Of a DNA stretch of 64,000 bases, positions 1 to 64,000 are shown piece after piece. How positions within the stretch are numbered: the stretch's first letter is position 1; the number at the start of each line of letters is the position of its first letter. Under the pieces are notes generated by a model. It was given only the letters and a program-made list of their open reading frames with translations, had not been told where the DNA came from and searched no databases. The stretch comes from Berberis thunbergii (lineage: Eukaryota > Streptophyta > Magnoliopsida > Ranunculales > Berberidaceae), in assembly GCA_003290165.1 (NCBI GenBank), contig QNQO01000512.1, forward strand, positions 62,001 through 126,000. The letters run 5' to 3'. The position numbers were made by a program, and so were the translations under genes.

Positions 1-984
1 TTAGACAAGACAATAGCCTTAATTGTGGAAGTTTTCTTCTTTCTGGAAGGGGCTCCACCTTCAGGCTTTACCTTCGGCGTTCGATAAAGCGTGGGGGTCA
101 CATGCCAGTTGGCCCACAACCCACTGCAATTGAAGTTAGTAGGATTATAATGTCCTCCACCGGCATGTCGCGTAATGCCTTCATAATATCTTGCTCCTCT
201 GAAGAATAGGAGTGGTGGGGAACCTCCCTATAAAGAAACACGCGCATGATCATCATACAACCAACACAACCAAATCAAAGGGTGAACTTCCGTTCAAGCG
301 GACGACCCTTGAACTTGAAGTACTTCGAATCCGAAAAGGCCAAGAAGTAGTATTTCAGCCAGAATTTGAAGTCATCCAGCAACTTCTCGAAGCAAGCCGG
401 CGACTTCATCTTACAAACAATGTGATCATTCAGCCGAGGGTAAGTTAGCAACTGTATCACCCGCGGAATCACGCGGATGCCACAATCCTTTGCTCTGATC
501 AAAATAAGAAGGATAATCCTGTATCCATTGGGTACCAACTGGGCAAGAGGGATTACAAGGAAATCCAAGAAGCCCCAAATCTTGTTAATAACAGGAAAGC
601 AGACTCTAGTTTGAAGTATTTCCCGATGCAAACAAACAAACCCTTCCGGAGAAAACAACGGTGTCTGATCATCATTCAGAGCAAAGAATGGCAGGTCCTC
701 TGGGATGGTTTTAGTGAGCCATTAAAAAGGGTGAACAAACTTTCAATCAAAAGACGAACAAATCAGAATCTTTAAAAATAAAGAAATGGAAGAATCAATC
801 TTTGCTGAAGGTAAGATCTAAATCGGGATTGGTTTCTCGCCTATTCTCCACCGAACCGACGCACACTTAATTAATGAAGCGCGCGACTCAAGCAACGATT
901 TAGACTCGATCATCATTAGCATCATATCATTTCAAGAAGTGACTTAGTAAACTGATGCGATGGTCCACTAATTGAGGAAGTAGC
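1..984 (+). mobile_element. 3' internal region of a Tat-like LTR retrotransposon (copy 1, truncated by window edge)
   Basis: This stretch matches, with substitutions and small indels, the sequence just upstream of the 3' LTR in the copy at about 52.75-53.88 kb, and matches the reverse complement of about 56.5-57.6 kb. Shared landmarks are the run around 90-115 (TTCGATAAAGCGTGGGGG, against TTTGATAAAGAGTGGGGG near 52847) and the tail before the LTR. It runs straight into a plus-oriented LTR at 985, so it is the 3' internal part of an element whose 5' half lies outside the window. Its only long reading frame is antisense and is listed separately. No gag or pol motif is present here. Confidence 0.8.
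275..658 (-). pseudogene. antisense ORF of a Tat-like element, gypsy-type transposon domain fragment
   Basis: A 127-codon frame on the strand opposite to the retrotransposon. Its start (residues around SLHREILQTRVCFPV) and its middle (VPNGYRIILL) line up with frames in the other two Tat-like copies, on the minus strand near 53.0-53.5 kb and on the plus strand near 56.9-57.3 kb. The domain resembles the plant family named putative gypsy-type transposon or Transposase_28, which is known as an extra antisense frame between pol and the 3' LTR of Tat-lineage Ty3/gypsy elements. Its function is unknown even in intact elements. This copy lacks the beginning of the domain and the downstream coiled coil seen in the other copies, so it is a fragment. 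The family call rests on similarity among the three copies plus recognition by eye. Confidence 0.55.
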
Positions 985-1662
985 TGATGATACACTAAAA
1001 CGGTATCTCTTCTATATTGTACACGTGTCATGATGATCTCGAGAAATAATAGGCCCAAGCGTTAGTGCAACACTGATCCGGCCCAAGAGGGTCCAAGCCT
1101 GCACAATGCAGTCCACCAGACGGACCCAAATCATTATAGCCTGCTAAGCCCACGCATCTTGTAGCTATCCTCAACACCCATAAGCATTGCTAAGGAAAGA
1201 TCTCAAGGATTAGCTTCGGACTGGCAAGACAACAACACTTTGCTTCCAACTAGGAAGCAAATACAAGAGTATACGTCGCACATGAAAGCTTCCATCTATG
1301 TACAACATTCTGATTGGAAACCATCTCCCGCATATCTAGGAGCATAAGTCTAACAAGGAAACTTTCCTTCACAACACAACTCCTAATTAGATAAGGATCT
1401 CCACGAAGATCTTTTTCCCCAAACTACGCTACTGATTGATTGGTCGAACCAGGACTCCAACACTATAAATAAGATATGAGGTTAGTAAGTTAAGGTATGC
1501 TACAAATTCCATGTCTATAGCATTACGCCTTCCTCAAATCCCTGTCTGACTTTAGCATAGGAGTGCCATCGGCTACCACAACGGTGGTCCATGGCTCACT
1601 TGCGTTCCTTGTGCATGTTATCAGGTCAAGGTTAAAGCAGAGAGTGAAAATCGAATGCATCA
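985..1662 (+). repeat. LTR of Tat-like retrotransposon, copy 1 (3' LTR)
   Basis: The repeat starts TGATGATACACTAAAACGG and ends GAATGCATCA, giving TG...CA boundaries. It aligns over its whole length with the LTRs at 43534-44226 and 53881-54559 and with the reverse complement of 55979-56530. A core promoter TATA box (CACTATAAATAAGA) lies at about 1461-1474 and marks the probable transcription start of the element. No primer-binding site follows it, which fits a 3' LTR: the matching 5' LTR at 43534 is followed by one. Confidence 0.85.
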
Positions 1663-1687
1663 ACGACGATCAAGTATCCTAAGACCA

Positions 1688-2140
1688 TGTTGATGTATAA
1701 AGCCCAAAAAGGGTAAATCTGGTAAAAAAAGCCCAAACAGGGCCCGTTAGAATAAATCATAATCAGAGGCTCAAATATAGGCCCGATAAAATTCTCCCTC
1801 AAGGGGGATGAACATTACGTAGGAAAAGAGTCGTGGGGGGAGTTACGACCCCACCGACGTACCCTCATAAATGAGGAGAGTGTTACAGAAAACGTCTCCT
1901 CACATGCCTAAGTCACGCAAAGAATTAACTACGACCATTATAAATGGTAAAAGGAACATTCTACAAAAGTTTGCAATCTTAATTGAGTTATGTCTAGTTT
2001 TATCTCCATCTCCAACTGAGTTACTGACTTAAGCTTCGGAGTGCCTTCAGCCTCCAAATAGGTGGTATTTTGTAGTCTAATGGTTATTTTGCAGGTTTCA
2101 CTTATTGAAGACTGGATTGTGAACGGTTCACTCATATTGC
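1688..2140 (+). repeat. possible solo LTR of another retrotransposon family
   Basis: The segment starts TGTTGATGTATAAAGCCC, holds a TATA-like ATTATAAATGG near 1939-1949, and has the phrase GACTTAAGCTTCGGAGTGCC near 2026-2045. That phrase echoes the GACTTTAGCATAGGAGTGCC found near the ends of the Tat-like LTRs. These traits suggest an LTR of a related family. I could not find a convincing target-site duplication or a second copy in the window, so the boundaries and the class are uncertain. It is followed by an AT microsatellite at about 2139-2165. Confidence 0.35.
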
Positions 2141-2445
2141 TATATATATATATACATATATATTTATAACTTTAAACTATTGGTGTTTAGTGAGAATCGG
2201 AGAACTCTCCGACACAATTGGAGTTCAAACAATACATGTTGCCTCACCTAAAATTTGTTCAAATGGAAAATTTTCAAGAGAAAGCAAACGAATTTGTATT
2301 TGTCAAGTTCTTGATCGATGGTTTTCGAGAAGTTGATTATTGAATTTCAAAATTCAGAAGAGAAAAACAGTATGATGATGAGTTTCTGTATAAGGCTGCT
2401 AAAACTAGGGCATGCATATCCATGGGTTGCAATTGAATTTTTTTA

Positions 2446-4125
2446 GGGTTATTTACCTTTTGGCCCCATTAGTTTTTGTGTATTCTTGGATGACCCTCAT
2501 TAGTTTTGGAAATCTAGTCAAGACCCCCATTGATTTAGTTTTGACTGTTAAGTTAAGGTCTTTGACTAACAAAAAAACATCCAAAATTTTCTAATATCAA
2601 AATTGCCCTCATCTATCTTTTTCACCAACTCGCTCATCCCTTTCTCCCAAGAAATTTCCCATGACCACCGTCCTCCTCCCTTCTTCCCTAACTATCCCTC
2701 ATCTCTTCACAAAGCCTATACCACCGTCATCACCAGATACCCCCTCCTTCATCTTATTTGCCTACCCATCAGTTTCCTTCTTTATTTTCTCTATTAACAC
2801 TTCATCCACAACTCTTACAATGAAAACCAAACCACAACTAAAAAAATGAATAAACCAACACATAATTAAGTAGTTTCAAAGCAAACCCATCCTCGAAAAC
2901 GTACTCTCGACATGCCCATCCTTGGCGTGCAACATCATCTCTCTTATGATCGAATCCCTTTTGTTTTTCAGCAGCTTTAAATGACCCGATCAATCTCTTA
3001 TCGCAACACCCACACACAAAAACAGAGCAAATCAATCAAACCCAATCCACGTAAAAAACTCATTTTCATCCAAATAGTTAACACAACATAAACTTATCAT
3101 CTGTAGGTTTTTCTTCACCCAAACAGAGCCTCAAACATGTCGTACTTTACTACAAACTTGCAAGAACATGTTGTTGTGAGGATTGTTTGATTGAATGAAC
3201 CAATGGTTCTGTGGGGTAAACAATTATTTATTAAAGCATCTGAACTATTCAACAAACAATAGAGTTTGTGAAGAGGAGTGGCAGCGGTGGGTTTGAAAAT
3301 AACAAATATTGAGCCGTGAGCGTGACAGTTCTTCTTGGAACATAGGAGGAAAATTTTATGATGGATAGTGGATTCGCTTTTTCTAAATGGCGAGGGAACC
3401 AGCCAGGAAACGGGCGAGGAGTGTGACCCTTATCCCCCTCGAGATGCGTGTCTTCATGAATCTCGAGGGGATGAAGGGTTTTACCCCCTCCCTTGCTGCC
3501 TAGATTCTCTGTAGTGGATTTGAGGAGGTGGGTTTGTGGGTTTTTAACTATAGTTGAGAATTCTCGTAGGGAATTGGAATTGTCTAAGCCAGCTTTGATG
3601 GGTTCTTAATTGGTTGCTAGTTCAGTAGATGTTGTCCTTGTTGTTTATTTGGCTTCCTGAATTACGAATGGAAAGTTTGTTTGTTTTTTTTAGAAAACAG
3701 AGGAACATAGAAACTCACAGAATAGAAATTGAGACGTAGATATGACACCCAAAGGTATTCTTGAGTTTTATTTTTTTTGGATGAAGTGTTAATGGAAAAG
3801 ATAAAGAGAAAAGCTGATGGGTGGGTAGAGAAGATGGAGGGGGTCTCTGGTATGGTGAAGACTCTGTGAAAAAAAGAGGGATAGTTGGGGAAGAAGGGCA
3901 GATGACGGTGGTAGTGGGGAGTCAATGAGGAACGAGGGATGGAAGGGTTGGTGAAGAAAATGAAAGCAATTTTGACATTATAAAGTTTTGGATGTTTTCC
4001 ACTAGTTAAGGATCTTGACTTAACAATCAAAACTCAAATTGGGGGTTTAACTAGATTTCGAGAACTATTGAGGGTCATGAAGGAATACATAAAAATTAAT
4101 GAGGGTCAAAAGATAAATAACCCCT
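2446..4125. mobile_element. MULE-like non-autonomous DNA transposon with ~360-bp terminal inverted repeats
   Basis: Bases 2446 to about 2815 and about 3765 to 4125 are long inverted copies of each other. The left end reads GGGTTATTTACCTTTTGGCCCC and the right end, reverse-complemented, reads GGGTTATTTATCTTTTGACCC; the match continues for over 350 bp to the ACACTTCATCCA box. TIRs this long are typical of Mutator-like elements. Flanks are T-rich on both sides, so a 9-bp duplication cannot be verified. The inner 950 bp has no recognisable transposase; it may be captured host DNA but I cannot name it. A strong hairpin lies inside (3426-3479). Confidence 0.7.
3426..3479. repeat. near-perfect 20-bp hairpin inside the MULE-like element
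   Basis: The left arm ACCCTTATCCCCCTCGAGAT pairs with the right arm ATCTCGAGGGGATGAAGGGT with two offset single-base bulges, around a 14-base loop. The inner 11 bp (CCCCTCGAGAT / ATCTCGAGGGG) are perfect. It is the only GC-rich stem in the element interior. Confidence 0.7.
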
Positions 4126-4402
4126 TTTATTTTAGTAAAGATGGCACTTGATGTGAAAGAATATGAGAAGATGGAGGAACCAAATATGAAAGTGCAAAAT
4201 TATATTACATGATTGACTGATTGAAAAAGTGGAAGGAATGATCAAATTCTTTTTTCCACGACATTATTTTTTACTCCTCCCAAATCCACACCTTGTTGTG
4301 CACCTATATTGTGCACTGCAATCTGAACATTCACCATGTTTTCTAGTTAATACCCAGAGACTTGAGCCTGCAGTTCTTGATCTACTCTATTTACGACATG
4401 TA

Positions 4403-4719
4403 GAGTGTGTTTGTTGCATGAAATCCTATGTCATGGGAATTCATGAGGGGACCCCTATATTTTAGGTTAAATTGATGTATCACTCCACATATGTCATTTG
4501 ATTTTGTCATGAATGGTGGGAATGGAAGTCCCATGAACATGAGAATCCCACTCTTTGGTCTCCCAAGGCATGTGATTCCCATGTTCATGAGATTTTCATT
4601 CTCATCATTGATTACAGAATCAAATAGTGGATGTGGAGTGATACCTCAAATTAACCTAAAATATAGGAGTCCCCTCTTGAATTCCCATAGCATAGGATTC
4701 CAAGAAACCAAACACACCC
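4403..4719. mobile_element. foldback MITE (about 317 bp, ~100-bp inverted arms)
   Basis: The left arm (GTGTGTTTGTTGCATGAAAT...) and the reverse complement of the right arm (GGTGTGTTTGGTTTCTTGGA...) match for about 100 bp, through CACTCCACAT. The ends sit between two copies of GTA (4400-4402 and 4720-4722), a possible 3-bp target duplication. Termini containing GTGTTTGGTT are common in PIF/Harbinger-type MITEs; the superfamily call is an inference. It has no coding capacity of its own: reading frames through it are artefacts of the arms. Confidence 0.75.
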
Positions 4720-5660
4720 GTAAATTCTATTTTGGGGCACCTACAACCATATATTCTGATTCAAAGCACTTGCGGGTCACAGAGCATGTTGCCTTCTCTA
4801 TTCTGAATCAGCCAAAGACTCTGCCTTATCTCCAACTAGATCTTCCTCCCTTTGGCAATGCACCATCATTCTGTAAAAGAACACCATCGACCTGTGCAAC
4901 ATTGGCAGACACAAGCGATGACACGTTGAGGCAAGCATCCACTTGAGGATAGTAGAGCCAGGCCTCACCTCTGCACCAAACTCTTCTAATTGTGATGTGT
5001 TGCATTGGGCGTCACAGGCAATGATGTCTTGCCTTGGGTCGATCACAAACTTGAGTCGAGCAAACTCAATTTTCCTTGTCATAGTCTAGCTCAATATGGT
5101 AGGTATCATCCTTCATTTTGCGCAATTTCTCCTGCAAGCAACTTGAAACCACAACTGTTGTTGATATTCTCTTTTTAACGCCTCCACTCTACTAGTATTC
5201 CCTGCCTCATTGAATCTTGCGTTAAATGTGAAACCGTTGCTAGGTGTGTGTCTTCTTCCGGAACGGACATTCCTTCCAAACCTTTCCCTTAAACATGTTC
5301 ATCAGTATTATGAATAAAAGCATCCAGTGTTTCCGACCCCTTTCCTGCCTCAACATTAATTATTATCCAAAAGAGCTGGGAGAAATCTATGTTAGGGCGC
5401 TTGCCCCCACTGATCTTTGAATTTTTTTGAGTTTTTTTACGAGGTGGCACATTGACTACAACTCCGATGGTGCAACTCCGCCCTACCCCTTATTCTCTCC
5501 CTCTATTTTATGCGATGCCAATGGCCCTACCTCGTCCCTTTCCTCTTTTGTGCCCCCCTCAGTCTATTTACTGCGAGTCTGACAAACGTCAAATCTCTTA
5601 TTTTCTTCTCCCTCCCTTTCCGCTTGATCTATTTCCCTTTCCCACCATCGCCGCTAGCCA
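4720..5660. other. unassigned stretch, with a possible degraded minus-strand coding piece
   Basis: No transposon end or known gene was recognised. On the minus strand about 5090-5260 reads open for over 40 codons (including RVEALKREYQQQLWFQ) and 4798-5082 holds another short open stretch in a different frame. Together they could be a frameshifted fragment of a coding sequence, but I do not recognise the family. The 5450-5640 part is pyrimidine-rich. Confidence 0.3.
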
Positions 5661-5668
5661 CCGGCAAC

Positions 5669-6013
5669 TAGGGGTTGAAAACTGAACCGACATTGTTCAG
5701 TTTCAAAATTTTCAAATCGAAACTGAAGTGACCATTAAGAAAACTGAATGATTTTAATATATGTAAGCTGTAAATTGAACTAACCGACCAAAACCGAATT
5801 GACTTATATTATATTATATTATTTTTATAAAAATATATAATTTATTATATATTTGGTCGGTTCGGTTTTGTTGGTAAATCGAAAACTAAACCAACCATAT
5901 CAGTTTTGAATTTTTTACAACCGAATCGAACTGAAATTAAACCAAACTGATCGGTTCGATTGTGATCAGTTTGGTCGATTTCATCGCTATAGTCGGTTTT
6001 TAGTTCAACCCTA
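5669..6013. mobile_element. hAT-type MITE with perfect 8-bp target duplication
   Basis: The element starts TAGGGGTTGAAAACTGAACCGAC and ends GTCGGTTTTTAGTTCAACCCTA, so its termini are inverted copies. It is flanked by an exact 8-bp duplication CCGGCAAC (5661-5668 and 6014-6021). An 8-bp duplication and TAGGGG ends are hallmarks of hAT elements. The body is AT-rich with several copies of the CGGTTCGGTTT type, and has no coding sequence. Confidence 0.9.
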
Positions 6014-6021
6014 CCGGCAAC

Positions 6022-6712
6022 CCTAACCTCTCTTGTCAAGGAAGAAGGATTTTTAAAGTATTTTCTCTAGATGGGTTCGTATCTCGAGGTTTAGTTTTAT
6101 ATTTTATTAATAAAACTTTATGGAAATACATAAAAAAATTGGATCCATTAAATTTTTTCTCAAGATACGTGTTTGTATTTCGAAGTTTATCTGTGAGTTA
6201 TTGTTTAAATAGCATAATGGTAATCAACATGAGCCTTTTGACAGTCAACGCATATGGACTGCTAGTCCTAGGGGAGACTGTAATAATGATTAATGATATG
6301 GTAACCTCTAATTAGTTATATTTTATAGGGAAAATCACAAATAATCCAATTAGATGGATCAAATTTCTTTTCCAATTGATTAGATGAAGTTTTGTTTAGC
6401 AATTGGTGTTTTGTATAGTTATTTATGTATTGTTCAAATAAAAAAATTATGTTAAAGTACTTAATTAATATATTATCATTAGTTAACTATGATTCATTAC
6501 TCCGCCCCCCCCCCCCCCCCGCTTTAACAAAAATCTTGGCTCTGTCACTGCGAAAAAACATTTAAGAGGTTAGCTTGAATAAACTTTTCCATCCCCGAAA
6601 CACTAACTCCCTGTGACTGTAATCTAGGGCGAACTTCCTGAACACTTGAAATCACCTCTCCATGTGAGTTTCTTGTTCCGCTTGGACCAACGCCAAGCCA
6701 AGTTTATCCGCC
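6022..6712. other. AT-rich spacer, 16-C run and tail of a minus-strand LINE ORF1-like sequence
   Basis: About 6050-6480 is AT-rich without recognisable features. A run of 16 C lies at 6505-6520. About 6560-6712 appears to be the continuation, on the minus strand, of the zinc-knuckle coding sequence at 14138-14917: the Athila-like element inserted between them with a CCGCC duplication at 6708-6712 and 14133-14137. This tail has stop codons and no domain I can name. Confidence 0.45.
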
Positions 6713-8423
6713 TGGTGGAGTTTTTATTAATCTAAATTAATAAGCTAATAAACCCTAGTTGTAATATTGCAAGTGCACGATTGTCCAACTAGTAGACAGT
6801 GGAAAATACGGATCGATCCCACGAGGATTGACGAGACAGTCGAATTCAGAGACTTATTTAAACTAATTTAGAGTTGGGGGTCGCAGTAGATGAAAATTAC
6901 TAAGTTAAGATAACTAAATTGACAACTAAAATTAAACTAGTAAGATGATGTGAGAGTGGACCGAGACATCAAATCCACCACAGGTTCTTCAAGATTCGTG
7001 CAATCTAAATTATTGTTTTCAAGAATCAACACGACAAATCTAAATATTAATCTACATTTTCAATTGATTTCAGCAAAGGCATAAACCTCTAGCATTGCAT
7101 GTCTTCTTACGGCACACACAATCACAGATTCAGATTAATTGATTAAAGCAGGCTTTGAATATCAATAAAGGGAACTTCTAACTACCAAGTAGTCTAGATT
7201 CTTATACCAGATATAATCGGTGAAAATAAATTATTGAAATTCAGAAATCAACTGTGTTTAACATTCAAGCATATAGAAAACAACAAATTTAGATACGACA
7301 AACTCTAGGAAGCCTTGTGGTTTCATCTCCACCTCGGCATGGGGTCTAGAAGATCATGGTAGTGGTGGTCACAACATCAGTGTAATCCATCTTAGCATGA
7401 ACACGCATCCCGAGAAATAGTGCAAATGCACTATGGTGGTACAAACCAGAAACCTGGGTGCCAATAGCCAACAGTTTGAAAAAAATTTGGTTCCCTCCAC
7501 AGGAGAAATGCTTTCATCTCCAGCGAGCCCGCTCTTTGCGCTACTTCCTCTTTCCTCCCCGCGAGCGTATTTTTCCTCTGACCGGCTCTGGTACCTGCAA
7601 AAAAATAGAGAGATGGAAGAACAGAGATGGACAAAGTGACGCGAAGGAGGAAGTGGACGAAGGAGGCGCTCCCTGTATGTGCGCTCTCTGTTCTGTCACG
7701 AGGTGGTGTGCGACGGTGGTCGTGAGAGAGGGAAACTAGAAGGAAGAAAGAGATGGACGAGGGCGGTAGGCGAGGTGGCGGTGCTCAGCGGTGTGGTGGA
7801 ACAGGGAGGAGACAGAGAGAGAAACATGGGTGTTGAAATGAAGGAACAGGGAGATGGTGGTGATGTTGGTGGTCGTGGTTTGCGTCAGGGAAGGGAACAT
7901 GAAGGAAGACGAGGTGGAACAGGGTGGTGGCGGCTGTTGGGCGTGCGAAACAGGGTGAGGATGTGCTGGACGGTGATCAGCGTTGTTATGGTGGTACGTT
8001 AGTGGCAAGAGACGAAGGTCTCTATGTCTCTGCCAAGGAGGAGAGGAGATGAGCGGCGTGGTGGCTGGAAAAAGAGAAAAGGAGCAAAGACCAGCAAGCA
8101 AAAAAGAGATCCAGATTCGAAATAAGTTTTCTCCATTCTCTTAGGTTGGGTTTGGGCTTTAAGTTAACTTTCGGACTTGGGCTTAGGTAATAGGTGAATT
8201 TGGCTTATTTGGATAAGGTTTAGATATGTGACCCGCTACTTTGTACCACCACTAGAATCAACCAATTGATTATTCCTCAAATTGTCGCCTTAATGCAGTT
8301 TCATCGTTTTCGCTCAAATTCCTAAAAGACATGAAAACGAAATAATTAGAATAAAATATAATAATTGAAACACTAACATATATAAATTAAGGGATATATT
8401 ATGTAATAATTACGGGAATATCA
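6713..8423 (-). repeat. long LTR of the Athila-like element (3' LTR, 1711 bp)
   Basis: It begins TGGTGGAGTTTTTATTAA and ends GGGAATATCA. It matches the other LTR except for about 530 extra bases (roughly 6882-7410) that the other copy lacks. The middle is strongly purine-biased on the plus strand (7590-8100), which opens many overlapping frames with no protein-like character. The motif CGATCCCACGAGGATTGA near 6814 is part of the conserved LTR. Confidence 0.9.
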
Positions 8424-11069
8424 AATACCCAAAACCTATATTTTGCTAGTCCTCTAGTAAAACAATAAAAATAAAATTCTAACTCACTTTCGCATGAATC
8501 ATTCGTTGCACTTACCTTAAACGTGCAACAAGACTTTAAACCCCTTGATTACCTCTAGTGGACGAGTTATAGTCTCGTGAGGGTTTCCAGAAATATTACC
8601 CACAAACATTATGAATCAATAAATTTCCAAAATATGACAACTTAATCACTATATCTATTATCCTCAGAGTAATCATCTGATTGCCAAAAATTCTAGAAAA
8701 CAACTAACAGTGTCACAATAATATATCAAAGAGTTTAACAACGATTTAATAATACCCAAAGGTTAAATAAATTTTATCAATTATTCTCAACTCGAGGTGT
8801 GTGTGTGTGTATGTGTGCATGGCCTTATCAACATAACTTTATTTTTCTCAGTAAAGATACGACTTTTCTCAGTTAAGATACGTCTAGATAACCTTTGAAT
8901 AGTACGCTTCGACTACAAATTTCTCTTATCACTCAGAAATGAATCACACAGAGATTGGTTAATTCTCACTCAGTTTATATGTGAGAAAGAGAATAAATTA
9001 TGGAAACACAAACATATAACATATAATAATCATGAAAAACAGACTTGTAAAAGAATGAAATGAATATGATCTCATGGACAGGAATATCAATTACTTTGAG
9101 AATGTTGAATCACACACCATAGTTCTTGTATTTTTAATATCAACATCTATGAACCAGACCTTTACTTAAGATCTTAGGTCTTTATTAGGTTTTAATGAAG
9201 TTAAGATTTTGGCTAACTAGAATGAAAAATGATATGAAAAAATTCTCTGAGAATGGATATATACACCCTTTAATAAACACGTTGGGCTCTGAAGAATAAA
9301 CCAATGTTGTACACCATTAATTTTTCTTCCTTCGAAATTCTTCATAAATATATATATTTTTCTTCGAAGCATCAATTTTTTTTTATTTTTTATAAAATCA
9401 ATGACATGCTTTCTCCTTCTGCACAATGAAACATTTCAGTCCCGAGGATTCATGGAATATTTATTTTCAGCTCTTTTTATTTGTCAATTCCAAAAATATA
9501 TCAACCATACACATTCTCAGAGACATTGGGTAAGGATAAAAGTAGTATGAGATATTATTCCCTAGTTGGTGTAAGTAATGGAGATGGGGTAAACAAAGAA
9601 AAAATTTATTTAAAGACTCAAAGGGCTGCAAACGGATATTTATTATTAGGTAGGCAAAAGAACGGTTCAAAGAAAAAAATTGTCTATATCACTTCTTAAG
9701 CTCTAGTCGTTATTATGACATCTCAACTAAATAAATCAAGAAGTTCTAGTGTAATAATTCAATTTTAACAACATTATCAAAGCAATTAATAAAATAAACA
9801 AGAACAATGAGATCATCAACGAGATAATGCAGATTCAAGAAAAGTCAGAGTTTATGTAATAACCCTCAAAAAAATAAAATGTCTCGAAACTCACAAGTGT
9901 TAAGTCTCCACTATTATTCTAAGGTTTTCTAATTAATATCTTATTGATTAACATAAAATTATGCTAACTTGGCTTATAGTGCAAGAGTGGTCGAGTCGAA
10001 AAATATCATGAAATATATTTAACTTAAAGATAATATCAAACCATGTTTTTTTTCTATTGATATATAAAAGTGACAAGTGAAAGCATGCATTTCTCGAATT
10101 TAAAGGCATACTGAAAAGCATATTCTCTTCATTGGAAAGGAGCTTAGATTTTTTATGCATTTTCAAATCAAAAAATTTCCACACATTCATAATTAACTAT
10201 GTATTAAATGGAGATTGAGTAGAATACAATAGCCAATTGTGAAATACATTTCAGTTCAAAATTTTCGAAGAATGCAGAAAAACTCATAAACTCACCCCCA
10301 AACCTAAACCAAAAATTTTCCTCAATATATAAAATGATGATTATGACAAATGCAGGAAAAAGAAAAGATGAGAGTTAGAGTGATATTACCATGGGAAAGT
10401 TTTTACCAATTTCGACGAAATCGTCCACCAATGAACGCTCAGAGACATAAGAACTGTGGACTCATCATGATAAATTGATAAAAACAATACATGACACAAA
10501 TAAAAAAAATTACATTTATCAGTTGTAAGTCAAAATTGTTACGGAGCTAATGAGTACGAGTGAAATGCAACTAGAAAGAACTCGAAAATCAATCAAGACT
10601 AACAATAATGACACAACTGAAGCAAGGCTACCTCCTAGGAGCGTTTGGTTTGACGTATTCAGCCCGACATATATTTTTCCTCAATCTGATGTACCATAAA
10701 GTGAAAAGGAAGAACATAGCAAACACTCTTCTCAAAAAGAGGCAAGGAATCATATAGCAACAACCTAAAAAGTTGAGGATCCGTCCAACAAATAGTAGCA
10801 ACCACATGCGACACAACGTATAATAACACATCCCAAAAGCTACGAAGGCGCCATGCAAAATCATAGAGCAAATGCAAATAAACTCGCATTCTTAGAAAAT
10901 TCGTGGGAACCTTTAGCAAAAAGGGGTCACAAACAATGATATCTAGCAAATGACTCCTACCTACTCCTAAAAAGGGACATCCTAAGTCAGGTTGCAAATC
11001 AAAAGATTGAATATGTATCACAGTAGGGTGGTCAAAACTGAAATCATCTCTTACAAACAATGGATCCAC
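8424..11069 (-). mobile_element. interior of the Athila-like element, no recognisable coding sequence
   Basis: This AT-rich interior has many short frames on both strands but none with a domain I can name. A (GT)n-like microsatellite is at about 8796-8819. Position between the gag pieces and the 3' LTR means pol or envelope-like sequences would be expected here in a full-length relative; none is visible. Confidence 0.5.
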
Positions 11070-12059
11070 TTAGGTAGCATCAGTCAATATGAAAGGGATG
11101 GAAAAAGGTATGTCTATAGATATATCGGGTGGTACATGCTCATCATAACAAAATGAACCATGTAGTCTCTCATTAGATGCGTCCTCCGATAACGACTTGA
11201 CTATTTCTTGAATTATGATGTCATTCGTATCGTGAAAATAATCGATGCTTGACTCCAAAGAACATTGAGAATTAGACTTCATGCAAGAGTCAATAGGAAG
11301 GCATGTGTCGAGTGGGTTATCAGGAAAATGTGGGGAAGGGAATGGGTCAGGAAGCTAAGTAGTTTCGATCACATTATCCTCAAACACATCATCTAACTCA
11401 GGTTTTGATGTGGTACCAATTATGAATTGACCCTCTGAATTTTGAACAGAGTGACTAGGAACTCTTCCTAACTCACTTTCAGATAATGCCTCAGTAATAT
11501 GATCCACAACTATCTCAAGTCTATTGATGGCTTGAGATTGGTGTTGAATCATGACTTTTGACTCTAACATAGCTTGAGAATCATGTTCAAGCAGTCGTTC
11601 TGTGCGCTGCATAAAACAGTTAATCATTTCCTCTTAACTTGATGTGTTGGATGGAGGGGCTTGGTTAAATTGAGGCATAACATGATTATGGTATTGAGGA
11701 GCCTGAGAGAAACTATGTCCCCCTTAGTGTGAGTTATGAGCCCAGAAGAGATTTTGATTATTGGCAAAACTAGGGCTGTAATAGTTGGACTTTAAATTAT
11801 AACCAAGTCGCCAATTGGCATTAAAAGAATGGATTTGCTTAGCGACATATTAAGGATAATCATATTGCAAATCACAATCAGCTGTAAAATGATTAGGACT
11901 CGAACATGCAACACAACCCTCAAATGAAACATTAGTGGGAGGTAGGGGTCGAGTCAAATTCATAGTTGCATCTAATTTCTGAGTCAACATCATAAGAACT
12001 GTTTCAAACCTCGAGGTAGAAGGGGAGAAGTAATCCGTAAAGTATTTCTCTTCAACCAT
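11070..12059 (-). pseudogene. gag remnant of the Athila-like element, with CCHC zinc knuckle
   Basis: Three minus-strand frames (11850-12059, 11355-11627, 11070-11282) are consecutive pieces of one broken gag. The first holds CVACSSPNHFTADC, which is C-x2-C-x4-H-x4-C, the nucleic-acid-binding knuckle of a gag protein. The second is an amphipathic, probably helical segment (LLEHDSQAMLESKVMIQHQ). The stop and frame changes between pieces (for instance near 11840 and 11635) show that it cannot make a continuous protein. In this family gag normally forms the virus-like particle. The lineage call rests on the primer-binding site and the knuckle context. Confidence 0.6.
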
Positions 12060-12917
12060 TTCCTTGATCTCAAGATTTTTTTTTTTATTTTATATTTTTT
12101 TATGCAAGCCTAACCGCTATATGAAAATGACCTAATTACTAAAAAGATAAAAACAACCAAACCCTAAATGACACCTAAATGATGCACAAACAAAATGAAT
12201 GGCAGACGAGCCTAGAGCTTTTCTTTACTTATACAGGATTGAAATTCAATTCAATTTACCTAACCGTGGGAGAGGCATGGTAATTTTCTATCAATTTGCC
12301 ACTACAGAGTTGCTCCTACCTCTTTTTCCACTCTTTAGTTCAAAGTAAAATGCCAGTTCAAGAACTATTCCCAGATGGGATATGTTCCTTCACTCGACCA
12401 CTTTAAGCTTTCAAACATCCAAGAGGGTCCCTATGGGCATCATACCAGTCCTAGATAATTATCTTGCTACAAATTTTAAATAGTGAAGGCCTAGGTTCCT
12501 AACCCTAAAATAGATGGTGACTAACCTATCCGCGGGAGAGGGCACGAAAGTTTAAATTCAATCTGCCACTATTCAAATTTGCATGCAATACTACCTAGAA
12601 CAAGCTAAACACAAGTTATCACACAGAAACTGCGTGCAAATGCGGTGGGTAGAAGTTACCTCCGGCGTGAACCTCTTTCGGGTTACTTGCGACGCCGGGT
12701 AGAATTCGATTTTTGAGAGTTTCCTTGAGAATCGCAATATTTCACTTCGTTCCCACTTGAGCTCCTATGTGTGTGACCGCCTGCAAGATAAATGAAAAAT
12801 TAATTCAAACTCAAGCAGATAAAACAAATAAGAAAGTGACTCGTAACACTGTTCCTAAAAAGAAAATTTAACCTAATTTATAAACTAGCAAAAAACAACC
12901 CTAGATTTCGATTGTAC

Positions 12918-12949
12918 CGATACAATCCCCGACAACGACGCCCAAAACT
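12918..12949 (-). other. primer-binding region (tRNA-Asp type) of the Athila-like element
   Basis: Immediately inside the minus-strand 5' LTR the sequence reads AGTTTTGGGCGTCGTTGTCG then GGGATTG. It differs from the usual TGGCGCCGTTGCCGGGGA (complement of tRNA-Asp 3' end) by a few C-to-T type changes and one extra G, as expected for an old methylated copy. Confidence 0.7.
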
Positions 12950-14132
12950 TGGTGGAGTTTTTATTAACCTAAATTAATAAGCTAATAAACCCTACTTGTA
13001 ATACCGCAAGTGCACGACTGTCCAACTAGTAGACAGTGGCAAATACGGGTCAATCCCACGAGGATTGACGTGACAGTCATATTCTGAGACTTATTTAAAC
13101 TAATTTAGAGTTGGCAAATACGCCTCCCGAGAAATAGCTGCAAATGCACTATGGTGGTACATAGCATAAACCTGGGTGCCAATAGCCAACTATTTGAAAA
13201 ACAGTTGGTTCCGACCACAAGAGCAACGCTTTTCGTCTCCAGCGAGCCCGCTCTTCGCGCTATTTCCTCTTTCCTTCTCGAGAATGTATTCTTCCTCCAA
13301 CCGACTCCGGTACCTGCAAAAAAGATAGAGAGATGAAAGAGCAGAGAGAGACAAAGTGACGCAAAGGAGGAAAGAGAGGTGTTCCCTGTATGTATGCTCT
13401 CTGTTCTGTCATGAGGTGGTGTGCGACGGTGGTCGAGAGAAAGGGAAACAAGAAGGAAGAGAGAGATGGGTGAGGTGGTGGAACAGGGAGGAGGCATAGA
13501 GAGAAACATGGGTGGTGTGTGCGGTGGTTGCGCTGCCTGTGACGGTGGTTTTGTTGAGATGAAGGAACAGGGAGATGGTGGTCGTGGTTTGCGTCAGGGA
13601 AGGGAACAGGAAGGAAGATGAGGTGGAAGAGGGTCGTGGCGGCTGTTGGGCGTGCGAAACAGGGTGAGGATGTGCTGGAAGGTGGTTGGCGTTGTTATGG
13701 TGGTTCGTTAGTGGCGAGAGACGAAGGTCTTTATCTCTCTACCAAGGAGGAGAAGAGAGGAAGGGCGTGGTGGCGGAAAAAAAGAGAAGGGGCAAAGACC
13801 ATCAAGCAAAAGAGAGATCCAGATTCTAAATAGGTTTTCTCTATTCTCCTAGGTTGGGTTTGGGCTTTAGGTTAACTTTCGAACTTGGGCTTAGGTAATA
13901 GGTGAATTTGGCTTATTTGGATAAGGTTTAGATATGTGACCCGCTACTTTGTACCACCACTAGAATCAACCAATTGATTATTCCTCAAATTGTCGCCTTA
14001 ATGCGATTTCATCGTTTTCGCTCAAATTCCTACAAAGAGATGAAAACAAAATAATTAGAATAAAATATAGTAATTGAAACACTAACATATATAAATCAAG
14101 GGATATATTATGTAATAATTACGTGAATATCA
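12950..14132 (-). repeat. short LTR of the Athila-like element (5' LTR, 1183 bp)
   Basis: It begins TGGTGGAGTTTTTATTAA and ends GTGAATATCA. It aligns with 6713-8423 but jumps from AGAGTTGG to CAAATACGCCTCCCGAG at about 13115, skipping roughly 530 bases. The rest is about 90 percent similar by eye. Confidence 0.9.
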
Positions 14133-14137
14133 CCGCC

Positions 14138-14917
14138 CCTTACCTCATTCACCACTGGCTTATACACCTGCTTCAGTGGACCTCTTTATTTGGGTTTGGC
14201 AACTTTCCTCTTGCTGTTCCTACATATGGCGATATCATGTCCGATTAAAGCACACGATTCACAATACTTAAAACCTGAAAATTAACTTTTGCAAAAACCT
14301 GTTACTCCCTGATTTGTCTATCCAGATTTTCGTCGGGAAGGGATGATAAAGGTTCATCTTGATGACATCCAAGCGGTTTTAGGCTTGGTGAAGCACCGTG
14401 TGCCATCATCAATACATAGAAAGGTTCCAAACGAATCACCAATAGCTTTTTGTATCATCAGCTGGAAAAATTGGAGAGGTAACTCCGGTAAAGCGACACA
14501 CAAAGGAGCTCAAACCAAATCCGCCTTCAAACTGAAATATTGGTGCCAACGAAAATTCTTGAATCGAACTCCTAGGATAAGATATTATCAAAGAGACAAT
14601 GCACTTTTGACTTCCTCTTCCGATTGAACTCGCACAATAGCATGCCTCAGATCCATCAATCCCATCGTAAATTCATAATTAATGCTCAGGATCTATGGAT
14701 TGTATTTCTAATAGCCTTAAAAATGGACGAAAACTTGAAAACAATCACTGACTTTTCCACATAAGGTTTTACCCCAATCGCATCGGAAGTCGTGAGAGAT
14801 AGTGTAGGACAATCGTCTTTGCGAAAACTCGTACCTTCTATTGGTGTAATATCAAAAGTCATGTTTATAACCACGCCAAAAGCTTGAGCAAAACTAAGTG
14901 GGGTCTTGGCTACATCT
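14138..14917 (-). pseudogene. LINE ORF1-like coding sequence (DUF4283-type region plus CCHC knuckle), split by two insertions
   Basis: On the minus strand a broken coding sequence runs from about 24183 to the CACTA end at 24030, resumes at 14917 and continues to 14138, with a tail beyond the Athila-like element at 6712. It shows, in order, a segment ending KTPLSFAQAFG, a DUF4283-like piece (LPELPLQFFQ ... IGDSFGTFLCIDDGTR), and a perfect knuckle CESCALIGHDIAIC (C-x2-C-x4-H-x4-C) at about 14230-14275. This arrangement is typical of ORF1 of plant LINEs; a domesticated or host DUF4283 gene is the alternative. Several in-frame stops and shifts are present. No ORF2 was found next to it. Confidence 0.6.
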
Positions 14918-15345
14918 CACTACACTACAAATGCTTATTCATAGCATTCCAAAAACGCTATTGTAGGATATCATAGCGTTTTAGTAAACGCTGTGTCTGC
15001 CAGAGCTATAATAGGTACTATATTATTTATAGCATTTTAGAAACGTTATTGTAAGTAGACCATTTATAGCGTTTTTCCTGTGCTATTGTTTAGCTTGTAA
15101 TAACGTTTTAAAAATGCTTTGGTTAAACTTGTAATAGCGTTTAAAAAATGTTATTGTTTAGCTTGTGACAACACTTAAGAAATGCTATTGTCTAGTTACC
15201 AATAGCATTTCTGAAATGCTATTGTCTTCCCTCACGTAGCATTTAACAAATGCTATTGTATTAGTTTCTTTAGCGTTTCTCAAATCCATTTTTTTTCTAT
15301 AGCACTCATCTAGTGCTATTAAATGACTTTTATAACACTGATTTC
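14918..15345 (+). repeat. left CACTA terminus and subterminal repeats
   Basis: At least ten diverged copies in both orientations of a 10-12 bp motif, for example AAAACGCTATTG, ATAGCGTTTT, AAATGCTATTG. The stretch CTGCCAGAGCTATAATAGGTAC (about 14999-15020) and TAGCACTCATCTAGTGCTAT (about 15299-15318) recur in reverse complement at the right end of the second CACTA element, which proves common descent. Confidence 0.85.
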
Positions 15346-17880
15346 TTTAACCATAGAAGATAATATTGCATATATTATATGTAAAGCATCCAAATGATAA
15401 AAAAAAAAGATATTAATCATCTCATAAACATAAGAACTACCATCACGATTTGAATACAATACGATAAAAATATTATCTCAATGACAACATTTGTCTCAAA
15501 AGTACTACAATATATCTCAATGAAAATTGATTTCTTCACTCCCACCATTACATGAATTTGACATAAAGTTGTTGGGCAGTCTCATACTTGGCACCGTGGT
15601 GATTGTAGAAACAATAATCCCTTATTGAGGTCAATAAAAGTACTTATAAAGCACAATTCAGGCACCTACAAAATCAAATTTAGAAGAGTTTAAAACTTGA
15701 AATCCCCAAATCTCTTGCACGTCCTGTTACTGTACCAAGAACTGCCAATCTACATTCTCTCCACTGTTGCCTACTGATCACATCCTTTGCAACTGAAACT
15801 CCAACTTGTTACTTTAAGCTGCCAAACTTCAATTACATCCATCGGCCAATCATCCATATCAACATGACAAAGCATGAGCATAAGTTCAATTGCATTAATG
15901 TATATCCATTACCTTAGCATAAAATTCAAGCTAGAATGTTCAAGCATTATAACTGAGGTATCCATCAGCTTGGGTTAAAAAGCAAAGAAAATCACTATAT
16001 GTAAGCGGAGTACCAAACCTGATGATAGCCACTAGCCCAGTTATTTCCTTTGCCACCTCCATGATAAATGATAAGCATTAGATGAATTTCAAACTAGGTT
16101 CACAATCAATACCATTCAATATATATGTTTTTGTTTCTTCACCTGTAAATCTAGAGACATTGGTGCTTCAATCTCTTCCATTTTGGCAGCTAGAGATAAA
16201 CAAGCCACAACTAACAATTTCATCATCCAAGCTTTATCTCTCTATATAGACAACAAACGTATAAAACAAATGTAAGTCAAACACTCAAATGAAATTGACC
16301 CTGCATTATAAATCACAGAACATTAAAGGTAATGAAGTCATGCATAATGAACTTACAAGAAGTTCATAAGCTGAAAGGATTCTATCCAAGTAATTGATTG
16401 ATAGATAGGCACTCATTGGACCAAAACTATAATGGGCATGAAACACCAAAGAGCACAACATATTAATCTATCTTTCAATTCAAAGAGGTTTTTTACTAGT
16501 CATGGACACTGTTCACAGTTTGTATGTCCTACGTGGCGTTGTTACTCTCTTTATGTTTATGGCAACAAATTAAAACTAAAAGCTCTCCCCCGCATACAAA
16601 CTCAACTCAGCGTGCTTTTCCTTCTCTCACGCATGTGAGCTCTCAAATCCTCTCTCAGATTTATCTCATCTTGCAAATCCTCTCACAAGTCTCTTTTTCA
16701 TCTTGCAAATCCCTCTCTCATGTAACAAATCTCGCTCTCACGCAGCACATCTCTCTCACGCAGCAAATCCCTCTTGCAAAACCCTTCTCCATCATCTTGT
16801 AAATCTCTGTAAGTAACTCTCTTTCTCTCTCTCTCGCAACTCTCTTGCTTTCTCTCACGCACAATGGGTTGATTTGGTTGTTTTCTTCTCTCTTTCATCG
16901 CTAGGGCACAATGGATTGATTGGGTATGTAATTTTTGTAACTTCCTTCATGGGTTTTGTGATTTAGATCGTTTTCTACAATGGGTTTCCATAAAAATTGA
17001 AGCTTTGGTAGCTTGGTTGGCTAATCAGGATATTAGGTTTGTGTTCTAGAGGTGGGAGGGGGTATGAAGGGGAACAATCCATTTGGGTTATTGGGGGTAA
17101 TTGAATTGGTAAGTTCTATTTATTTGATGAATTGGGTTTTGATAGTAATTGAAAAAAATTTGATTACGATTTTGGTGTTGTTCTAGAGGAGATTGGTAAG
17201 GACTTTTGGGGTTTGTTTAGGATTGTGGGGGAAATAAAATGGATCAGTTGAAATTAAGGTTAAGGTAGTAGATTGTAGACTGATGAGACGTGTAAGGATA
17301 AAAATTGAAGTTTTAGTTGGGTTTTCATAATCCTGTGGAAATTGAGAAGTGATGTACAAAGTGTTTAGTTTGTGGATTAAACTTGATTATATTGAGTGTA
17401 ATAAAAATGTTTGTTGTTTAGTGATGGTTTGATAGATTTTCTTGAATATGGATATCTTGCTATTTGCTATTCTTCAATCTATTGTTATTTAATCTTCTTT
17501 TCACCCCTAATCTATAAATTTAGGATTTTTTTTCTTCGAATTATTTTGGTTGAAAATCTACTCTACATTGTCTCACGGTTCTATATCTCACACAGCTCTC
17601 CACTGTTGTTGTAATTTTTGTTGGTGAGTTGAATTTCTACGGTTAGGGTTATGTTTATGTTATTATTTTGGTTACTGGGTGTTGAATTTCTATTAAAAGT
17701 GCCACCATCACATTACTGCTGGAATGTTGAAAGGAAAATTTGATTTCTTTTCTTGCTTGGGTTTGATATTTTAGCAGATAATGCCAAGTTCTTTCTGTTA
17801 AAAACTGATTTTTGTTTCTTATACTCAGATTTTGACATATATGTACTTAATTAACATTTTTTTTCCTTTTTTTTCTTCAG
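15346..17880. other. CACTA 1 cargo without recognised coding sequence
   Basis: No domain was recognised. About 16600-16870 is rich in CTCTCT runs and looks like the 5' leader of a captured gene, possibly that of the BolA gene that follows on the same strand. About 15550-16100 has splice-like features on the minus strand but I cannot identify a protein. Confidence 0.4.
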
Positions 17881-18203
17881 GAAATGATTGATACATCTGG
17901 AGCGTAAGATCATTGACATACACTATCTGGTTTCAATTCTAAAGGAATTTAGCCAAACCTTTTACGCTTTTCTATTCTTTTAGTTGAAAGAAAACATTTT
18001 TGTTTCTCAGGTGCTGTGCGAGCTTTGAAATTGCTATAGTGTCTGAACAATTCGAAGGGAAGAGGCTATTGGAGAGGCACATGATGGTGAACTTTGCATT
18101 GGCAGAGGAGATGAAGGAGATCCATGCTCTCTCCATCTCAAAAGCTTTGACACCTGCCCAGTGGAAGCAACAACAGGAGTCCAACACCCAGACGACTTCG
18201 TAA
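17881..18203 (+). pseudogene. captured BolA-like gene fragment (C-terminal two exons)
   Basis: Exon 17881-17903 encodes EMIDTSGA with a GT donor, and exon 18011-18203 continues in frame as CCASFEIAIVSEQFEGKRLL, then MKEIHALSISKALTP, to a stop at 18201-18203. BolA-like proteins partner monothiol glutaredoxins in iron-sulphur handling; the segment with RLLERH and the nearby conserved histidine is the helix-turn-helix part of the fold. The N-terminal exon of about 20-25 residues is missing, so no full protein can be made. The intron is still present, so capture was of genomic DNA. The remaining frame has no stop, which points to a fairly recent capture. A short BolA2-type member is the likely parent. 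Confidence 0.85.
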
Positions 18204-18603
18204 ATCATCTTATTTTATTACTTAAAACTATTGTAGTGATCCGTAACTACTAGAAGTATGAAAGTTTATAGGAAAAATTACAACTTCCCCTGCTTTGTGC
18301 TAATAATTCCTAACTTGGATCATGCTCATCAAGGATAAATTAAGTTGCTATGGATAATATATTGGATCATGATCAAACCAATATATTTTTTTTAAATTGT
18401 CAGACAATTTCTCTTGATAGTTACTGTTTTATTTTGTTTTAATGATCTCTCTTGTTTATCTATCACTAGAGTATGCCTAGTGCTGTTGGCATTCCATATA
18501 ATTTTAAACCCAAAATTTCTCTTGATTGACTCATTTTTGTGAAATGATTGTTTAAGATTTGCAGAGCAAGGAGTGGGATCAGTGGGGAGGAAGAGAAAAA
18601 GCA

Positions 18604-19035
18604 ATGGATGTGACCCAGTTGTAGAGACGTTTAGTTGATTACATAGACTCGTTGTTTCGTGAGGTTGGTTTTTGTTGTTTTGGGTTTTGTTTTGCATGTT
18701 TTGGGTTGGTTTGATGATGGGGTTTTTGTTGTTTTGGCGTGAAGGGGTTTCTTGATGATCAGTTTACACAACTTCAACAACTCCTGGATGAGAGTAACCA
18801 AGATTTTGTGTTTGAAGTTGTGTCTATTTTCTTTGAAGATTCTGAGAAGCTAATCAATGAGATGGCCAGAGCTTTGTAAGTTTCAATTTCCCATTTTTCT
18901 CTTTTCATTGCGTTTGTTCTTTGGTTCTAGGTTGAGTTTAGATTCTATGTTTTGTTTCTCTATAGGGATCAAAAGATTGTAGACTTCAAAAAGGTTGATG
19001 CCCATGTCCACCAATTGAAGGGCAGCAGCTTCAGG
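18604..19035 (+). pseudogene. captured histidine phosphotransfer (AHP) gene fragment
   Basis: Exon 1 (18604-18663) starts MDVTQL, has a TAG at codon 7 and continues VDYIDSLFRE. Exon 2 (18745-18875) reads [18 protein letters not shown] and then [16 protein letters not shown]. Exon 3 (18966-19035) reads DQKIVDFKKVDAHVHQLKGS, including the HQLKGS box with the histidine that accepts phosphate in plant AHPs. These proteins relay phosphate from cytokinin receptor kinases to response regulators. The 3' exons are missing after SSFR, where a GT donor remains. With the nonsense codon and the truncation it is non-functional. Introns keep GT-AG borders. It lies 400 bp after the BolA piece on the same strand, and both probably came in separately because the parent genes are unrelated. 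Confidence 0.9.
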
Positions 19036-19399
19036 TAATGGTATTTCTTTCATTTTCCTAATTTTCCTCATCCCCAAATGATGATTGAATATAGTTTTTA
19101 GGAACTATTATTATTCTGAATTTGAGATGAAATCCACAAATTACAACTAAAATGTTGGGTCATTTTCATTGCAATTTTGGTTAATGAAATGGAAGAGGAG
19201 AATGTGAATTGTTAGGAAGAAAAAAATCGATTCTTGAAAATTATGCAAGTGTTTTAAGAAATTGAAATAAAACCTCAAATGTGAGTATCTAAATAGTTGT
19301 GAAGGTATGATGTAATCTGCAATAGTGCCAACGGCACGGGTATACACTGGTCCTCAACATAAGCAAGAGTACATTGAGAAACCACCTTTTGTTCATAGC

Positions 19400-19535
19400 G
19401 GTTTCATGTATTTCATTTCCCGCTTTTGTTCATAGCCTTTTTTTAAATTAAAATATTATTAAAACTAGGGTTTTTCATAACATAAGTATAAAAACGCTAT
19501 TATCAAATGTTATTAATACGCAATTGTGGTGTAGT
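19400..19535. repeat. internal CACTA right-terminus-like sequence
   Basis: The run CATAACATAAGTATAAAAACG, then CTATTATCAAATGTTATTAA and TACGCAATTGTGGTGTAGT, matches the outer right end at 23960-24029 (CATAGCACTAAGCATAAAAA ... TTGTGGTGTAGTG) but is followed by CG instead of G. It is therefore a second right end inside the element. It separates the BolA and AHP cargo from the NAT cargo. Either an element was nested here or two CACTA copies became joined. Confidence 0.7.
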
Positions 19536-21545
19536 CGTGGAGGATATGATTAGCTAAACAATTTGCACTAACACTCGAATCCCAGGCCATGTATTAAAAC
19601 ACATAAATCCCTTCCTATATCACTTGCATCGGACCTAAATTACACCTACAAAACATAAAAATATGTTGAAAATTTTCAGTACTTAACACTTTCGTATAGA
19701 CTATTGGTGTTACTAAACAAATATGTCAAACAGACCTAATTAAAGGAGTAATAGTTTAGACTAAACAACTATCTCACATTGTGCTACCTCCAAAAGTTTT
19801 GAGTCAACTTAGCTTAAATTTTCTAAACAAATATGACAACTATATGCCACACACATTGTAAAAAGACAGATTTTACAGTAAGATTGTGTATTATATAATG
19901 AGATGATAGCACACATATGTGCCTGACTCATCCATACATACGTCTAAACATGCATCTACGTACACATTCAAATGAAAAGACTATCATTAAAAGCAATACC
20001 ACTACACATTGCTGTCTAGCACGACTAGTGCTTTTACCCCTGAGCCTTGTAACAGGAAATGACAATAATTCAATTTCTGTATCAAACAGACCTAAGTACA
20101 CACATCTACCACAATTAACACAACATTCAAATAAGATGGACAAAAACACATTTTGTAAGTAGTGCATATTCATTTCTGATAGTAAAGTGTTGCCAACAGT
20201 TTTGAGTCAGACCTGCATATAAATTTGTGCAATGCTGACAATAAAACAACTAAGACTCAAAAATCTTGCAGGAAAGTAACCCTATATACAACAAAAAGTT
20301 AATAACTAACTCATGCTATTCAGATTCATGAAACTAACAAAGAAATCAAAAAACGATAACATAGTGAATTTCATGCTTAAACACATAAATGTTGACTAGA
20401 GAAAATTACCAAGACTTGTCGACTAATGTTCCTAGTGCATACACTTGAGAAGAAGTGACATCCATAAAAATTGTTCTTATAATCTGCCAAAGAGAGTTGA
20501 ATCAAATACAAAAATCTTTCAAAATTCAAGTCAATTTTTGAACATGCATCACTTACAAGTACAAAAAAAAATGGCAAACAAACCATGCATTTACCTCTCA
20601 ACTACTAAACTAAGCATAAATCAGCTTGAATCCAATAGTTTCTTCACTAGAAAAGCTTAAGGAAAGATCCAACCAAGTACCCAGTCAAACATATTCACCA
20701 GAAAGTTGTTTCAAAGAAAAATGAGATAAATTATAAGTCAACCTTGGATAAAAAACACAAATGTATGATCCCAGGATCCTTCACTCTCTGACATCAAAAC
20801 CAAGATCGAATTCAGAGCAGCACCAGAACTTACATTGAGGTTGATGGATAGTTCATACCCAGCTTCATTACCTGCAAAGCGACAGAAACATTCAAAGGTG
20901 TGAAACATACAAACTACATATGGGAAACACTAAGAAAAAACAATAAAACTAAGGAAACGATGAGAACGAATAAGGGAAATAGCAGAATTAGAATTAGAAT
21001 TAGTTAATGTTTCAATTATGAATTAAGAGTTTTATGCACATTTTTAGTTAACTATTTATTGCTTTGGTTTTTACATTTTCTAATTTTTGCTTTCATGATG
21101 ATAGTGTAATTTTGTTTAAGTATAGGAATTTTTTAACAAGGAACTAAACATAATTACGTACTTTCATCAAGTTTTTCGAACAAAATATAAATTCTATGAA
21201 AATATAAATATGTAGTAGATTTTCAAGGATCACCGAGATAAAACCGTATATATTTACACAATAATTACAATATTTACAGTTATAAACATCTGATCTAAAG
21301 TGCTCAGATGATTCCAATACATATGCCTATCGAGCATACTACAATAAATCAATGAAGAACCTTGGAGCATATGTTGTAGATAAAATTAATCTTACAGGAG
21401 TTAATTATGGAGCAATCTATAATCATAATTCTTTAAGTAGGTACATTTCTTGTTCTTGGCCTTTGGCGATGCCTGTCCAAAGCTTGGTTCATATAAGCAT
21501 CGTAACTAAGCTAATGCTCTCTTAACCTGCACATTGCATTTGATA
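19536..21545. other. CACTA 1 cargo, unassigned AT-rich DNA
   Basis: No convincing coding sequence, RNA gene or transposon end was found. A minus-strand open stretch near 20770-20880 (GNEAGYELSINLNVSSGAAL) may be an exon of an unidentified captured gene. Confidence 0.35.
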
Positions 21546-21741
21546 GAATCAATTTCAACAGAGCTACAGTGCACCAGTTTTATGCAAAATTTGCGGGATT
21601 AATTATAACCAGTAGTTTTGAAGGTGGCAAACAGATAGTGAATTCTGATGAAGATGTCAAGAAGAGCAAAACTTGGGTTATTATGATGCAGACTGTGCAA
21701 GCTCAAAATATCAAATGTATTCTCTTGTTTCGAGTAAAGTA
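21546..21741 (+). pseudogene. unidentified exon-like coding piece in CACTA 1
   Basis: One frame stays open for more than 60 codons with protein-like composition (FNRATVHQFYAKFAGLIITS, then NSDEDVKKSKTWVIMMQTVQ). It is preceded by a splice-acceptor-like TTTGATAG. I do not recognise the family. It lies on the strand opposite to the NAT transporter exons that flank it on the right, so it is probably a separate capture. Confidence 0.45.
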
Positions 21742-21951
21742 ATCAAAGGTCTGGGAAACCACAGTTCCCCTTCCCCACTGGAGGTTCGAACAAAAAATAA
21801 ATGTAATTCTTATGATGCAACATTCAATGAAGCTAACATGCATCTATCTGTCTCTCTAAAAAAGTTAGTATCATAATTATGGAATACAAATTCATAGAGA
21901 ATGAATGAGCAAGCCTTACATAGAATCATACAAAGTTCTCTATTTACTTAC

Positions 21952-22768
21952 ATTTCCACCTCCCATCTGAGGAACAAGAGCTGTGGGGATAATAAGCATG
22001 GTACCGAGCAACATTAGGTAATATTGAAAACCAAGTTGTATAGCTTCCTCTGCATACGTATAACATTTATTAATAATGGTATTAAAATTTTGTAATGAAA
22101 CTCTAGCAAGGTGTAATTCATAGAGAATCTCAAAAGGTTTTCATCAACTCAAAGTGGGCTACAACAAAAATACAGTTCCTATTGAGTACAAGGCTTGGAA
22201 TTCCACCAAACATGTGGAAATTGATGAACAGAGTAAACCATATAGAAATAGAAAAAAAAATCTCCATGAATGGAAAGAGGGAGAGAGACCTCAAAGGAGT
22301 TCCAGCAAAGAACATGAAACTCACAAGGCTCTTTCTATTCCTCTACCCTACCATAATGCTAAGATTATATCCAAATGGGTAGTCCATAAAAAAAAAGGGA
22401 AAAACTGCATTGTCTCAAATTTAACAACAAATGCAGTAAAAGATGCAAAAAGAACCAAGATTAGTCCATTAGGAAAGAAAAGAAAACAACTCTTGCTTTA
22501 GAAATGAGAGATATCAATGAAAACAATCACACATCAAGTGTTCCTGAAACTGGAAAACCCCAACTAAAAAACATATAATGCAACATTTTATCTTGAATCA
22601 GAAGTAGATACAATATAAGTGATTAAAAAGGGCATAAACAACAAAAGAAGATAAAGAAACTAATGGAGGAGGACTAGTGATGCAGTAAGCAATGTTGGGT
22701 AGCTGATCCTTCACTGGATGTGGCTGCAACTCATCCTGTTTAGGGGTTATAACTGCTCCTCATGCCAT
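21952..22768 (-). pseudogene. captured nucleobase-ascorbate transporter (NAT) fragment, first two coding exons
   Basis: On the minus strand exon 1 (22664-22768) reads MA, then TGA, then GAVITPKQDELQPHPVKDQL and PNIAYCITSPPP. Exon 2 (21952-22049) reads EAIQLGFQYYLMLLGTMLII and then PTALVPQMGGGN, with an AG acceptor (TGCAG) and a GTAAG donor. This is the N-terminal cytosolic segment and first membrane span of plant NAT/UapA-type permeases. The rest of the roughly 520-residue protein is absent. The TGA replaces a glycine codon at position 3. Sequence up to about 23790 probably includes the parent gene's 5' leader. This capture is opposite in orientation to the BolA and AHP pieces. Confidence 0.85.
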
Positions 22769-23900
22769 TTTCTTTCTCTTCTTCTCTACTAATCAAAAAG
22801 ATCCCCAACAATCAAATCAAATGCAAACACCAAGTATACCACACATCACAAAATCAAAATTTCAAATCACCTCCACAGATAACTATACAAGAAAAAAAAA
22901 TCCTAAATCTCAAGTAAAATCGAAAAACCGCAACTAAAATTTTCAAGTTAAAGTGGGTTTGAGGTTAGTATCGAGTCCAGATACCTAAAAAAGCATAGAA
23001 ATGAAGTTATCTAGAGTAATGCTACAAAAAACTGAAAATGTAAAACACCCATTTAACTTTCTTACAAAACCTAAATCACAACACAAGCATTACAAATTTT
23101 TGAGAGTTGATAAACAAGAAAAATAGTGATACTAGTTGTGGGTTTACAACCAAAAACCCATTTGAAAAGCAAAGAATGAAAGCACAGAGGATCCCAATGT
23201 TCTCTCATTCATATAATCAAATACAAAATCACCAAGATTAAAATTTTTCATGGAATGAGCATAATTAAACCTTAATTACATATAAAAGACTCACTTTTTA
23301 TCTAAAGGACTCGATTTTAACCCAAAGGAATCAAATATAACCTAAAGGCCTCAACTTTAAGAAATAAACTAAAGTCAATTGAAGAATTACAACAACAAAT
23401 AGAACCTCAGAAGAAGGTCGAGTTCATCAAGAAGCCCGGATTCGACGTAGATCGGATAGCTACAGTCCCCCCAAATCGATATTAATGGTGGTTGCAACCC
23501 TAGAGTTGGTCTTACTTGAGAAGGACTGCTCCATCATTTGAGCTGAACTAGCCGAGATTTTGGATCAAATTCGATCCAAATTCACAACATGTCTTGCAAT
23601 TCTATTCAATCGAGTACAACCAGATGAGAGGAAATTCGATCAAAGTGTGCAGGATGGAAGAGAAAGTTTGGAACTTTTGAATGCACCATTGGGAAACAGA
23701 GAGGGGAGAAGAATTGTTGTTGTTGAAGAAGATGAGAGAGATGTGAAGAAGAAATGAGGGTTTTCTTTGTACAGAGAGAGGGACTTGGTACAACTCGCCC
23801 CTTGTATTTTTCTTCCTTGATTTCTATGTGTGCCTTTCGTTAAAAAGAAGGGGACGGGTTTTCTAAAATTTGAAGTGAAATAGAGGCGGTTCCTTTTTTT
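22769..23900 (-). other. probable upstream and leader DNA of the captured NAT gene
   Basis: On the minus strand, reading from about 23790 toward the NAT start, the DNA has the look of a 5' leader with CT-rich pieces, including a GAA/TTC-rich stretch at about 23690-23760. No other gene is visible. A 12-T run at about 23895-23908 precedes the CACTA subterminal repeats. Confidence 0.35.
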
Positions 23901-24183
23901 TTTTTTAAGTTCCCGCTCCTATTCTATAGCGTTTTATTATTTGTAATGCAATTAAAATTTGGTTGTTCATAGCACTAAGCATAAAAATACTATATTTAAA
24001 TGCTATTAATAAACACTTGTGGTGTAGTGTCAGTTGGGTCGCCTCTAACCCGACCATTGGAGCTTTTTCAATGGCGGCTGGTTGCATCACCATGGAGAGA
24101 ACAAGAACTCGTAACTCCAATGGTCTAGATCACTTGTCCAGCGTATCAAACGGCCTGGAAAATCTTCAAAATTCTACTGGATG

Positions 24184-24414
24184 AGAATACCCCTGCAAAC
24201 ACCAAATAGCCTAATCATAATAATCCCATTTCCTACTTCAGGCAAATAGCCATGCATAGTCTGTTGTATTAATATTGGAGTCTTAGGAAATTAGAAATCA
24301 AACGAACGAACCAAGATTTTATTATTTTATTATTTTATTTTTTTATTTTTTTTGTTATTTTTATTTATTTTTTATTTTTTACCTTAAGATATACTATAGT
24401 CCATTTATTAAGTC
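24184..24414. other. AT-rich spacer
   Basis: Mostly T and A runs (24320-24380). No feature seen. Confidence 0.5.
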
Positions 24415-24578
24415 TAGCCAGTCAGGTTTGGTAACCATTTTGGGCCAAGTTTTGGTTGTTTTACACTTTTTACCCGTTCTCTTTAAAATACAACCACAAA
24501 CATTATCTATAGAATGGGCAAAAATGTAAAAAAAACCAAAAACTTGGCTTAAAAGTGGCTACCAAACTTGGCTGGCTA
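24415..24578 (-). mobile_element. MITE copy 1 of a three-member cluster
   Basis: Termini TAGCCAGTCAGGTTTGGTAA and, reverse-complemented, TAGCCAGCCAAGTTTGGTAG match for about 43 bp. The core (TTTACACTTTTTACCC ... AATACAACCACAAACA) is the reverse complement of the core of the next two copies. If the ends start one base in, the target duplication is TA. Confidence 0.7.
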
Positions 24579-24629
24579 AATTGTTGATAGTCCATTACAA
24601 GCTTGTTAGGAAATTTAATTCAACAATTT

Positions 24630-24790
24630 TAGGCAGTCAGGTTTGGTAGCCACTTTTGGGACAGGTTGTGGGTTTTTTTACCCTCCTATTTCTTTTATAG
24701 TTGGTGTTTGTGGTTGTGTTTTAAAGAGAAAGGGTAAAAAGTGTAAAAAACTCAAACCTGACCCAAAAATGTCTACATCCTAACTGCCTA
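24630..24790 (+). mobile_element. MITE copy 2 of the cluster
   Basis: It starts TAGGCAGTCAGGTTTGGTAG and ends TGCCTA, with the core GTGTTTGTGGTTGTGTTTTA followed by AAGAGAAAGGGTAAAAAGTG. It is about 85 percent like copy 1 inverted. Confidence 0.7.
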
Positions 24791-25301
24791 GAATTGGGGA
24801 ATTAAAATTAAAGTGGTTTATTAGGTTAGTAACTAGTATAGGCTAGTTAAAATGTTGTTGGAGGCATTGGTAGAAGCTAGCATTTTGTCAGATTGTTATT
24901 TGTTTGCAATTGAGAGGATCAAATAAATTCGCTGATTTGTTGGTAACATGGATGAAAAATGAATTTGATGTGAATGGGAGGCACAGGTAGTATCGACTGT
25001 TCAACTCTTCTTCCTGTTAAATAGTGTACTTGAACTTCCACGCCAATTGGAGTCTTTTTTTGGCGAAAATGGTGTTTTGTTTTGAATATGTAGTTGCCCC
25101 ATCCCATTGTTTTATTCAAAGAGATAAAATATTTTTATTTCCACCAACTCCGTAGTCTCTTTGCTATTTTTCTTACACTGCGCAATCAAACAAATCACAA
25201 AATAAAAAAAGGGATTTGTGGATTTTTCCAACACTGCAAATGCTTAGGTATATAATGAACCATATAACTTCAGAAGCTGTTATGATTGCAATAAATCTAG
25301 C

Positions 25302-25447
25302 TAGCCATGTTTGCTAGTTTTTTTTAAAAAAAATTTACACTTCTACCCCTTATATACATAGTGTTTGCGATTGTGTTTTAAAGAGAAGGGTAAAAAGTGT
25401 AAAAATACAAAAAAATGCCAAAAAATATTAGCAAATATGACTGACTA
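25302..25447 (+). mobile_element. MITE copy 3 of the cluster, more diverged
   Basis: It has the same core (GTGTTTGCGATTGTGTTTTA, AAGAGAAGGGTAAAAAGTGT) and degraded ends TAGCCATGTTTGCTAG and, on the right, GACTGACTA. Confidence 0.65.
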
Positions 25448-25694
25448 GACTTACTCATTATGAATGTCAACTTATAATATGGATATTAGCTGGTCTTCTA
25501 AATTCATTCAAGACTAAGAAAGGTCTATGAATTCGAGTACTTCAAATTAAGACAGTCTTGTGGGTTAATTGTCAGTTGCTACTCATAAAATTAGGATTAC
25601 TTGAAATACTTAATTCATCCTAACTTAAGATTTAGAGTATTTCAAATTAACATACTCTTCTCATATGTATTTTATGTAAAAAGACTATGCCATG

Positions 25695-26134
25695 TGTCAC
25701 GGGCTTTCTTTTAACAAGTACTTCCCATGCGGCATTAGCAAACTTTGCCCCAACCTATCGAAGAAAGCTAGTCAGCCTTGCCCACGAAAGACTTACTTAA
25801 ACTTTGGAAAGCTAAGCAAGCTAAGAACACAAAAGAGAGCTTAAGAGAACTAGAATTTGTATTGCTTGAATTCTCTGAGGTGACTACAACAAATGAGGCC
25901 TTAGCCTATTTATACAACTCCACCTCCTCAATGGACGGTGGTGATCAATTTGATCTAACGCTCTACAGTGAACTTCTACACACATTTTTTTAGAAATATC
26001 TAAGGACTAGAATCCTATGGAACTCTATGGAATTTTATGGAAGGTTCTAGAGAACTCTCTAGAACAATGTGGAATGCTCTACATTATTTACACTTGCTAA
26101 CCTTACTTGGCTAGGCAAGAAGATAGTTGTGACA
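25695..26134 (-). repeat. 3' LTR of the chromovirus
   Basis: 440 bp, TG...CA ends. The polypurine tract on the minus strand just before it reads GGTTGGGGAGAA (complement of 26135-26146). Confidence 0.95.
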
Positions 26135-26145
26135 TTCTCCCCAAC

Positions 26146-26646
26146 CTAATCAGGTGATGTCCTCGTTGCCTTCAAATCCTCGTATGCTTGAATTTGCTCC
26201 CAGCTAGCTTCACTTTCTGGAAATCCTTTCCACTTGACGAGTAGCTCATGTGTGGGAGGTTGGTTGGAATGATGCACCACACGATCTGACAAGATAGTCT
26301 CTACTTCCTTGTCATGTTGGATCCTCATGCCTATTGGTGCTCTTTGTGAAACTCATCTGCTTGGATCATCCCGATCTTCTTTATACGGTTTCAATAGGCT
26401 CACATGGAAGACTAGATGAAACTTGATCCTCGGTGGCAACTCGACCTTGTGTGCTTGCTTTCCCACTTTCTTGACTATGGGGAAAGGACCCTCATATCTC
26501 CTGATAAGGCCACGATGCAATCCTAAAAGTCTGACATGAACATGCATCTTGACAAGCACAAGGTCTCCCCCTGAAACTCTCAAGGCTGTATCTTCTTGTC
26601 GACCCACTTCTTCATCCTCTTGGATGCCTTTTCCAGGTAAGCTCAA
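26146..26646 (-). pseudogene. chromovirus integrase C-terminus and chromodomain
   Basis: Frame 26353-26646 is the end of integrase (a basic segment with RRYEGPFPIVKKVGKQAHKV, typical of the GPF/Y module). Frame 26146-26328 holds a chromodomain (HELLVKWKGFPESEASWEQI) whose aromatic residues W and W in VKWKG and SWE are kept. The two are out of frame with each other, so the polyprotein is broken between 26328 and 26353. The protein ends 12 bases before the 3' LTR, the usual arrangement in this lineage. Confidence 0.85.
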
Positions 26647-26759
26647 GCCTCATCAGCTTGATCATTCCATCCTTTGGCAAACTTATAGGCTGATGGACTC
26701 ATTCCAGTGTAGCCAGTGGCAATAAAACTCGGGGTCATAGGTTGTTTTCCCATGACAAT

Positions 26760-27140
26760 CTAAAATGGGCTACGACCCGTCGCTTCACTCTTCTGCAAGT
26801 TGAAAGAGAATTGAGCAACATCCAACAACGTTGCCCAATCTCTTTGGTTGGCACTCACATAATGCCTAAGATATAACTCTAACAAGGCATTCATCCTTTC
26901 CGTCTGACCATCCGTTTGAGGATGAAAGCTAGTAGATAAGTTAAAGTCGATACCAAACAACTTGAATAACTCAGTCCAAAATTTCCCCCTAAACCGAGTA
27001 TCCCGATCACTGATAATAGATTTGGGTACACCCCAATACTTCACCACATGTTTGAGGAATAAATGTGTGGCTTGCTCGGCTGTGCACTCCTTGGGTGTTG
27101 GAATGAAGGTTGCATACTTCGAAAATCTATCCACGACCAC
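26760..27140 (-). pseudogene. chromovirus integrase core
   Basis: The frame covers most of the retroviral integrase catalytic core, including the second acidic residue in IISDRDTRFRG and the glutamate in HPQTDGQTERMN. The preceding zinc-binding HHCC part and the first catalytic aspartate region lie between this frame and 27334 and are interrupted by stops. Integrase would join the element's cDNA to the chromosome. Confidence 0.85.
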
Positions 27141-27333
27141 AAGTGTCTAATTGCAACCTTTCGATGCGGGCAAACCAACTATAAAATCCAAGGAGACACT
27201 AACCCAAGGTCTCTTTAGGATGAGGGATGGGGAGAGGTTCAAGTAAGCCGACAGGTGACTGTTTCTCCACTTTGTCTTGTTGGCATACAAGACAAGTCTT
27301 CACATATGCTTCGATATCATCCCTCATATTTGG

Positions 27334-28491
27334 TCAATAATAGGAATCTTCCACAAGAGCAAGAGTCCGATGTATATCTGGATGTCCCGCCCACTTGCTA
27401 TCATGGCATTCTTTCAAGACTTCCTTCCTTAGGTTTTCATGAGGTGGAACATATATTCGCATTCCCTTAGAGTATATCAAGCCGTTCTCCACCCAAAACC
27501 GTCTTGTTTTCTCGTCTTTGACAAGAGCTATGATGGTTTGAGCCATGGAATCATGTGCCAATCCTTTCTTTATGTGTCCCTTAAAGTTGCTTTGAGGTTG
27601 ACTTATGTCAGCAAGTTCTCCTTTTCTACTCAAAGCATCTGCAACTAGATTAGCCTTGCCAGGCTTGTACTCCAATGTGTAATCGAATTTTGCCAAGAAG
27701 TCTTGCCATCTAGCTTGTTTTGGTGTGAGCTTCTTCTTTGTTTGGAAGTAGCTAGTGGAAATATTGTCGGTCTTGACTACAAATTCGCTCCCAAGCAAGT
27801 AATGTCGCCATGTTCGCAAGCAATGCACAATCGTAGTCATTTCCTTCTCTTGCACGGTGTACCGCCTCTCAGTATCATTGAACTTCCTACTTTCAAAGGC
27901 AATAGGATGTCCTTCTTGCATCAATACTCCACCAATAGCAAAATCGGAAGCATCCGTATGTACCTCAAAAGACATAGAATGGTTGGGAAGTGCCAACACC
28001 GGTTCCTCCACAATTGCCTTTTTCAATCCTTCAAAAGCTTGTTGCCATTTTGAATTCCAATCCCAACTTCGCCCCTTCTTGAGCAAGTCAGTCAATAGAG
28101 TGGCTATGGAAGAGTAGCATTTGATAAACCTTCTATAACAGTTCACCAAACCAAGGAAAGATCTTAACTCGGTGACTTTGGTTGGTGGTTCCCATTCTTG
28201 GATGGCTTGTACCTTAGACTTGTCCATACGAAGCTTGCCCTTGCCAATGATATGACCCAAGAATGTCCCCTCCTCTTGGGCAAATGAGCACTTCTCCTTT
28301 TTGACATAGAGCTCGTTCTCCTTCAAAGTATGGAACACTTGCCTCAGGTGATCCACATGTTCCTCCAATGTCTTACTATATATCACAATGTCATCAAGGT
28401 ACACAACTATGAATTGATCAAGGTAAGGAGCTAGTACCTTATTCATTAGAGTGCAAAATGTGGCCGGCACATTAGTAAAACCAAATGGCAT
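27334..28491 (-). pseudogene. chromovirus reverse transcriptase (C-terminal part) and RNase H
   Basis: A 385-codon frame starts inside the palm domain at [12 protein letters not shown], with the catalytic box YLDD at about 28390-28401. It continues through the thumb ([11 protein letters not shown]), RNase H ([14 protein letters not shown]), and the start of integrase's zinc-binding region ([17 protein letters not shown]). The upstream finger and palm coding sequence (about 28500-28890) is in other frames with stops. It is the longest open frame in the window but is not a complete pol. Confidence 0.9.
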
Positions 28492-29148
28492 GACTAAGAA
28501 TTCGTAAGACCTGTACCTTGTAACACATGCCGTCTTTGGTTCATCTCTTTCGGCTATGCGAACTTAGTAATATCCCGAGCGCAAGTCAAGCTTGGTAAAG
28601 TACCTTGCATCACCAAGTTGATCAAATCGATCTGCAATAAGTGGAATCGGGTACTTGTTCTTGATAGTGACCTTGTTGAGTGCCCGATAGTCAATACAAA
28701 GCCGTAGGGATCCATCATGTTTCTTTTAAAATAAGACCAGCACAACATATGGAGCTTTGGAGGGTCGGATATAACCAACATTTAGTAAATCCTTCAATTG
28801 TCTTCTTAACTCCTCGAGTTCAGGAGGTGCCATACGATAAGGAGTAAATGCGGGTGGTTTTGCTCCAACTTCTAACTCAATAGCACGATCCACCTATCTC
28901 CTTGGTGGAAGCTTCTTAGGAAACTCTGTAGGCATATCATCCTTGTACTCCTTGAGAACATCTTGGACGGCCTTAGGTGCATTCACCCCTCCATCCATGG
29001 GACCTTCGTCTTCCTTGAGAGTAGCCAAGTAAGTATGCTCATTCCTCTTTACTCCTTTAGATATTTGGAGAGCGGACACCATTCTCTCCTTACTTATTTC
29101 CCATACCACGGGCACAACACAAGGTTTTCCTTTCTCCATGATGCACAT
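28492..29148 (-). pseudogene. chromovirus protease to reverse-transcriptase junction, broken
   Basis: The frame 28894-29148 contains the conserved spacer before reverse transcriptase (GKPCVVPVVWE and, further on, DDMPTEFPKKLPP). The next 400 bp encode the fingers of reverse transcriptase, with at least one frame change near 28730 and one stop near 28560. Confidence 0.75.
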
Positions 29149-29175
29149 GGTATTGGCATATGGGACCAGAAAATC

Positions 29176-30236
29176 CTACACCATGTCCAAGAAATCTATA
29201 CCCAAATAGAACTTGTGATCATCAATTGGAGCAATACTTATGTCGACTTTACCTCGCCATTGTCCAAGCTGAATATCGGTGCCACGAGCTATTCCTTCAA
29301 TTGGGAGACTTTTAATATTGAAGGAATAGCTCGTGGCACTTTTAATATTGACATCAAGGAGACTTTTAATATTGACACCTCGCCTCTTCAACTCCAACTT
29401 GGCCCAACCTGTTAGGACATCAAGGAAGCTAAACAAAGCATCGTTTTCTCCCATGTCAGGAATCTCCAAGAGCAACTCCGAGAACTCCTTCACATACTGC
29501 CTTATGTGACCTTCCTTGTGTTGAAGGAGGCGAAGCTTGACCCTAGCTTCGTTTTCGGCATCCTTCGGGTAGAATTGTTTCTTGAGTTCCTTTGTGAATT
29601 ATTCCCAAGTGTCGATGGTGCACAATCCATTCTTGACATCATTGAACCTTCTGCGCCACCAAACTATAGCAACATCATTTAAATATAAGGAGACACTACG
29701 TACCTTTGATGCTTCATCTATTATGCCAACCGCATCAAAGTAGCGCTCCATGTTCCACAAGAAGTTGTCGATCTCCCTTGCACTCATTGCCCCACCATAG
29801 GCCTTAGGTTTGGGAGCTTCGACTCTGTGGGTGATTGTCCATAGTGTAGTCCCACCATTAGCTACCGTAGCCATACACACATTGAGTTGAGTTTCTAGCT
29901 TCTCAACTCTTTCCCTGTAAGCATGCATCTCCGCATCTTTGGCAACAATTTTAACTTCAAGGGACTCGATCTTTTTGGACACCATGTCCACTACTGCATT
30001 TAAGGCTGCTTGCATATCTTCCTAGAGCTCTTGGTCCTCCCCATTGGACGCTTGCCCCTCGATGTGTTGTTCCATGTCTTTGACTTTTTCCCTCAAGTCA
30101 GACATGGTGGCACACAACTTAGCCAACCTTTCATCCATCACAGTGATCATGTCCTTCGACTTGTCCTTGTGGACTTTCTCACCTTTGTCGTTGTTGCCAA
30201 TTGATGGGTTGTTGACCTTTGACGACATTCTCTTGT
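29176..30236 (-). pseudogene. chromovirus gag and protease remnant
   Basis: The gag begins with MSSKVNNPSIGNNDKG at about 30228 and has an apparent stop near 30022. It resumes as the coiled-coil segment (KKIESLEVKIVAKDAEMHAY) and the conserved gag core (YFDAVGIIDEASKVRSVSLY, VWWRRR) down to 29599. Frame 29176-29493 holds the C-terminal gag and a protease tail (DDHKFYLGIDFLDMV). The CCHC knuckle and the protease active site were not found, so the middle is deleted or rearranged; a 20-bp foldback at 29281-29337 lies there. Confidence 0.8.
29281..29337. repeat. perfect 20-bp foldback inside the chromovirus gag/protease region
   Basis: The left arm GCCACGAGCTATTCCTTCAA and the right arm TTGAAGGAATAGCTCGTGGC are exact inverted copies around 17 bases. 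It is followed by two more copies of ACTTTTAATATTGA (near 29338 and 29366). The reading frame stays open through all of it, giving repeats of NIKS in the conceptual product. Confidence 0.85.
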
Positions 30237-30268
30237 GTAGAATGATTTCACCAACCTTGCCAAACCTT

Positions 30269-30280
30269 GCTCTGATACCA
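30269..30280 (-). other. primer-binding site of the chromovirus (initiator tRNA-Met)
   Basis: Two bases inside the 5' LTR the minus strand reads TGGTATCAGAGC, which is complementary to the 3' end of plant initiator methionine tRNA. Confidence 0.9.
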
Positions 30281-30282
30281 AC

Positions 30283-30720
30283 TGTCACGGGCATTCTTTT
30301 CATAAGTACTTCCCGTGCGACACTAACAAATTTTGCCCCAACTTATCGAAGAAAGTTAGTCAGCCTTGCCCACGAAAGACTTACTTAGACTTTGGAAAGC
30401 TAAGCGAGCTAAGAACACACAAGAAAACTTAAGAGAACTAGAACTTGTATTGCTTGAATTCTCTGATGTGACTACAACAAATGAGACCTTAGCCTATTTA
30501 TACAACTCCACCTCCTCAATGGACGGTGGTGATCAATTTGACCTAATGGTCTACAATGAACTTCTACACACTTCTACACACTTCCTTAGAAATATCTAAG
30601 GATTAGAATCCTATGGAATTTTATGGAAGGTTCTAGAGAACTCTCTAGAACAATGTGGAATATTCTACATTATTTACATTTGCTAACCTCACTTGGCTAG
30701 GCAAGAAGATAGTTGTGACA
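30283..30720 (-). repeat. 5' LTR of the chromovirus
   Basis: 438 bp with TG...CA ends, aligned over its whole length to 25695-26134. Confidence 0.95.
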
Positions 30721-30724
30721 CATG

Positions 30725-31036
30725 GGGTACCTACCACTGCAAATGTTCAGAAGATGGAGAAAATTTTCATATTAAAATTATGTTAGTTGCCATTGGGCCC
30801 AACAAAGTTTTGGGTTTCCAAATCCTAATCTAGATATAATTGGATTTTATTCAAAGCTAGTATATAGCTATATCGTCTATAATTGACCGTGTTCAAAATC
30901 ATCCTTAACAGTATGAGTTGCTTTAGACATTGTATCTAAGGCAGTGCTGTTTCAAGGGGGACATTGTATTCAAATTTTTTTTTTTTTTTCAAATAGATGA
31001 TCTGTATTAAACTTCATATTTTTTACCACATTATGG
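30725..31036. other. unassigned spacer between chromovirus and CACTA 2
   Basis: AT-rich, with a T run near 30976-30989. No feature recognised. Confidence 0.5.
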
Positions 31037-31059
31037 CACTACACCACACGTCCACTTTT

Positions 31060-32042
31060 ATAGCATTTAATTAACGCGTTTTTTACACATTTTCTATGAA
31101 AAGTTAAGTTGCATTACTATTGAGTCTAAAAACGCTATCGCTATGGCAGGATTATAAAATGCTGAGCGCTCAGCCAAATATTTGAGGTAGCGTCACTTTT
31201 CTTCTCTCCCTCAAACCTAAATTAAGACAAAAATTTCAAGTTTAACATCAAAATCTTTTCTTTCATTTCGATTTCGATTCCCCTCTCAACACACCCAAAT
31301 CCCATCTTTCATCTCTCCTTTCGTTTCATTTCTTCAATGGCGACTGAACAAGTTAGAACGAAGCAAGAGATAAATTCCCTCTTGTTTCCTCTCCCTCTGC
31401 TCACTATCTAATTGGAGAAGGAGAGGACAAGAGGTTGAGAAATTGCTAGGTTTAGGTTAGCAACAGTGAAATTTGGGGCTCCAATTTGGTCAAGTGACAT
31501 GTAGAAGAGAAACAATAATCTATGCTGCACCCGAAACACTCCTAGAAACAGAAGAAGCAGCAGCAGAGAAGGTCTCTGAAGTTCCCCAGTCCATTGAAGA
31601 AGAAACATAGGTTTCCATTCTACCCTTCACTTCTATTCTTTCTTGAATTATGTTTACTTTATAGTTGATTCCACATTATCTCACATTTCATCGAATGTAT
31701 CATCTTAAATTCTGTCTAGGTTTTCATTGTGAATAACTTCGTCTCCCATTCAAGCAACATATGATTAGCCAATTGGGTGTTTGAAGCAAAATATTGTTTT
31801 TTTTTTGTCACATTTCCTCCAATTGGTATCATAAATTCTGTCACATTTTTGCATTATTATTTGATTTTCTACGACCACATTAAGCCCAAAGAGGTTTAAA
31901 TCAACATTTCGTAGTTTTCCCTATTTTGGCTCATTGGGTATTGAAATGAAAATATAGTTTCGATTACATTTTATCCATTGGGTATCTGCTTCATTTTATG
32001 TACCTTATATTGTTGAAATTTTGTTGTCATTTTTATTGAATG
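31060..32042 (+). other. CACTA 2 left part, possible captured leader
   Basis: After the terminus a few AAAACGCTAT-type repeats occur (31060-31170). About 31200-31340 looks like a CT-rich 5' leader ending in an ATG at 31337 (MATEQVRTKQEINSLL), which meets a stop after about 24 codons. I cannot identify it. Confidence 0.35.
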
Positions 32043-32156
32043 CAGAAGCTTCAAGTAGTGGTGAAGCCAATCGAGAAGCTCAGGCTTGTGTTGAAGTTTG
32101 TTTGGATAGAGAAGAACATCAGTCTTGCACTTGACTAGATTATATCGGGTCATGGA
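32043..32156 (+). pseudogene. captured fragment of plastid ribosomal protein PSRP3 (Ycf65-like)
   Basis: After an AG acceptor (32041-32045) the frame reads [20 protein letters not shown] and LALD, then a TAG, then IISGHG and a stop. The piece KFVWIEKNI with LALD is the signature of PSRP3/Ycf65, a small-subunit protein of plastid ribosomes. Only about 38 codons are present, with one nonsense codon inside, and the normal continuation (the PLSPYFFWPR region) is missing. Confidence 0.7.
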
Positions 32157-32271
32157 TAAAAACTTTTTCGTTGCCTTTTCTGAGTTTCATCATTGGAAGC
32201 CTACTCAATACTAGCTATTAACTTCATCTTCATATATGATGGTACTGATTTGATTTCTTTAATAACTATAG

Positions 32272-32431
32272 GTTTCTGAAAAAATTACCTATAATGGGCA
32301 TGAAATGCATGAATTTGTTATGAGGAAAACTTTTGCTTATATTAGTCAGAATGATCTCCGCATTGAAGAAATGACAGTGAGGGAAACCTTGGCTTTCTCT
32401 GCTAGATGTCAAGGTGTCGGGACTCAATATG
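32272..32431 (+). pseudogene. captured exon of a PDR-type ABCG transporter
   Basis: One exon between an AG acceptor (at 32270-32271) and a GT donor (32432-32433). It stays open and reads [16 protein letters not shown], then [11 protein letters not shown], then [19 protein letters not shown]. This is the segment after Walker A of the first nucleotide-binding domain of full-size plant ABCG (PDR) transporters, including the Q-loop glutamine in YISQND. The rest of the roughly 1400-residue protein is absent. It is an internal exon, so capture did not need a gene end. Confidence 0.9.
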
Positions 32432-34051
32432 GTAAGTCAAGAATGATCTATACATGTTGGATTACCTGTATTAAAGCTATTCCATTCTCATTCAAATTTC
32501 TTACTATATAAAGTATCACTGTTTGTGTATGTCCGTGTGTGGCTCTTCCTTAGAGCACCAATCATTTCAAGTTTGATAGTTGTCGTATATTATCTAAGCA
32601 TATTAAAAACAGAACAATGTACTATGTGTTTCCCAAAGAAAAAGACAGTGAGATGTTTTGAGTGTCAAAACCTGACAAAGTATGTCCACGGATGGTTATC
32701 GGTAACAAAATACAACTAAATCAACAGTGTGAATTACAAAAACCTTCTTTTTCAGCATTAACTACTTTTATTAATTTTTTATATGATGATATCTCTCATC
32801 AAGTTGTAGATGTCAGTGTAGATGAGACAGGCACAAGGTGAGATGAGACAAAGCAACGCGTTTCATCTCGAAGGCACATTTTCTAACCTTTTTCTTTTGG
32901 TAAAAATGTAAATTGTAGTTATCTATTACTTTTGTTCATTTGTTGTATTTTTCCCTAGTACATTTGTAAGTTTAGACTCTCGAGTAAATGCATTCAAAAT
33001 TCAAAATCTCCACTTCTCAAGTACTCACGCTTCAAATGGAAAGTGCATTTCTTTCTGTTTTTGTTGTTTTCACCCTTTCCCTCCTTAATATTCTTTTTTG
33101 TCTGGCATCTTAGTCTCTTCATGTTCAAATGTTATGAAACTTGCAAGTGTTTTGATGTTTTTTAGATAATAGAGAATCAGCTTTGTGACTTTATCTGATT
33201 AATAAATAGTAGTTACTTATTATGTAAGCTTATATGTTTAATAAGTATCCATTTCTTCCAAAAATGACATATCTAGAAAGGATTGTCAATTTTGAATGAA
33301 TGAAGTTCATTTATTTCCCAGATGCTTATTCTGAATAAAGATATGACTTTTCTTTTGCTTTTGTGCCGCTTGTTTTGGGTTTTGTTGTGATATGCCTTTT
33401 CTCATTCATGAAGTTAAATCTTCTGCTTGCATGGTAGATAATACATGTATGATATTTGATCTCAAATTAAAATTTTCATTCAATTGTAGTTCATTTTTTC
33501 TATGTGCTGAATATTGATAACTCATTTTGTGCACTATATACAGTTATAGAATGAAATTGCCTTGTATAAGGACTCATTTTTGCATATAGACTTGTTTATG
33601 TATATGAAACCCTTTCCATTTGCCTGGATACTTTTGGTTTAGTACTGTGTTCAGTTTGAGCTGTCATGCTCAGATGTCTTACATTCATAAGTTGTCATGT
33701 TATTTCATGCAAAGCAACCCAATATTGGATACTAAAGTTAAATATGAATAGTTTTTATTTTACATGGAAATTATGCGGGGTGTTTGGTCAATGACTTTTT
33801 ATTAACCTAAAATAGTTGCAACTTACAAAATGGAGTGTCCCTGTTACTCGAACATTTTGCTCTATTTCAATGCTTGTGCCTTGTTTTCACATTTTTTGCT
33901 CTATTTCAAATGCTCTGAGCTGTTAGAAATTGTAGGTCATGTTGTCGAGTTCAGGTACATATTGTTCCAAGATCTTTGTGTCCTAACTTTACCTAGCTTC
34001 TGAGTGTCTCATTAGGCATCTTTTTTTAGCAGTGCTGATTAGTATGGAAGT
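32432..34051. other. CACTA 2 cargo, AT-rich intron-like DNA
   Basis: T-rich DNA resembling introns, probably the intron downstream of the ABCG exon and the intron upstream of the Pumilio exon. No coding piece recognised. The point where one captured fragment changes to the next cannot be seen. Confidence 0.4.
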
Positions 34052-34353
34052 TGGTTCATTCAGCAAAAACTTGAGACAACCACATCGGAAGAGAAAATCA
34101 TGGTTTTCCTAGAGATCATGCCTGATGCTTTTACATTGATGACCGATGTCTTTGGAAATTATGTAATCTAGAAGGTATTTGTACTTTAATAATCCATCAG
34201 TTTTGAAATTGATTTTATGTTTATTCTGCTTGTTTGCGAATGGTATAACAATTGGAGTTCTGCTTCAGTTTTCTGAGCATTGAACCGTGTCGCACAGAAG
34301 GGAATTAGCAGACAAACTGAATGGGCATGTATTGGCTCTCAACCGTCAAATGT
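34052..34353 (+). pseudogene. captured Pumilio-family RNA-binding protein fragment (two exons)
   Basis: Exon 34052-34174 reads [20 protein letters not shown], then [21 protein letters not shown]. Exon 34269-34353 reads FSEH, TGA, TVSHRRELADKLNGHVLALN and RQMY. These are consecutive PUF repeats of the Pumilio homology domain: FIQQKLE and FGNYVIQK are RNA-facing signatures. Two nonsense codons fall at positions normally Gln and Gly. The intron between the exons is kept. The reading stops abruptly at RQMY, at the junction with another piece. Confidence 0.9.
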
Positions 34354-34491
34354 ATAGACTTTGCTGGAGAAACCTCAAAACAGTTCCAAGATAGCTACAA
34401 AAAAGCATTACTTTCGTCAAAAGATGACATGGCTACTCAGGAATATGCAGAATATGCACTACCTTACAGTAAAGCTGATGCAAATTCAAAG
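34354..34491 (+). pseudogene. unidentified exon joined to the Pumilio fragment
   Basis: Directly after the Pumilio piece a 46-codon open stretch reads DFAGETSKQFQDSYKKALLS, then YAEYALPYSKADANSK, and ends at a GT donor (34492). I do not recognise the family. There is no intron at the 34353/34354 border, so this is either a capture junction inside exons or a rearrangement. Confidence 0.5.
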
Positions 34492-35052
34492 GTTAGTCCT
34501 ATATTTTGCGAACCCTATGCTCCAAACATGTTTTGTTTTTATATAGCAAAATTTTCCCTTCACAAATTCTTAACCAGATTGCTAGTTCCATCTCAATATT
34601 CATCCATAACACATTAAAACTTAAAAGCTTCCTGGAATTTGATGGGAGGAGGCATGGTAATTTGCTTCACCTGATCTGTAATGGTAGAAGTATTATTCTT
34701 CGAGGTATTTTCTCATCAAATTTCTTTTTTTGATAAAGAATATGTTGTGTTCTCTTTTTACAACAAGAACACCAAATAAATCGTATTTCTTCAAGTTATA
34801 TACTCTAATGTTACACTTCTGTTTCTGACTATGTATCAAAGACACTATTTATACCCAAAAAAAAGTGTATCAGACAAGTATTGTGTCGGATACGCGTGTT
34901 GACACTCATAGATACTCCCATAAAAAACTCCATGCATGAATCATCAACGCGTCCACATTTCCATCACTCTTATGTATGATGCATGTTATTTATAAAGCAA
35001 CATTCATGACAATGCTGCGGTACATTATGACATGTGACATTTACAATTAAAT

Positions 35053-35152
35053 GCTCAAAACATAGAAAGCTCTCACTGCATGCATCACCATGATGGAAGC
35101 TGTGAATGGAGGAAAAGACCTTCATGTTTCTGTCACCGTGCCTTCTATTGAG
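35053..35152 (+). pseudogene. captured HMG-CoA reductase exon fragment
   Basis: The frame reads AQNIESSHC, then a 4-base duplication (ATGC at about 35080), then [20 protein letters not shown] and SIE before a GT donor (35153). This is part of the catalytic domain of HMG-CoA reductase, the committed enzyme of the mevalonate pathway. The extra 4 bases break the frame. Only about 33 codons are present. The donor position before the VGTVGGGT region agrees with a known plant HMGR intron as I recall it. Confidence 0.85.
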
Positions 35153-35727
35153 GTAAACTACTTCATTTCTTTGCATGTAGTCAGCAGAATCAGTTCTTAT
35201 TCTTACTTGATGCTTCTTCCTCATTTTCCGACAAAATTTAAGGTTCAGAGGATCAGTAGAACCCCAGTTATGAAATTCTAAATAGATACCAGAGAGATGC
35301 TGCACGCCAAGGAGTCAAATTAGAATAGGACTCATGATTGTCTAAAACTGTAGTTATATCACTCATTTACCCTCAAAACTAGGATAATTTTGGCTAGAAA
35401 CTTCTAGGGCTAATCAATATGTTGAGGATGTCATGCTCATTAAACTTGGATAATTTTGCCTTAATGAGCTTATATTACATTTACCCATGACATTACATAG
35501 ACACAAAATATGCTTTGTTTCCCTCTCTTTTCTCAATTGCCCATCTCAAGAGCAGAAGAAGAAGAAGAACCCATTTTTATTTGAATTGCTTTGCTTTTTC
35601 CCATCCCTTCCATTAAATTATGATTCCCATGGTTTATCCCTTTACTCTAGTTCACTTAGAGTTTTGATTTTTCTTTTCAGTGAAAAATGGTCTTTGAACT
35701 TGTAAAGTTTTGATTTTGGAATGAAAA

Positions 35728-35826
35728 ATGGGTACTGAAGATGACAACAAGAACGCCATTTCTCAAGAGCATGGCGAGGCTTCAACCAACACAGCAACAA
35801 CACCGACTGTTGTACCAAATCAAGAG
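35728..35826 (+). pseudogene. unidentified captured first coding exon
   Basis: A CT-rich leader (35490-35727) is followed by ATG and 33 open codons (MGTEDDNKNAISQEHGEAST ...) ending at a GT donor (35827). The leader, start and donor look like the 5' end of a real gene. The peptide is acidic and low in complexity; a transcription-factor N-terminus is possible, but I cannot assign it. Confidence 0.45.
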
Positions 35827-37145
35827 GTATTTCATATCTTTTGCATATATGATTAAATGGTTTTGTTTGATAAAGGTTGGTTTTTTAGTTTTCGAGTATC
35901 TGTGATTTAATCAATATAGGAATTCAGGGCTGTTTCTGTCATGGGGATTTCTCTGTTTGTTGTTTTCCAATTACATGTTGTGGGATTGTTTATGTTTGGA
36001 ACATTTTCTGCCCTTGGAGTTCTGGAGAGAAAAGACACCATCTAGGGTTGGGGGTTAGGGGAGTGAACTTTGTGGAAATTTGGTTTTAGATATATTTTCT
36101 ACAGTCATTTAGCACATACACACAGAAAACAGCAAGAAAGAAGAAGCAGCGTGTGAATGTTAGTTTGAAGTGTATTGTCTAGTTTTCTTACTTATTTCTA
36201 CTCTTGCGTTTAGTTTCTTTGACATGTCAACTTTGTAGATGAACTAGTAGTGTTAGTTTCATGATGGATGTCTTTATAGCATTACTTTTCCATAGCTGAT
36301 TCATTCATTCTAAAATGAGATTATGCTAATATGAAAAATGGTTTTGTTATTACTACAATATTGGTACAGCTATGTCAAAAATTTATTCCATAAATGAGAA
36401 AAATTATAATTTGTAATGCGTTAATAGGAAAAATAGGTTACTGAGCCTTTAATTTGAGGCAAATGCTTATATCATGCTTGCATTTGGGATTCACTTAAGG
36501 ATTTTTCCCATTTAATTGTGATTTGCAGCCTACTGAATCTTTTGTTTGTTTGTTTGTTTTTTTCCTATTTCTTTAATAAATATGTGCCTCTAGATAAGAA
36601 AATGAAAAATAAAGAAAGAGGAAAAGGTTATCATAAAGTAAATTTTTTTTTGGTGAAGTTTATGACATGTTTTCATTCAAGTGAAGGCGTATGAATCATT
36701 TTCTATCGCATAATGTTTTTGCTAAAATTCTGTAACCAAAACACCAAACTGTTAGGAGGTTACTGTGTGAGATGATTTTCACACAGATTCACACAAGCAT
36801 ACCAAGCACCGCCACACTGACTCCGCCAACAACACCCAAGGGCTTCCTAATGATAGTAAAATTGTGCAATCATAATTGATTACTAGTTTGTTACTCATCA
36901 AGGTATTTGTTTAGTAACAAAATTTCAGGCGAGAACTACATGTGTCCTAGTTACATCTTGTCACTTCTGTACTCTTATAAGATGAATACTACAAGTAAAT
37001 TTTGAACTGGGACTGGATGTTTACTATTTTGTAGTCAAGACCTTCACTAGAAATTTTTTTACCTAATAAATTTTATCTGAAATGCATGCTGAAAATTTAA
37101 ACAGGGAAATAAAATGATGTTCAAATTTGCTTTTATTGTGCAGAT
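35827..37145. other. CACTA 2 cargo, intron-like DNA
   Basis: AT-rich, no coding segment recognised; probably the first intron of the preceding gene and the leader or intron before PEX11 (acceptor GTGCAG at 37138-37143). Confidence 0.4.
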
Positions 37146-37163
37146 AAAATGAGGACTTTAGAT

Positions 37164-37337
37164 ATTTTTTTGCCAATGGTGTTATGGTCGAGTGGTTAGG
37201 GCTGTGTGGGTTTATCCCCCACGTCCTAGGTTCGAGACCCGTTGGCGGCATGGTTACTTTTTTATGGTGTTGACCTGTAGGTCGCACCTTGTTGATAGGT
37301 TATGGGATCCTATAAAAACCCAGCTCGCTTTCCAAAA
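37164..37337 (+). mobile_element. tRNA-derived SINE, copy 1
   Basis: The head has an A box (TGGTCGAGTGGTTAGGGC, 37185-37202) and a B box (GGTTCGAGACC, 37229-37239) like a polymerase III tRNA promoter. The body ends GTTATGGGATCCTATAAAAA then CCCAGCTCGCTTTCC, before an A run. It is flanked by an 18-bp duplication AAAATGAGGACTTTAGAT (37146-37163 and 37338-37355). A reverse-complement relative is at 62041-62172. It is not a functional tRNA gene: the acceptor stem does not pair and the sequence continues well past the tRNA-like part. Confidence 0.9.
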
Positions 37338-37340
37338 AAA

Positions 37341-38411
37341 ATGAGGACTTTAGATGCGACCAGAGCAGAGCTTGCTCTTTTGGTTTTGTATTTGAAGAAG
37401 GCTGAAGCAAGGGATATGATATGCATGACAATACACAATGGTTCGAAATTTGTAAGCAATGGAGAGCCTGGTACAATTTGCACCATGTTTGCAGTTTGCA
37501 TCATCAACTGCACTTGCAGTTTGTCAATGACTTGCATGCTCTTATAAGCCCACCTACCAAAGGAACACCACTTCCGATCGTTTTAACTGGAAAGGTACAA
37601 ATTTTTAGTACAGTGGTTGAATGTGCATGCTAGTTTCAATGCTTATCCTATGCAGGCCCTTAGTGTAATTTTATTTTTCAGTCCAAAAATGCGTTACCAT
37701 CAACTTGCTTGTTTCTGGATCAAATTGTGAGGCTGGGCAGAACTTGCATTTATAAGGTATTCACATTTCATTTCCTGGTTAGGTTATCGTTGTTTATTTG
37801 ATTTTTTTTCCCAGTAGTTGTCTACAAGAAACAATAGCGTTTATATTTCCATTTTATTTGTATTCAAGAACAAAGAACGTGCAGAGTTACTAGGCATGTT
37901 TCTAAATTGATAGGCTCCTTTGTTTGTACCCAATTGGTCGAGGTTTGTGTTACATTTTTCACTTTCCAGCACCATGAGAACATTGTTCTGTTTTAAGATA
38001 TCTAAATTAATAGGCATTTAGCTTGATCCAAGCTGTAGTCCCACTCCACACAATTCAAATAAAACTTTAAGTTCTGTATTTTTTTTCTTTATCAAGCTTG
38101 CGGAACTTAGGAGACTTTCTTTATCAATGAAAAAGTTAGGGGAGTTTAAGAACATTAATAAGTAAGAGGTATTGGAGTGTGCAATTTCTTTAAGAAGTTA
38201 ATCATATTGTTTTTCCCATGCTCTATGGTTCTTTCTAAGTATCTGTTTTTCTCTGTTCACAATGCAGAATGAGCAGTGTCATGGCAAGCTCAAACAGTCA
38301 AATGATAGAACACTAGCACTTGTAAAAAGTAGCAATGGATACAGTTTTGAAGTAGGCCTCCTTCAATTGGCTCCTAAGAAAGTCACACCTTGTGTTACAA
38401 GAATACATTGA
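37341..38411 (+). pseudogene. captured peroxisomal membrane protein PEX11 gene, nearly complete but broken
   Basis: The start ATG (37341) opens MRTLDATRAELALLVLYLKK and runs to NGSKFVSNGEPGT. A frame change near 37485 leads to FVNDLHALISPPTKGTPLPI (to 37594). Further exons are 37682-37756 (CLFLDQIVRLGRTCIYK), 37869-37895 (NKERAELLG), 38097-38162 (RRLSLSMKKLGE) and 38268-38411 (NEQCHGKLKQSNDRTLALVK, then GLLQLAPKKVTP). PEX11 proteins elongate peroxisomes before division. Introns are retained. Frameshifts and the loss of a central segment make it non-functional. A SINE landed exactly at the start codon. Confidence 0.9.
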
Positions 38412-38503
38412 TGTGTTATTAATATTTGTAATGCCACGAAGCTCAGAGTTGGTGACAGATGTTCAAGGAATCACGTGTCTGGTAGGAGTTTATCTCTTTT
38501 ACA

Positions 38504-39647
38504 TAGGGGTGGGCATCCCATCACGGGATCCCGTTCCCGTCCCGATCTCGTTCCGTCATGTCCCGATTTTTTCGGGTCTTAATGGGATTGAATAATTTCA
38601 TCCCGATCCCGTCCCGTCCTGATCTAGAATGGGATGGGATGGGATGAAGATTTTCAATCCCGCCAATCCCGTCCCGTCCCGAACTAATTTATTAATATTA
38701 ATTATTAATATTTTTATTTAATTATTTATTTTAGAATTGTGGATGCCCATACAAATGTACTGATGTATATAACATTTTTACTTTTTTAGCATCTCAATGA
38801 ATCTCTCATACATATCTCTAAATTTGTAATATTTCAGTTCTCACTTTCTCAGTTCTCCTCTCTCTGATAAAATATTGATTCGGTCATTCTTTAGTGTAAA
38901 GTGGGCGAAGGCTATACTTTATCATCAGATTCTCAAATCTACGAAGACAACAGTTCAACCAACAGTTAGGTATTGAGAATCTGAGCTCACACTGCAAGTA
39001 ACAAACACTGCCAGTTCCACTGAGCTTTAGGCATTTGCACAAATCTAGTAAAATTTCAAATTATGAATCTTTGAGCTTCTTACATGAAAGTATTAAACCA
39101 AGATTTTGAGTTTTTAATGTTTCTTTTGTAATAAGATGGTTTCCAGTAAACTTGAAAGCCAATAGAGCTTTTTAAAGATACTGAACAATAAATGAATAAA
39201 GACTGTGTCACTTGGCAAAAACTAAGATTTCTCCAATTATATTGTCTTTCCTTCAAATGATCTCTTCCTTTCATGCAACCATAATTATATTTTCATACTA
39301 TAAAAGGTTAAAATTGGGGATCTAGGGGCTAGCATGTGAAAAGTCTGAAAATAAAAAGAGATATTAGGATATGTGACAAATCATATCTTCAGCTCCTCAT
39401 ATTCTCTCAAGGTATTGTATTTGCTCAATTATCATCTTCTCAGACACGAGGGAATGGATGATCTTCTTGATTGGAAGAAAATGTATTCTCCATATTAGCA
39501 CGCTGATCCCGTCCCGTCCCGAACCCGTTTGGGATGGGACGAGGCCGGGATGAGGTTTTTCCCACCCCGTCCCATCCCGATCCCATATGAACGGGATGAG
39601 ATAAGGATGGATATATCTCGTCCCATCCCATCCCGTGCCCACCCCTA
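38504..39647. mobile_element. non-autonomous hAT element, 1144 bp
   Basis: The ends TAGGGGTGGGCAT and, reverse-complemented from the right, TAGGGGTGGGCAC are inverted copies. The element is flanked by an exact 8-bp duplication CTTTTACA (38496-38503, 39648-39655). Near both ends the sequence is packed with CCCGTCCCG / GGGATGGGAC repeats, which are probably transposase-binding subterminal repeats. No transposase coding sequence is present. Confidence 0.92.
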
Positions 39648-39896
39648 CTTTTACATGTTCGTTGTCATTATAATTGTTACCTCATTATGCTCTAAATTAT
39701 TCGAGTCAATACAGACTGGGGTACTGCCTTCATTCGTCCCCATTTGCGCAAGCATTTGCAGCAATGATAACTGCTATTCTTACAGGATCTCTTTATTATG
39801 TAGCTGCCTCTCCCGAAGGTAGATCCTTGAATTCCTTTCCTTGAATTGTTAAGTGCTTATTGATAAGAGTTTCATTTTTTCCCTCATTCTCAAAGG

Positions 39897-40034
39897 TACA
39901 TATCTCAAACAATGAAGTTAGGTGCATTTGGTATGCCAACGTATCGAACATTCTCTTTGGAGGAACTTGAAGCGGCTGCAAACAACTTCAATACATCATC
40001 TTTGTTGGGTGAAGGATCTCATGGCCAGTTATGA
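39897..40034 (+). pseudogene. captured LRR receptor-like kinase fragment
   Basis: The frame reads YISQTMKLGAFGMPTYRTFS, then LEELEAAANNFNTSSLLGEG and SHGQL, then a stop. FS-LEELE-A-NNF followed by GEG is the juxtamembrane region and start of the kinase domain of plant receptor-like kinases, most like the probably inactive LRR kinases of the At3g03770 type. Only about 45 codons are kept. Confidence 0.8.
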
Positions 40035-40063
40035 CATCTAGTATTGGGTGATGGAAGACCGTA

Positions 40064-40162
40064 CGGCTGGTGTTACTATTGCTGGCCCTTGTCGCTGTAC
40101 CATGGATGTTGTTGCCAAAGCCTTTTCTTTTGAAGAAACAACATCAAGAAGTACATCCTTGA
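40064..40162 (+). pseudogene. captured V-ATPase subunit a (VHA-a) exon fragment
   Basis: The frame reads [20 protein letters not shown], then [12 protein letters not shown] and a stop. The hydrophobic span ending [10 protein letters not shown] with KKQH is characteristic of the membrane domain of plant V-ATPase subunit a, a part of the proton channel. No other exon of this gene is visible. It lies only 30 bp after the kinase piece, so the two captures abut. Confidence 0.85.
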
Positions 40163-40319
40163 GCCAACATCAACAAATGAAGGAAGGGGAGAACAAAAAC
40201 AATGAGGTTGGAAACTGGAAAGGATAGTGACTCGATGTAATACTTTATCTTATTAATTACATTACTTTGCCTCCAGTCATGGAAATGTTTAAGTTTGGGA
40301 CATTTGGATTTTTATTTTC

Positions 40320-40581
40320 TAGAAATAAAACTTATAAGATGTTATAAAAAGTCATTTGATAGCACTTGATGAGTGCTATAGAAAAAAAAAGGGCCTTGAG
40401 AAACGCTATAGAAACTAGTACAACAGCATTGTTAAATGTTACGTGAGGGAAGACAAAAACGTTTTTTAAAACGCTATAAAAGATCAACTTACAATAGCGT
40501 TTTTAAAACGCTATAATAGACCCTGTATCTATTATAGCTCCGGCAGTCACAGTGTTATTAATGACCATTTTTCTTGTAGTG
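40320..40581 (-). repeat. right CACTA terminus and subterminal repeats of CACTA 2
   Basis: Several AAACGCTATA / AATAGCGTTT motifs in both orientations, the box TAGCACTTGATGAGTGCTAT (about 40361-40380) and CTATTATAGCTCCGGCAG (about 40531-40548), all reverse complements of sequences at the left end of CACTA 1. It ends TTTTTCTTGTAGTG. Confidence 0.85.
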
Positions 40582-40782
40582 TGAAAAACTTAAGGAAGAT
40601 AATCCTCTTCGACATCCTGTGCTAAATGTTTTTTTTTGTTATAATTAATTGTCTTTTGCTTTCTTTAATTAATTCTCCTCCACTACTTTTTCACGGTTAT
40701 ATTCTGGCCTTGCCAGCCATGAGGCATACAATGTTTGGAGTCAGAAAATGTCTATTTTGTAGCCCCAAATTTTGGCTTGTAT

Positions 40783-40823
<41 letters not shown>

Positions 40824-41306
40824 GTTTGTATTCTTAAAACTAATGAAACACGAACATCTTAAAATTAAATTGAACTACTTTTAGATTTACAAATCAAGTG
40901 CTGTCCACAATTTTGTTGTGTCACATGAATCATTAGCATCCACGTACACCGTCCCATGTGTTTCATGGTGTTCAATTGACAGAATTGAGTACATTGTTTT
41001 TCAAGGGGACAAGATTCATCGAAGATATACGTCTCATTTGACTAATTTATAAAAGTTGAAATAGACAAATAACGACCCGGGCGTGTATATAAACCTACAA
41101 AACTTATTATTACACAAACTAATTGAACTTGCCGGGACTACACGTTTTGTTGCCCATTCTAGGGTCATGGTCAAATTCTTCAAACAATTTTATATACACA
41201 TTGATTCATCCTTTCTCTTTATCTATCTACTACTCTTTGCTTCTCCTTCCTTCCACTTGCAACTTGAAACTTGAAACTTGCTACTTTCTTCATTTTGTTG
41301 CAAACA
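40582..41306 (+). promoter_or_regulatory. upstream region of the synthase small-subunit locus, with TATA box
   Basis: A 33-T run lies at 40788-40820. A clear TATA box, TATATAAA, lies at 41086-41093, 214 bp before the first ATG, leaving a plausible leader of about 180 nt that is CT-rich (41205-41255). No transposon end was found between the CACTA terminus and the gene. The nearness of CACTA 2 (725 bp) could influence expression. Confidence 0.6.
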
Positions 41307-42263
41307 ATGGCATCTTCAGCCTTTGTTCATTACAATAACACCATTACAAGGTCAACCACCATCCAATCTTCCTCCTCTACAACCAAACTTAATGAGAAAC
41401 CTAATCAGCTCTCCATGTCCCCCAAACAATCTAAATGGGCCTCGATAAGTACTGATGTAGAGACCCATATTAAGAAGGCCCATAGCTGGACTCGAACCAG
41501 CGAGTATGTTTGAGCCGCTGCACCATCTCACCTTTGCTCCTCCAAGGAGTATGGCACCTGCCTTGTGTGTTTCAGCTTGTGAATTTGTTGGAGGGCAGAA
41601 AGAGCAAGCAATTCCAGCTGCTTCAGCACTTCACCTTATGCATGCAGCTGCATTCACTCATGAAAACCTCCCATTATCTGACCGGACTGTGTCTAGGCCC
41701 ATGATTGATCATGTTTATGGCCCAAACATCGAGCTTCTAACCGGTGACGGTATTTTACCTTTGGGATACGAATTATTGGCTAAATCTGCAGATTACCCTG
41801 CTTGTAATAGGGATAACGTTACCCGCGGCCTCTGAGAAAATTTTAAGGGTGATCATTGAAATAGCCCGTGCAACAGGCTCACAAGGGCTGGTTGATGGTA
41901 AGTACCGCCAAATCTCTGGTATGGAACTGGAATCTGACGGTGATATGGAATGGATCAATCATGTAACCATGAAAAAGGAAGGCGAGCTCTACGCATTGTG
42001 GTACTGCATGTGGGGCTATATTAGGAGGTGCTACCGACAAGGAGATTGAGATATTTAGAAGGTTCGGCTTTTACATAGGGATGATGCATGGGATGATATT
42101 GCATGCAACTGGAAATGCGGCACTTCCTTGGAACAAATGGTTGCAAGAGGTAGAAAGGTTTAGGTCTATGGCTTTCAAGGAACTTGAGAGCTTGGAAGAC
42201 AAAAATGTTGACGCAATTTCTAAACTGATGGATGAATGTTTTGTAAACGATGATATGTACTGA
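41307..42263 (+). pseudogene. geranyl/geranylgeranyl diphosphate synthase small subunit, three +1 frame breaks
   Basis: Three frames follow each other without overlap of content. The first opens MASSAFVHYNNTITRS, a serine/threonine-rich plastid transit-like N-terminus. Frame 2 holds FEPLHHLTFAPPRSMAPALC, the first CxxxC motif (CVSAC), then LHLMHAAAFTHENLPLSD and YGPNIELLTGDGILPLGYEL. Frame 3 has KILRVIIEIARATGSQGLVD. The last part, back in the first frame, has the second CxxxC (CGTAC), GGATDKEIEIFRRFGFYIG, and a stop at 42261-42263. The aspartate-rich motifs of active synthases are absent, as expected for the non-catalytic small subunit that binds and tunes the large subunit in plastids. Breaks lie near 41480 (extra C), 41825, and 41996 (extra T); each is a net +1. 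There are no in-frame stops otherwise. The intronless layout fits the family. It is either a young pseudogene or an intact gene with consensus errors. Confidence 0.85.
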
Positions 42264-42980
42264 TGTATCATGTATGGACGTTCATGATTTCTAATAAATA
42301 AAACATGGTGGGGATGCATATCTGTTAATGTATGTCTGCTTGGCACGGCAGTATCTACATTTCAACAATAGATGATTTTCAACTTTAACGAGACCGAGAC
42401 GTCTCAAACATGTACAAATTATATCTTCTAACTTGTCTCGACATCAATAGAGGTTCCAAATCTTTCGATTTTTTTCACATGTGGACTAGAGCATCTGGTT
42501 AAATTTTCCTAGGCTCCACGGCGTCATAACATTTATGCTCACAATTTCCATCTTAAAACTAAAAAGCTTAGTTATTAATCCGTTGAGAAGGAACAAAAAT
42601 GATTTAAAATATATCCATGTTTGTATTTTAGATACCCAAAAGACCCTTGCATGAATCTTCAGAATGACCACCCCTATAACGTTATTGCTATGCTATTTTG
42701 GCGTTGGGAAGACAAACTTTTTGTTCGAGAAGAACTCTTCTGGCAGAATAAATCCAGTCGCTCCTGACTTAGCGAAGGAGATGAGAACAACAAAATTTTT
42801 TCATTTTGCAGCTTTGCTTTGTTGGAAAAATAAAACATGATTCTTCGTTTGACTGATGACGCTAATATCTAGCATTCCAACCAAGATTATGTCAAGAGAT
42901 ATTCTCAACAAATATTTCTAGAATATATTTCAATCTTCTTGTTTCATCCAAGCTCTAAATTTTTTTTTTCCTTTTCACAC
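42264..42980. other. 3' flank of the synthase locus
   Basis: A polyadenylation-type AATAAATAAA lies about 30 bp after the stop (42293-42302). Nothing else is recognised until LINE sequence begins near 42980. Confidence 0.5.
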
Positions 42981-43533
42981 CTGTCACCACAATAGAAAAC
43001 AATGAGGTTCTTCTTTCCATCCCATTGTCTTTGAAATGGTCAGTTATAAAGACCATGATCTTGATAGATTTCATGTTTATTTTTCTCATATTATTGGGAC
43101 ATTGTGAAACATGAAGTGTGCGAAAGTAGTAAAAAAAATTTCACGACCCGACAGTTGAACCAAAAACTCAATGAGACTTTCATTACCCTTATCCCGAAGG
43201 TCGGTAACCGTACCCTATCACCCTGATACATTTCGGCCCATAGGGTTTGTAATGTCATCTATAAGGTTATCTCTAAAATTCTAGCAAACTCGCTGAAACC
43301 CTTGCTAGATAACATTATCTCCCTAAACCAATGATCTTTTCTTCGAGAACAATCTATTGCGGATAATGTTAGCCTCACAATGAGACTTTCTTTCAAATGA
43401 AACATTTTCCCAACCAGAAACAATAGTGGATGACTATCAAAATTGACATGGCAAAGCCTACGATAGAGTTGATAGTCATTTTTTTTACCCAAATCCTCGA
43501 AAAACCAGGTTTTGCTGGAGGGTGGATACAAAT
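42980..43533 (+). pseudogene. LINE ORF2 fragment 1 (reverse transcriptase N-terminal part)
   Basis: Broken plus-strand frames show LINE reverse-transcriptase landmarks in order: DGFHVYF-like, YWDIVKHEVCE, LNETFITLIPKVGN, then VCNVIYKVISKILANSLKPL and LDNIIS. Many stops are present. It is cut at 43533 by the Tat-like element; the same LINE resumes at 54565. The 5' part with the endonuclease is not seen. Confidence 0.85.
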
Positions 43534-44226
43534 TGATGATACACCAAAATGGTCACATCCCTAAGCCATACACGTGTCATGATCATCTCGAGGAACTACG
43601 GGTGTCAGCACATGACCAACACTGATTCGACCCAAGCGATTTTAAGCCGCTCAATGCAGTCCGTTTAAACGGACCCGAATTCTTACAGCTCGCCAAGCCC
43701 ACGTGTCTCACAACTCTCCTCAATACCCATAAGCCCTACTAAGGCAAGTATCTCGAAGATCATCGCTTCGGACATGCAACTACAACAGCTTTTCGCTTTC
43801 CACTAAGAAGCAAATACTAGAGTATATGAGTATATATCATGCAGGCAAATTTTCTCTTAAAGATTACATTCTGATAGGGAACTATCTCCTGCATATCCAG
43901 GAGCACAAGACTAACAATGAACTTCCCTTATACAACACCACTTCCTAATTAGTGAAGGATTTCACAAAAATTTCCTTCATAAAACTACCCCCTCGATGGC
44001 CTGGTCGAACTAGAACTCCTGCACTATAAATAAGACATGAAGTTGGTAAGCTAAGGTACACTACGAATTCTTCTGTTTACAGCATTACACCTTCCTCAGA
44101 TCCCTGTCTGACTTTATCATCGGAGTGTCGTCGGCCCACCATGATGGTGGTCCGTGGCTCACTTGAGTTACTTTTGCAAGTCAACAAGACTATGGAAAAA
44201 GCAAGGAGTGGAAAGTGACTGCATCA
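43534..44226 (+). repeat. 5' LTR of Tat-like copy 2
   Basis: 693 bp, starts TGATGATACACCAAAATGG, ends GACTGCATCA. TATA box CACTATAAATAAGA at about 44022-44035. Confidence 0.9.
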
Positions 44227-44252
44227 GTTTGGCGTTGTTTGTGGGAACGACA
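44227..44252 (+). other. primer-binding region of Tat-like copy 2
   Basis: Right after the LTR the sequence is GTTTGGCGTTGTTTGTGGGA followed by ACGAC, a decayed form of TTTGGCGCCGTCTGTGGGAA common in plant Ty3/gypsy elements. A matching, more decayed copy follows the LTR at 46399. Confidence 0.75.
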
Positions 44253-45990
44253 AAATTCCTAGCCTTTCACTAACATCATCTCCCTTCAAAATATAGAAAG
44301 ATAGTGACCACAAGATCACGCAACCAACGGATAACAAGGGAACACGCCAAACGCTCTGTAGGCGGGGAGATTAACACCCTTTCAAGGTTTACTCTACAGT
44401 AACCTCTGTAAATGTCAATAAAGGTTAGCAATCCGCTGAGTAATACCAACAATCCACAAGGGCCGTCCGAATTCACTTTGGAGCCAGTATCAATTCTCCC
44501 CATCAAAGTCAGTTTATGTCAGTTTTTTATTTTCCTTTCCATAGTCAATGTAGAGTTTTAGTTCTTTAAAGACTTATGTGATTTGCAATCATTTAAGAAA
44601 TAAAGAAAGAACTATGAAAACCAACTTATTGATTGCTTGAAAAGATGTAACAAGCGCCCAGAGGCGGATACAAAAGACTACATACAACAAACATCTTAAT
44701 TTGGTACGACATGGAGTAAGGATAGACAATCCAACTACGTACGGTACCGAAAGAAGATTCCGATCCATAACCTTTCCGAGAAAGAGCAAGAGCAAGAGCA
44801 GGATGAAACATCATGTTCACTTCGACGCCTCGATAGACATACCCCTCAAAATATGGTCTGAGGTGTACAAATTCGGCAACCAGGAGTACCCAAAATTATT
44901 GGCCAACTCACATGTTCGATCTGCTTGACCAGATGAACTTGGGACAAGTATTAGGCTGGCACAGTCCGCATGCACCTTCCGGCTGCAGGGATGAGAAAGG
45001 CATCCAGAAGTCAACGACCCAATCCAGTGACCATGTCCAACTTCTCTCCTTCTCAGATCCCGAATTCCAGCGCAAGTCAAGACAATGGGGTTAATCAAAA
45101 AGTGGTGGAGGCGACCACTCCGGAGTTGGGCGCTGGTATTAACTCTAAAATTAAACACTATAAAACAACAATAAGGCACCAACGCATAAACGACAGACTC
45201 CTCCTGTGGAAAAGAGTGTGTAGTTCTCATTTCCAATATGAAAATAAATTAAGAGATCTCAGCAGATCAACTACGTGGCCACCCAGAACATGTGACCACA
45301 CATAACAACGATTATCACTGTCCCCAATCAGTGCAAATGTCAAAACATTCGAAGACTCCTGTGATAGAGATCTCCCTTCAGCCTTTGTAAAACCCAAAAC
45401 ATTTTCTTCAAGCAAGAACATTAAAGGATATACGCTCTGCAGAAAATAGTGCCTACAACGGTTGAAAACACCATTATATAGACATGATGGTTTACCAAAC
45501 GAGCACTTCAGCATTGAATACTGTATGAGAAATGAGGAAACGACGATTCGCAAGGAAACTACATAGACCGCGTTCATCCAACCCCTTCAATTGAAAGGGA
45601 GTAACCGATACTCAACCATTTCACAGCCTGCGCTGTACACGTGCCACCGCGCGATCTATGCCGTACATGTAGCTCAATCGTACAAGAAACCCTAGCTCAT
45701 CCTCTACGGGCCCATGTGCTCGGCCTACTATTCAAACAATATTCCACCACATGCCCGCACGAGCACTAGAAATCCTGATTAACTCTGACTCACTGATCGT
45801 ACCTATGAATCATTAGTTGATTTAAGGTAATTTTGTCCACACACCGCACCATGCTAGTGGACGTAGGTTCGCACACCTCTAGCAGGCGGAACCCCTCTCT
45901 AACAGGCATGCTTAGTTAGCCGAGGCTGATGATGATGGCTTCTGGTTCATCCTGACACCTAGTCCGCCTAGCGCGGATCTCGATTGTTTA
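44253..45990 (+). mobile_element. internal segments of Tat-like copy 2 (first tandem unit)
   Basis: 44560-45440 is the reverse complement of about 60290-61200 in copy 3 (for example TTATGTGATTTGCAATCATT and GCGGATACAAAAGACTACAT in both). 45463-45985 is repeated at 49185-49700. No coding sequence is maintained. Joining straight to a truncated LTR at 45991 marks a deletion breakpoint. Confidence 0.75.
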
Positions 45991-46399
45991 GGAAGCAAAT
46001 ACTAGAGTATATATCACACAGGAAAATTTTCTCTTAAGGATTACCTTCTAATAGGGTACTATCTCCTGCGTATCCAGGAGCACAAGACTAATAGAGAACT
46101 TCCCTTATACAACAAGACTCCTAATTAATGAAGGATTTTCACGAAGGATTTTCTTCCTAAATTACCCCCCTCGATGGCCTGGTCAACTAGAACTCTTGCA
46201 CTATAAATAAGACATGAGGTTGGTTAAGCTCAGGTACGCTACGGATTCCTTGGTTTACAACATTACACCTTCCTCAGATCCCATCTGACTTTAGCATCGA
46301 AGTGTCGTCGCACCCTGATGGTGGTTCCTAGGCCCACTGAGTTACTTGTGCAAGTCACGATGACTAGGTCAAAGCAAGGAGGGAAAATGACATGCATCA
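45991..46399 (+). repeat. truncated middle LTR of Tat-like copy 2
   Basis: It matches the 3' 60 percent of the LTRs, from GGAAGCAAATACTAGAGTAT to GACATGCATCA, with a TATA box near 46199-46212. The first 270 or so bases are missing. It is followed by GTTTTGTGTTGTTTGTGGGA, a primer-site remnant. Confidence 0.85.
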
Positions 46400-46524
46400 G
46401 TTTTGTGTTGTTTGTGGGAATGACAAAATTCCTAGCCTTTCACTAACATCATCTCCCTTCAAAATATAAAAAGATGGTGACCACGAGATCACGCAACAAC
46501 AGAGAACAAGGGACACGTCAAACT

Positions 46525-48403
46525 TGATATTCACATAATTATTACATAATATATCCCTTAATTTATACATGTTTGTGTTTCGATTATTATATTTTATAGT
46601 AATTATTTCGTTTTCATGTATTTGTAGGAATTTGAGCATGAATGATGAAATCGTATTAAGGCGACAATTTAAGTAATGACAATTGGTCGATTCTAGCGGT
46701 GGTACAAAGCAGATGGTCCATAACCTAAACCAAAACCTACCCATAAACCCAAACCCAATCTTTCCCCTAAAGAATATTATCTCATTTATACCTTGATGAA
46801 TCTTCCCTTTATCTCATCCCTATTCACTTTGATCTTTCTCTATAATAGAAGAGAATAGGGTGAGAAAAAGGGGAGGAAGAGAAGGGAAAATAAGGATTAC
46901 ACAAAAATCAAAACCTCTTCCTCACAAGTGATTCTCATCACCATCACCACTCATCCATCTCTCAATCACTCAGCAATCACCGCCACAGTCACCTCACACC
47001 ACCATCACCCGAGCACCACACCACCTCCAGACAACACAACGGCCACCACCACGAAACAAGGGCTTGACAACCCTGTTTCTCGTCAGAGCCACCTCCATCA
47101 CAGCCCCTGTCCCTCTTCCTGTCCATCATCCATCAACCTCCATCCGCCATCAACAACCATCACCCTGTTTCGCGACAGAACACATCCGCGAGCCACCACA
47201 AACCACCGCCGAAACAGAGGGGCCCCTCCCCGCCACTTTTCCGCCCAACCCCCCGCCGCGGAAAAAATCTTTTTTCGCCTCGCACAGAGCCAGAACATCT
47301 CTCACAGCCGCCATCTCGGCCTCTCTTCGTCTCGACCTCCTTCTGTCTCCCTCCCTCTCGGCCACCATCACAGAGCGGCTCGTCCGCGACGTACAACCAC
47401 CGCAATTTCTCTCTTTTTTCTTTCGCATCCCTCTCTCGATTGTTTCTTCACCTTCTCTCTCTTTTGCAGGTTCAGAATCATTTGCAGGACGAGGACGCTC
47501 GCTATGAGCACGGAGGAAGGCGGAGTAGCGACGCTGGCCGCTGGAGAAGAAGGTGGAGCAGAGGCACGCGACTGTGCGTCTGGCGGAGACTGAATCAAAT
47601 TTCCTTTCGGCTATTGGCACCCTGATTTCATTCTGCACCACCCTAGAGCGTTTGGGAACATTTTTCTCGGGATTCGTGTTTGGACCACCTGCTGATCTAC
47701 TGAGTACCACCACATCGAGTTTGTGTCAAACCAAAGGGATTGCATAATTCATTTTGATTTATTTTACTGAATTGTGTGCTTAATTGTTAATTACAATTTA
47801 TTTCTGAATTTTTGATAAATTGCTTTCACCTTTCATGTTCGAGAAATTAAACTTGATATGTTTGGTAGTTAGAATTACCCTTTATCAATATTCAAAGCAT
47901 GTGCTAAAAATGTTAAGCTTTAACTTTGATTAAGTGTGCCCTAAAAAGACACTTAATACTTGGTAAGAGCATATTTGCTTGAAATAAATTGTTAATGTTT
48001 GATAGAAACATGATATAATTTGAATTGGATTTTGACGATCACATATTCGGTGTAAGCAAGGGATTCTCATCCCCAAAGCTTCTTGTTTAAATTTTCAGTA
48101 ATTTAGATTTAAATTTTTTGCTAACTCATTGGTTAGTCGAATCCCACAAAAATCCATCTCATCTATCTTTTATTTTATTTTATTTTTTATTTTTTTAATT
48201 TATTTTTAGTTTAGTTTTAAAAATGGTGTAACCCCATTTTCCTCTAAATTAGTTTAAATAATTTCTAAAATTAAAAATTTAAATCCACCTTCCTTGTGGG
48301 ATCGACCCGTACTTGCAGTTGTCTACCAGTTAGGCACCATGCACTTCGGTTATTACAAGTGGGTTAAATTAGCTATTAATTTAGGTTAGTTAAACTCGCA
48401 TCA
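46525..48403 (-). repeat. solo LTR of the Athila-like family inside Tat-like copy 2
   Basis: It starts TGATATTCACATAATTATTA (the reverse complement of the LTR end at 14110-14132) and ends TTAAACTCGCATCA, with shared landmarks such as GAAATCGTATTAAGGCGACA near 46649. The flanks are CAAAC at 46519-46523 and 48404-48408, with one extra T at 46524. There is no internal region, so the element was lost by LTR-LTR recombination. The long proline/serine/threonine-rich open frames at 46928-47713 lie in its composition-biased middle. Confidence 0.88.
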
Positions 48404-49184
48404 CAAACATTCTAGCTGGCGTTGTACCACAACTTTCAGTGGTTATGGTTATGCACGAGCAACAGACTCATGCCCCTGCGCCGACAACAGTAACGACGGA
48501 CTCCAGGATAGGTATATTGTTATCTCAAATACAACAATCGCCAAAGCGATGGAGGTTTTCCCCCGAAAAACCCTCTACCTGCTAATAGATACCAGGAACA
48601 ACACGACCCTCCACACTGGAGAATGTCAGAGAGCAAGCACAGGAGAGTTAAGCCCCCGCTAGTTCTTATTGAACTAGAGGAGGATGCGTGGTTAACACAG
48701 AGCCGGTTGCCAGGGCAAAAGGGCTTGGCCTTCGAAACCCGTTCTGCAGAAGGGCACATAACCCCGATGTGTTGTATTGTCTCTCTGTCCAACCATTCAT
48801 GGATCACATTATGAATGAGGCATTTTCGAAGAAGTTCACTCCTCCGAAACTCAATTTTATGACGAAACCACCAACCCATTCAACCACCTGTGCCATTACC
48901 AGCATGTAATGGCCCTCAAAGATGGATCCGAGTCTGTGATATGCAAGACTTTTCCCACTAGCTTGAAAAAGTCAGCAGTAACATGTTTCCACAGCTTCCT
49001 GCCGAGATCAATCGACTCCTTCAAGATGTTGGCATAGGAGTTCCTGACGTGATTCGTGGGAGTCAACGTTTTCGAAAAACCCACATTACATACTCTTTCT
49101 AAGGCAGAATCCAATGAGATGCTCAGAGAGTATGTCACTCACTTCAACAATGAGCTGACACTCATTGATAGTTTTTTTTTTTAT
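48404..49184 (+). pseudogene. gag remnant of Tat-like copy 2
   Basis: Broken frames show a Ty3/gypsy gag pattern: PFMDHIMNEAF with FTPPKL, then MALKDGSESVICKTFPTSLK with SAVTCFHSFLP and SIDSF, then SNEMLREYVTHFNNELTLID. Stops and shifts occur between these pieces (for example near 48905 and 49035). It is followed by a run of 11 T at 49172-49182 where the repeated segment begins. It would have formed the particle; it is not functional here. Confidence 0.75.
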
Positions 49185-49789
49185 TGAAAACACCATTATA
49201 TAGCACATGATGGTTTACCAATGGGCACTTCAGCATTGAATAATGTATGAGAAATGAGGGAGAACACGGTTCGCGAGGAAACTACATAGACCGCGTTCAT
49301 CCAACCCCATTAATTGAGGGGGAGTAAACCGATACTCAACATTCACACCTGCGCTGTACACGTGCCACTGCGCGATCTACGCCATTACATGTTGGCGCAA
49401 AGTACAAGAAACCCTAGCTCCTCCCTCTACGGGGCCCATGTGCTCGGCGGCTACTATTCAAAAATATCCACCACATGCCCCGCCGCGGAGCACTAGAAAT
49501 CTTGATCAACTCTGACTCACTATCGTACCTATGAATCATTAGATGATTTAAGGTAGTTTTGTCCACACAAGGAACCATGCTAGTGGACGTAGGTTGGCAC
49601 TTCCTCTAGCAGGCGGAACCCCTCTCCAAGCCAGGCATGCTTAGCCTGCCGATGCGAATGACGATGGCCTTCTAGTTCATCCTGAACCCTAGTCCGCCCT
49701 AGCCGACTTATCACACCCTGGTGACAACGACTCGCCTAAGGATCCATAGCCCCTTTCGAAACCCTATCAGGTAAGCCTAGCTGGATGAC
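49185..49789 (+). repeat. second copy of a 520-bp internal segment of the Tat-like element
   Basis: It matches 45463-45985 (from GAAAACACCATTATATAG to the TAGTCCGCC region) and the reverse complement of about 59700-60270. No coding sequence. Confidence 0.8.
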
Positions 49790-50580
49790 GACCACCAATG
49801 AAAACTTCTGGATCCAAAGCCCAGACTTGTGAATCCCTATGCTTGCCATGTATAGATGGTTTGGAAGGCAAGGAAGGAGTCTTAGGTGAAGTCCCCGAAA
49901 TGATTCCAGACAGCTCCACCGCGGGACCACTACTTTTCCAACCTGGCAGCCAAATTACCAAACCCCAGACCTGTAGTCCCCACTGCGTTAGGCATAATTG
50001 GTTTGGTTAAGTGGGGAGCCTAGTAAGTCAAGAAGTGATTTCCAATTGGCTCGCCCCAAGTACCATTACTCCTCAGCCTGGTCGCTGAATGACCAACCCT
50101 GAACTTATAGCCCCACTCGCGGGTGTAGATATTTAGAGGGTGGGAGCCTAGTAAATCTTGAACTGATTTCGATGACTTCCCATGGGACCACTACTTTTAG
50201 TGTGGCCGCCGAAAGATCCAAAATTTTGTAGCCTAATGCGCATAGGCATAGGATTTGGAAGGTGGGAGCCTACTCAGTCCCGAACCAATTTCGACGGCTT
50301 GCCACGAGGCACTACTCTTCAGCCTGATAGCCAAACCCTTTCATCTCGAACTTGTAGACCCCACTGCACAGGTATAGATGGTTCGAAAGGTGGGAAACTA
50401 ATTAGTCCCTTGAATGATGTCGACAGCTCGCCACAAGACCACTGCTCTTCAGCATGGTCGCCAAATCCTTATTACTCAAACCTATGTCGTCCCTTCTGTT
50501 CTGACATAGATGGTTCAAAATGTGGGAGCCTTTAAGCAGCTCACCACGTGACCACTGCTAAAACAATTGCCGCAAAAATA
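49790..50580 (+). repeat. tandem array of about 120-140 bp units in Tat-like copy 2
   Basis: A phrase of the type GTATAGATGGTTCGAAAGGT followed by GGGAGCCTA recurs near 49851, 49993, 50125, 50246, 50372 and 50506, each preceded by a phrase like CTCTTCAGCCTGGTCGCC and followed by one like CCACAAGACCACT. Units are about 80 percent alike. A shorter inverted set is in copy 3 (59220-59580). Arrays in the 3' untranslated part are a known trait of Tat-lineage elements. Confidence 0.8.
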
Positions 50581-51416
50581 AATTTCAGCTCAATTGTGTC
50601 TTCATGCTCAAATGGACTGACATTCTATTATCAGTAAAAGCCACTCACGTCGACAAATAGATCATTTAGCCAGTGCCCGGGTAGAAGCTGCATAGAATGT
50701 TAGCTCGAGCTTACGACGCTTGACTTGATACAAACGCTCCAACGTGTACGCTTGGCTATCTCAACTCGCCTGTGGCACCACCCGCAACCGACAAATCAGA
50801 AGCAAGATAAGCCTCCAGCAGCTTACCTTAAGGACAAGACACAACTCGGGTAACGCAACCCTGGGCTAAACTGTCCACAACATCTCCACTATCGGACATG
50901 GCTATGCAATAGTGACTCTGAGTCATTCGCAGCACAAACGGTCAAGCTCTCAGAAGCAGACAAACCATTCGACTTCCTATCAAACCAACCAGCCTATGCC
51001 AAAATAAGACGACAAAACAAAACAGAAAACGCACAATTGGGACAATGAATACAAACAATTAGAGAGCGCAGTCAAGATAAAACTGTTATCATTAACAGAC
51101 AAAGCAAAATGGGTACAAGTACACAGTTTACTCCCGATCAGGAGAAGGTACAAAAACATAATAACTAAGCTTAATAGAGGAAGGGGCAAGGGTTGCGTCC
51201 ATGCACGCCACGGCCTGAGCATCAGGATCTGAATCGCCATCTTCGTTCGAGGACACAAAGGCAACAAATAAGTCTACGTACGAAGTCTTCTTATATCGGC
51301 CAAGATCCCATTTTGGATGCTCTTCTTCATCAATGCTAGCAGCTCCAACCTAGCGTGTACAACCCAGAGAAACACGCACTTTCCTTGTTCTTACAGAAGC
51401 TCTTCTTCTCGTGCCT
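50581..51416 (+). mobile_element. 3' internal region of Tat-like copy 2, non-coding
   Basis: It aligns with the reverse complement of about 58430-59190 in copy 3. The minus-strand frame at 50980-51267 (ILMLRPWRAWTQPLPLPLLS) has a counterpart on the plus strand at 58515-58799, so it may be the degraded C-terminal end of the antisense frame or just shared DNA. Confidence 0.6.
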
Positions 51417-52043
51417 TCACGTCAACAAGTTCACGCTCCAACAGTCCAACTTTCCAGTCAATGCATCAACCTGATACTGCTCTGTAGCCAAACTGTTCAT
51501 CACAACCCTGAGCTCGTATGTCTCCAATTTGAGCTGGGTCCTCGCCTTCCTTGCCTTCCAAGCATTGAATTCCACATCAGACTCTAATTGCTGCTTCTGA
51601 GTAGCCCAATCAGCCTCCTTCAAAACATTTTCTTCAGCGAGAGACCGCAGTATAGAACGCGCCTCAGCCACTGCTTCTCGCGCTACCTCCATGTCTTGGC
51701 GGGCCCGGTTCAACTCCTGTTTGAATTTGTCCCCCGCAGACACTGCCTCCATTAGATAACGCTCAAGGGCTTCCAGACAAATCCTCTGACTCTCAACAAC
51801 CACAGTTGACTACTCCAACCTTTTCTTTAGCCGTTCAATTTCATAAAGTGTGTCGGAATACAGTGCTTGCATGTGCGAGAAGACACGCTCCATGGTGTAC
51901 ATCCTCTCACGAGCCGCCTCGACTTTTGTTCTAGCAACAACAACTTGTCTCAAGTGAGACATACCTAGGATAAGGTACTTTAAACCCTTATCCATATGCC
52001 TCTCTAGCGTATCATCATCGGGTTTTGGAACGTAATCCATCAA
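51417..52043 (-). pseudogene. antisense ORF of Tat-like copy 2, coiled-coil part
   Basis: Two minus-strand frames follow each other. The first, 51810-52043, includes HLRQVVVARTKVEAARERMY and IERLKKRLE. The second, 51417-51803, includes KFKQELNRARQDMEVAREAV and ATQKQQLESDVEFNAWKARK. Both have the heptad-like spacing of hydrophobic residues and many charged residues expected of a long coiled coil. One stop separates them (about 51805). The frames run opposite to the element's gag. They correspond to degraded plus-strand DNA at 58170-58420 in copy 3. This is the C-terminal half of the extra antisense protein of Tat-type elements. Confidence 0.65.
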
Positions 52044-52293
52044 TCAGCTATGACGTTACTTATTTGCTTCCTCTAAGCATACTCCACATCAACCTCCCAA
52101 TGTCAGACTTAGGTGTTCATCTTTATTAAGTTCGGCGCAATTAGTCTGATCCGCTCATCCGGTTGAAGCTCCACCGGATCATGAATTACACTGGCACCAA
52201 CCTTGGAAGTCAACACTGTTCCCAGGCTCTCCTCCGCAACTTTTCCCTTTTCATGAAAAACTGACCCTTTAGTGCGAGATGGCTTAAACAAGA

Positions 52294-53571
52294 TCAGTAA
52301 GAGAAGAGGAAACGAGTTATCCAAAGGACCTTCCAACACCTCAAGTTGTGACATGGAATGAGACGGTGAACAATGCGAACTACAAGAAACTTGGCTTCTG
52401 CCACCACGGCCACTATCAGAAAACACACCAGCAGAACGGTCAAGCTCCAAAGCCTCAGGCTGGTCTTCACGGAACCTTCTATCAAAATAGTCCTGTACGA
52501 ATAGGCATTGCAAGAAGCCGCCATCGCAACCCTCATCAACCGCTCACTCAAAGCTTCTGCCTGTGCAGCACTGAGATTTGACATGCCATCGACCCCTGTA
52601 AATTGCAGGTAGTCTTTTCGCAGCCAGATACATCGGCCTCAGCCCTTACGGGCTGATCGAACTCACGCTCTTCACTCAATGGAACGGGTCGTGTTGAAGA
52701 CAACCCGGTTATGATGCAATACCTTTCGAACTCACGAAGGTTGCTAGCGTCTAAGACTCCCCCGCCTCGGACAACACATGAGCTTTGCCCGCAGTGGCCT
52801 TCCTCTTCCTATAATGGAGCCCCATCTTCAACTTAACTAGCGATGTTTGATAAAGAGTGGGGGCCACGTGCCAGTTGTCCCACAATCCACTAGGAACGAA
52901 GCTGGGAACGCATATAACGTCCACCGCATTCCTTATTAACATACCATGGAACGTCTCTATAGTGTTCTGCTCCTCTAGAGTAAGAGGAGTAGTAGGAAAC
53001 CGTCCTGCAAAGAAACATGAGAATGATTAGCACACAATCAAACGCAACGAAACCAGAAGAAAAAGCCGTACTTATGAAGTGGTCTAAACTCCCGCTTCAA
53101 CGGACGACCCCTAAAGTTGAAGTACTTTGAATCCACGGGGGCCAAAAAACAATACTTCTGCCAAAACGTGAAGTCATTTGGCAGATTCACGAAGCAAGTC
53201 AGTGATATCATCTTACAGATGACATTACTCTTCAACCAAGGAGAAGACAACAACTAGATCACTCGTGGAGTCGTGTGGACGCCAGCTTCCTTCACCCTAA
53301 TCAGAACGAGAAGGATGATCCTGTATCCATAGGCCCCAACTAGGCAAGAGGGATCCCAAAGAAGTCCAAGAAATCCCAAATCATATCTAGAACGAGAAAG
53401 CGCACTCCGGTTTGGAGCATCCCCCATAGCAAGCAGATGAACCCTGCTAGTGGTGACATTGGCGTCTGGTCGCCTTCGAAACAAACAATGGTAGGTTCTC
53501 AGGGACCCCAAACTTTTTACGGATTTTAGCAAGACCGGGTTCAGAAAGCAACATGTCTTTGAAAAACTCAC
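52294..53571 (-). pseudogene. antisense ORF of Tat-like copy 2, gypsy-type transposon domain
   Basis: Reading the minus strand from 53571, pieces in several frames match copies 1 and 3: AYGYRIILLVLIR, then MISLTCFVNLPNDFTFWQKY with CFLAPVDSKYFNFRGRPLKR, then LWDNWHVAPTLYQTSLVKLK, then AEALSERLMRVAMAASCNAY. The order equals that in copy 3. At least four frame changes break it. The domain resembles Transposase_28 (putative gypsy-type transposon). Its direction, opposite to gag and just upstream of the 3' LTR, is the known place for antisense frames in this lineage. Confidence 0.6.
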
Positions 53572-53880
53572 AGCCTCTGGCCAAGGTTATATCATCAAGA
53601 AGGCAGTTGAGCCTTGAAAAAGATTAACAAACTTTCTAATCAGAAGATGAACAGAGAAATATGTTTAAAAGCAAAGGAAATAGAATGGTCAGACTCTGCA
53701 CAACAGATGACCTAAATAGGGATTAGGTTCACGCCTCTTTTCCACTGAACCAATGCACGTTCAGTACATGCAACGCAAGACTCAAGCAACGATTCAGACT
53801 CTATCATCATGAGCGGCGAATCTTTTCAAAAGATGACTTAGCAAGCCAATGTGAAGACCAACTAACTCAAAGGGAGTAGT

Positions 53881-54559
53881 TGATGATACACCAAAGTGGT
53901 CACATCCTTGAGCAATACATGTGTCATGATGATCTCGAGGAACTACGGGCCCCAGCGTCAGCCCAACATTGATCGGGCCCAAGCGGTTTTAAGCCCGCCC
54001 AATGCAGTCCACTAAACAGACCCAAACTCTTATGATTGGCTAAGCCCACGTGTCTCACATATATCCTTAATACACGTAAGCCCTACTAAGGCATGTATCT
54101 CGAGGATCAGCTTCGGACAAACAACTAAAGCAGCTCTTTGCTTTCCACTAGGAAGCAAATACTAGAGTACATATTGCACAGGGAAACTTCCTCTTAAGGA
54201 TTACCCTCTGATAGGGAACTATCTCCCGCATGTCCAAGAGCATAGGCCTAACAAGGAACTTCTTTTCTACAACACGAATCATAATTAGAGAAGGATCTCC
54301 AAGAAGATTTTCTTCCTAAACTACGCCCTCGATAGCTTGGTCGAACCATGATTGTTGCACTATAAATAAGACATGAGGTTGGTAAGCTAAGATACGCTAC
54401 AAATTCTCAATTTACAACATTATACCTTCTTTAGATCCTTGTCTTACTTTAGGATCAGAGTGCCATCGGCCACCACAATAGTGATCCGTGGCTCACGTGC
54501 ATTACTTGTGCATGTCAGCAAGACTAGGTCAAAGTAGGGAACAGAAAATGAATTCCTCG
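53881..54559 (+). repeat. 3' LTR of Tat-like copy 2
   Basis: 679 bp, starts TGATGATACACCAAAGTGG and ends GAATTCCTCG, a mutated form of GAATGCATCA. TATA box at about 54357-54370. The CAAAT duplication follows. Confidence 0.9.
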
Positions 54560-54564
54560 CAAAT

Positions 54565-55978
54565 GATCGAACATGTATTTCCACCTCTTCCCTTCAAGTT
54601 TTGCTTAATGAGTCACCCCTTCCTTCCATCAAACCTTCTAGGGGTATTCGATAAGGAGGCTCCCTATTTCTTCATTCTAAAGGCAGAAGCCCTATCCCAG
54701 CTCCTTGATAGGAAAAAATATGATGGCCTCATCAAAGGTATCAACGTCAAACAACACTCCCCTTCCATCAACCATCTGCTTTATGCAGATGACCTCATAT
54801 TCTTCTATCGGGCCTCTTTAGATGAAGCACATTCTGTTAAATATATCCTCCATCATTATTGTTTTGCTTCAGGTCAAGGGGTTAATTATGACAAGTCATC
54901 GATTGTCTACAGTTTCAATGTTTACCGAAAAAATTCAAAGATAATTAACAAAATTTTGGGTTCAAAATTTTACAATTTCAATGACAAATCCCTTGGATCT
55001 CCACAACTTTTCTCCAAAAAGAAAGCAGTGACTTCCAATTTTTAATTGACAAGGTCAATGCTAAACTTTTGAGCTGAAAATCCAAGGTACTCTCCCAAGC
55101 TGATAGAACGATTATGATTAAGCAGTCCTTAATTGAATCTTGGTTTATACTATGCAAACGTTCCTCCTTCCATGGGTTACTTCCACCAAAATTAATAACC
55201 TAGCTGGCAACTTCTGGTGGAATGGTATGACAGACAACAAAGCCTAACATATGTGTACATGGGACCAAATATCATATCCTCGACATCTAGGAGGGCTCAA
55301 CATATTTTCTAATAGGAATAAAATTCTTGCATTAATGGCAAAAAGCATGTGACAAGCTATTTCCTCCCCTCACAATGCTCGTATTCTTCAACTCAGAGCT
55401 CTCTACTTCAACACTAAGAGAAATTTTCAGATCTCCAAAATTTCTTCCGTAGCCTCTTTTGCTTGTAGAGGTAATCTTATAGCGTAGGCCAAAATGAAAC
55501 ATCATATTATATGGCAAGTGATGTCGGGAGAAAAGATTGACCTCTAGAAAAATTGTTCGGGTAAGCATGGGCTGCTGTTGATAGAGTGTATCCCCAATCC
55601 TTCAGCTCCTAACCTGCTTATCTCCATTCGGGATTTGTGGACCACTCATTCTAGTAAGAACCTCAATTGGAATGTAGAATTAATCAATTCCTTATTCCTT
55701 TTTCCAGTGGCTAGATATTCATGATAATCTGGTAAGACCCTCGGATTGTATTGAAAAACTTATTTGGCTCTTTGACAAATAAAACCATATTCTAAGTTAG
55801 AAACCCTATTCTAAATTAAAGTGCCACCAAGCTTTTCACTAAAGAGCAAATTGAATTTTCCACTTCAAACTCATCCACTCTCACCACAGATGCTAAGCTG
55901 CTCAGAGAATAGTGGAGAATTAAAGCCCCACCCTGTGCCTAGTTCTTACTGGAAAATTGGTGAAAACATCATTCCTAC
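54565..55978 (+). pseudogene. LINE ORF2 fragment 2 (reverse transcriptase C-terminal part)
   Basis: This continues fragment 1 across the Tat-like insertion. The frame 54488-55045 contains LKAEALSQLLDRKKYDGLIK and the catalytic box LYADDLIFF at about 54779-54805, then SVKYILHHYCFASGQGVNYD. After a shift near 55020, KVNAKL, LSQADRTIMIKQSLI and NFWWNGM follow, and near 55910-55975 comes a zinc-finger-domain linker (RIKAPP ... ENIIPTN). It is cut again at 55978 by the third Tat-like copy. The YADD active site is kept but the protein is broken. Confidence 0.88.
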
Positions 55979-56530
55979 TAATGCAGTCGATTTTCGCTCC
56001 CTACTTTAACCTAATCCCGCAAACTTGCTGACCTGCACAAGTAACGCACCTGGGCCAAAGGCCACTGTTGTGGTGGCTGATGGAATTCCGATACTAAAGT
56101 CAGACATGGATCTGAGGAAGGTGTAATGTTGTAACAGGGAATTTGTAGCGTACCTTAGCTTACCACCTCATGTCTTATTTATAGTGCAAGGAGTCTTGGT
56201 TCTACTAGGCCATCGAGGGCGTAGTTTAGGAAGATCTTCTTTGAAATCTCTCTCTAATTTGGAGTCACAATGTAGAAGGGAAGTTCCTTGTTATCCTTGT
56301 GCTCCTAGATACGCGGGAGATAGTTTCCAATGCAAGATAACCCGTAGAAGGAAGATTCCTTGTGTGGGATATACTTTGGTATTTGCTTCCTAGGATGTTG
56401 TGAGAGTTCGGGTCCGTCTGGCCCAAGTCGGCTTAGAACCGCTTGGGCCAGATCAGTGTTGGGCTGATGCTGGGCTCATAATTCCTCAAATCACCATGAC
56501 ATCTGTACTGCTCAGATGTGACAATTTTTA
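55979..56530 (-). repeat. 3' LTR of Tat-like copy 3
   Basis: The plus strand starts TAATGCAGTCGATTTTCGCT, the reverse complement of the LTR end. The TATA box appears as TCTTATTTATAGTG at about 56172-56185. The outer end near 56530 is eroded compared with the other LTRs. Confidence 0.85.
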
Positions 56531-56755
56531 GTGGGCCATTACATCGGTTCGCTAAGTCATCTCTTGAAGGGATGTGTTGCTCATGATGATTGAGTCTGAA
56601 TCGTTGCTTGAGCCACGTGCTGCATTAATTTAACATGCGTCGATCCAGCAGAAATAAATGGTAACCCAATCTCTATTTAGGTCATCTGCAGTGTAAAGTC
56701 TGACTCTTCTACTTTCTTTACTGTTGAAGATACCGCTCTGATTAGAAAAGATTGT

Positions 56756-58500
56756 TCATGTTCTTCATGGCTCAACAAAACCTTCTTGACGACGCAACCT
56801 TTCCCAAAGGCCTGGAGTTTTTTGAAGACAGATTTCTATCCGAGCTAGGCCTTGCCAAAAATTCCTACGAAATTTGGGGCCCTTAGGACCTGCAGTTGTT
56901 TGTGCTGACGAGTGATTAAATGCCAATGTCACATTCGGCCGATTTCATTTCCTTGCATCGTGGGGTTCTTCAAATTGAAGTGTGTTTTCCAGTTCTGGGT
57001 GTGATTTGGGAGTTCTTGAGGATTCCTCTGGATTCTAATCAGTGTTAAGGCGGCCGGTGTCTGTATGACTTCACTAGTAATTCAGTTGTCGACTTCTCGG
57101 TTGAAGGGTAATGATGTCTGTAAGATGACATTGCCAGGTTACTTTGTGAATTTGCCCAATGATTTCAAGTTATTGCAAAAGTATTGCTTCTTGGCCCCTG
57201 TGAATTTGAAGTATTTTCGATGCAAGGGTTGTCCACTTGAGTGAGAGTTTAGGCCGTTTCGTAAGTTCAACCCTTTTTGGTAACTTTGATATGCTTGATC
57301 GAGGGCTAGCTAATAATTGCTTGTGTTTCTTCGCAGGGAGGTTTCCCACTACTCCTCTAACCTTAAAGGAGCAAAACAACATGGAGATGTTCCGCAGCTT
57401 GCCAAAGAGAAATGTGGCCGATGTCATAAGAGTTTCCAACTTCATATATAGTGGGTTGTGGGACAACTGACACGTTGCCCCCACTCTATACCGGGTATCA
57501 CGAATTAAGTTGGAAGATGGGGCCTCTTAAAGGAAGAAGAAGGTCATTGCGGCTAAAGCTTTCGTTCTGTGTGACGTGGAGGAGCTGTCTAAAATGCTTG
57601 TCTGTTTTGTGAAAAAAGGTATCATTTTAGAATTGGGTTTCCTTCAACACGACATGCTCTGGTGAGAGAAGAACCCGTGTTTGCTAAGCCTAGCGGGGCG
57701 GAGACTGATGTGTCCGACGTGAAAAAAGATTACCTGCGATTTGCAGGGGTTGTAGACAGGTCGAATCTCAGTGATGCATAAACCAAAGCATTGAATGATC
57801 GACTGGTGCGGGTTGCAATGGCGGCTTTTGATGTTGCTGATTTGCGCGGGGCTGTTATGACAGAAGGCTTCTGTGAAGACTCACCTGAGATTGTGGAATC
57901 ATATTGTCCCACTGATGCACTTTCTTATAGTGGTCGCGGTGTCGTGAGCAGGTTTCCCATAATCTGCATTATTTACCGTCTCATTCCAAGCCACAGCTAG
58001 AAGTGTTGGAGGGTCCTTTGGATAATTCACTCCCTCCTTTCCCTCAGGATCTCGTCGAGTCGTCTGGCACAAAAGGTTCAGCTGTTCATGACAAAGGTTG
58101 CGCATGAGGCTACGATTAAGATGCGTTTTAAACTACATTCTTTTGCTAAAAATAATGCTTCGAATAAGGCCGACTAGTATGCTCAGAAGCAACAGTTAGA
58201 ATCTGACATGGAGTTCTCTTGAGAAGCGAAAAAGGCCGATGACCAGCTCAAAGTGGAGTGGCATGAGCTTAGTACTATGAAGAGCAGTCTGGCCACATAG
58301 TAGTCTCAAATTGACGTGCTAACTGGCAAGTTGGAGCTATTGGAGCGTGAACTTGTTGATGCGAAGGTGTCATAGGAGGAGCTTTTTCAGCAACATGGCA
58401 AATGCGAGTTCCGCTAGGTTGTACATGGCAGGTTGGAGCTGCTGGTGCTAATGAAGGAGGTGCATCCGAAGGGGGATCTCCGCCGTTATTAAAAGATGTC
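56756..58500 (+). pseudogene. antisense ORF of Tat-like copy 3 (gypsy-type transposon domain plus coiled coil)
   Basis: This is the most complete copy of the extra frame and lies on the strand opposite to the element. Pieces in order are FPKGLEFFEDRFLSELGLAK, then SADFISLHRGVLQIEVCFPV and WEFLRIPLDSNQ, then MTLPGYFVNLPNDFKLLQKY with CFLAPVNLKYF, then ALNDRLVRVAMAAF, and a charged coiled-coil-like tail near 58180-58400. There are several stops (for instance near 56885 and 56925) and frame changes. In intact Tat elements such frames are of unknown function. Confidence 0.6.
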
Positions 58501-59219
58501 GTACGTGGACTTGTATGTTACCTCTACGTCATCGAACGAGGAAGATAGTTTGGGCCCTGATGTCCAGGCTGTGGTGGGTGTGGACGCAACTCCTGTTCAT
58601 TCTTCCACTAGGCTTAGCTCTTCTGTTTCTTTACCTTTTCCTGATAAGGAGTAAGCTTTGTGTGTTTGTACCCCTTTCCGTTTCGACCATTAATGAAAAC
58701 AATTTTATTTGTTTCGTGCCTGTTGTTTCTAATGCATGTTTTTTGTTTCGCCTTATCGTCATGCTTTGGCATAGGCTTGTTGAATCAATAAGACGTTGAC
58801 TGGTCTGTTTGTGATAGAGAGCTTGGTCGTTTTGCGTTGTGTCATCGATGTGTAGTCATGTCCGATAGTGGGCATGTTGCGGACATTTTAGTTGAGGGTT
58901 GAGTCGCCCGAGTTCTGTCTTGTCTCCAATGTAAGCTACTTAAGGCTTACCTCAATTGTCTGATTTTTCAGTTGTAGCTGTTGGTATGGGCGAGTTGCAA
59001 TGGTCGGGCGTATGTGTTAGAGCATTCGTGTCGAGTTAGGCGCTATAAGCTCGGGTTGACATCCTAATTAATTTTTATCTGGCACTGGTCGTACGACCTT
59101 TGTATCAGCATGAGTGGCCTTTGCTAATATTAGAATGTTAGTCCATTTGAGCTTGAAAATGCCGACTCAACTAGAGTCATGGTTGTGGCCGCTGTTTTGA
59201 AGGAGAGCGGTGGTCGCGT
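58501..59219 (-). mobile_element. internal non-coding DNA of Tat-like copy 3
   Basis: The reverse complement of about 50600-51270. Nothing further recognised. Confidence 0.6.
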
Positions 59220-59580
59220 GGCGAGCTGCTTGGTGCTCCCACCTTTTGAACCATATATACCTGAGCAATGTGGGCTACGAATTCAGGGAGTAAAGTTTTG
59301 GTGAATATGCTGAAGAGCAGTAGCCCTGTGGCACGTCATCAACATCAACTAAGGACTGACTAGTCTCCCACCTTTCAAACCATCTACACCTGCCCCGTGC
59401 GATAGGGGCTACAAGTTTGGGTAAAAAGGGTTTGGTGACAAAACTGAAAAGTAGTTGTCCCATGGCGAGCTGTCAGAATCAGTTCGAAAGCGACTAGGCT
59501 CTCACCTTTCAAACCATCTACACCCGCACAGTGGGGGTTAAAGGTCTAGGCTTTGGTCAGTAGCATTAGTTGCTAGTCGT
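59220..59580 (-). repeat. tandem units of Tat-like copy 3
   Basis: Three units marked by CTCCCACCTTTTGAACCATA (59235), CTCCCACCTTTCAAACCATC (59364) and CTCTCACCTTTCAAACCATC (59494), spaced about 130 bp apart. They are the inverse of the array at 49790-50580. Confidence 0.75.
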
Positions 59581-61385
59581 CACTAGCTAGGCTTACCTAA
59601 TTGGGTTCAACGATCATTGCCCGAAAGAAGGGCAATGATTCCTAGGAAGTCATCATCGATAGGCGTGATAGCGTTGATTAAACTTCCACTTACTAGACCA
59701 TCGAGGTCCGCACTATGGGGACTAGGTGTCCGGAGATACTGGAAGTCGTCGTCATCAGCTTTGGCTAACTAAGCTTACCCGATTGGAGAGGGGTTCCGCC
59801 CGTTTGAGGGCGTGCGAACCCATGTCCGTTAGTGTCGCACAATGTGTGGACGACATTTCCTTAAAACAAACAGCGATCCGTAGGTACGGTCTGTGGGTCA
59901 AGGTTGCTTTGGATTTGCGCTTATGCCTAGCATGTAGTAGAATACTGTTTGATTGGTGGGCCGAGTGGATCAAGCCTTTGGGCCCGCAAAGAAAGAGTTA
60001 GGGTTTCCTGTACGGTTGCGCTACATGTAAGACATAGATCACATGGTAACACGTGTACGACATAGGCTGCGTGACTGTTGAGTATCAGTTACTCCCCCTG
60101 AATTGATGGGGTTACGTGTAATGCCATTAATTGAGCGAACGTGGTCTGCGCACTCTCCTTGGGAACTGTCATTTCTTAATTTCCGACATGGTATTCTATC
60201 CTTAGCAGTTAATGCAGGAGGTTGTTTGGTGAGCCATTACGCCTATATAATGGTGTTTTCCAATCATTGTAGGTACTATCTTTCGCAGAGCTTATCTCCT
60301 GAATTTTCTTGTTTGAAGAAAATGCTTTAGGTTTTCCAATGTCTGAACGGATATCTCTAGTAATGGAGTCCTTGAATGTTCTGACATTTGCATTGATCAG
60401 GCACGACAATAGTTGTTGTTATGTGTTGTCACTTGTTCTAGGTGGGCACGTAGTTGATCTTCTGAGGTCTTGTAATTTATTCTCATATCGTGGAGAAGTA
60501 GTACTGATTAAGGGAGATGCCTTGGTGTTACATCGTGTCGTTTGCATCCGTATGTGCATGGATCCCACTACTAACCAATAGTTGATCGAAGTGTTAGCCG
60601 ATGTGTGATGCTACCAGGTGTGGTATCTCTCAGTCACTTCTGGCGTTGTCTATGGGAAAAGTGGCCTTGCTTGGCATCATTGTGAGAAGTCGTCTGCGTC
60701 GCCGCTTCTGGCCATCATGCCTTCTTCCATCCCCATGTATGCCAACAACCGTTTGAGGAAGTCTGTATGGGGGGGGGGGGGGGGTGGGATGTCTTTTGAG
60801 AAAATCAACAGTCCTTTGTAAGGTCTACATCGCCGTTGTATCAACACTTTCCTGGGGTGATTCGCCGGAGCCATTTGGCCGTTCAATCCTCTCAATTCCC
60901 TCTGACACCTTGTCTTTATCTTGGTAAGGGGTTGAGCAAAGTCCGTTCGCATATCTTTCTTGTCACTTGCAAATAGCTTGCATGTCCTCTTTTAGACACC
61001 TTGACGTGGTCAGGTAGTGTAAGCGAGTATTTTACTTCATGTCGTACTGTATTCAGACGCTTGTTGTATGTAGTCTTTTGTATCCGCCTCAAGGCGCTTG
61101 TTGTTACATCTTTCAAATAATCAATAATGTTTGTTTTTGTAATTCTTCCTTTATTTCTTAAATGATTGCAAATCACATAAGTTTTTAAGAACTAAAACTC
61201 TACATTGACTATGGAAAGGGAAACAAATGATTGAAAGTAGACTAACTGTTGACGGAGATAAATTGATCCTAGCCTTGAAATGAATTCGGTTTGCTTTGTG
61301 GATCGTTCAGCAAACTGTCAAGACACTTCAGAGGTTACTGAAGAGAAAACCTTGTAGACGGTTCAATCTTTGTACCGCTTTAACG
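59581..61385 (-). mobile_element. internal segments of Tat-like copy 3
   Basis: 59700-60280 corresponds to 49185-49700 and 45463-45985 inverted; 60290-61200 corresponds to 44560-45440 inverted. A 16-G run is at 60769-60784. No protein domain was recognised. The region where reverse transcriptase would be expected (between the protease and this DNA) is absent. Confidence 0.65.
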
Positions 61386-62040
61386 TCAGGGGGATGTATT
61401 CCTGCTTGCCTTGGCTTTTCTGTTTCGCTGAGCGGAGGAGCTTATTGCTCTTGCATTGTTTGAAGGAGATGCCTCTGCTCTCGTTTGGCCCGACACTAGA
61501 TCAGGCTGCCCCGTGGTATGTAGTTGGATCTGGAAGCATTCTATTTGTTTCAGTGCAGCGTAATGGCAGCCTCGTGCCCTAGGTTGGTCTCCACGTATTG
61601 TCCCTTCTAAGTGGTTAGCAGTGTATTTAATACACTGGTGAAGGGTGGAGACTATTGTCTCTATCTGGTGGAACCATGGTCTTCCCAAGATAAGTTTGTA
61701 GGTCGACGGTGCGTCTACGACCATGAAGTCCAAAAACAAAACCTTCCTTAGCTGCGACTCTACTTCCACTGTTGCCAACCTTTCTTCCCGTTCGGGAAGC
61801 ACTTCTCTTTGTTGAATCGAATTAGCGGGTAGTCTAAGGGTGTCAAGTTTTCCTCCTTGGGTCCATACTGGGAACACATTGTAGAATAAGACATTGAGTG
61901 AGCTTCCTGTGTCCACCAGAGCTCTTTTTACTTCCTACTTTGCGATGGAGACCGAGATGACTATGGCGTCATTGTGCGGCGCTCGGAATCCTTCGAGGTC
62001 TTTGTCCGTAAGGTCAAGGTGGGAATGGGGATCTGTATTC
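61386..62040 (-). pseudogene. aspartic protease remnant of Tat-like copy 3
   Basis: On the minus strand the frame reads DLTDKDLEGFRAPHNDAIVI and SVSIAK, then TAG, then EVKRALVDTGSSLNVLFYN, then DAPSTYKLILGRPWFHQIET. DTGSS is the catalytic aspartate box of retroelement proteases; the later ILGRPW is the usual C-terminal motif. One nonsense codon lies just before the active site (about 61933). The protease normally cleaves the gag-pol polyprotein. Confidence 0.85.
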
Positions 62041-62172
62041 ATGAAGGCAAGCAGGGTTTTTATAGGATCCCATAACTTACTAAAGATGACGCAAGCTGGG
62101 TTTGAACCCATGACCCAGTGTTACCATCCGCCAAGCTCTAACCGTTGAGCAGTCATGCCATTGGCTCTTAAT
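62041..62172 (-). mobile_element. tRNA-derived SINE, copy 2
   Basis: The reverse complement has an A box (TGACTGCTCAACGGTTAGAG, complement of 62136-62155), a B box (GGTTCAAACCC, complement of 62098-62108) and the tail GTTATGGGATCCTATAAAAA, then CCCTGCTTGCCTTCA, shared with copy 1. No clear target duplication. It lies at the border between the truncated Tat-like element and the LINE. Confidence 0.8.
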
Positions 62173-63040
62173 GATATTTTTGGGCATACCCACTGCATTT
62201 ATCTTATTCAAGTTTATGTTGGACACTGCTAAAGTAGACCAGAGGCAAAAGAGCAATCTCTGTTCATGACTATTATTCAAACCATTTGGCAAACTCACAA
62301 CAATTGTGTTTTCCACAAAATCAAATTCCGCATTCAAATGTTTCTTTATTCTTTTTACCGCAATTGGAATGTCAGACAACATCAATTGTTTACCACAAGC
62401 CCCAACCCCTCAAGTCATTTTGTTGCCAATACTACTATTGATACTGACATACTTGTTCCATCCACCACATTCTCGAAACATCTATTACTGATACTCGGCC
62501 AAATCCATCATCTGCTAGGGTACTACTGGCCCCCACACTGAGATGGAAACCACTAGAATTGAATCAATACAAGTCCATTTACAGTTAGCTAGACATCACA
62601 GACTTAACTCAAGATCCTTACAATTTAGACTCATTCCTCATACCTTGGACCTGGACACGATTATCGTCACTTATGATGGAAATTTCTCTGCCTCATCTAA
62701 ATAAGGAGCTGTTTTTTCAGTCAATGTTCTTGGCAAGGTGCTTGCTCGGGTCGTATGCCCAATTGCATGGAAAGTGTTGAACAATACTATGGCGGAATGC
62801 CACGCTGCTGAGGCAACTATTTTACTCATCTAGGCAAGGAAATGGAGAACAGGGCTTATGTTGGGAGACTCGAGGACGCTAAACTTCATTTTGCAAGAAG
62901 ATCAACGAGATCCTAGGACAACCATATGTTGGACGATAACTTACTCTCTATAGCTTTTGGTTCTGTAATTTTATTAATAGAGACCTCAACTATGAGACTC
63001 GTAACTTAGCTACAACCGCAAAATAACAGTCTTTGCCCTG
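62173..63040 (+). pseudogene. LINE ORF2 fragment 3 (zinc-finger linker and RNase H)
   Basis: After the SINE the LINE resumes: IIQTIWQTHNNCVFHKIKFR is typical of the region after the zinc-binding RVT domain. From 62680 the RNase H domain appears (VTYDGNFSASSK, stop, GAVFSVNVLGKVLARVVCPI, then MAECHAAEATILLI). These are in several frames with stops. It is probably the same LINE as at 42980 and 54565, with some sequence missing at the Tat-like copy 3 boundary. Confidence 0.75.
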
Positions 63041-63065
63041 ACTTGCTGCCCTGTATCTACTCTCC

Positions 63066-63900
63066 TTGAACTATATGCCGCTTGCACTTCCTCTTTGTCA
63101 AGTCTCTACCAAACTGTCGGCTCTGCACCTCCTCTTTGTGTTATTGTCAGGATTCGAGTTTGCAGATGCTCATTCAAGTCCTGAAGTTTTCAACGTCTTG
63201 GATTGGGTGCGGTGGCTATGGAAGACCAGTAATGCTATTGCTAAGGCAGAGATTAGGTATATTTTTACTTGTTTAATTAGGTAAAAGTTTCTAGTCTAAA
63301 ATGAAGGGAGACTTTGAAACACCCCTCTTTTAACCTATAATTAGCATTTTAGGAGACGACCAACCAGATAGTATGTGACCAATCACTCATACTGAGTAAG
63401 TGATGCTATTTTTATGTGATTTATTTACAAATTTTTGTAGGACTTTTCAAAGACTTGGAACCAAACGTCTGGACAGCGTGGAGGGGAAATGATTGTTAAA
63501 GTTCCAAAAGGGACTTACCAAGTTGGTCCTGTATTGTTCAAATGTCCATCCAGGGGCCATATTTTGTTCAAGTTGGAAGGTGTGGTTAAAGCTCCAATTG
63601 ATTTCTTCAAATCATAGTTGGATCACCTTTCAACATATCAATTCACTCACCATCACACATAGGAGGTCGAACATTTGATGGTCAAGGAACCTTAGCTTGG
63701 TCTCACAACAATTGCTCAAAGGATGCTGGATATTCTCAATTTTCCTTTGTAATTTGATCCCCTCTAATTTACATTTCATTAATTTCACGTCTCAAAATTA
63801 AGAGTAATGCAATGGTATGAAGAGGGAATTTCGAATGAAAAGTTTGTGTTATGCCACGTTTCAACATTGCATAATGAGCAATGAAAATTTGTATCTTATA
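63066..63900 (+). pseudogene. exopolygalacturonase gene, broken 5' part
   Basis: Exon 1 (to about 63254) encodes a hydrophobic signal-peptide-like segment (LHLLFVLLSGFEFADA) and SSPEVFNVLD, the start of a glycoside hydrolase family 28 mature protein. After a frame slip it continues SNAIAKAEI. An intron follows to an AG at 63440. Exon 2 reads MIVKVPKGTYQVGPVLFKCP, then LEGVVKAPIDFFK, then (other frame) SWITFQHINSLTI, then GGRTFDGQGTLAWSHNNCSK. GGRTFDGQG and GTYQVGPV are family signatures. Further pieces reach about 63890. At least three frame changes and stops occur before the catalytic NTD/DD/HGH motifs, which lie outside. These enzymes trim pectin in cell walls, often in pollen. It starts about 30-80 bp after the LINE tail. 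Confidence 0.85.
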
Positions 63901-63919
63901 AATCTATATATTGGACACG

Positions 63920-63946
63920 ACTTCATCATCATCATCATCATCAAAG
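63920..63946 (+). repeat. (CAT)n microsatellite
   Basis: Seven CAT/ATC triplets in a row (TTCATCATCATCATCATCAT) next to the broken polygalacturonase gene. Confidence 0.85.
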
Positions 63947-64000
63947 CCAATTCCCGATATTTTCGAGGTCGGCTACATGGATTTTTGTTCTCCAAGTAAT

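Follow-up and report, generated by a model that had tools for sequence, protein, structure and literature searches.

A probable Pack-CACTA transposon of Berberis thunbergii with parts of at least seven host genes, and a sister element with different cargo

How did parts of seven or more unrelated host genes come to lie side by side, on one strand, between two transposon-like ends? The question is raised by a segment, here called E1, of a 64,000-nucleotide stretch of Berberis thunbergii DNA (the window), in which a sequence-only reading had recognized a loaded CACTA element. A literature search found no prior description of the locus. Our results very probably identify E1 as an old CACTA transposon of the non-autonomous kind (Pack-CACTA), which holds parts, introns included, of seven or more such genes.

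E1 occupies positions 31037-40581, which is 9,545 bp with two later guests and about 8.2 kb without them. The CACTA-type ends claimed for this segment were both located: CACTACACCACACGTC forms the left end, starting at 31037, and an exact CACTACAAGAAAA lies on the minus strand at 40569-40581, which places CACTA termini in inverted orientation at 31037 and 40581, as in the CACTA (En/Spm) superfamily. The two 31-bp ends of E1 agree with each other at 19/31 positions (9/13 over the first 13), and the flanking trinucleotides, TGG and TGA, agree at two of the three positions of a 3-bp target duplication. The subterminal repeats of the earlier claim were borne out by counts of 8-mers, with two in the left 300 bp, four in the right 300 bp and two in the intervening 8,945 bp; they cluster at the ends, the motif set having been picked after inspection of those ends. 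Whole-frame scans in six frames, which are insensitive to broken genes, detected no transposase family in E1, and whole-frame scans of the same limited sensitivity detected none in E2, the element described below. Host gene DNA with the transposase absent, within the limited sensitivity of these scans, is the composition of a Pack-TYPE element. The Rfam search gave 0 matches and the tRNA gene search 0 genes.

We regard E1 as a single transposon chiefly because a second element, E2, carries the same two asymmetric ends with different cargo; this is the best evidence for that reading. It had been suggested to look for copies that share these ends but differ in cargo, and one such copy was found in the 64-kb window, E2, with pieces of cyclin D, BolA and AHP genes; for this one copy, the refutation check set in the first reading is answered. 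Comparison of the left end of E1 with the sparse end of E2 (24029 down to 23903) showed 65.9% identity over positions 1-123, and comparison of the right end of E1 with the dense end of E2 showed 78.4% identity over positions 76-280 of the 300 tested; each score was reached by 0 of 500 dinucleotide shuffles. E1 and E2 share one CACTA family. The assignment of the cyclin piece to the D type is our assumption, as is that of the histidine phosphotransfer piece to the AHP type.

The two CACTA ends of E1 could instead belong to two separate insertions, the gene fragments between them having been gathered otherwise and E1 never having been mobile as a unit. The imperfect target duplication and the divergence of the ends agree with this explanation, and E2 shows that several ends can share one stretch; however, the ends of E1, one sparse and the other dense, are placed in the proper inverted orientation, just as in E2, no third end above chance was found inside it, and the two elements are of similar length (9.5 and 9.1 kb), so that we consider separate insertions unlikely. 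A few observations do count against a single transposon, namely the target duplications of both elements, each agreeing at 2/3 positions (TCT/TCA around E2), the 19/31 agreement of the ends of E1, and the lack of a detectable end relic inside E1, where the search gave weak matches only and none above chance.

Table 1. Coordinates of the two elements, their ends, cargo and guests in the window.
Feature	Position	Strand	Evidence
E2, sister Pack-CACTA element, orientation opposite to E1	14918..24029	-	TIR match 27/31; flanks TCT/TCA
E2 dense (3') end	14918..15373	-	end comparison
E2 cyclin piece, two exons, probably cyclin D	16140..16425	-	PF00134 7.4e-5, 22.9 bits vs cut-off 23; translation
E2 BolA piece	17880..18205	+	PF01722 6.2e-13, above cut-off
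E2 histidine phosphotransfer protein (AHP) piece	18606..19035	+	PF01627 0.0024, below cut-off; three exon translations
E2 fossil internal copy of sparse end	19402..19536	-	74% to outer end 24028-23895; 26/31 in terminal 31 bp
E2 sparse (5') end	23895..24029	-	end comparison
E1, very probable non-autonomous Pack-CACTA element	31037..40581	+	ends, subterminal repeats; transposase family absent from six whole-frame scans
E1 5' end, CACTACACCACACGTC and sparse subterminal region	31037..31159	+	65.9% to E2 sparse end
Probable PSRP3 first-exon part	31470..31604	+	open frame; no database match of its own
PSRP3 (cS23) exon, in-frame stops	32040..32165	+	5x8p 8.3e-10; 5mmj 1.8e-9
PDR-type ABCG exon, AG acceptor and GT donor preserved	32272..32431	+	9iuk (CDR1) 2.7e-5
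Pumilio exon A (matched stretch)	34004..34186	+	3q0q 2.6e-15; PF00806
Pumilio exon B, past an intron	34270..34354	+	PF00806, two stretches in joined peptide; translation
Unnamed exon-like piece B1, GT donor	34345..34491	+	open frame; no protein match, no Pfam
Unnamed exon-like piece B2, AG acceptor and GT donor	34578..34704	+	splice sites; no Pfam
HMG-CoA reductase exon piece, frame change, GT donor preserved	35044..35152	+	8ecg 5e-5; 7uli 6.2e-5
Unnamed first-exon-like piece C	35729..35827	+	open frame, then GT donor; Pfam match at chance level only
SINE at PEX11 start codon, duplicated target AAATGAGGACTTTAGAT	37164..37340	+	direct repeat; A- and B-box-like motifs
PEX11 (11C/D type), introns, frame change, stops	37341..38399	+	aligned pieces, residues 1-210/235
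Nested hAT-like non-autonomous element, 12-bp TIR TAGGGGTGGGCA, 8-bp target duplication CTTTTACA	38504..39647	.	TIRs and duplication
Unnamed exon-like piece D, AG acceptor and GT donor	39715..39818	+	splice sites; no PDB match, no Pfam
LRR receptor-like kinase (At3g03770 type) exon piece	39894..40031	+	protein matches; weak PDB match, 0.039
V-ATPase subunit a exon piece, GT donor preserved	40061..40150	+	7uw9 2.9e-9; PF01496 1.9e-6, below cut-off
E1 3' end, dense subterminal repeats and reverse complement of CACTACAAGAAAA	40282..40581	+	78.4% to E2 dense end

The seven cargo genes named in the sequence-only reading (PSRP3, a PDR-type ABCG transporter, Pumilio, HMG-CoA reductase (HMGR), PEX11, an LRR receptor-like kinase and V-ATPase subunit a) were all recovered, each with a database match and all on the plus strand. 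The claim that the pieces keep their introns was upheld by preserved splice sites in the cargo and by PEX11, which has introns. PEX11 is no mere scrap: matches at E<=1 were obtained with 598 of 683 candidate proteins (best 7.9e-52), and the aligned pieces reach residues 1-210 of 235, residues 46-63 being unaligned. The LRR receptor-like kinase piece matched 150 of 162 candidates at E<=1 (best 1.3e-31, next 3.1e-15), with 70-83% identity to each of 120 proteins among the matches listed. The Pumilio piece exceeds the cut-off of the Pfam PUF family and carries in-frame stops, while the match of the V-ATPase subunit a piece to V_ATPase_I (PF01496, 1.9e-6) is under the family cut-off. The ABCG piece matched CDR1 (9iuk) at 2.7e-5 over the whole sequence and at 0.11 for the best single stretch, and we take it to be of the plant PDR subtype. 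The HMGR matches to 8ecg and 7uli cover about 35075-35158; the upstream part of this piece is presumably HMGR as well, from its translation, and we likewise take the first open frame of the cargo to resemble the N-terminus of PSRP3.

Two exon-like pieces without a name had also been reported; such pieces exist, but those without a match number three (B, C and D). The protein search with piece B covered two candidates, none of which reached E<=10, and piece D matched no PDB entry and no Pfam family. Recognizable minus-strand cargo in E1 was considered and rejected, whole-frame queries having given no PDB match at E<=1 in any of the three frames and only FliL (0.25, under its cut-off) in Pfam. 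Whole-frame queries on the plus strand recovered only four of the seven genes in PDB and one of the seven in Pfam, and this insensitive scan could therefore have overlooked a short piece on the minus strand. An intact chimeric gene was rejected on account of stops and frame changes; a long chimeric protein is disfavoured because PSRP3 and Pumilio contain in-frame stops and HMGR and PEX11 contain frame changes.

Maize Helitrons commonly hold pieces of several genes, and one of them has eight predicted gene fragments (PMC3288121); a Helitron carrying CACTA ends, or sitting inside them, might have gathered the cargo of E1. A strict scan for a perfect GC-rich hairpin with a CTRRT 3' end, however, gave 0 and 0 matches on the two strands of E1 (three-base block shuffles gave a mean of 0.14 and a maximum of 1), whole-frame scans of E1 contained no Rep/helicase family, and the CACTA ends sit just beyond the cargo. 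Helitron identity was rejected for E1 on the zero count, in this strict scan, of 3' hairpins with CTRR(T) on either strand, and a Helitron origin of the cargo seems extremely improbable to us.

Two nested later insertions absent from the first reading, a 1,144-bp hAT-like element and a SINE, were found within E1, both with clean target duplications. The duplication beside the hAT-like guest is 8 bp long and perfect on both sides, which together with the 12-bp TIR is the structure of a hAT element.

The seven recognized pieces of E1 all point one way (7/7, two-sided p = 0.016), and repeated capture under an orientation bias had been suggested from this layout. The presence of multiple intron-bearing gene pieces in a Pack-TYPE CACTA element held up; the bias did not, because the genes of E2 lie on both strands, the cyclin piece with the polarity of E2 and the BolA and AHP pieces against it, and the pooled count for both elements, 8 of 10 one way relative to element polarity, is not significant (p = 0.11). 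The layout could still reflect a real rule by which only captures in sense with the 5' end of the element are kept, sense exons being spliced out harmlessly and antisense ones feeding silencing of the parent genes. The count in E1 and the splicing of captured exons as cassette exons in soybean (PMC1947982) agree with such a rule; the two opposed pieces of E2 and the pooled count speak against it, as does a captured grapevine piece that is oriented the opposite way, apparently within Cactavine-5, a CACTA family (PMC2528002), and we consider the rule very unlikely. It is highly improbable, too, that capture in this family draws on sense-strand material, for example if a broken element were repaired with unspliced host transcripts as template, in which case E1 would represent all-sense intron-bearing exons and E2 would owe its antisense pieces to fusion of neighbouring insertions.

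For the Pack-CACTA reading, we propose that E1, which belongs to a family whose 5' end is sparse and whose 3' end is dense in repeats, would have been mobilized in trans by a transposase of CACTA type encoded elsewhere. E1 would have grown by taking up genomic DNA with introns from at least seven unrelated genes, presumably at separate loci. The likeliest route would be that sister elements inserted repeatedly in close proximity and that, once the inner ends had decayed, the outermost pair of ends moved as one unit. E2, with its fossil inner end between two outer ends, shows such an intermediate. E1 has also decayed and gained the SINE and the hAT-like element, presumably after this growth. 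A neighbouring-insertion route of Pack-CACTA capture is described, from Arabidopsis work, in PMC8903248 and PMC13317346, and the fossil inner end of E2 is what that model predicts.

Pfam found no family in one plus-strand frame of 1-14916 and none in one plus-strand frame of 41000-55999. To the right of E1 lies a broken prenyl synthase, identified in PDB, where Pfam gave 0 families in three frames. Within 26 kb, in what may be an early-diverging eudicot, lie two Pack-CACTAs of a single family, each loaded from several genes; their cargo differs, and one of them has a fossil inner end. They offer a concrete test case for element growth by fusion of neighbours and for any rule of cargo orientation. 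Gene annotation would be misled here: the PEX11, BolA and AHP copies resemble transposon cargo, not working genes.

Comparison of E1 with known systems showed several likenesses. Like E1, Tgmt* of soybean has 13-bp TIRs that match imperfectly and subterminal repeats that are asymmetric between its ends (four left, 24 right), but it is 20.5 kb long, codes for a transposase itself and is flanked by a clean 3-bp duplication (PMC2613891). The Tpn1 family of Japanese morning glory (PMC5105172) is likewise non-autonomous, with the interior replaced by host sequence, a mean length of 7.1 kb and target-duplication mismatches in 14 of 339 cases; it belongs to another species, and its likeness to E1 is one of description, not of end alignment. 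The Pack-CACTA and Pack-TYPE elements of Arabidopsis, rice and maize (PMC8903248) share with E1 the CACTA ends, the absence of transposase and coding DNA from several loci, whereas in E2 an internal end relic is directly visible. Tgm-Express1, from the soybean wp allele (PMC1947982), is, like E1, a CACTA element built largely from fragments, exons and introns included, of unrelated host genes; it holds five fragments in 5.7 kb and is transcribed and spliced, whereas E1, known from its sequence alone, holds seven named and three unnamed pieces in 9.5 kb and is heavily decayed. E1 is a Pack-CACTA like Tgm-Express1, with a cargo number at the high end of the known kind.

Comparison of the window with itself showed that the right end of E1, the non-autonomous Pack-CACTA element carrying host-gene pieces, aligns in reverse to 14987-15337, and extension of this match revealed E2, its sister element in the opposite orientation. 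The check proposed in the sequence-only reading, a search for another copy with E1-type ends and different cargo, thus found one, E2, within the window. The two 31-bp ends of E2 agree at 27 of 31 positions and are flanked by TCT and TCA. The left end of E1 paired with the sparse end of E2 (few subterminal repeats) and its right end with the dense end (many), each with a score reached by 0/500 dinucleotide shuffles of the E1 end concerned. This pairing is specific, because the cross pairings were equalled by 7/500 (left to dense) and 37/500 (right to sparse) shuffles. Judged from these alignments, the sister element settles the nature of the E1 ends.

Direct reading of E1 gave exactly CACTACAAGAAAA at the right end, on the minus strand, and CACTACACCACACGTC at the start of the left end. 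A set of subterminal 8-mers, picked after the ends had been inspected, occurs two and four times in the two 300-bp ends and twice in the intervening 8,945 bp, densities about 30 and 60 times that of the interior. The flanking trinucleotides, TGG and TGA, agree with the expected 3-bp duplication at 2/3 bases, which by analogy would be unusual for a CACTA element yet not disqualifying, since an excerpted account of the Tpn1 elements of morning glory (average 7.1 kb) gives a mismatched duplication in 14/339 (PMC5105172). The asymmetric ends of E1 and E2 resemble those of soybean Tgmt*, for which the excerpt gives 4 subterminal repeats at the left and 24 at the right (PMC2613891). Following this analogy, the sparse end would be 5', so that E1 would run along the plus strand and E2 along the minus strand.

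Features of the window, with strands of E1 and E2 by analogy
Feature	Position	Strand	Remarks
Direct pair	7400-8423 / 13117-14132		86% alike (self-comparison); likely repeats of another retrotransposon within 7400-14132
E2, second Pack-CACTA of the E1 family	14918-24029	-	ends shared with E1
Cyclin piece	in E2	-	22.9 bits, cut-off 23
BolA piece	in E2	+	Pfam match
AHP piece	in E2	+	Hpt score under Pfam cut-off; three successive exon translations read as AHP
Inner sparse-end copy	19402-19536		in E2; 74% identical to outer sparse end, terminal C altered
Ty3/gypsy-type retrotransposon with chromodomain	25687-30720		between E2 and E1; end repeats found 89% alike
E1	31037-40581	+	
SINE, tRNA-type	37164-37340		nested in E1 at PEX11 start codon; duplicated target AAATGAGGACTTTAGAT; 37 bp recur at 62043-62079, 89% alike
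hAT-like non-autonomous element	38504-39647		nested in E1; 1,144 bp; 12-bp TIR TAGGGGTGGGCA; perfect 8-bp duplication CTTTTACA
Broken gene	41306-42270		right of E1; wider limits by our reading; 41554-41832 has a PDB match to the small subunit of geranyl diphosphate synthase (3qkc, 1.3e-30)
Repeat network	43500-60500		66-87%, partly inverted, common also to 1-1660 (self-comparison)
Self-complementary, fold-back or MITE-like	4405-4717; 24410-24795		81%; 76% (self-comparison)

Database matches in E1 supported each of the seven host genes named from the sequence alone, among them PSRP3/cS23, Pumilio, HMGR, V-ATPase subunit a and PEX11. The best PDB match of the ABCG piece, which we take to be of the plant PDR type, was the multidrug transporter CDR1 (2.7e-5 over two stretches, 0.11 for the better stretch alone). 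The kinase piece was identified as an At3g03770-type LRR receptor-like kinase from protein-level matches and not from PDB, where its best match was weak (0.039); the matches listed include Cocos, followed by Ranunculus, Musa and Kingdonia. For PEX11 the best matches came from Macleaya cordata, with Tasmannia, Kingdonia and Papaver next. Together these matches give a hint, short of proof, of an early-diverging eudicot. When the cargo peptides were scanned against Pfam, only Pumilio passed its cut-off. ABCG, HMGR, PEX11 and V-ATPase scored under theirs, the one family returned for PSRP3 was unrelated and at chance level, and none came up for the kinase piece; such outcomes can arise when pieces are short or broken. 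Three further exon-like stretches have open frames and splice sites, yet B1/B2 and D were without match in the searches run and C in Pfam, the one database searched with it.

Splice donors stand after ABCG, B1, B2, HMGR, D, V-ATPase and two exons of PEX11, and direct reading adds donors after C and after exon A of Pumilio. Acceptors stand before ABCG, B2 and one exon of PEX11, to which direct reading adds those before exon B of Pumilio, before D and before the kinase piece. The exon-border check found no donor after the first exon of either PSRP3 or PEX11, nor after the kinase piece. Aligned to the Macleaya protein, which has 235 residues, the PEX11 pieces reach from residue 1 to 210 with 46-63 unaligned, and introns lie between the exons. 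The claim that introns were retained was borne out by these splice sites and PEX11 introns, and the cargo is genomic DNA. An intact chimeric protein from E1 was ruled out because the pieces hold stops and frame changes.

All seven named pieces of E1 lie on the plus strand (sign test for 7/7, p = 0.016). Whole-frame scans of its minus strand against PDB and Pfam gave nothing credible, such scans being blunt (on the plus strand they recovered 4/7 genes in PDB and 1/7 in Pfam). The cargo of E2, searched by whole frames only and possibly including further pieces, lies on both strands. Over the two elements, 8/10 recognised pieces are in sense relative to element polarity (p = 0.11), and the orientation bias of captures inferred earlier was therefore not accepted.

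The length of E1 minus its two nested guests, the SINE and the hAT-like element, is about 8.2 kb. On the simplest reading, E1 is old and the guests entered it once the pieces had been captured; less simply, they may have been inserted before capture. Read from its dense end, E2 has three gene pieces, then the decayed inner sparse end, then about 4.4 kb in which no family was recognised, and last the outer sparse end. In a model proposed in two reports, compatible elements inserted near each other turn into a single one after loss or mutation of the inner ends (PMC8903248; PMC13317346). With its decayed inner end and its layout, E2 has the look of an element fused in this way. Comparison with the ends found no inner end relic above chance within E1, and its kinship with E2 is what suggests that E1 could have grown by the same route.

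E1 is new as an element and rich in cargo, and its kind is already known. Tgm-Express1 of soybean, as described in an extract, carries five gene fragments with introns and produces spliced chimeric RNAs (PMC1947982), and 140 capture events mediated by CACTA elements are given for wheat chromosome 3B in the section drawn upon (PMC4290129).
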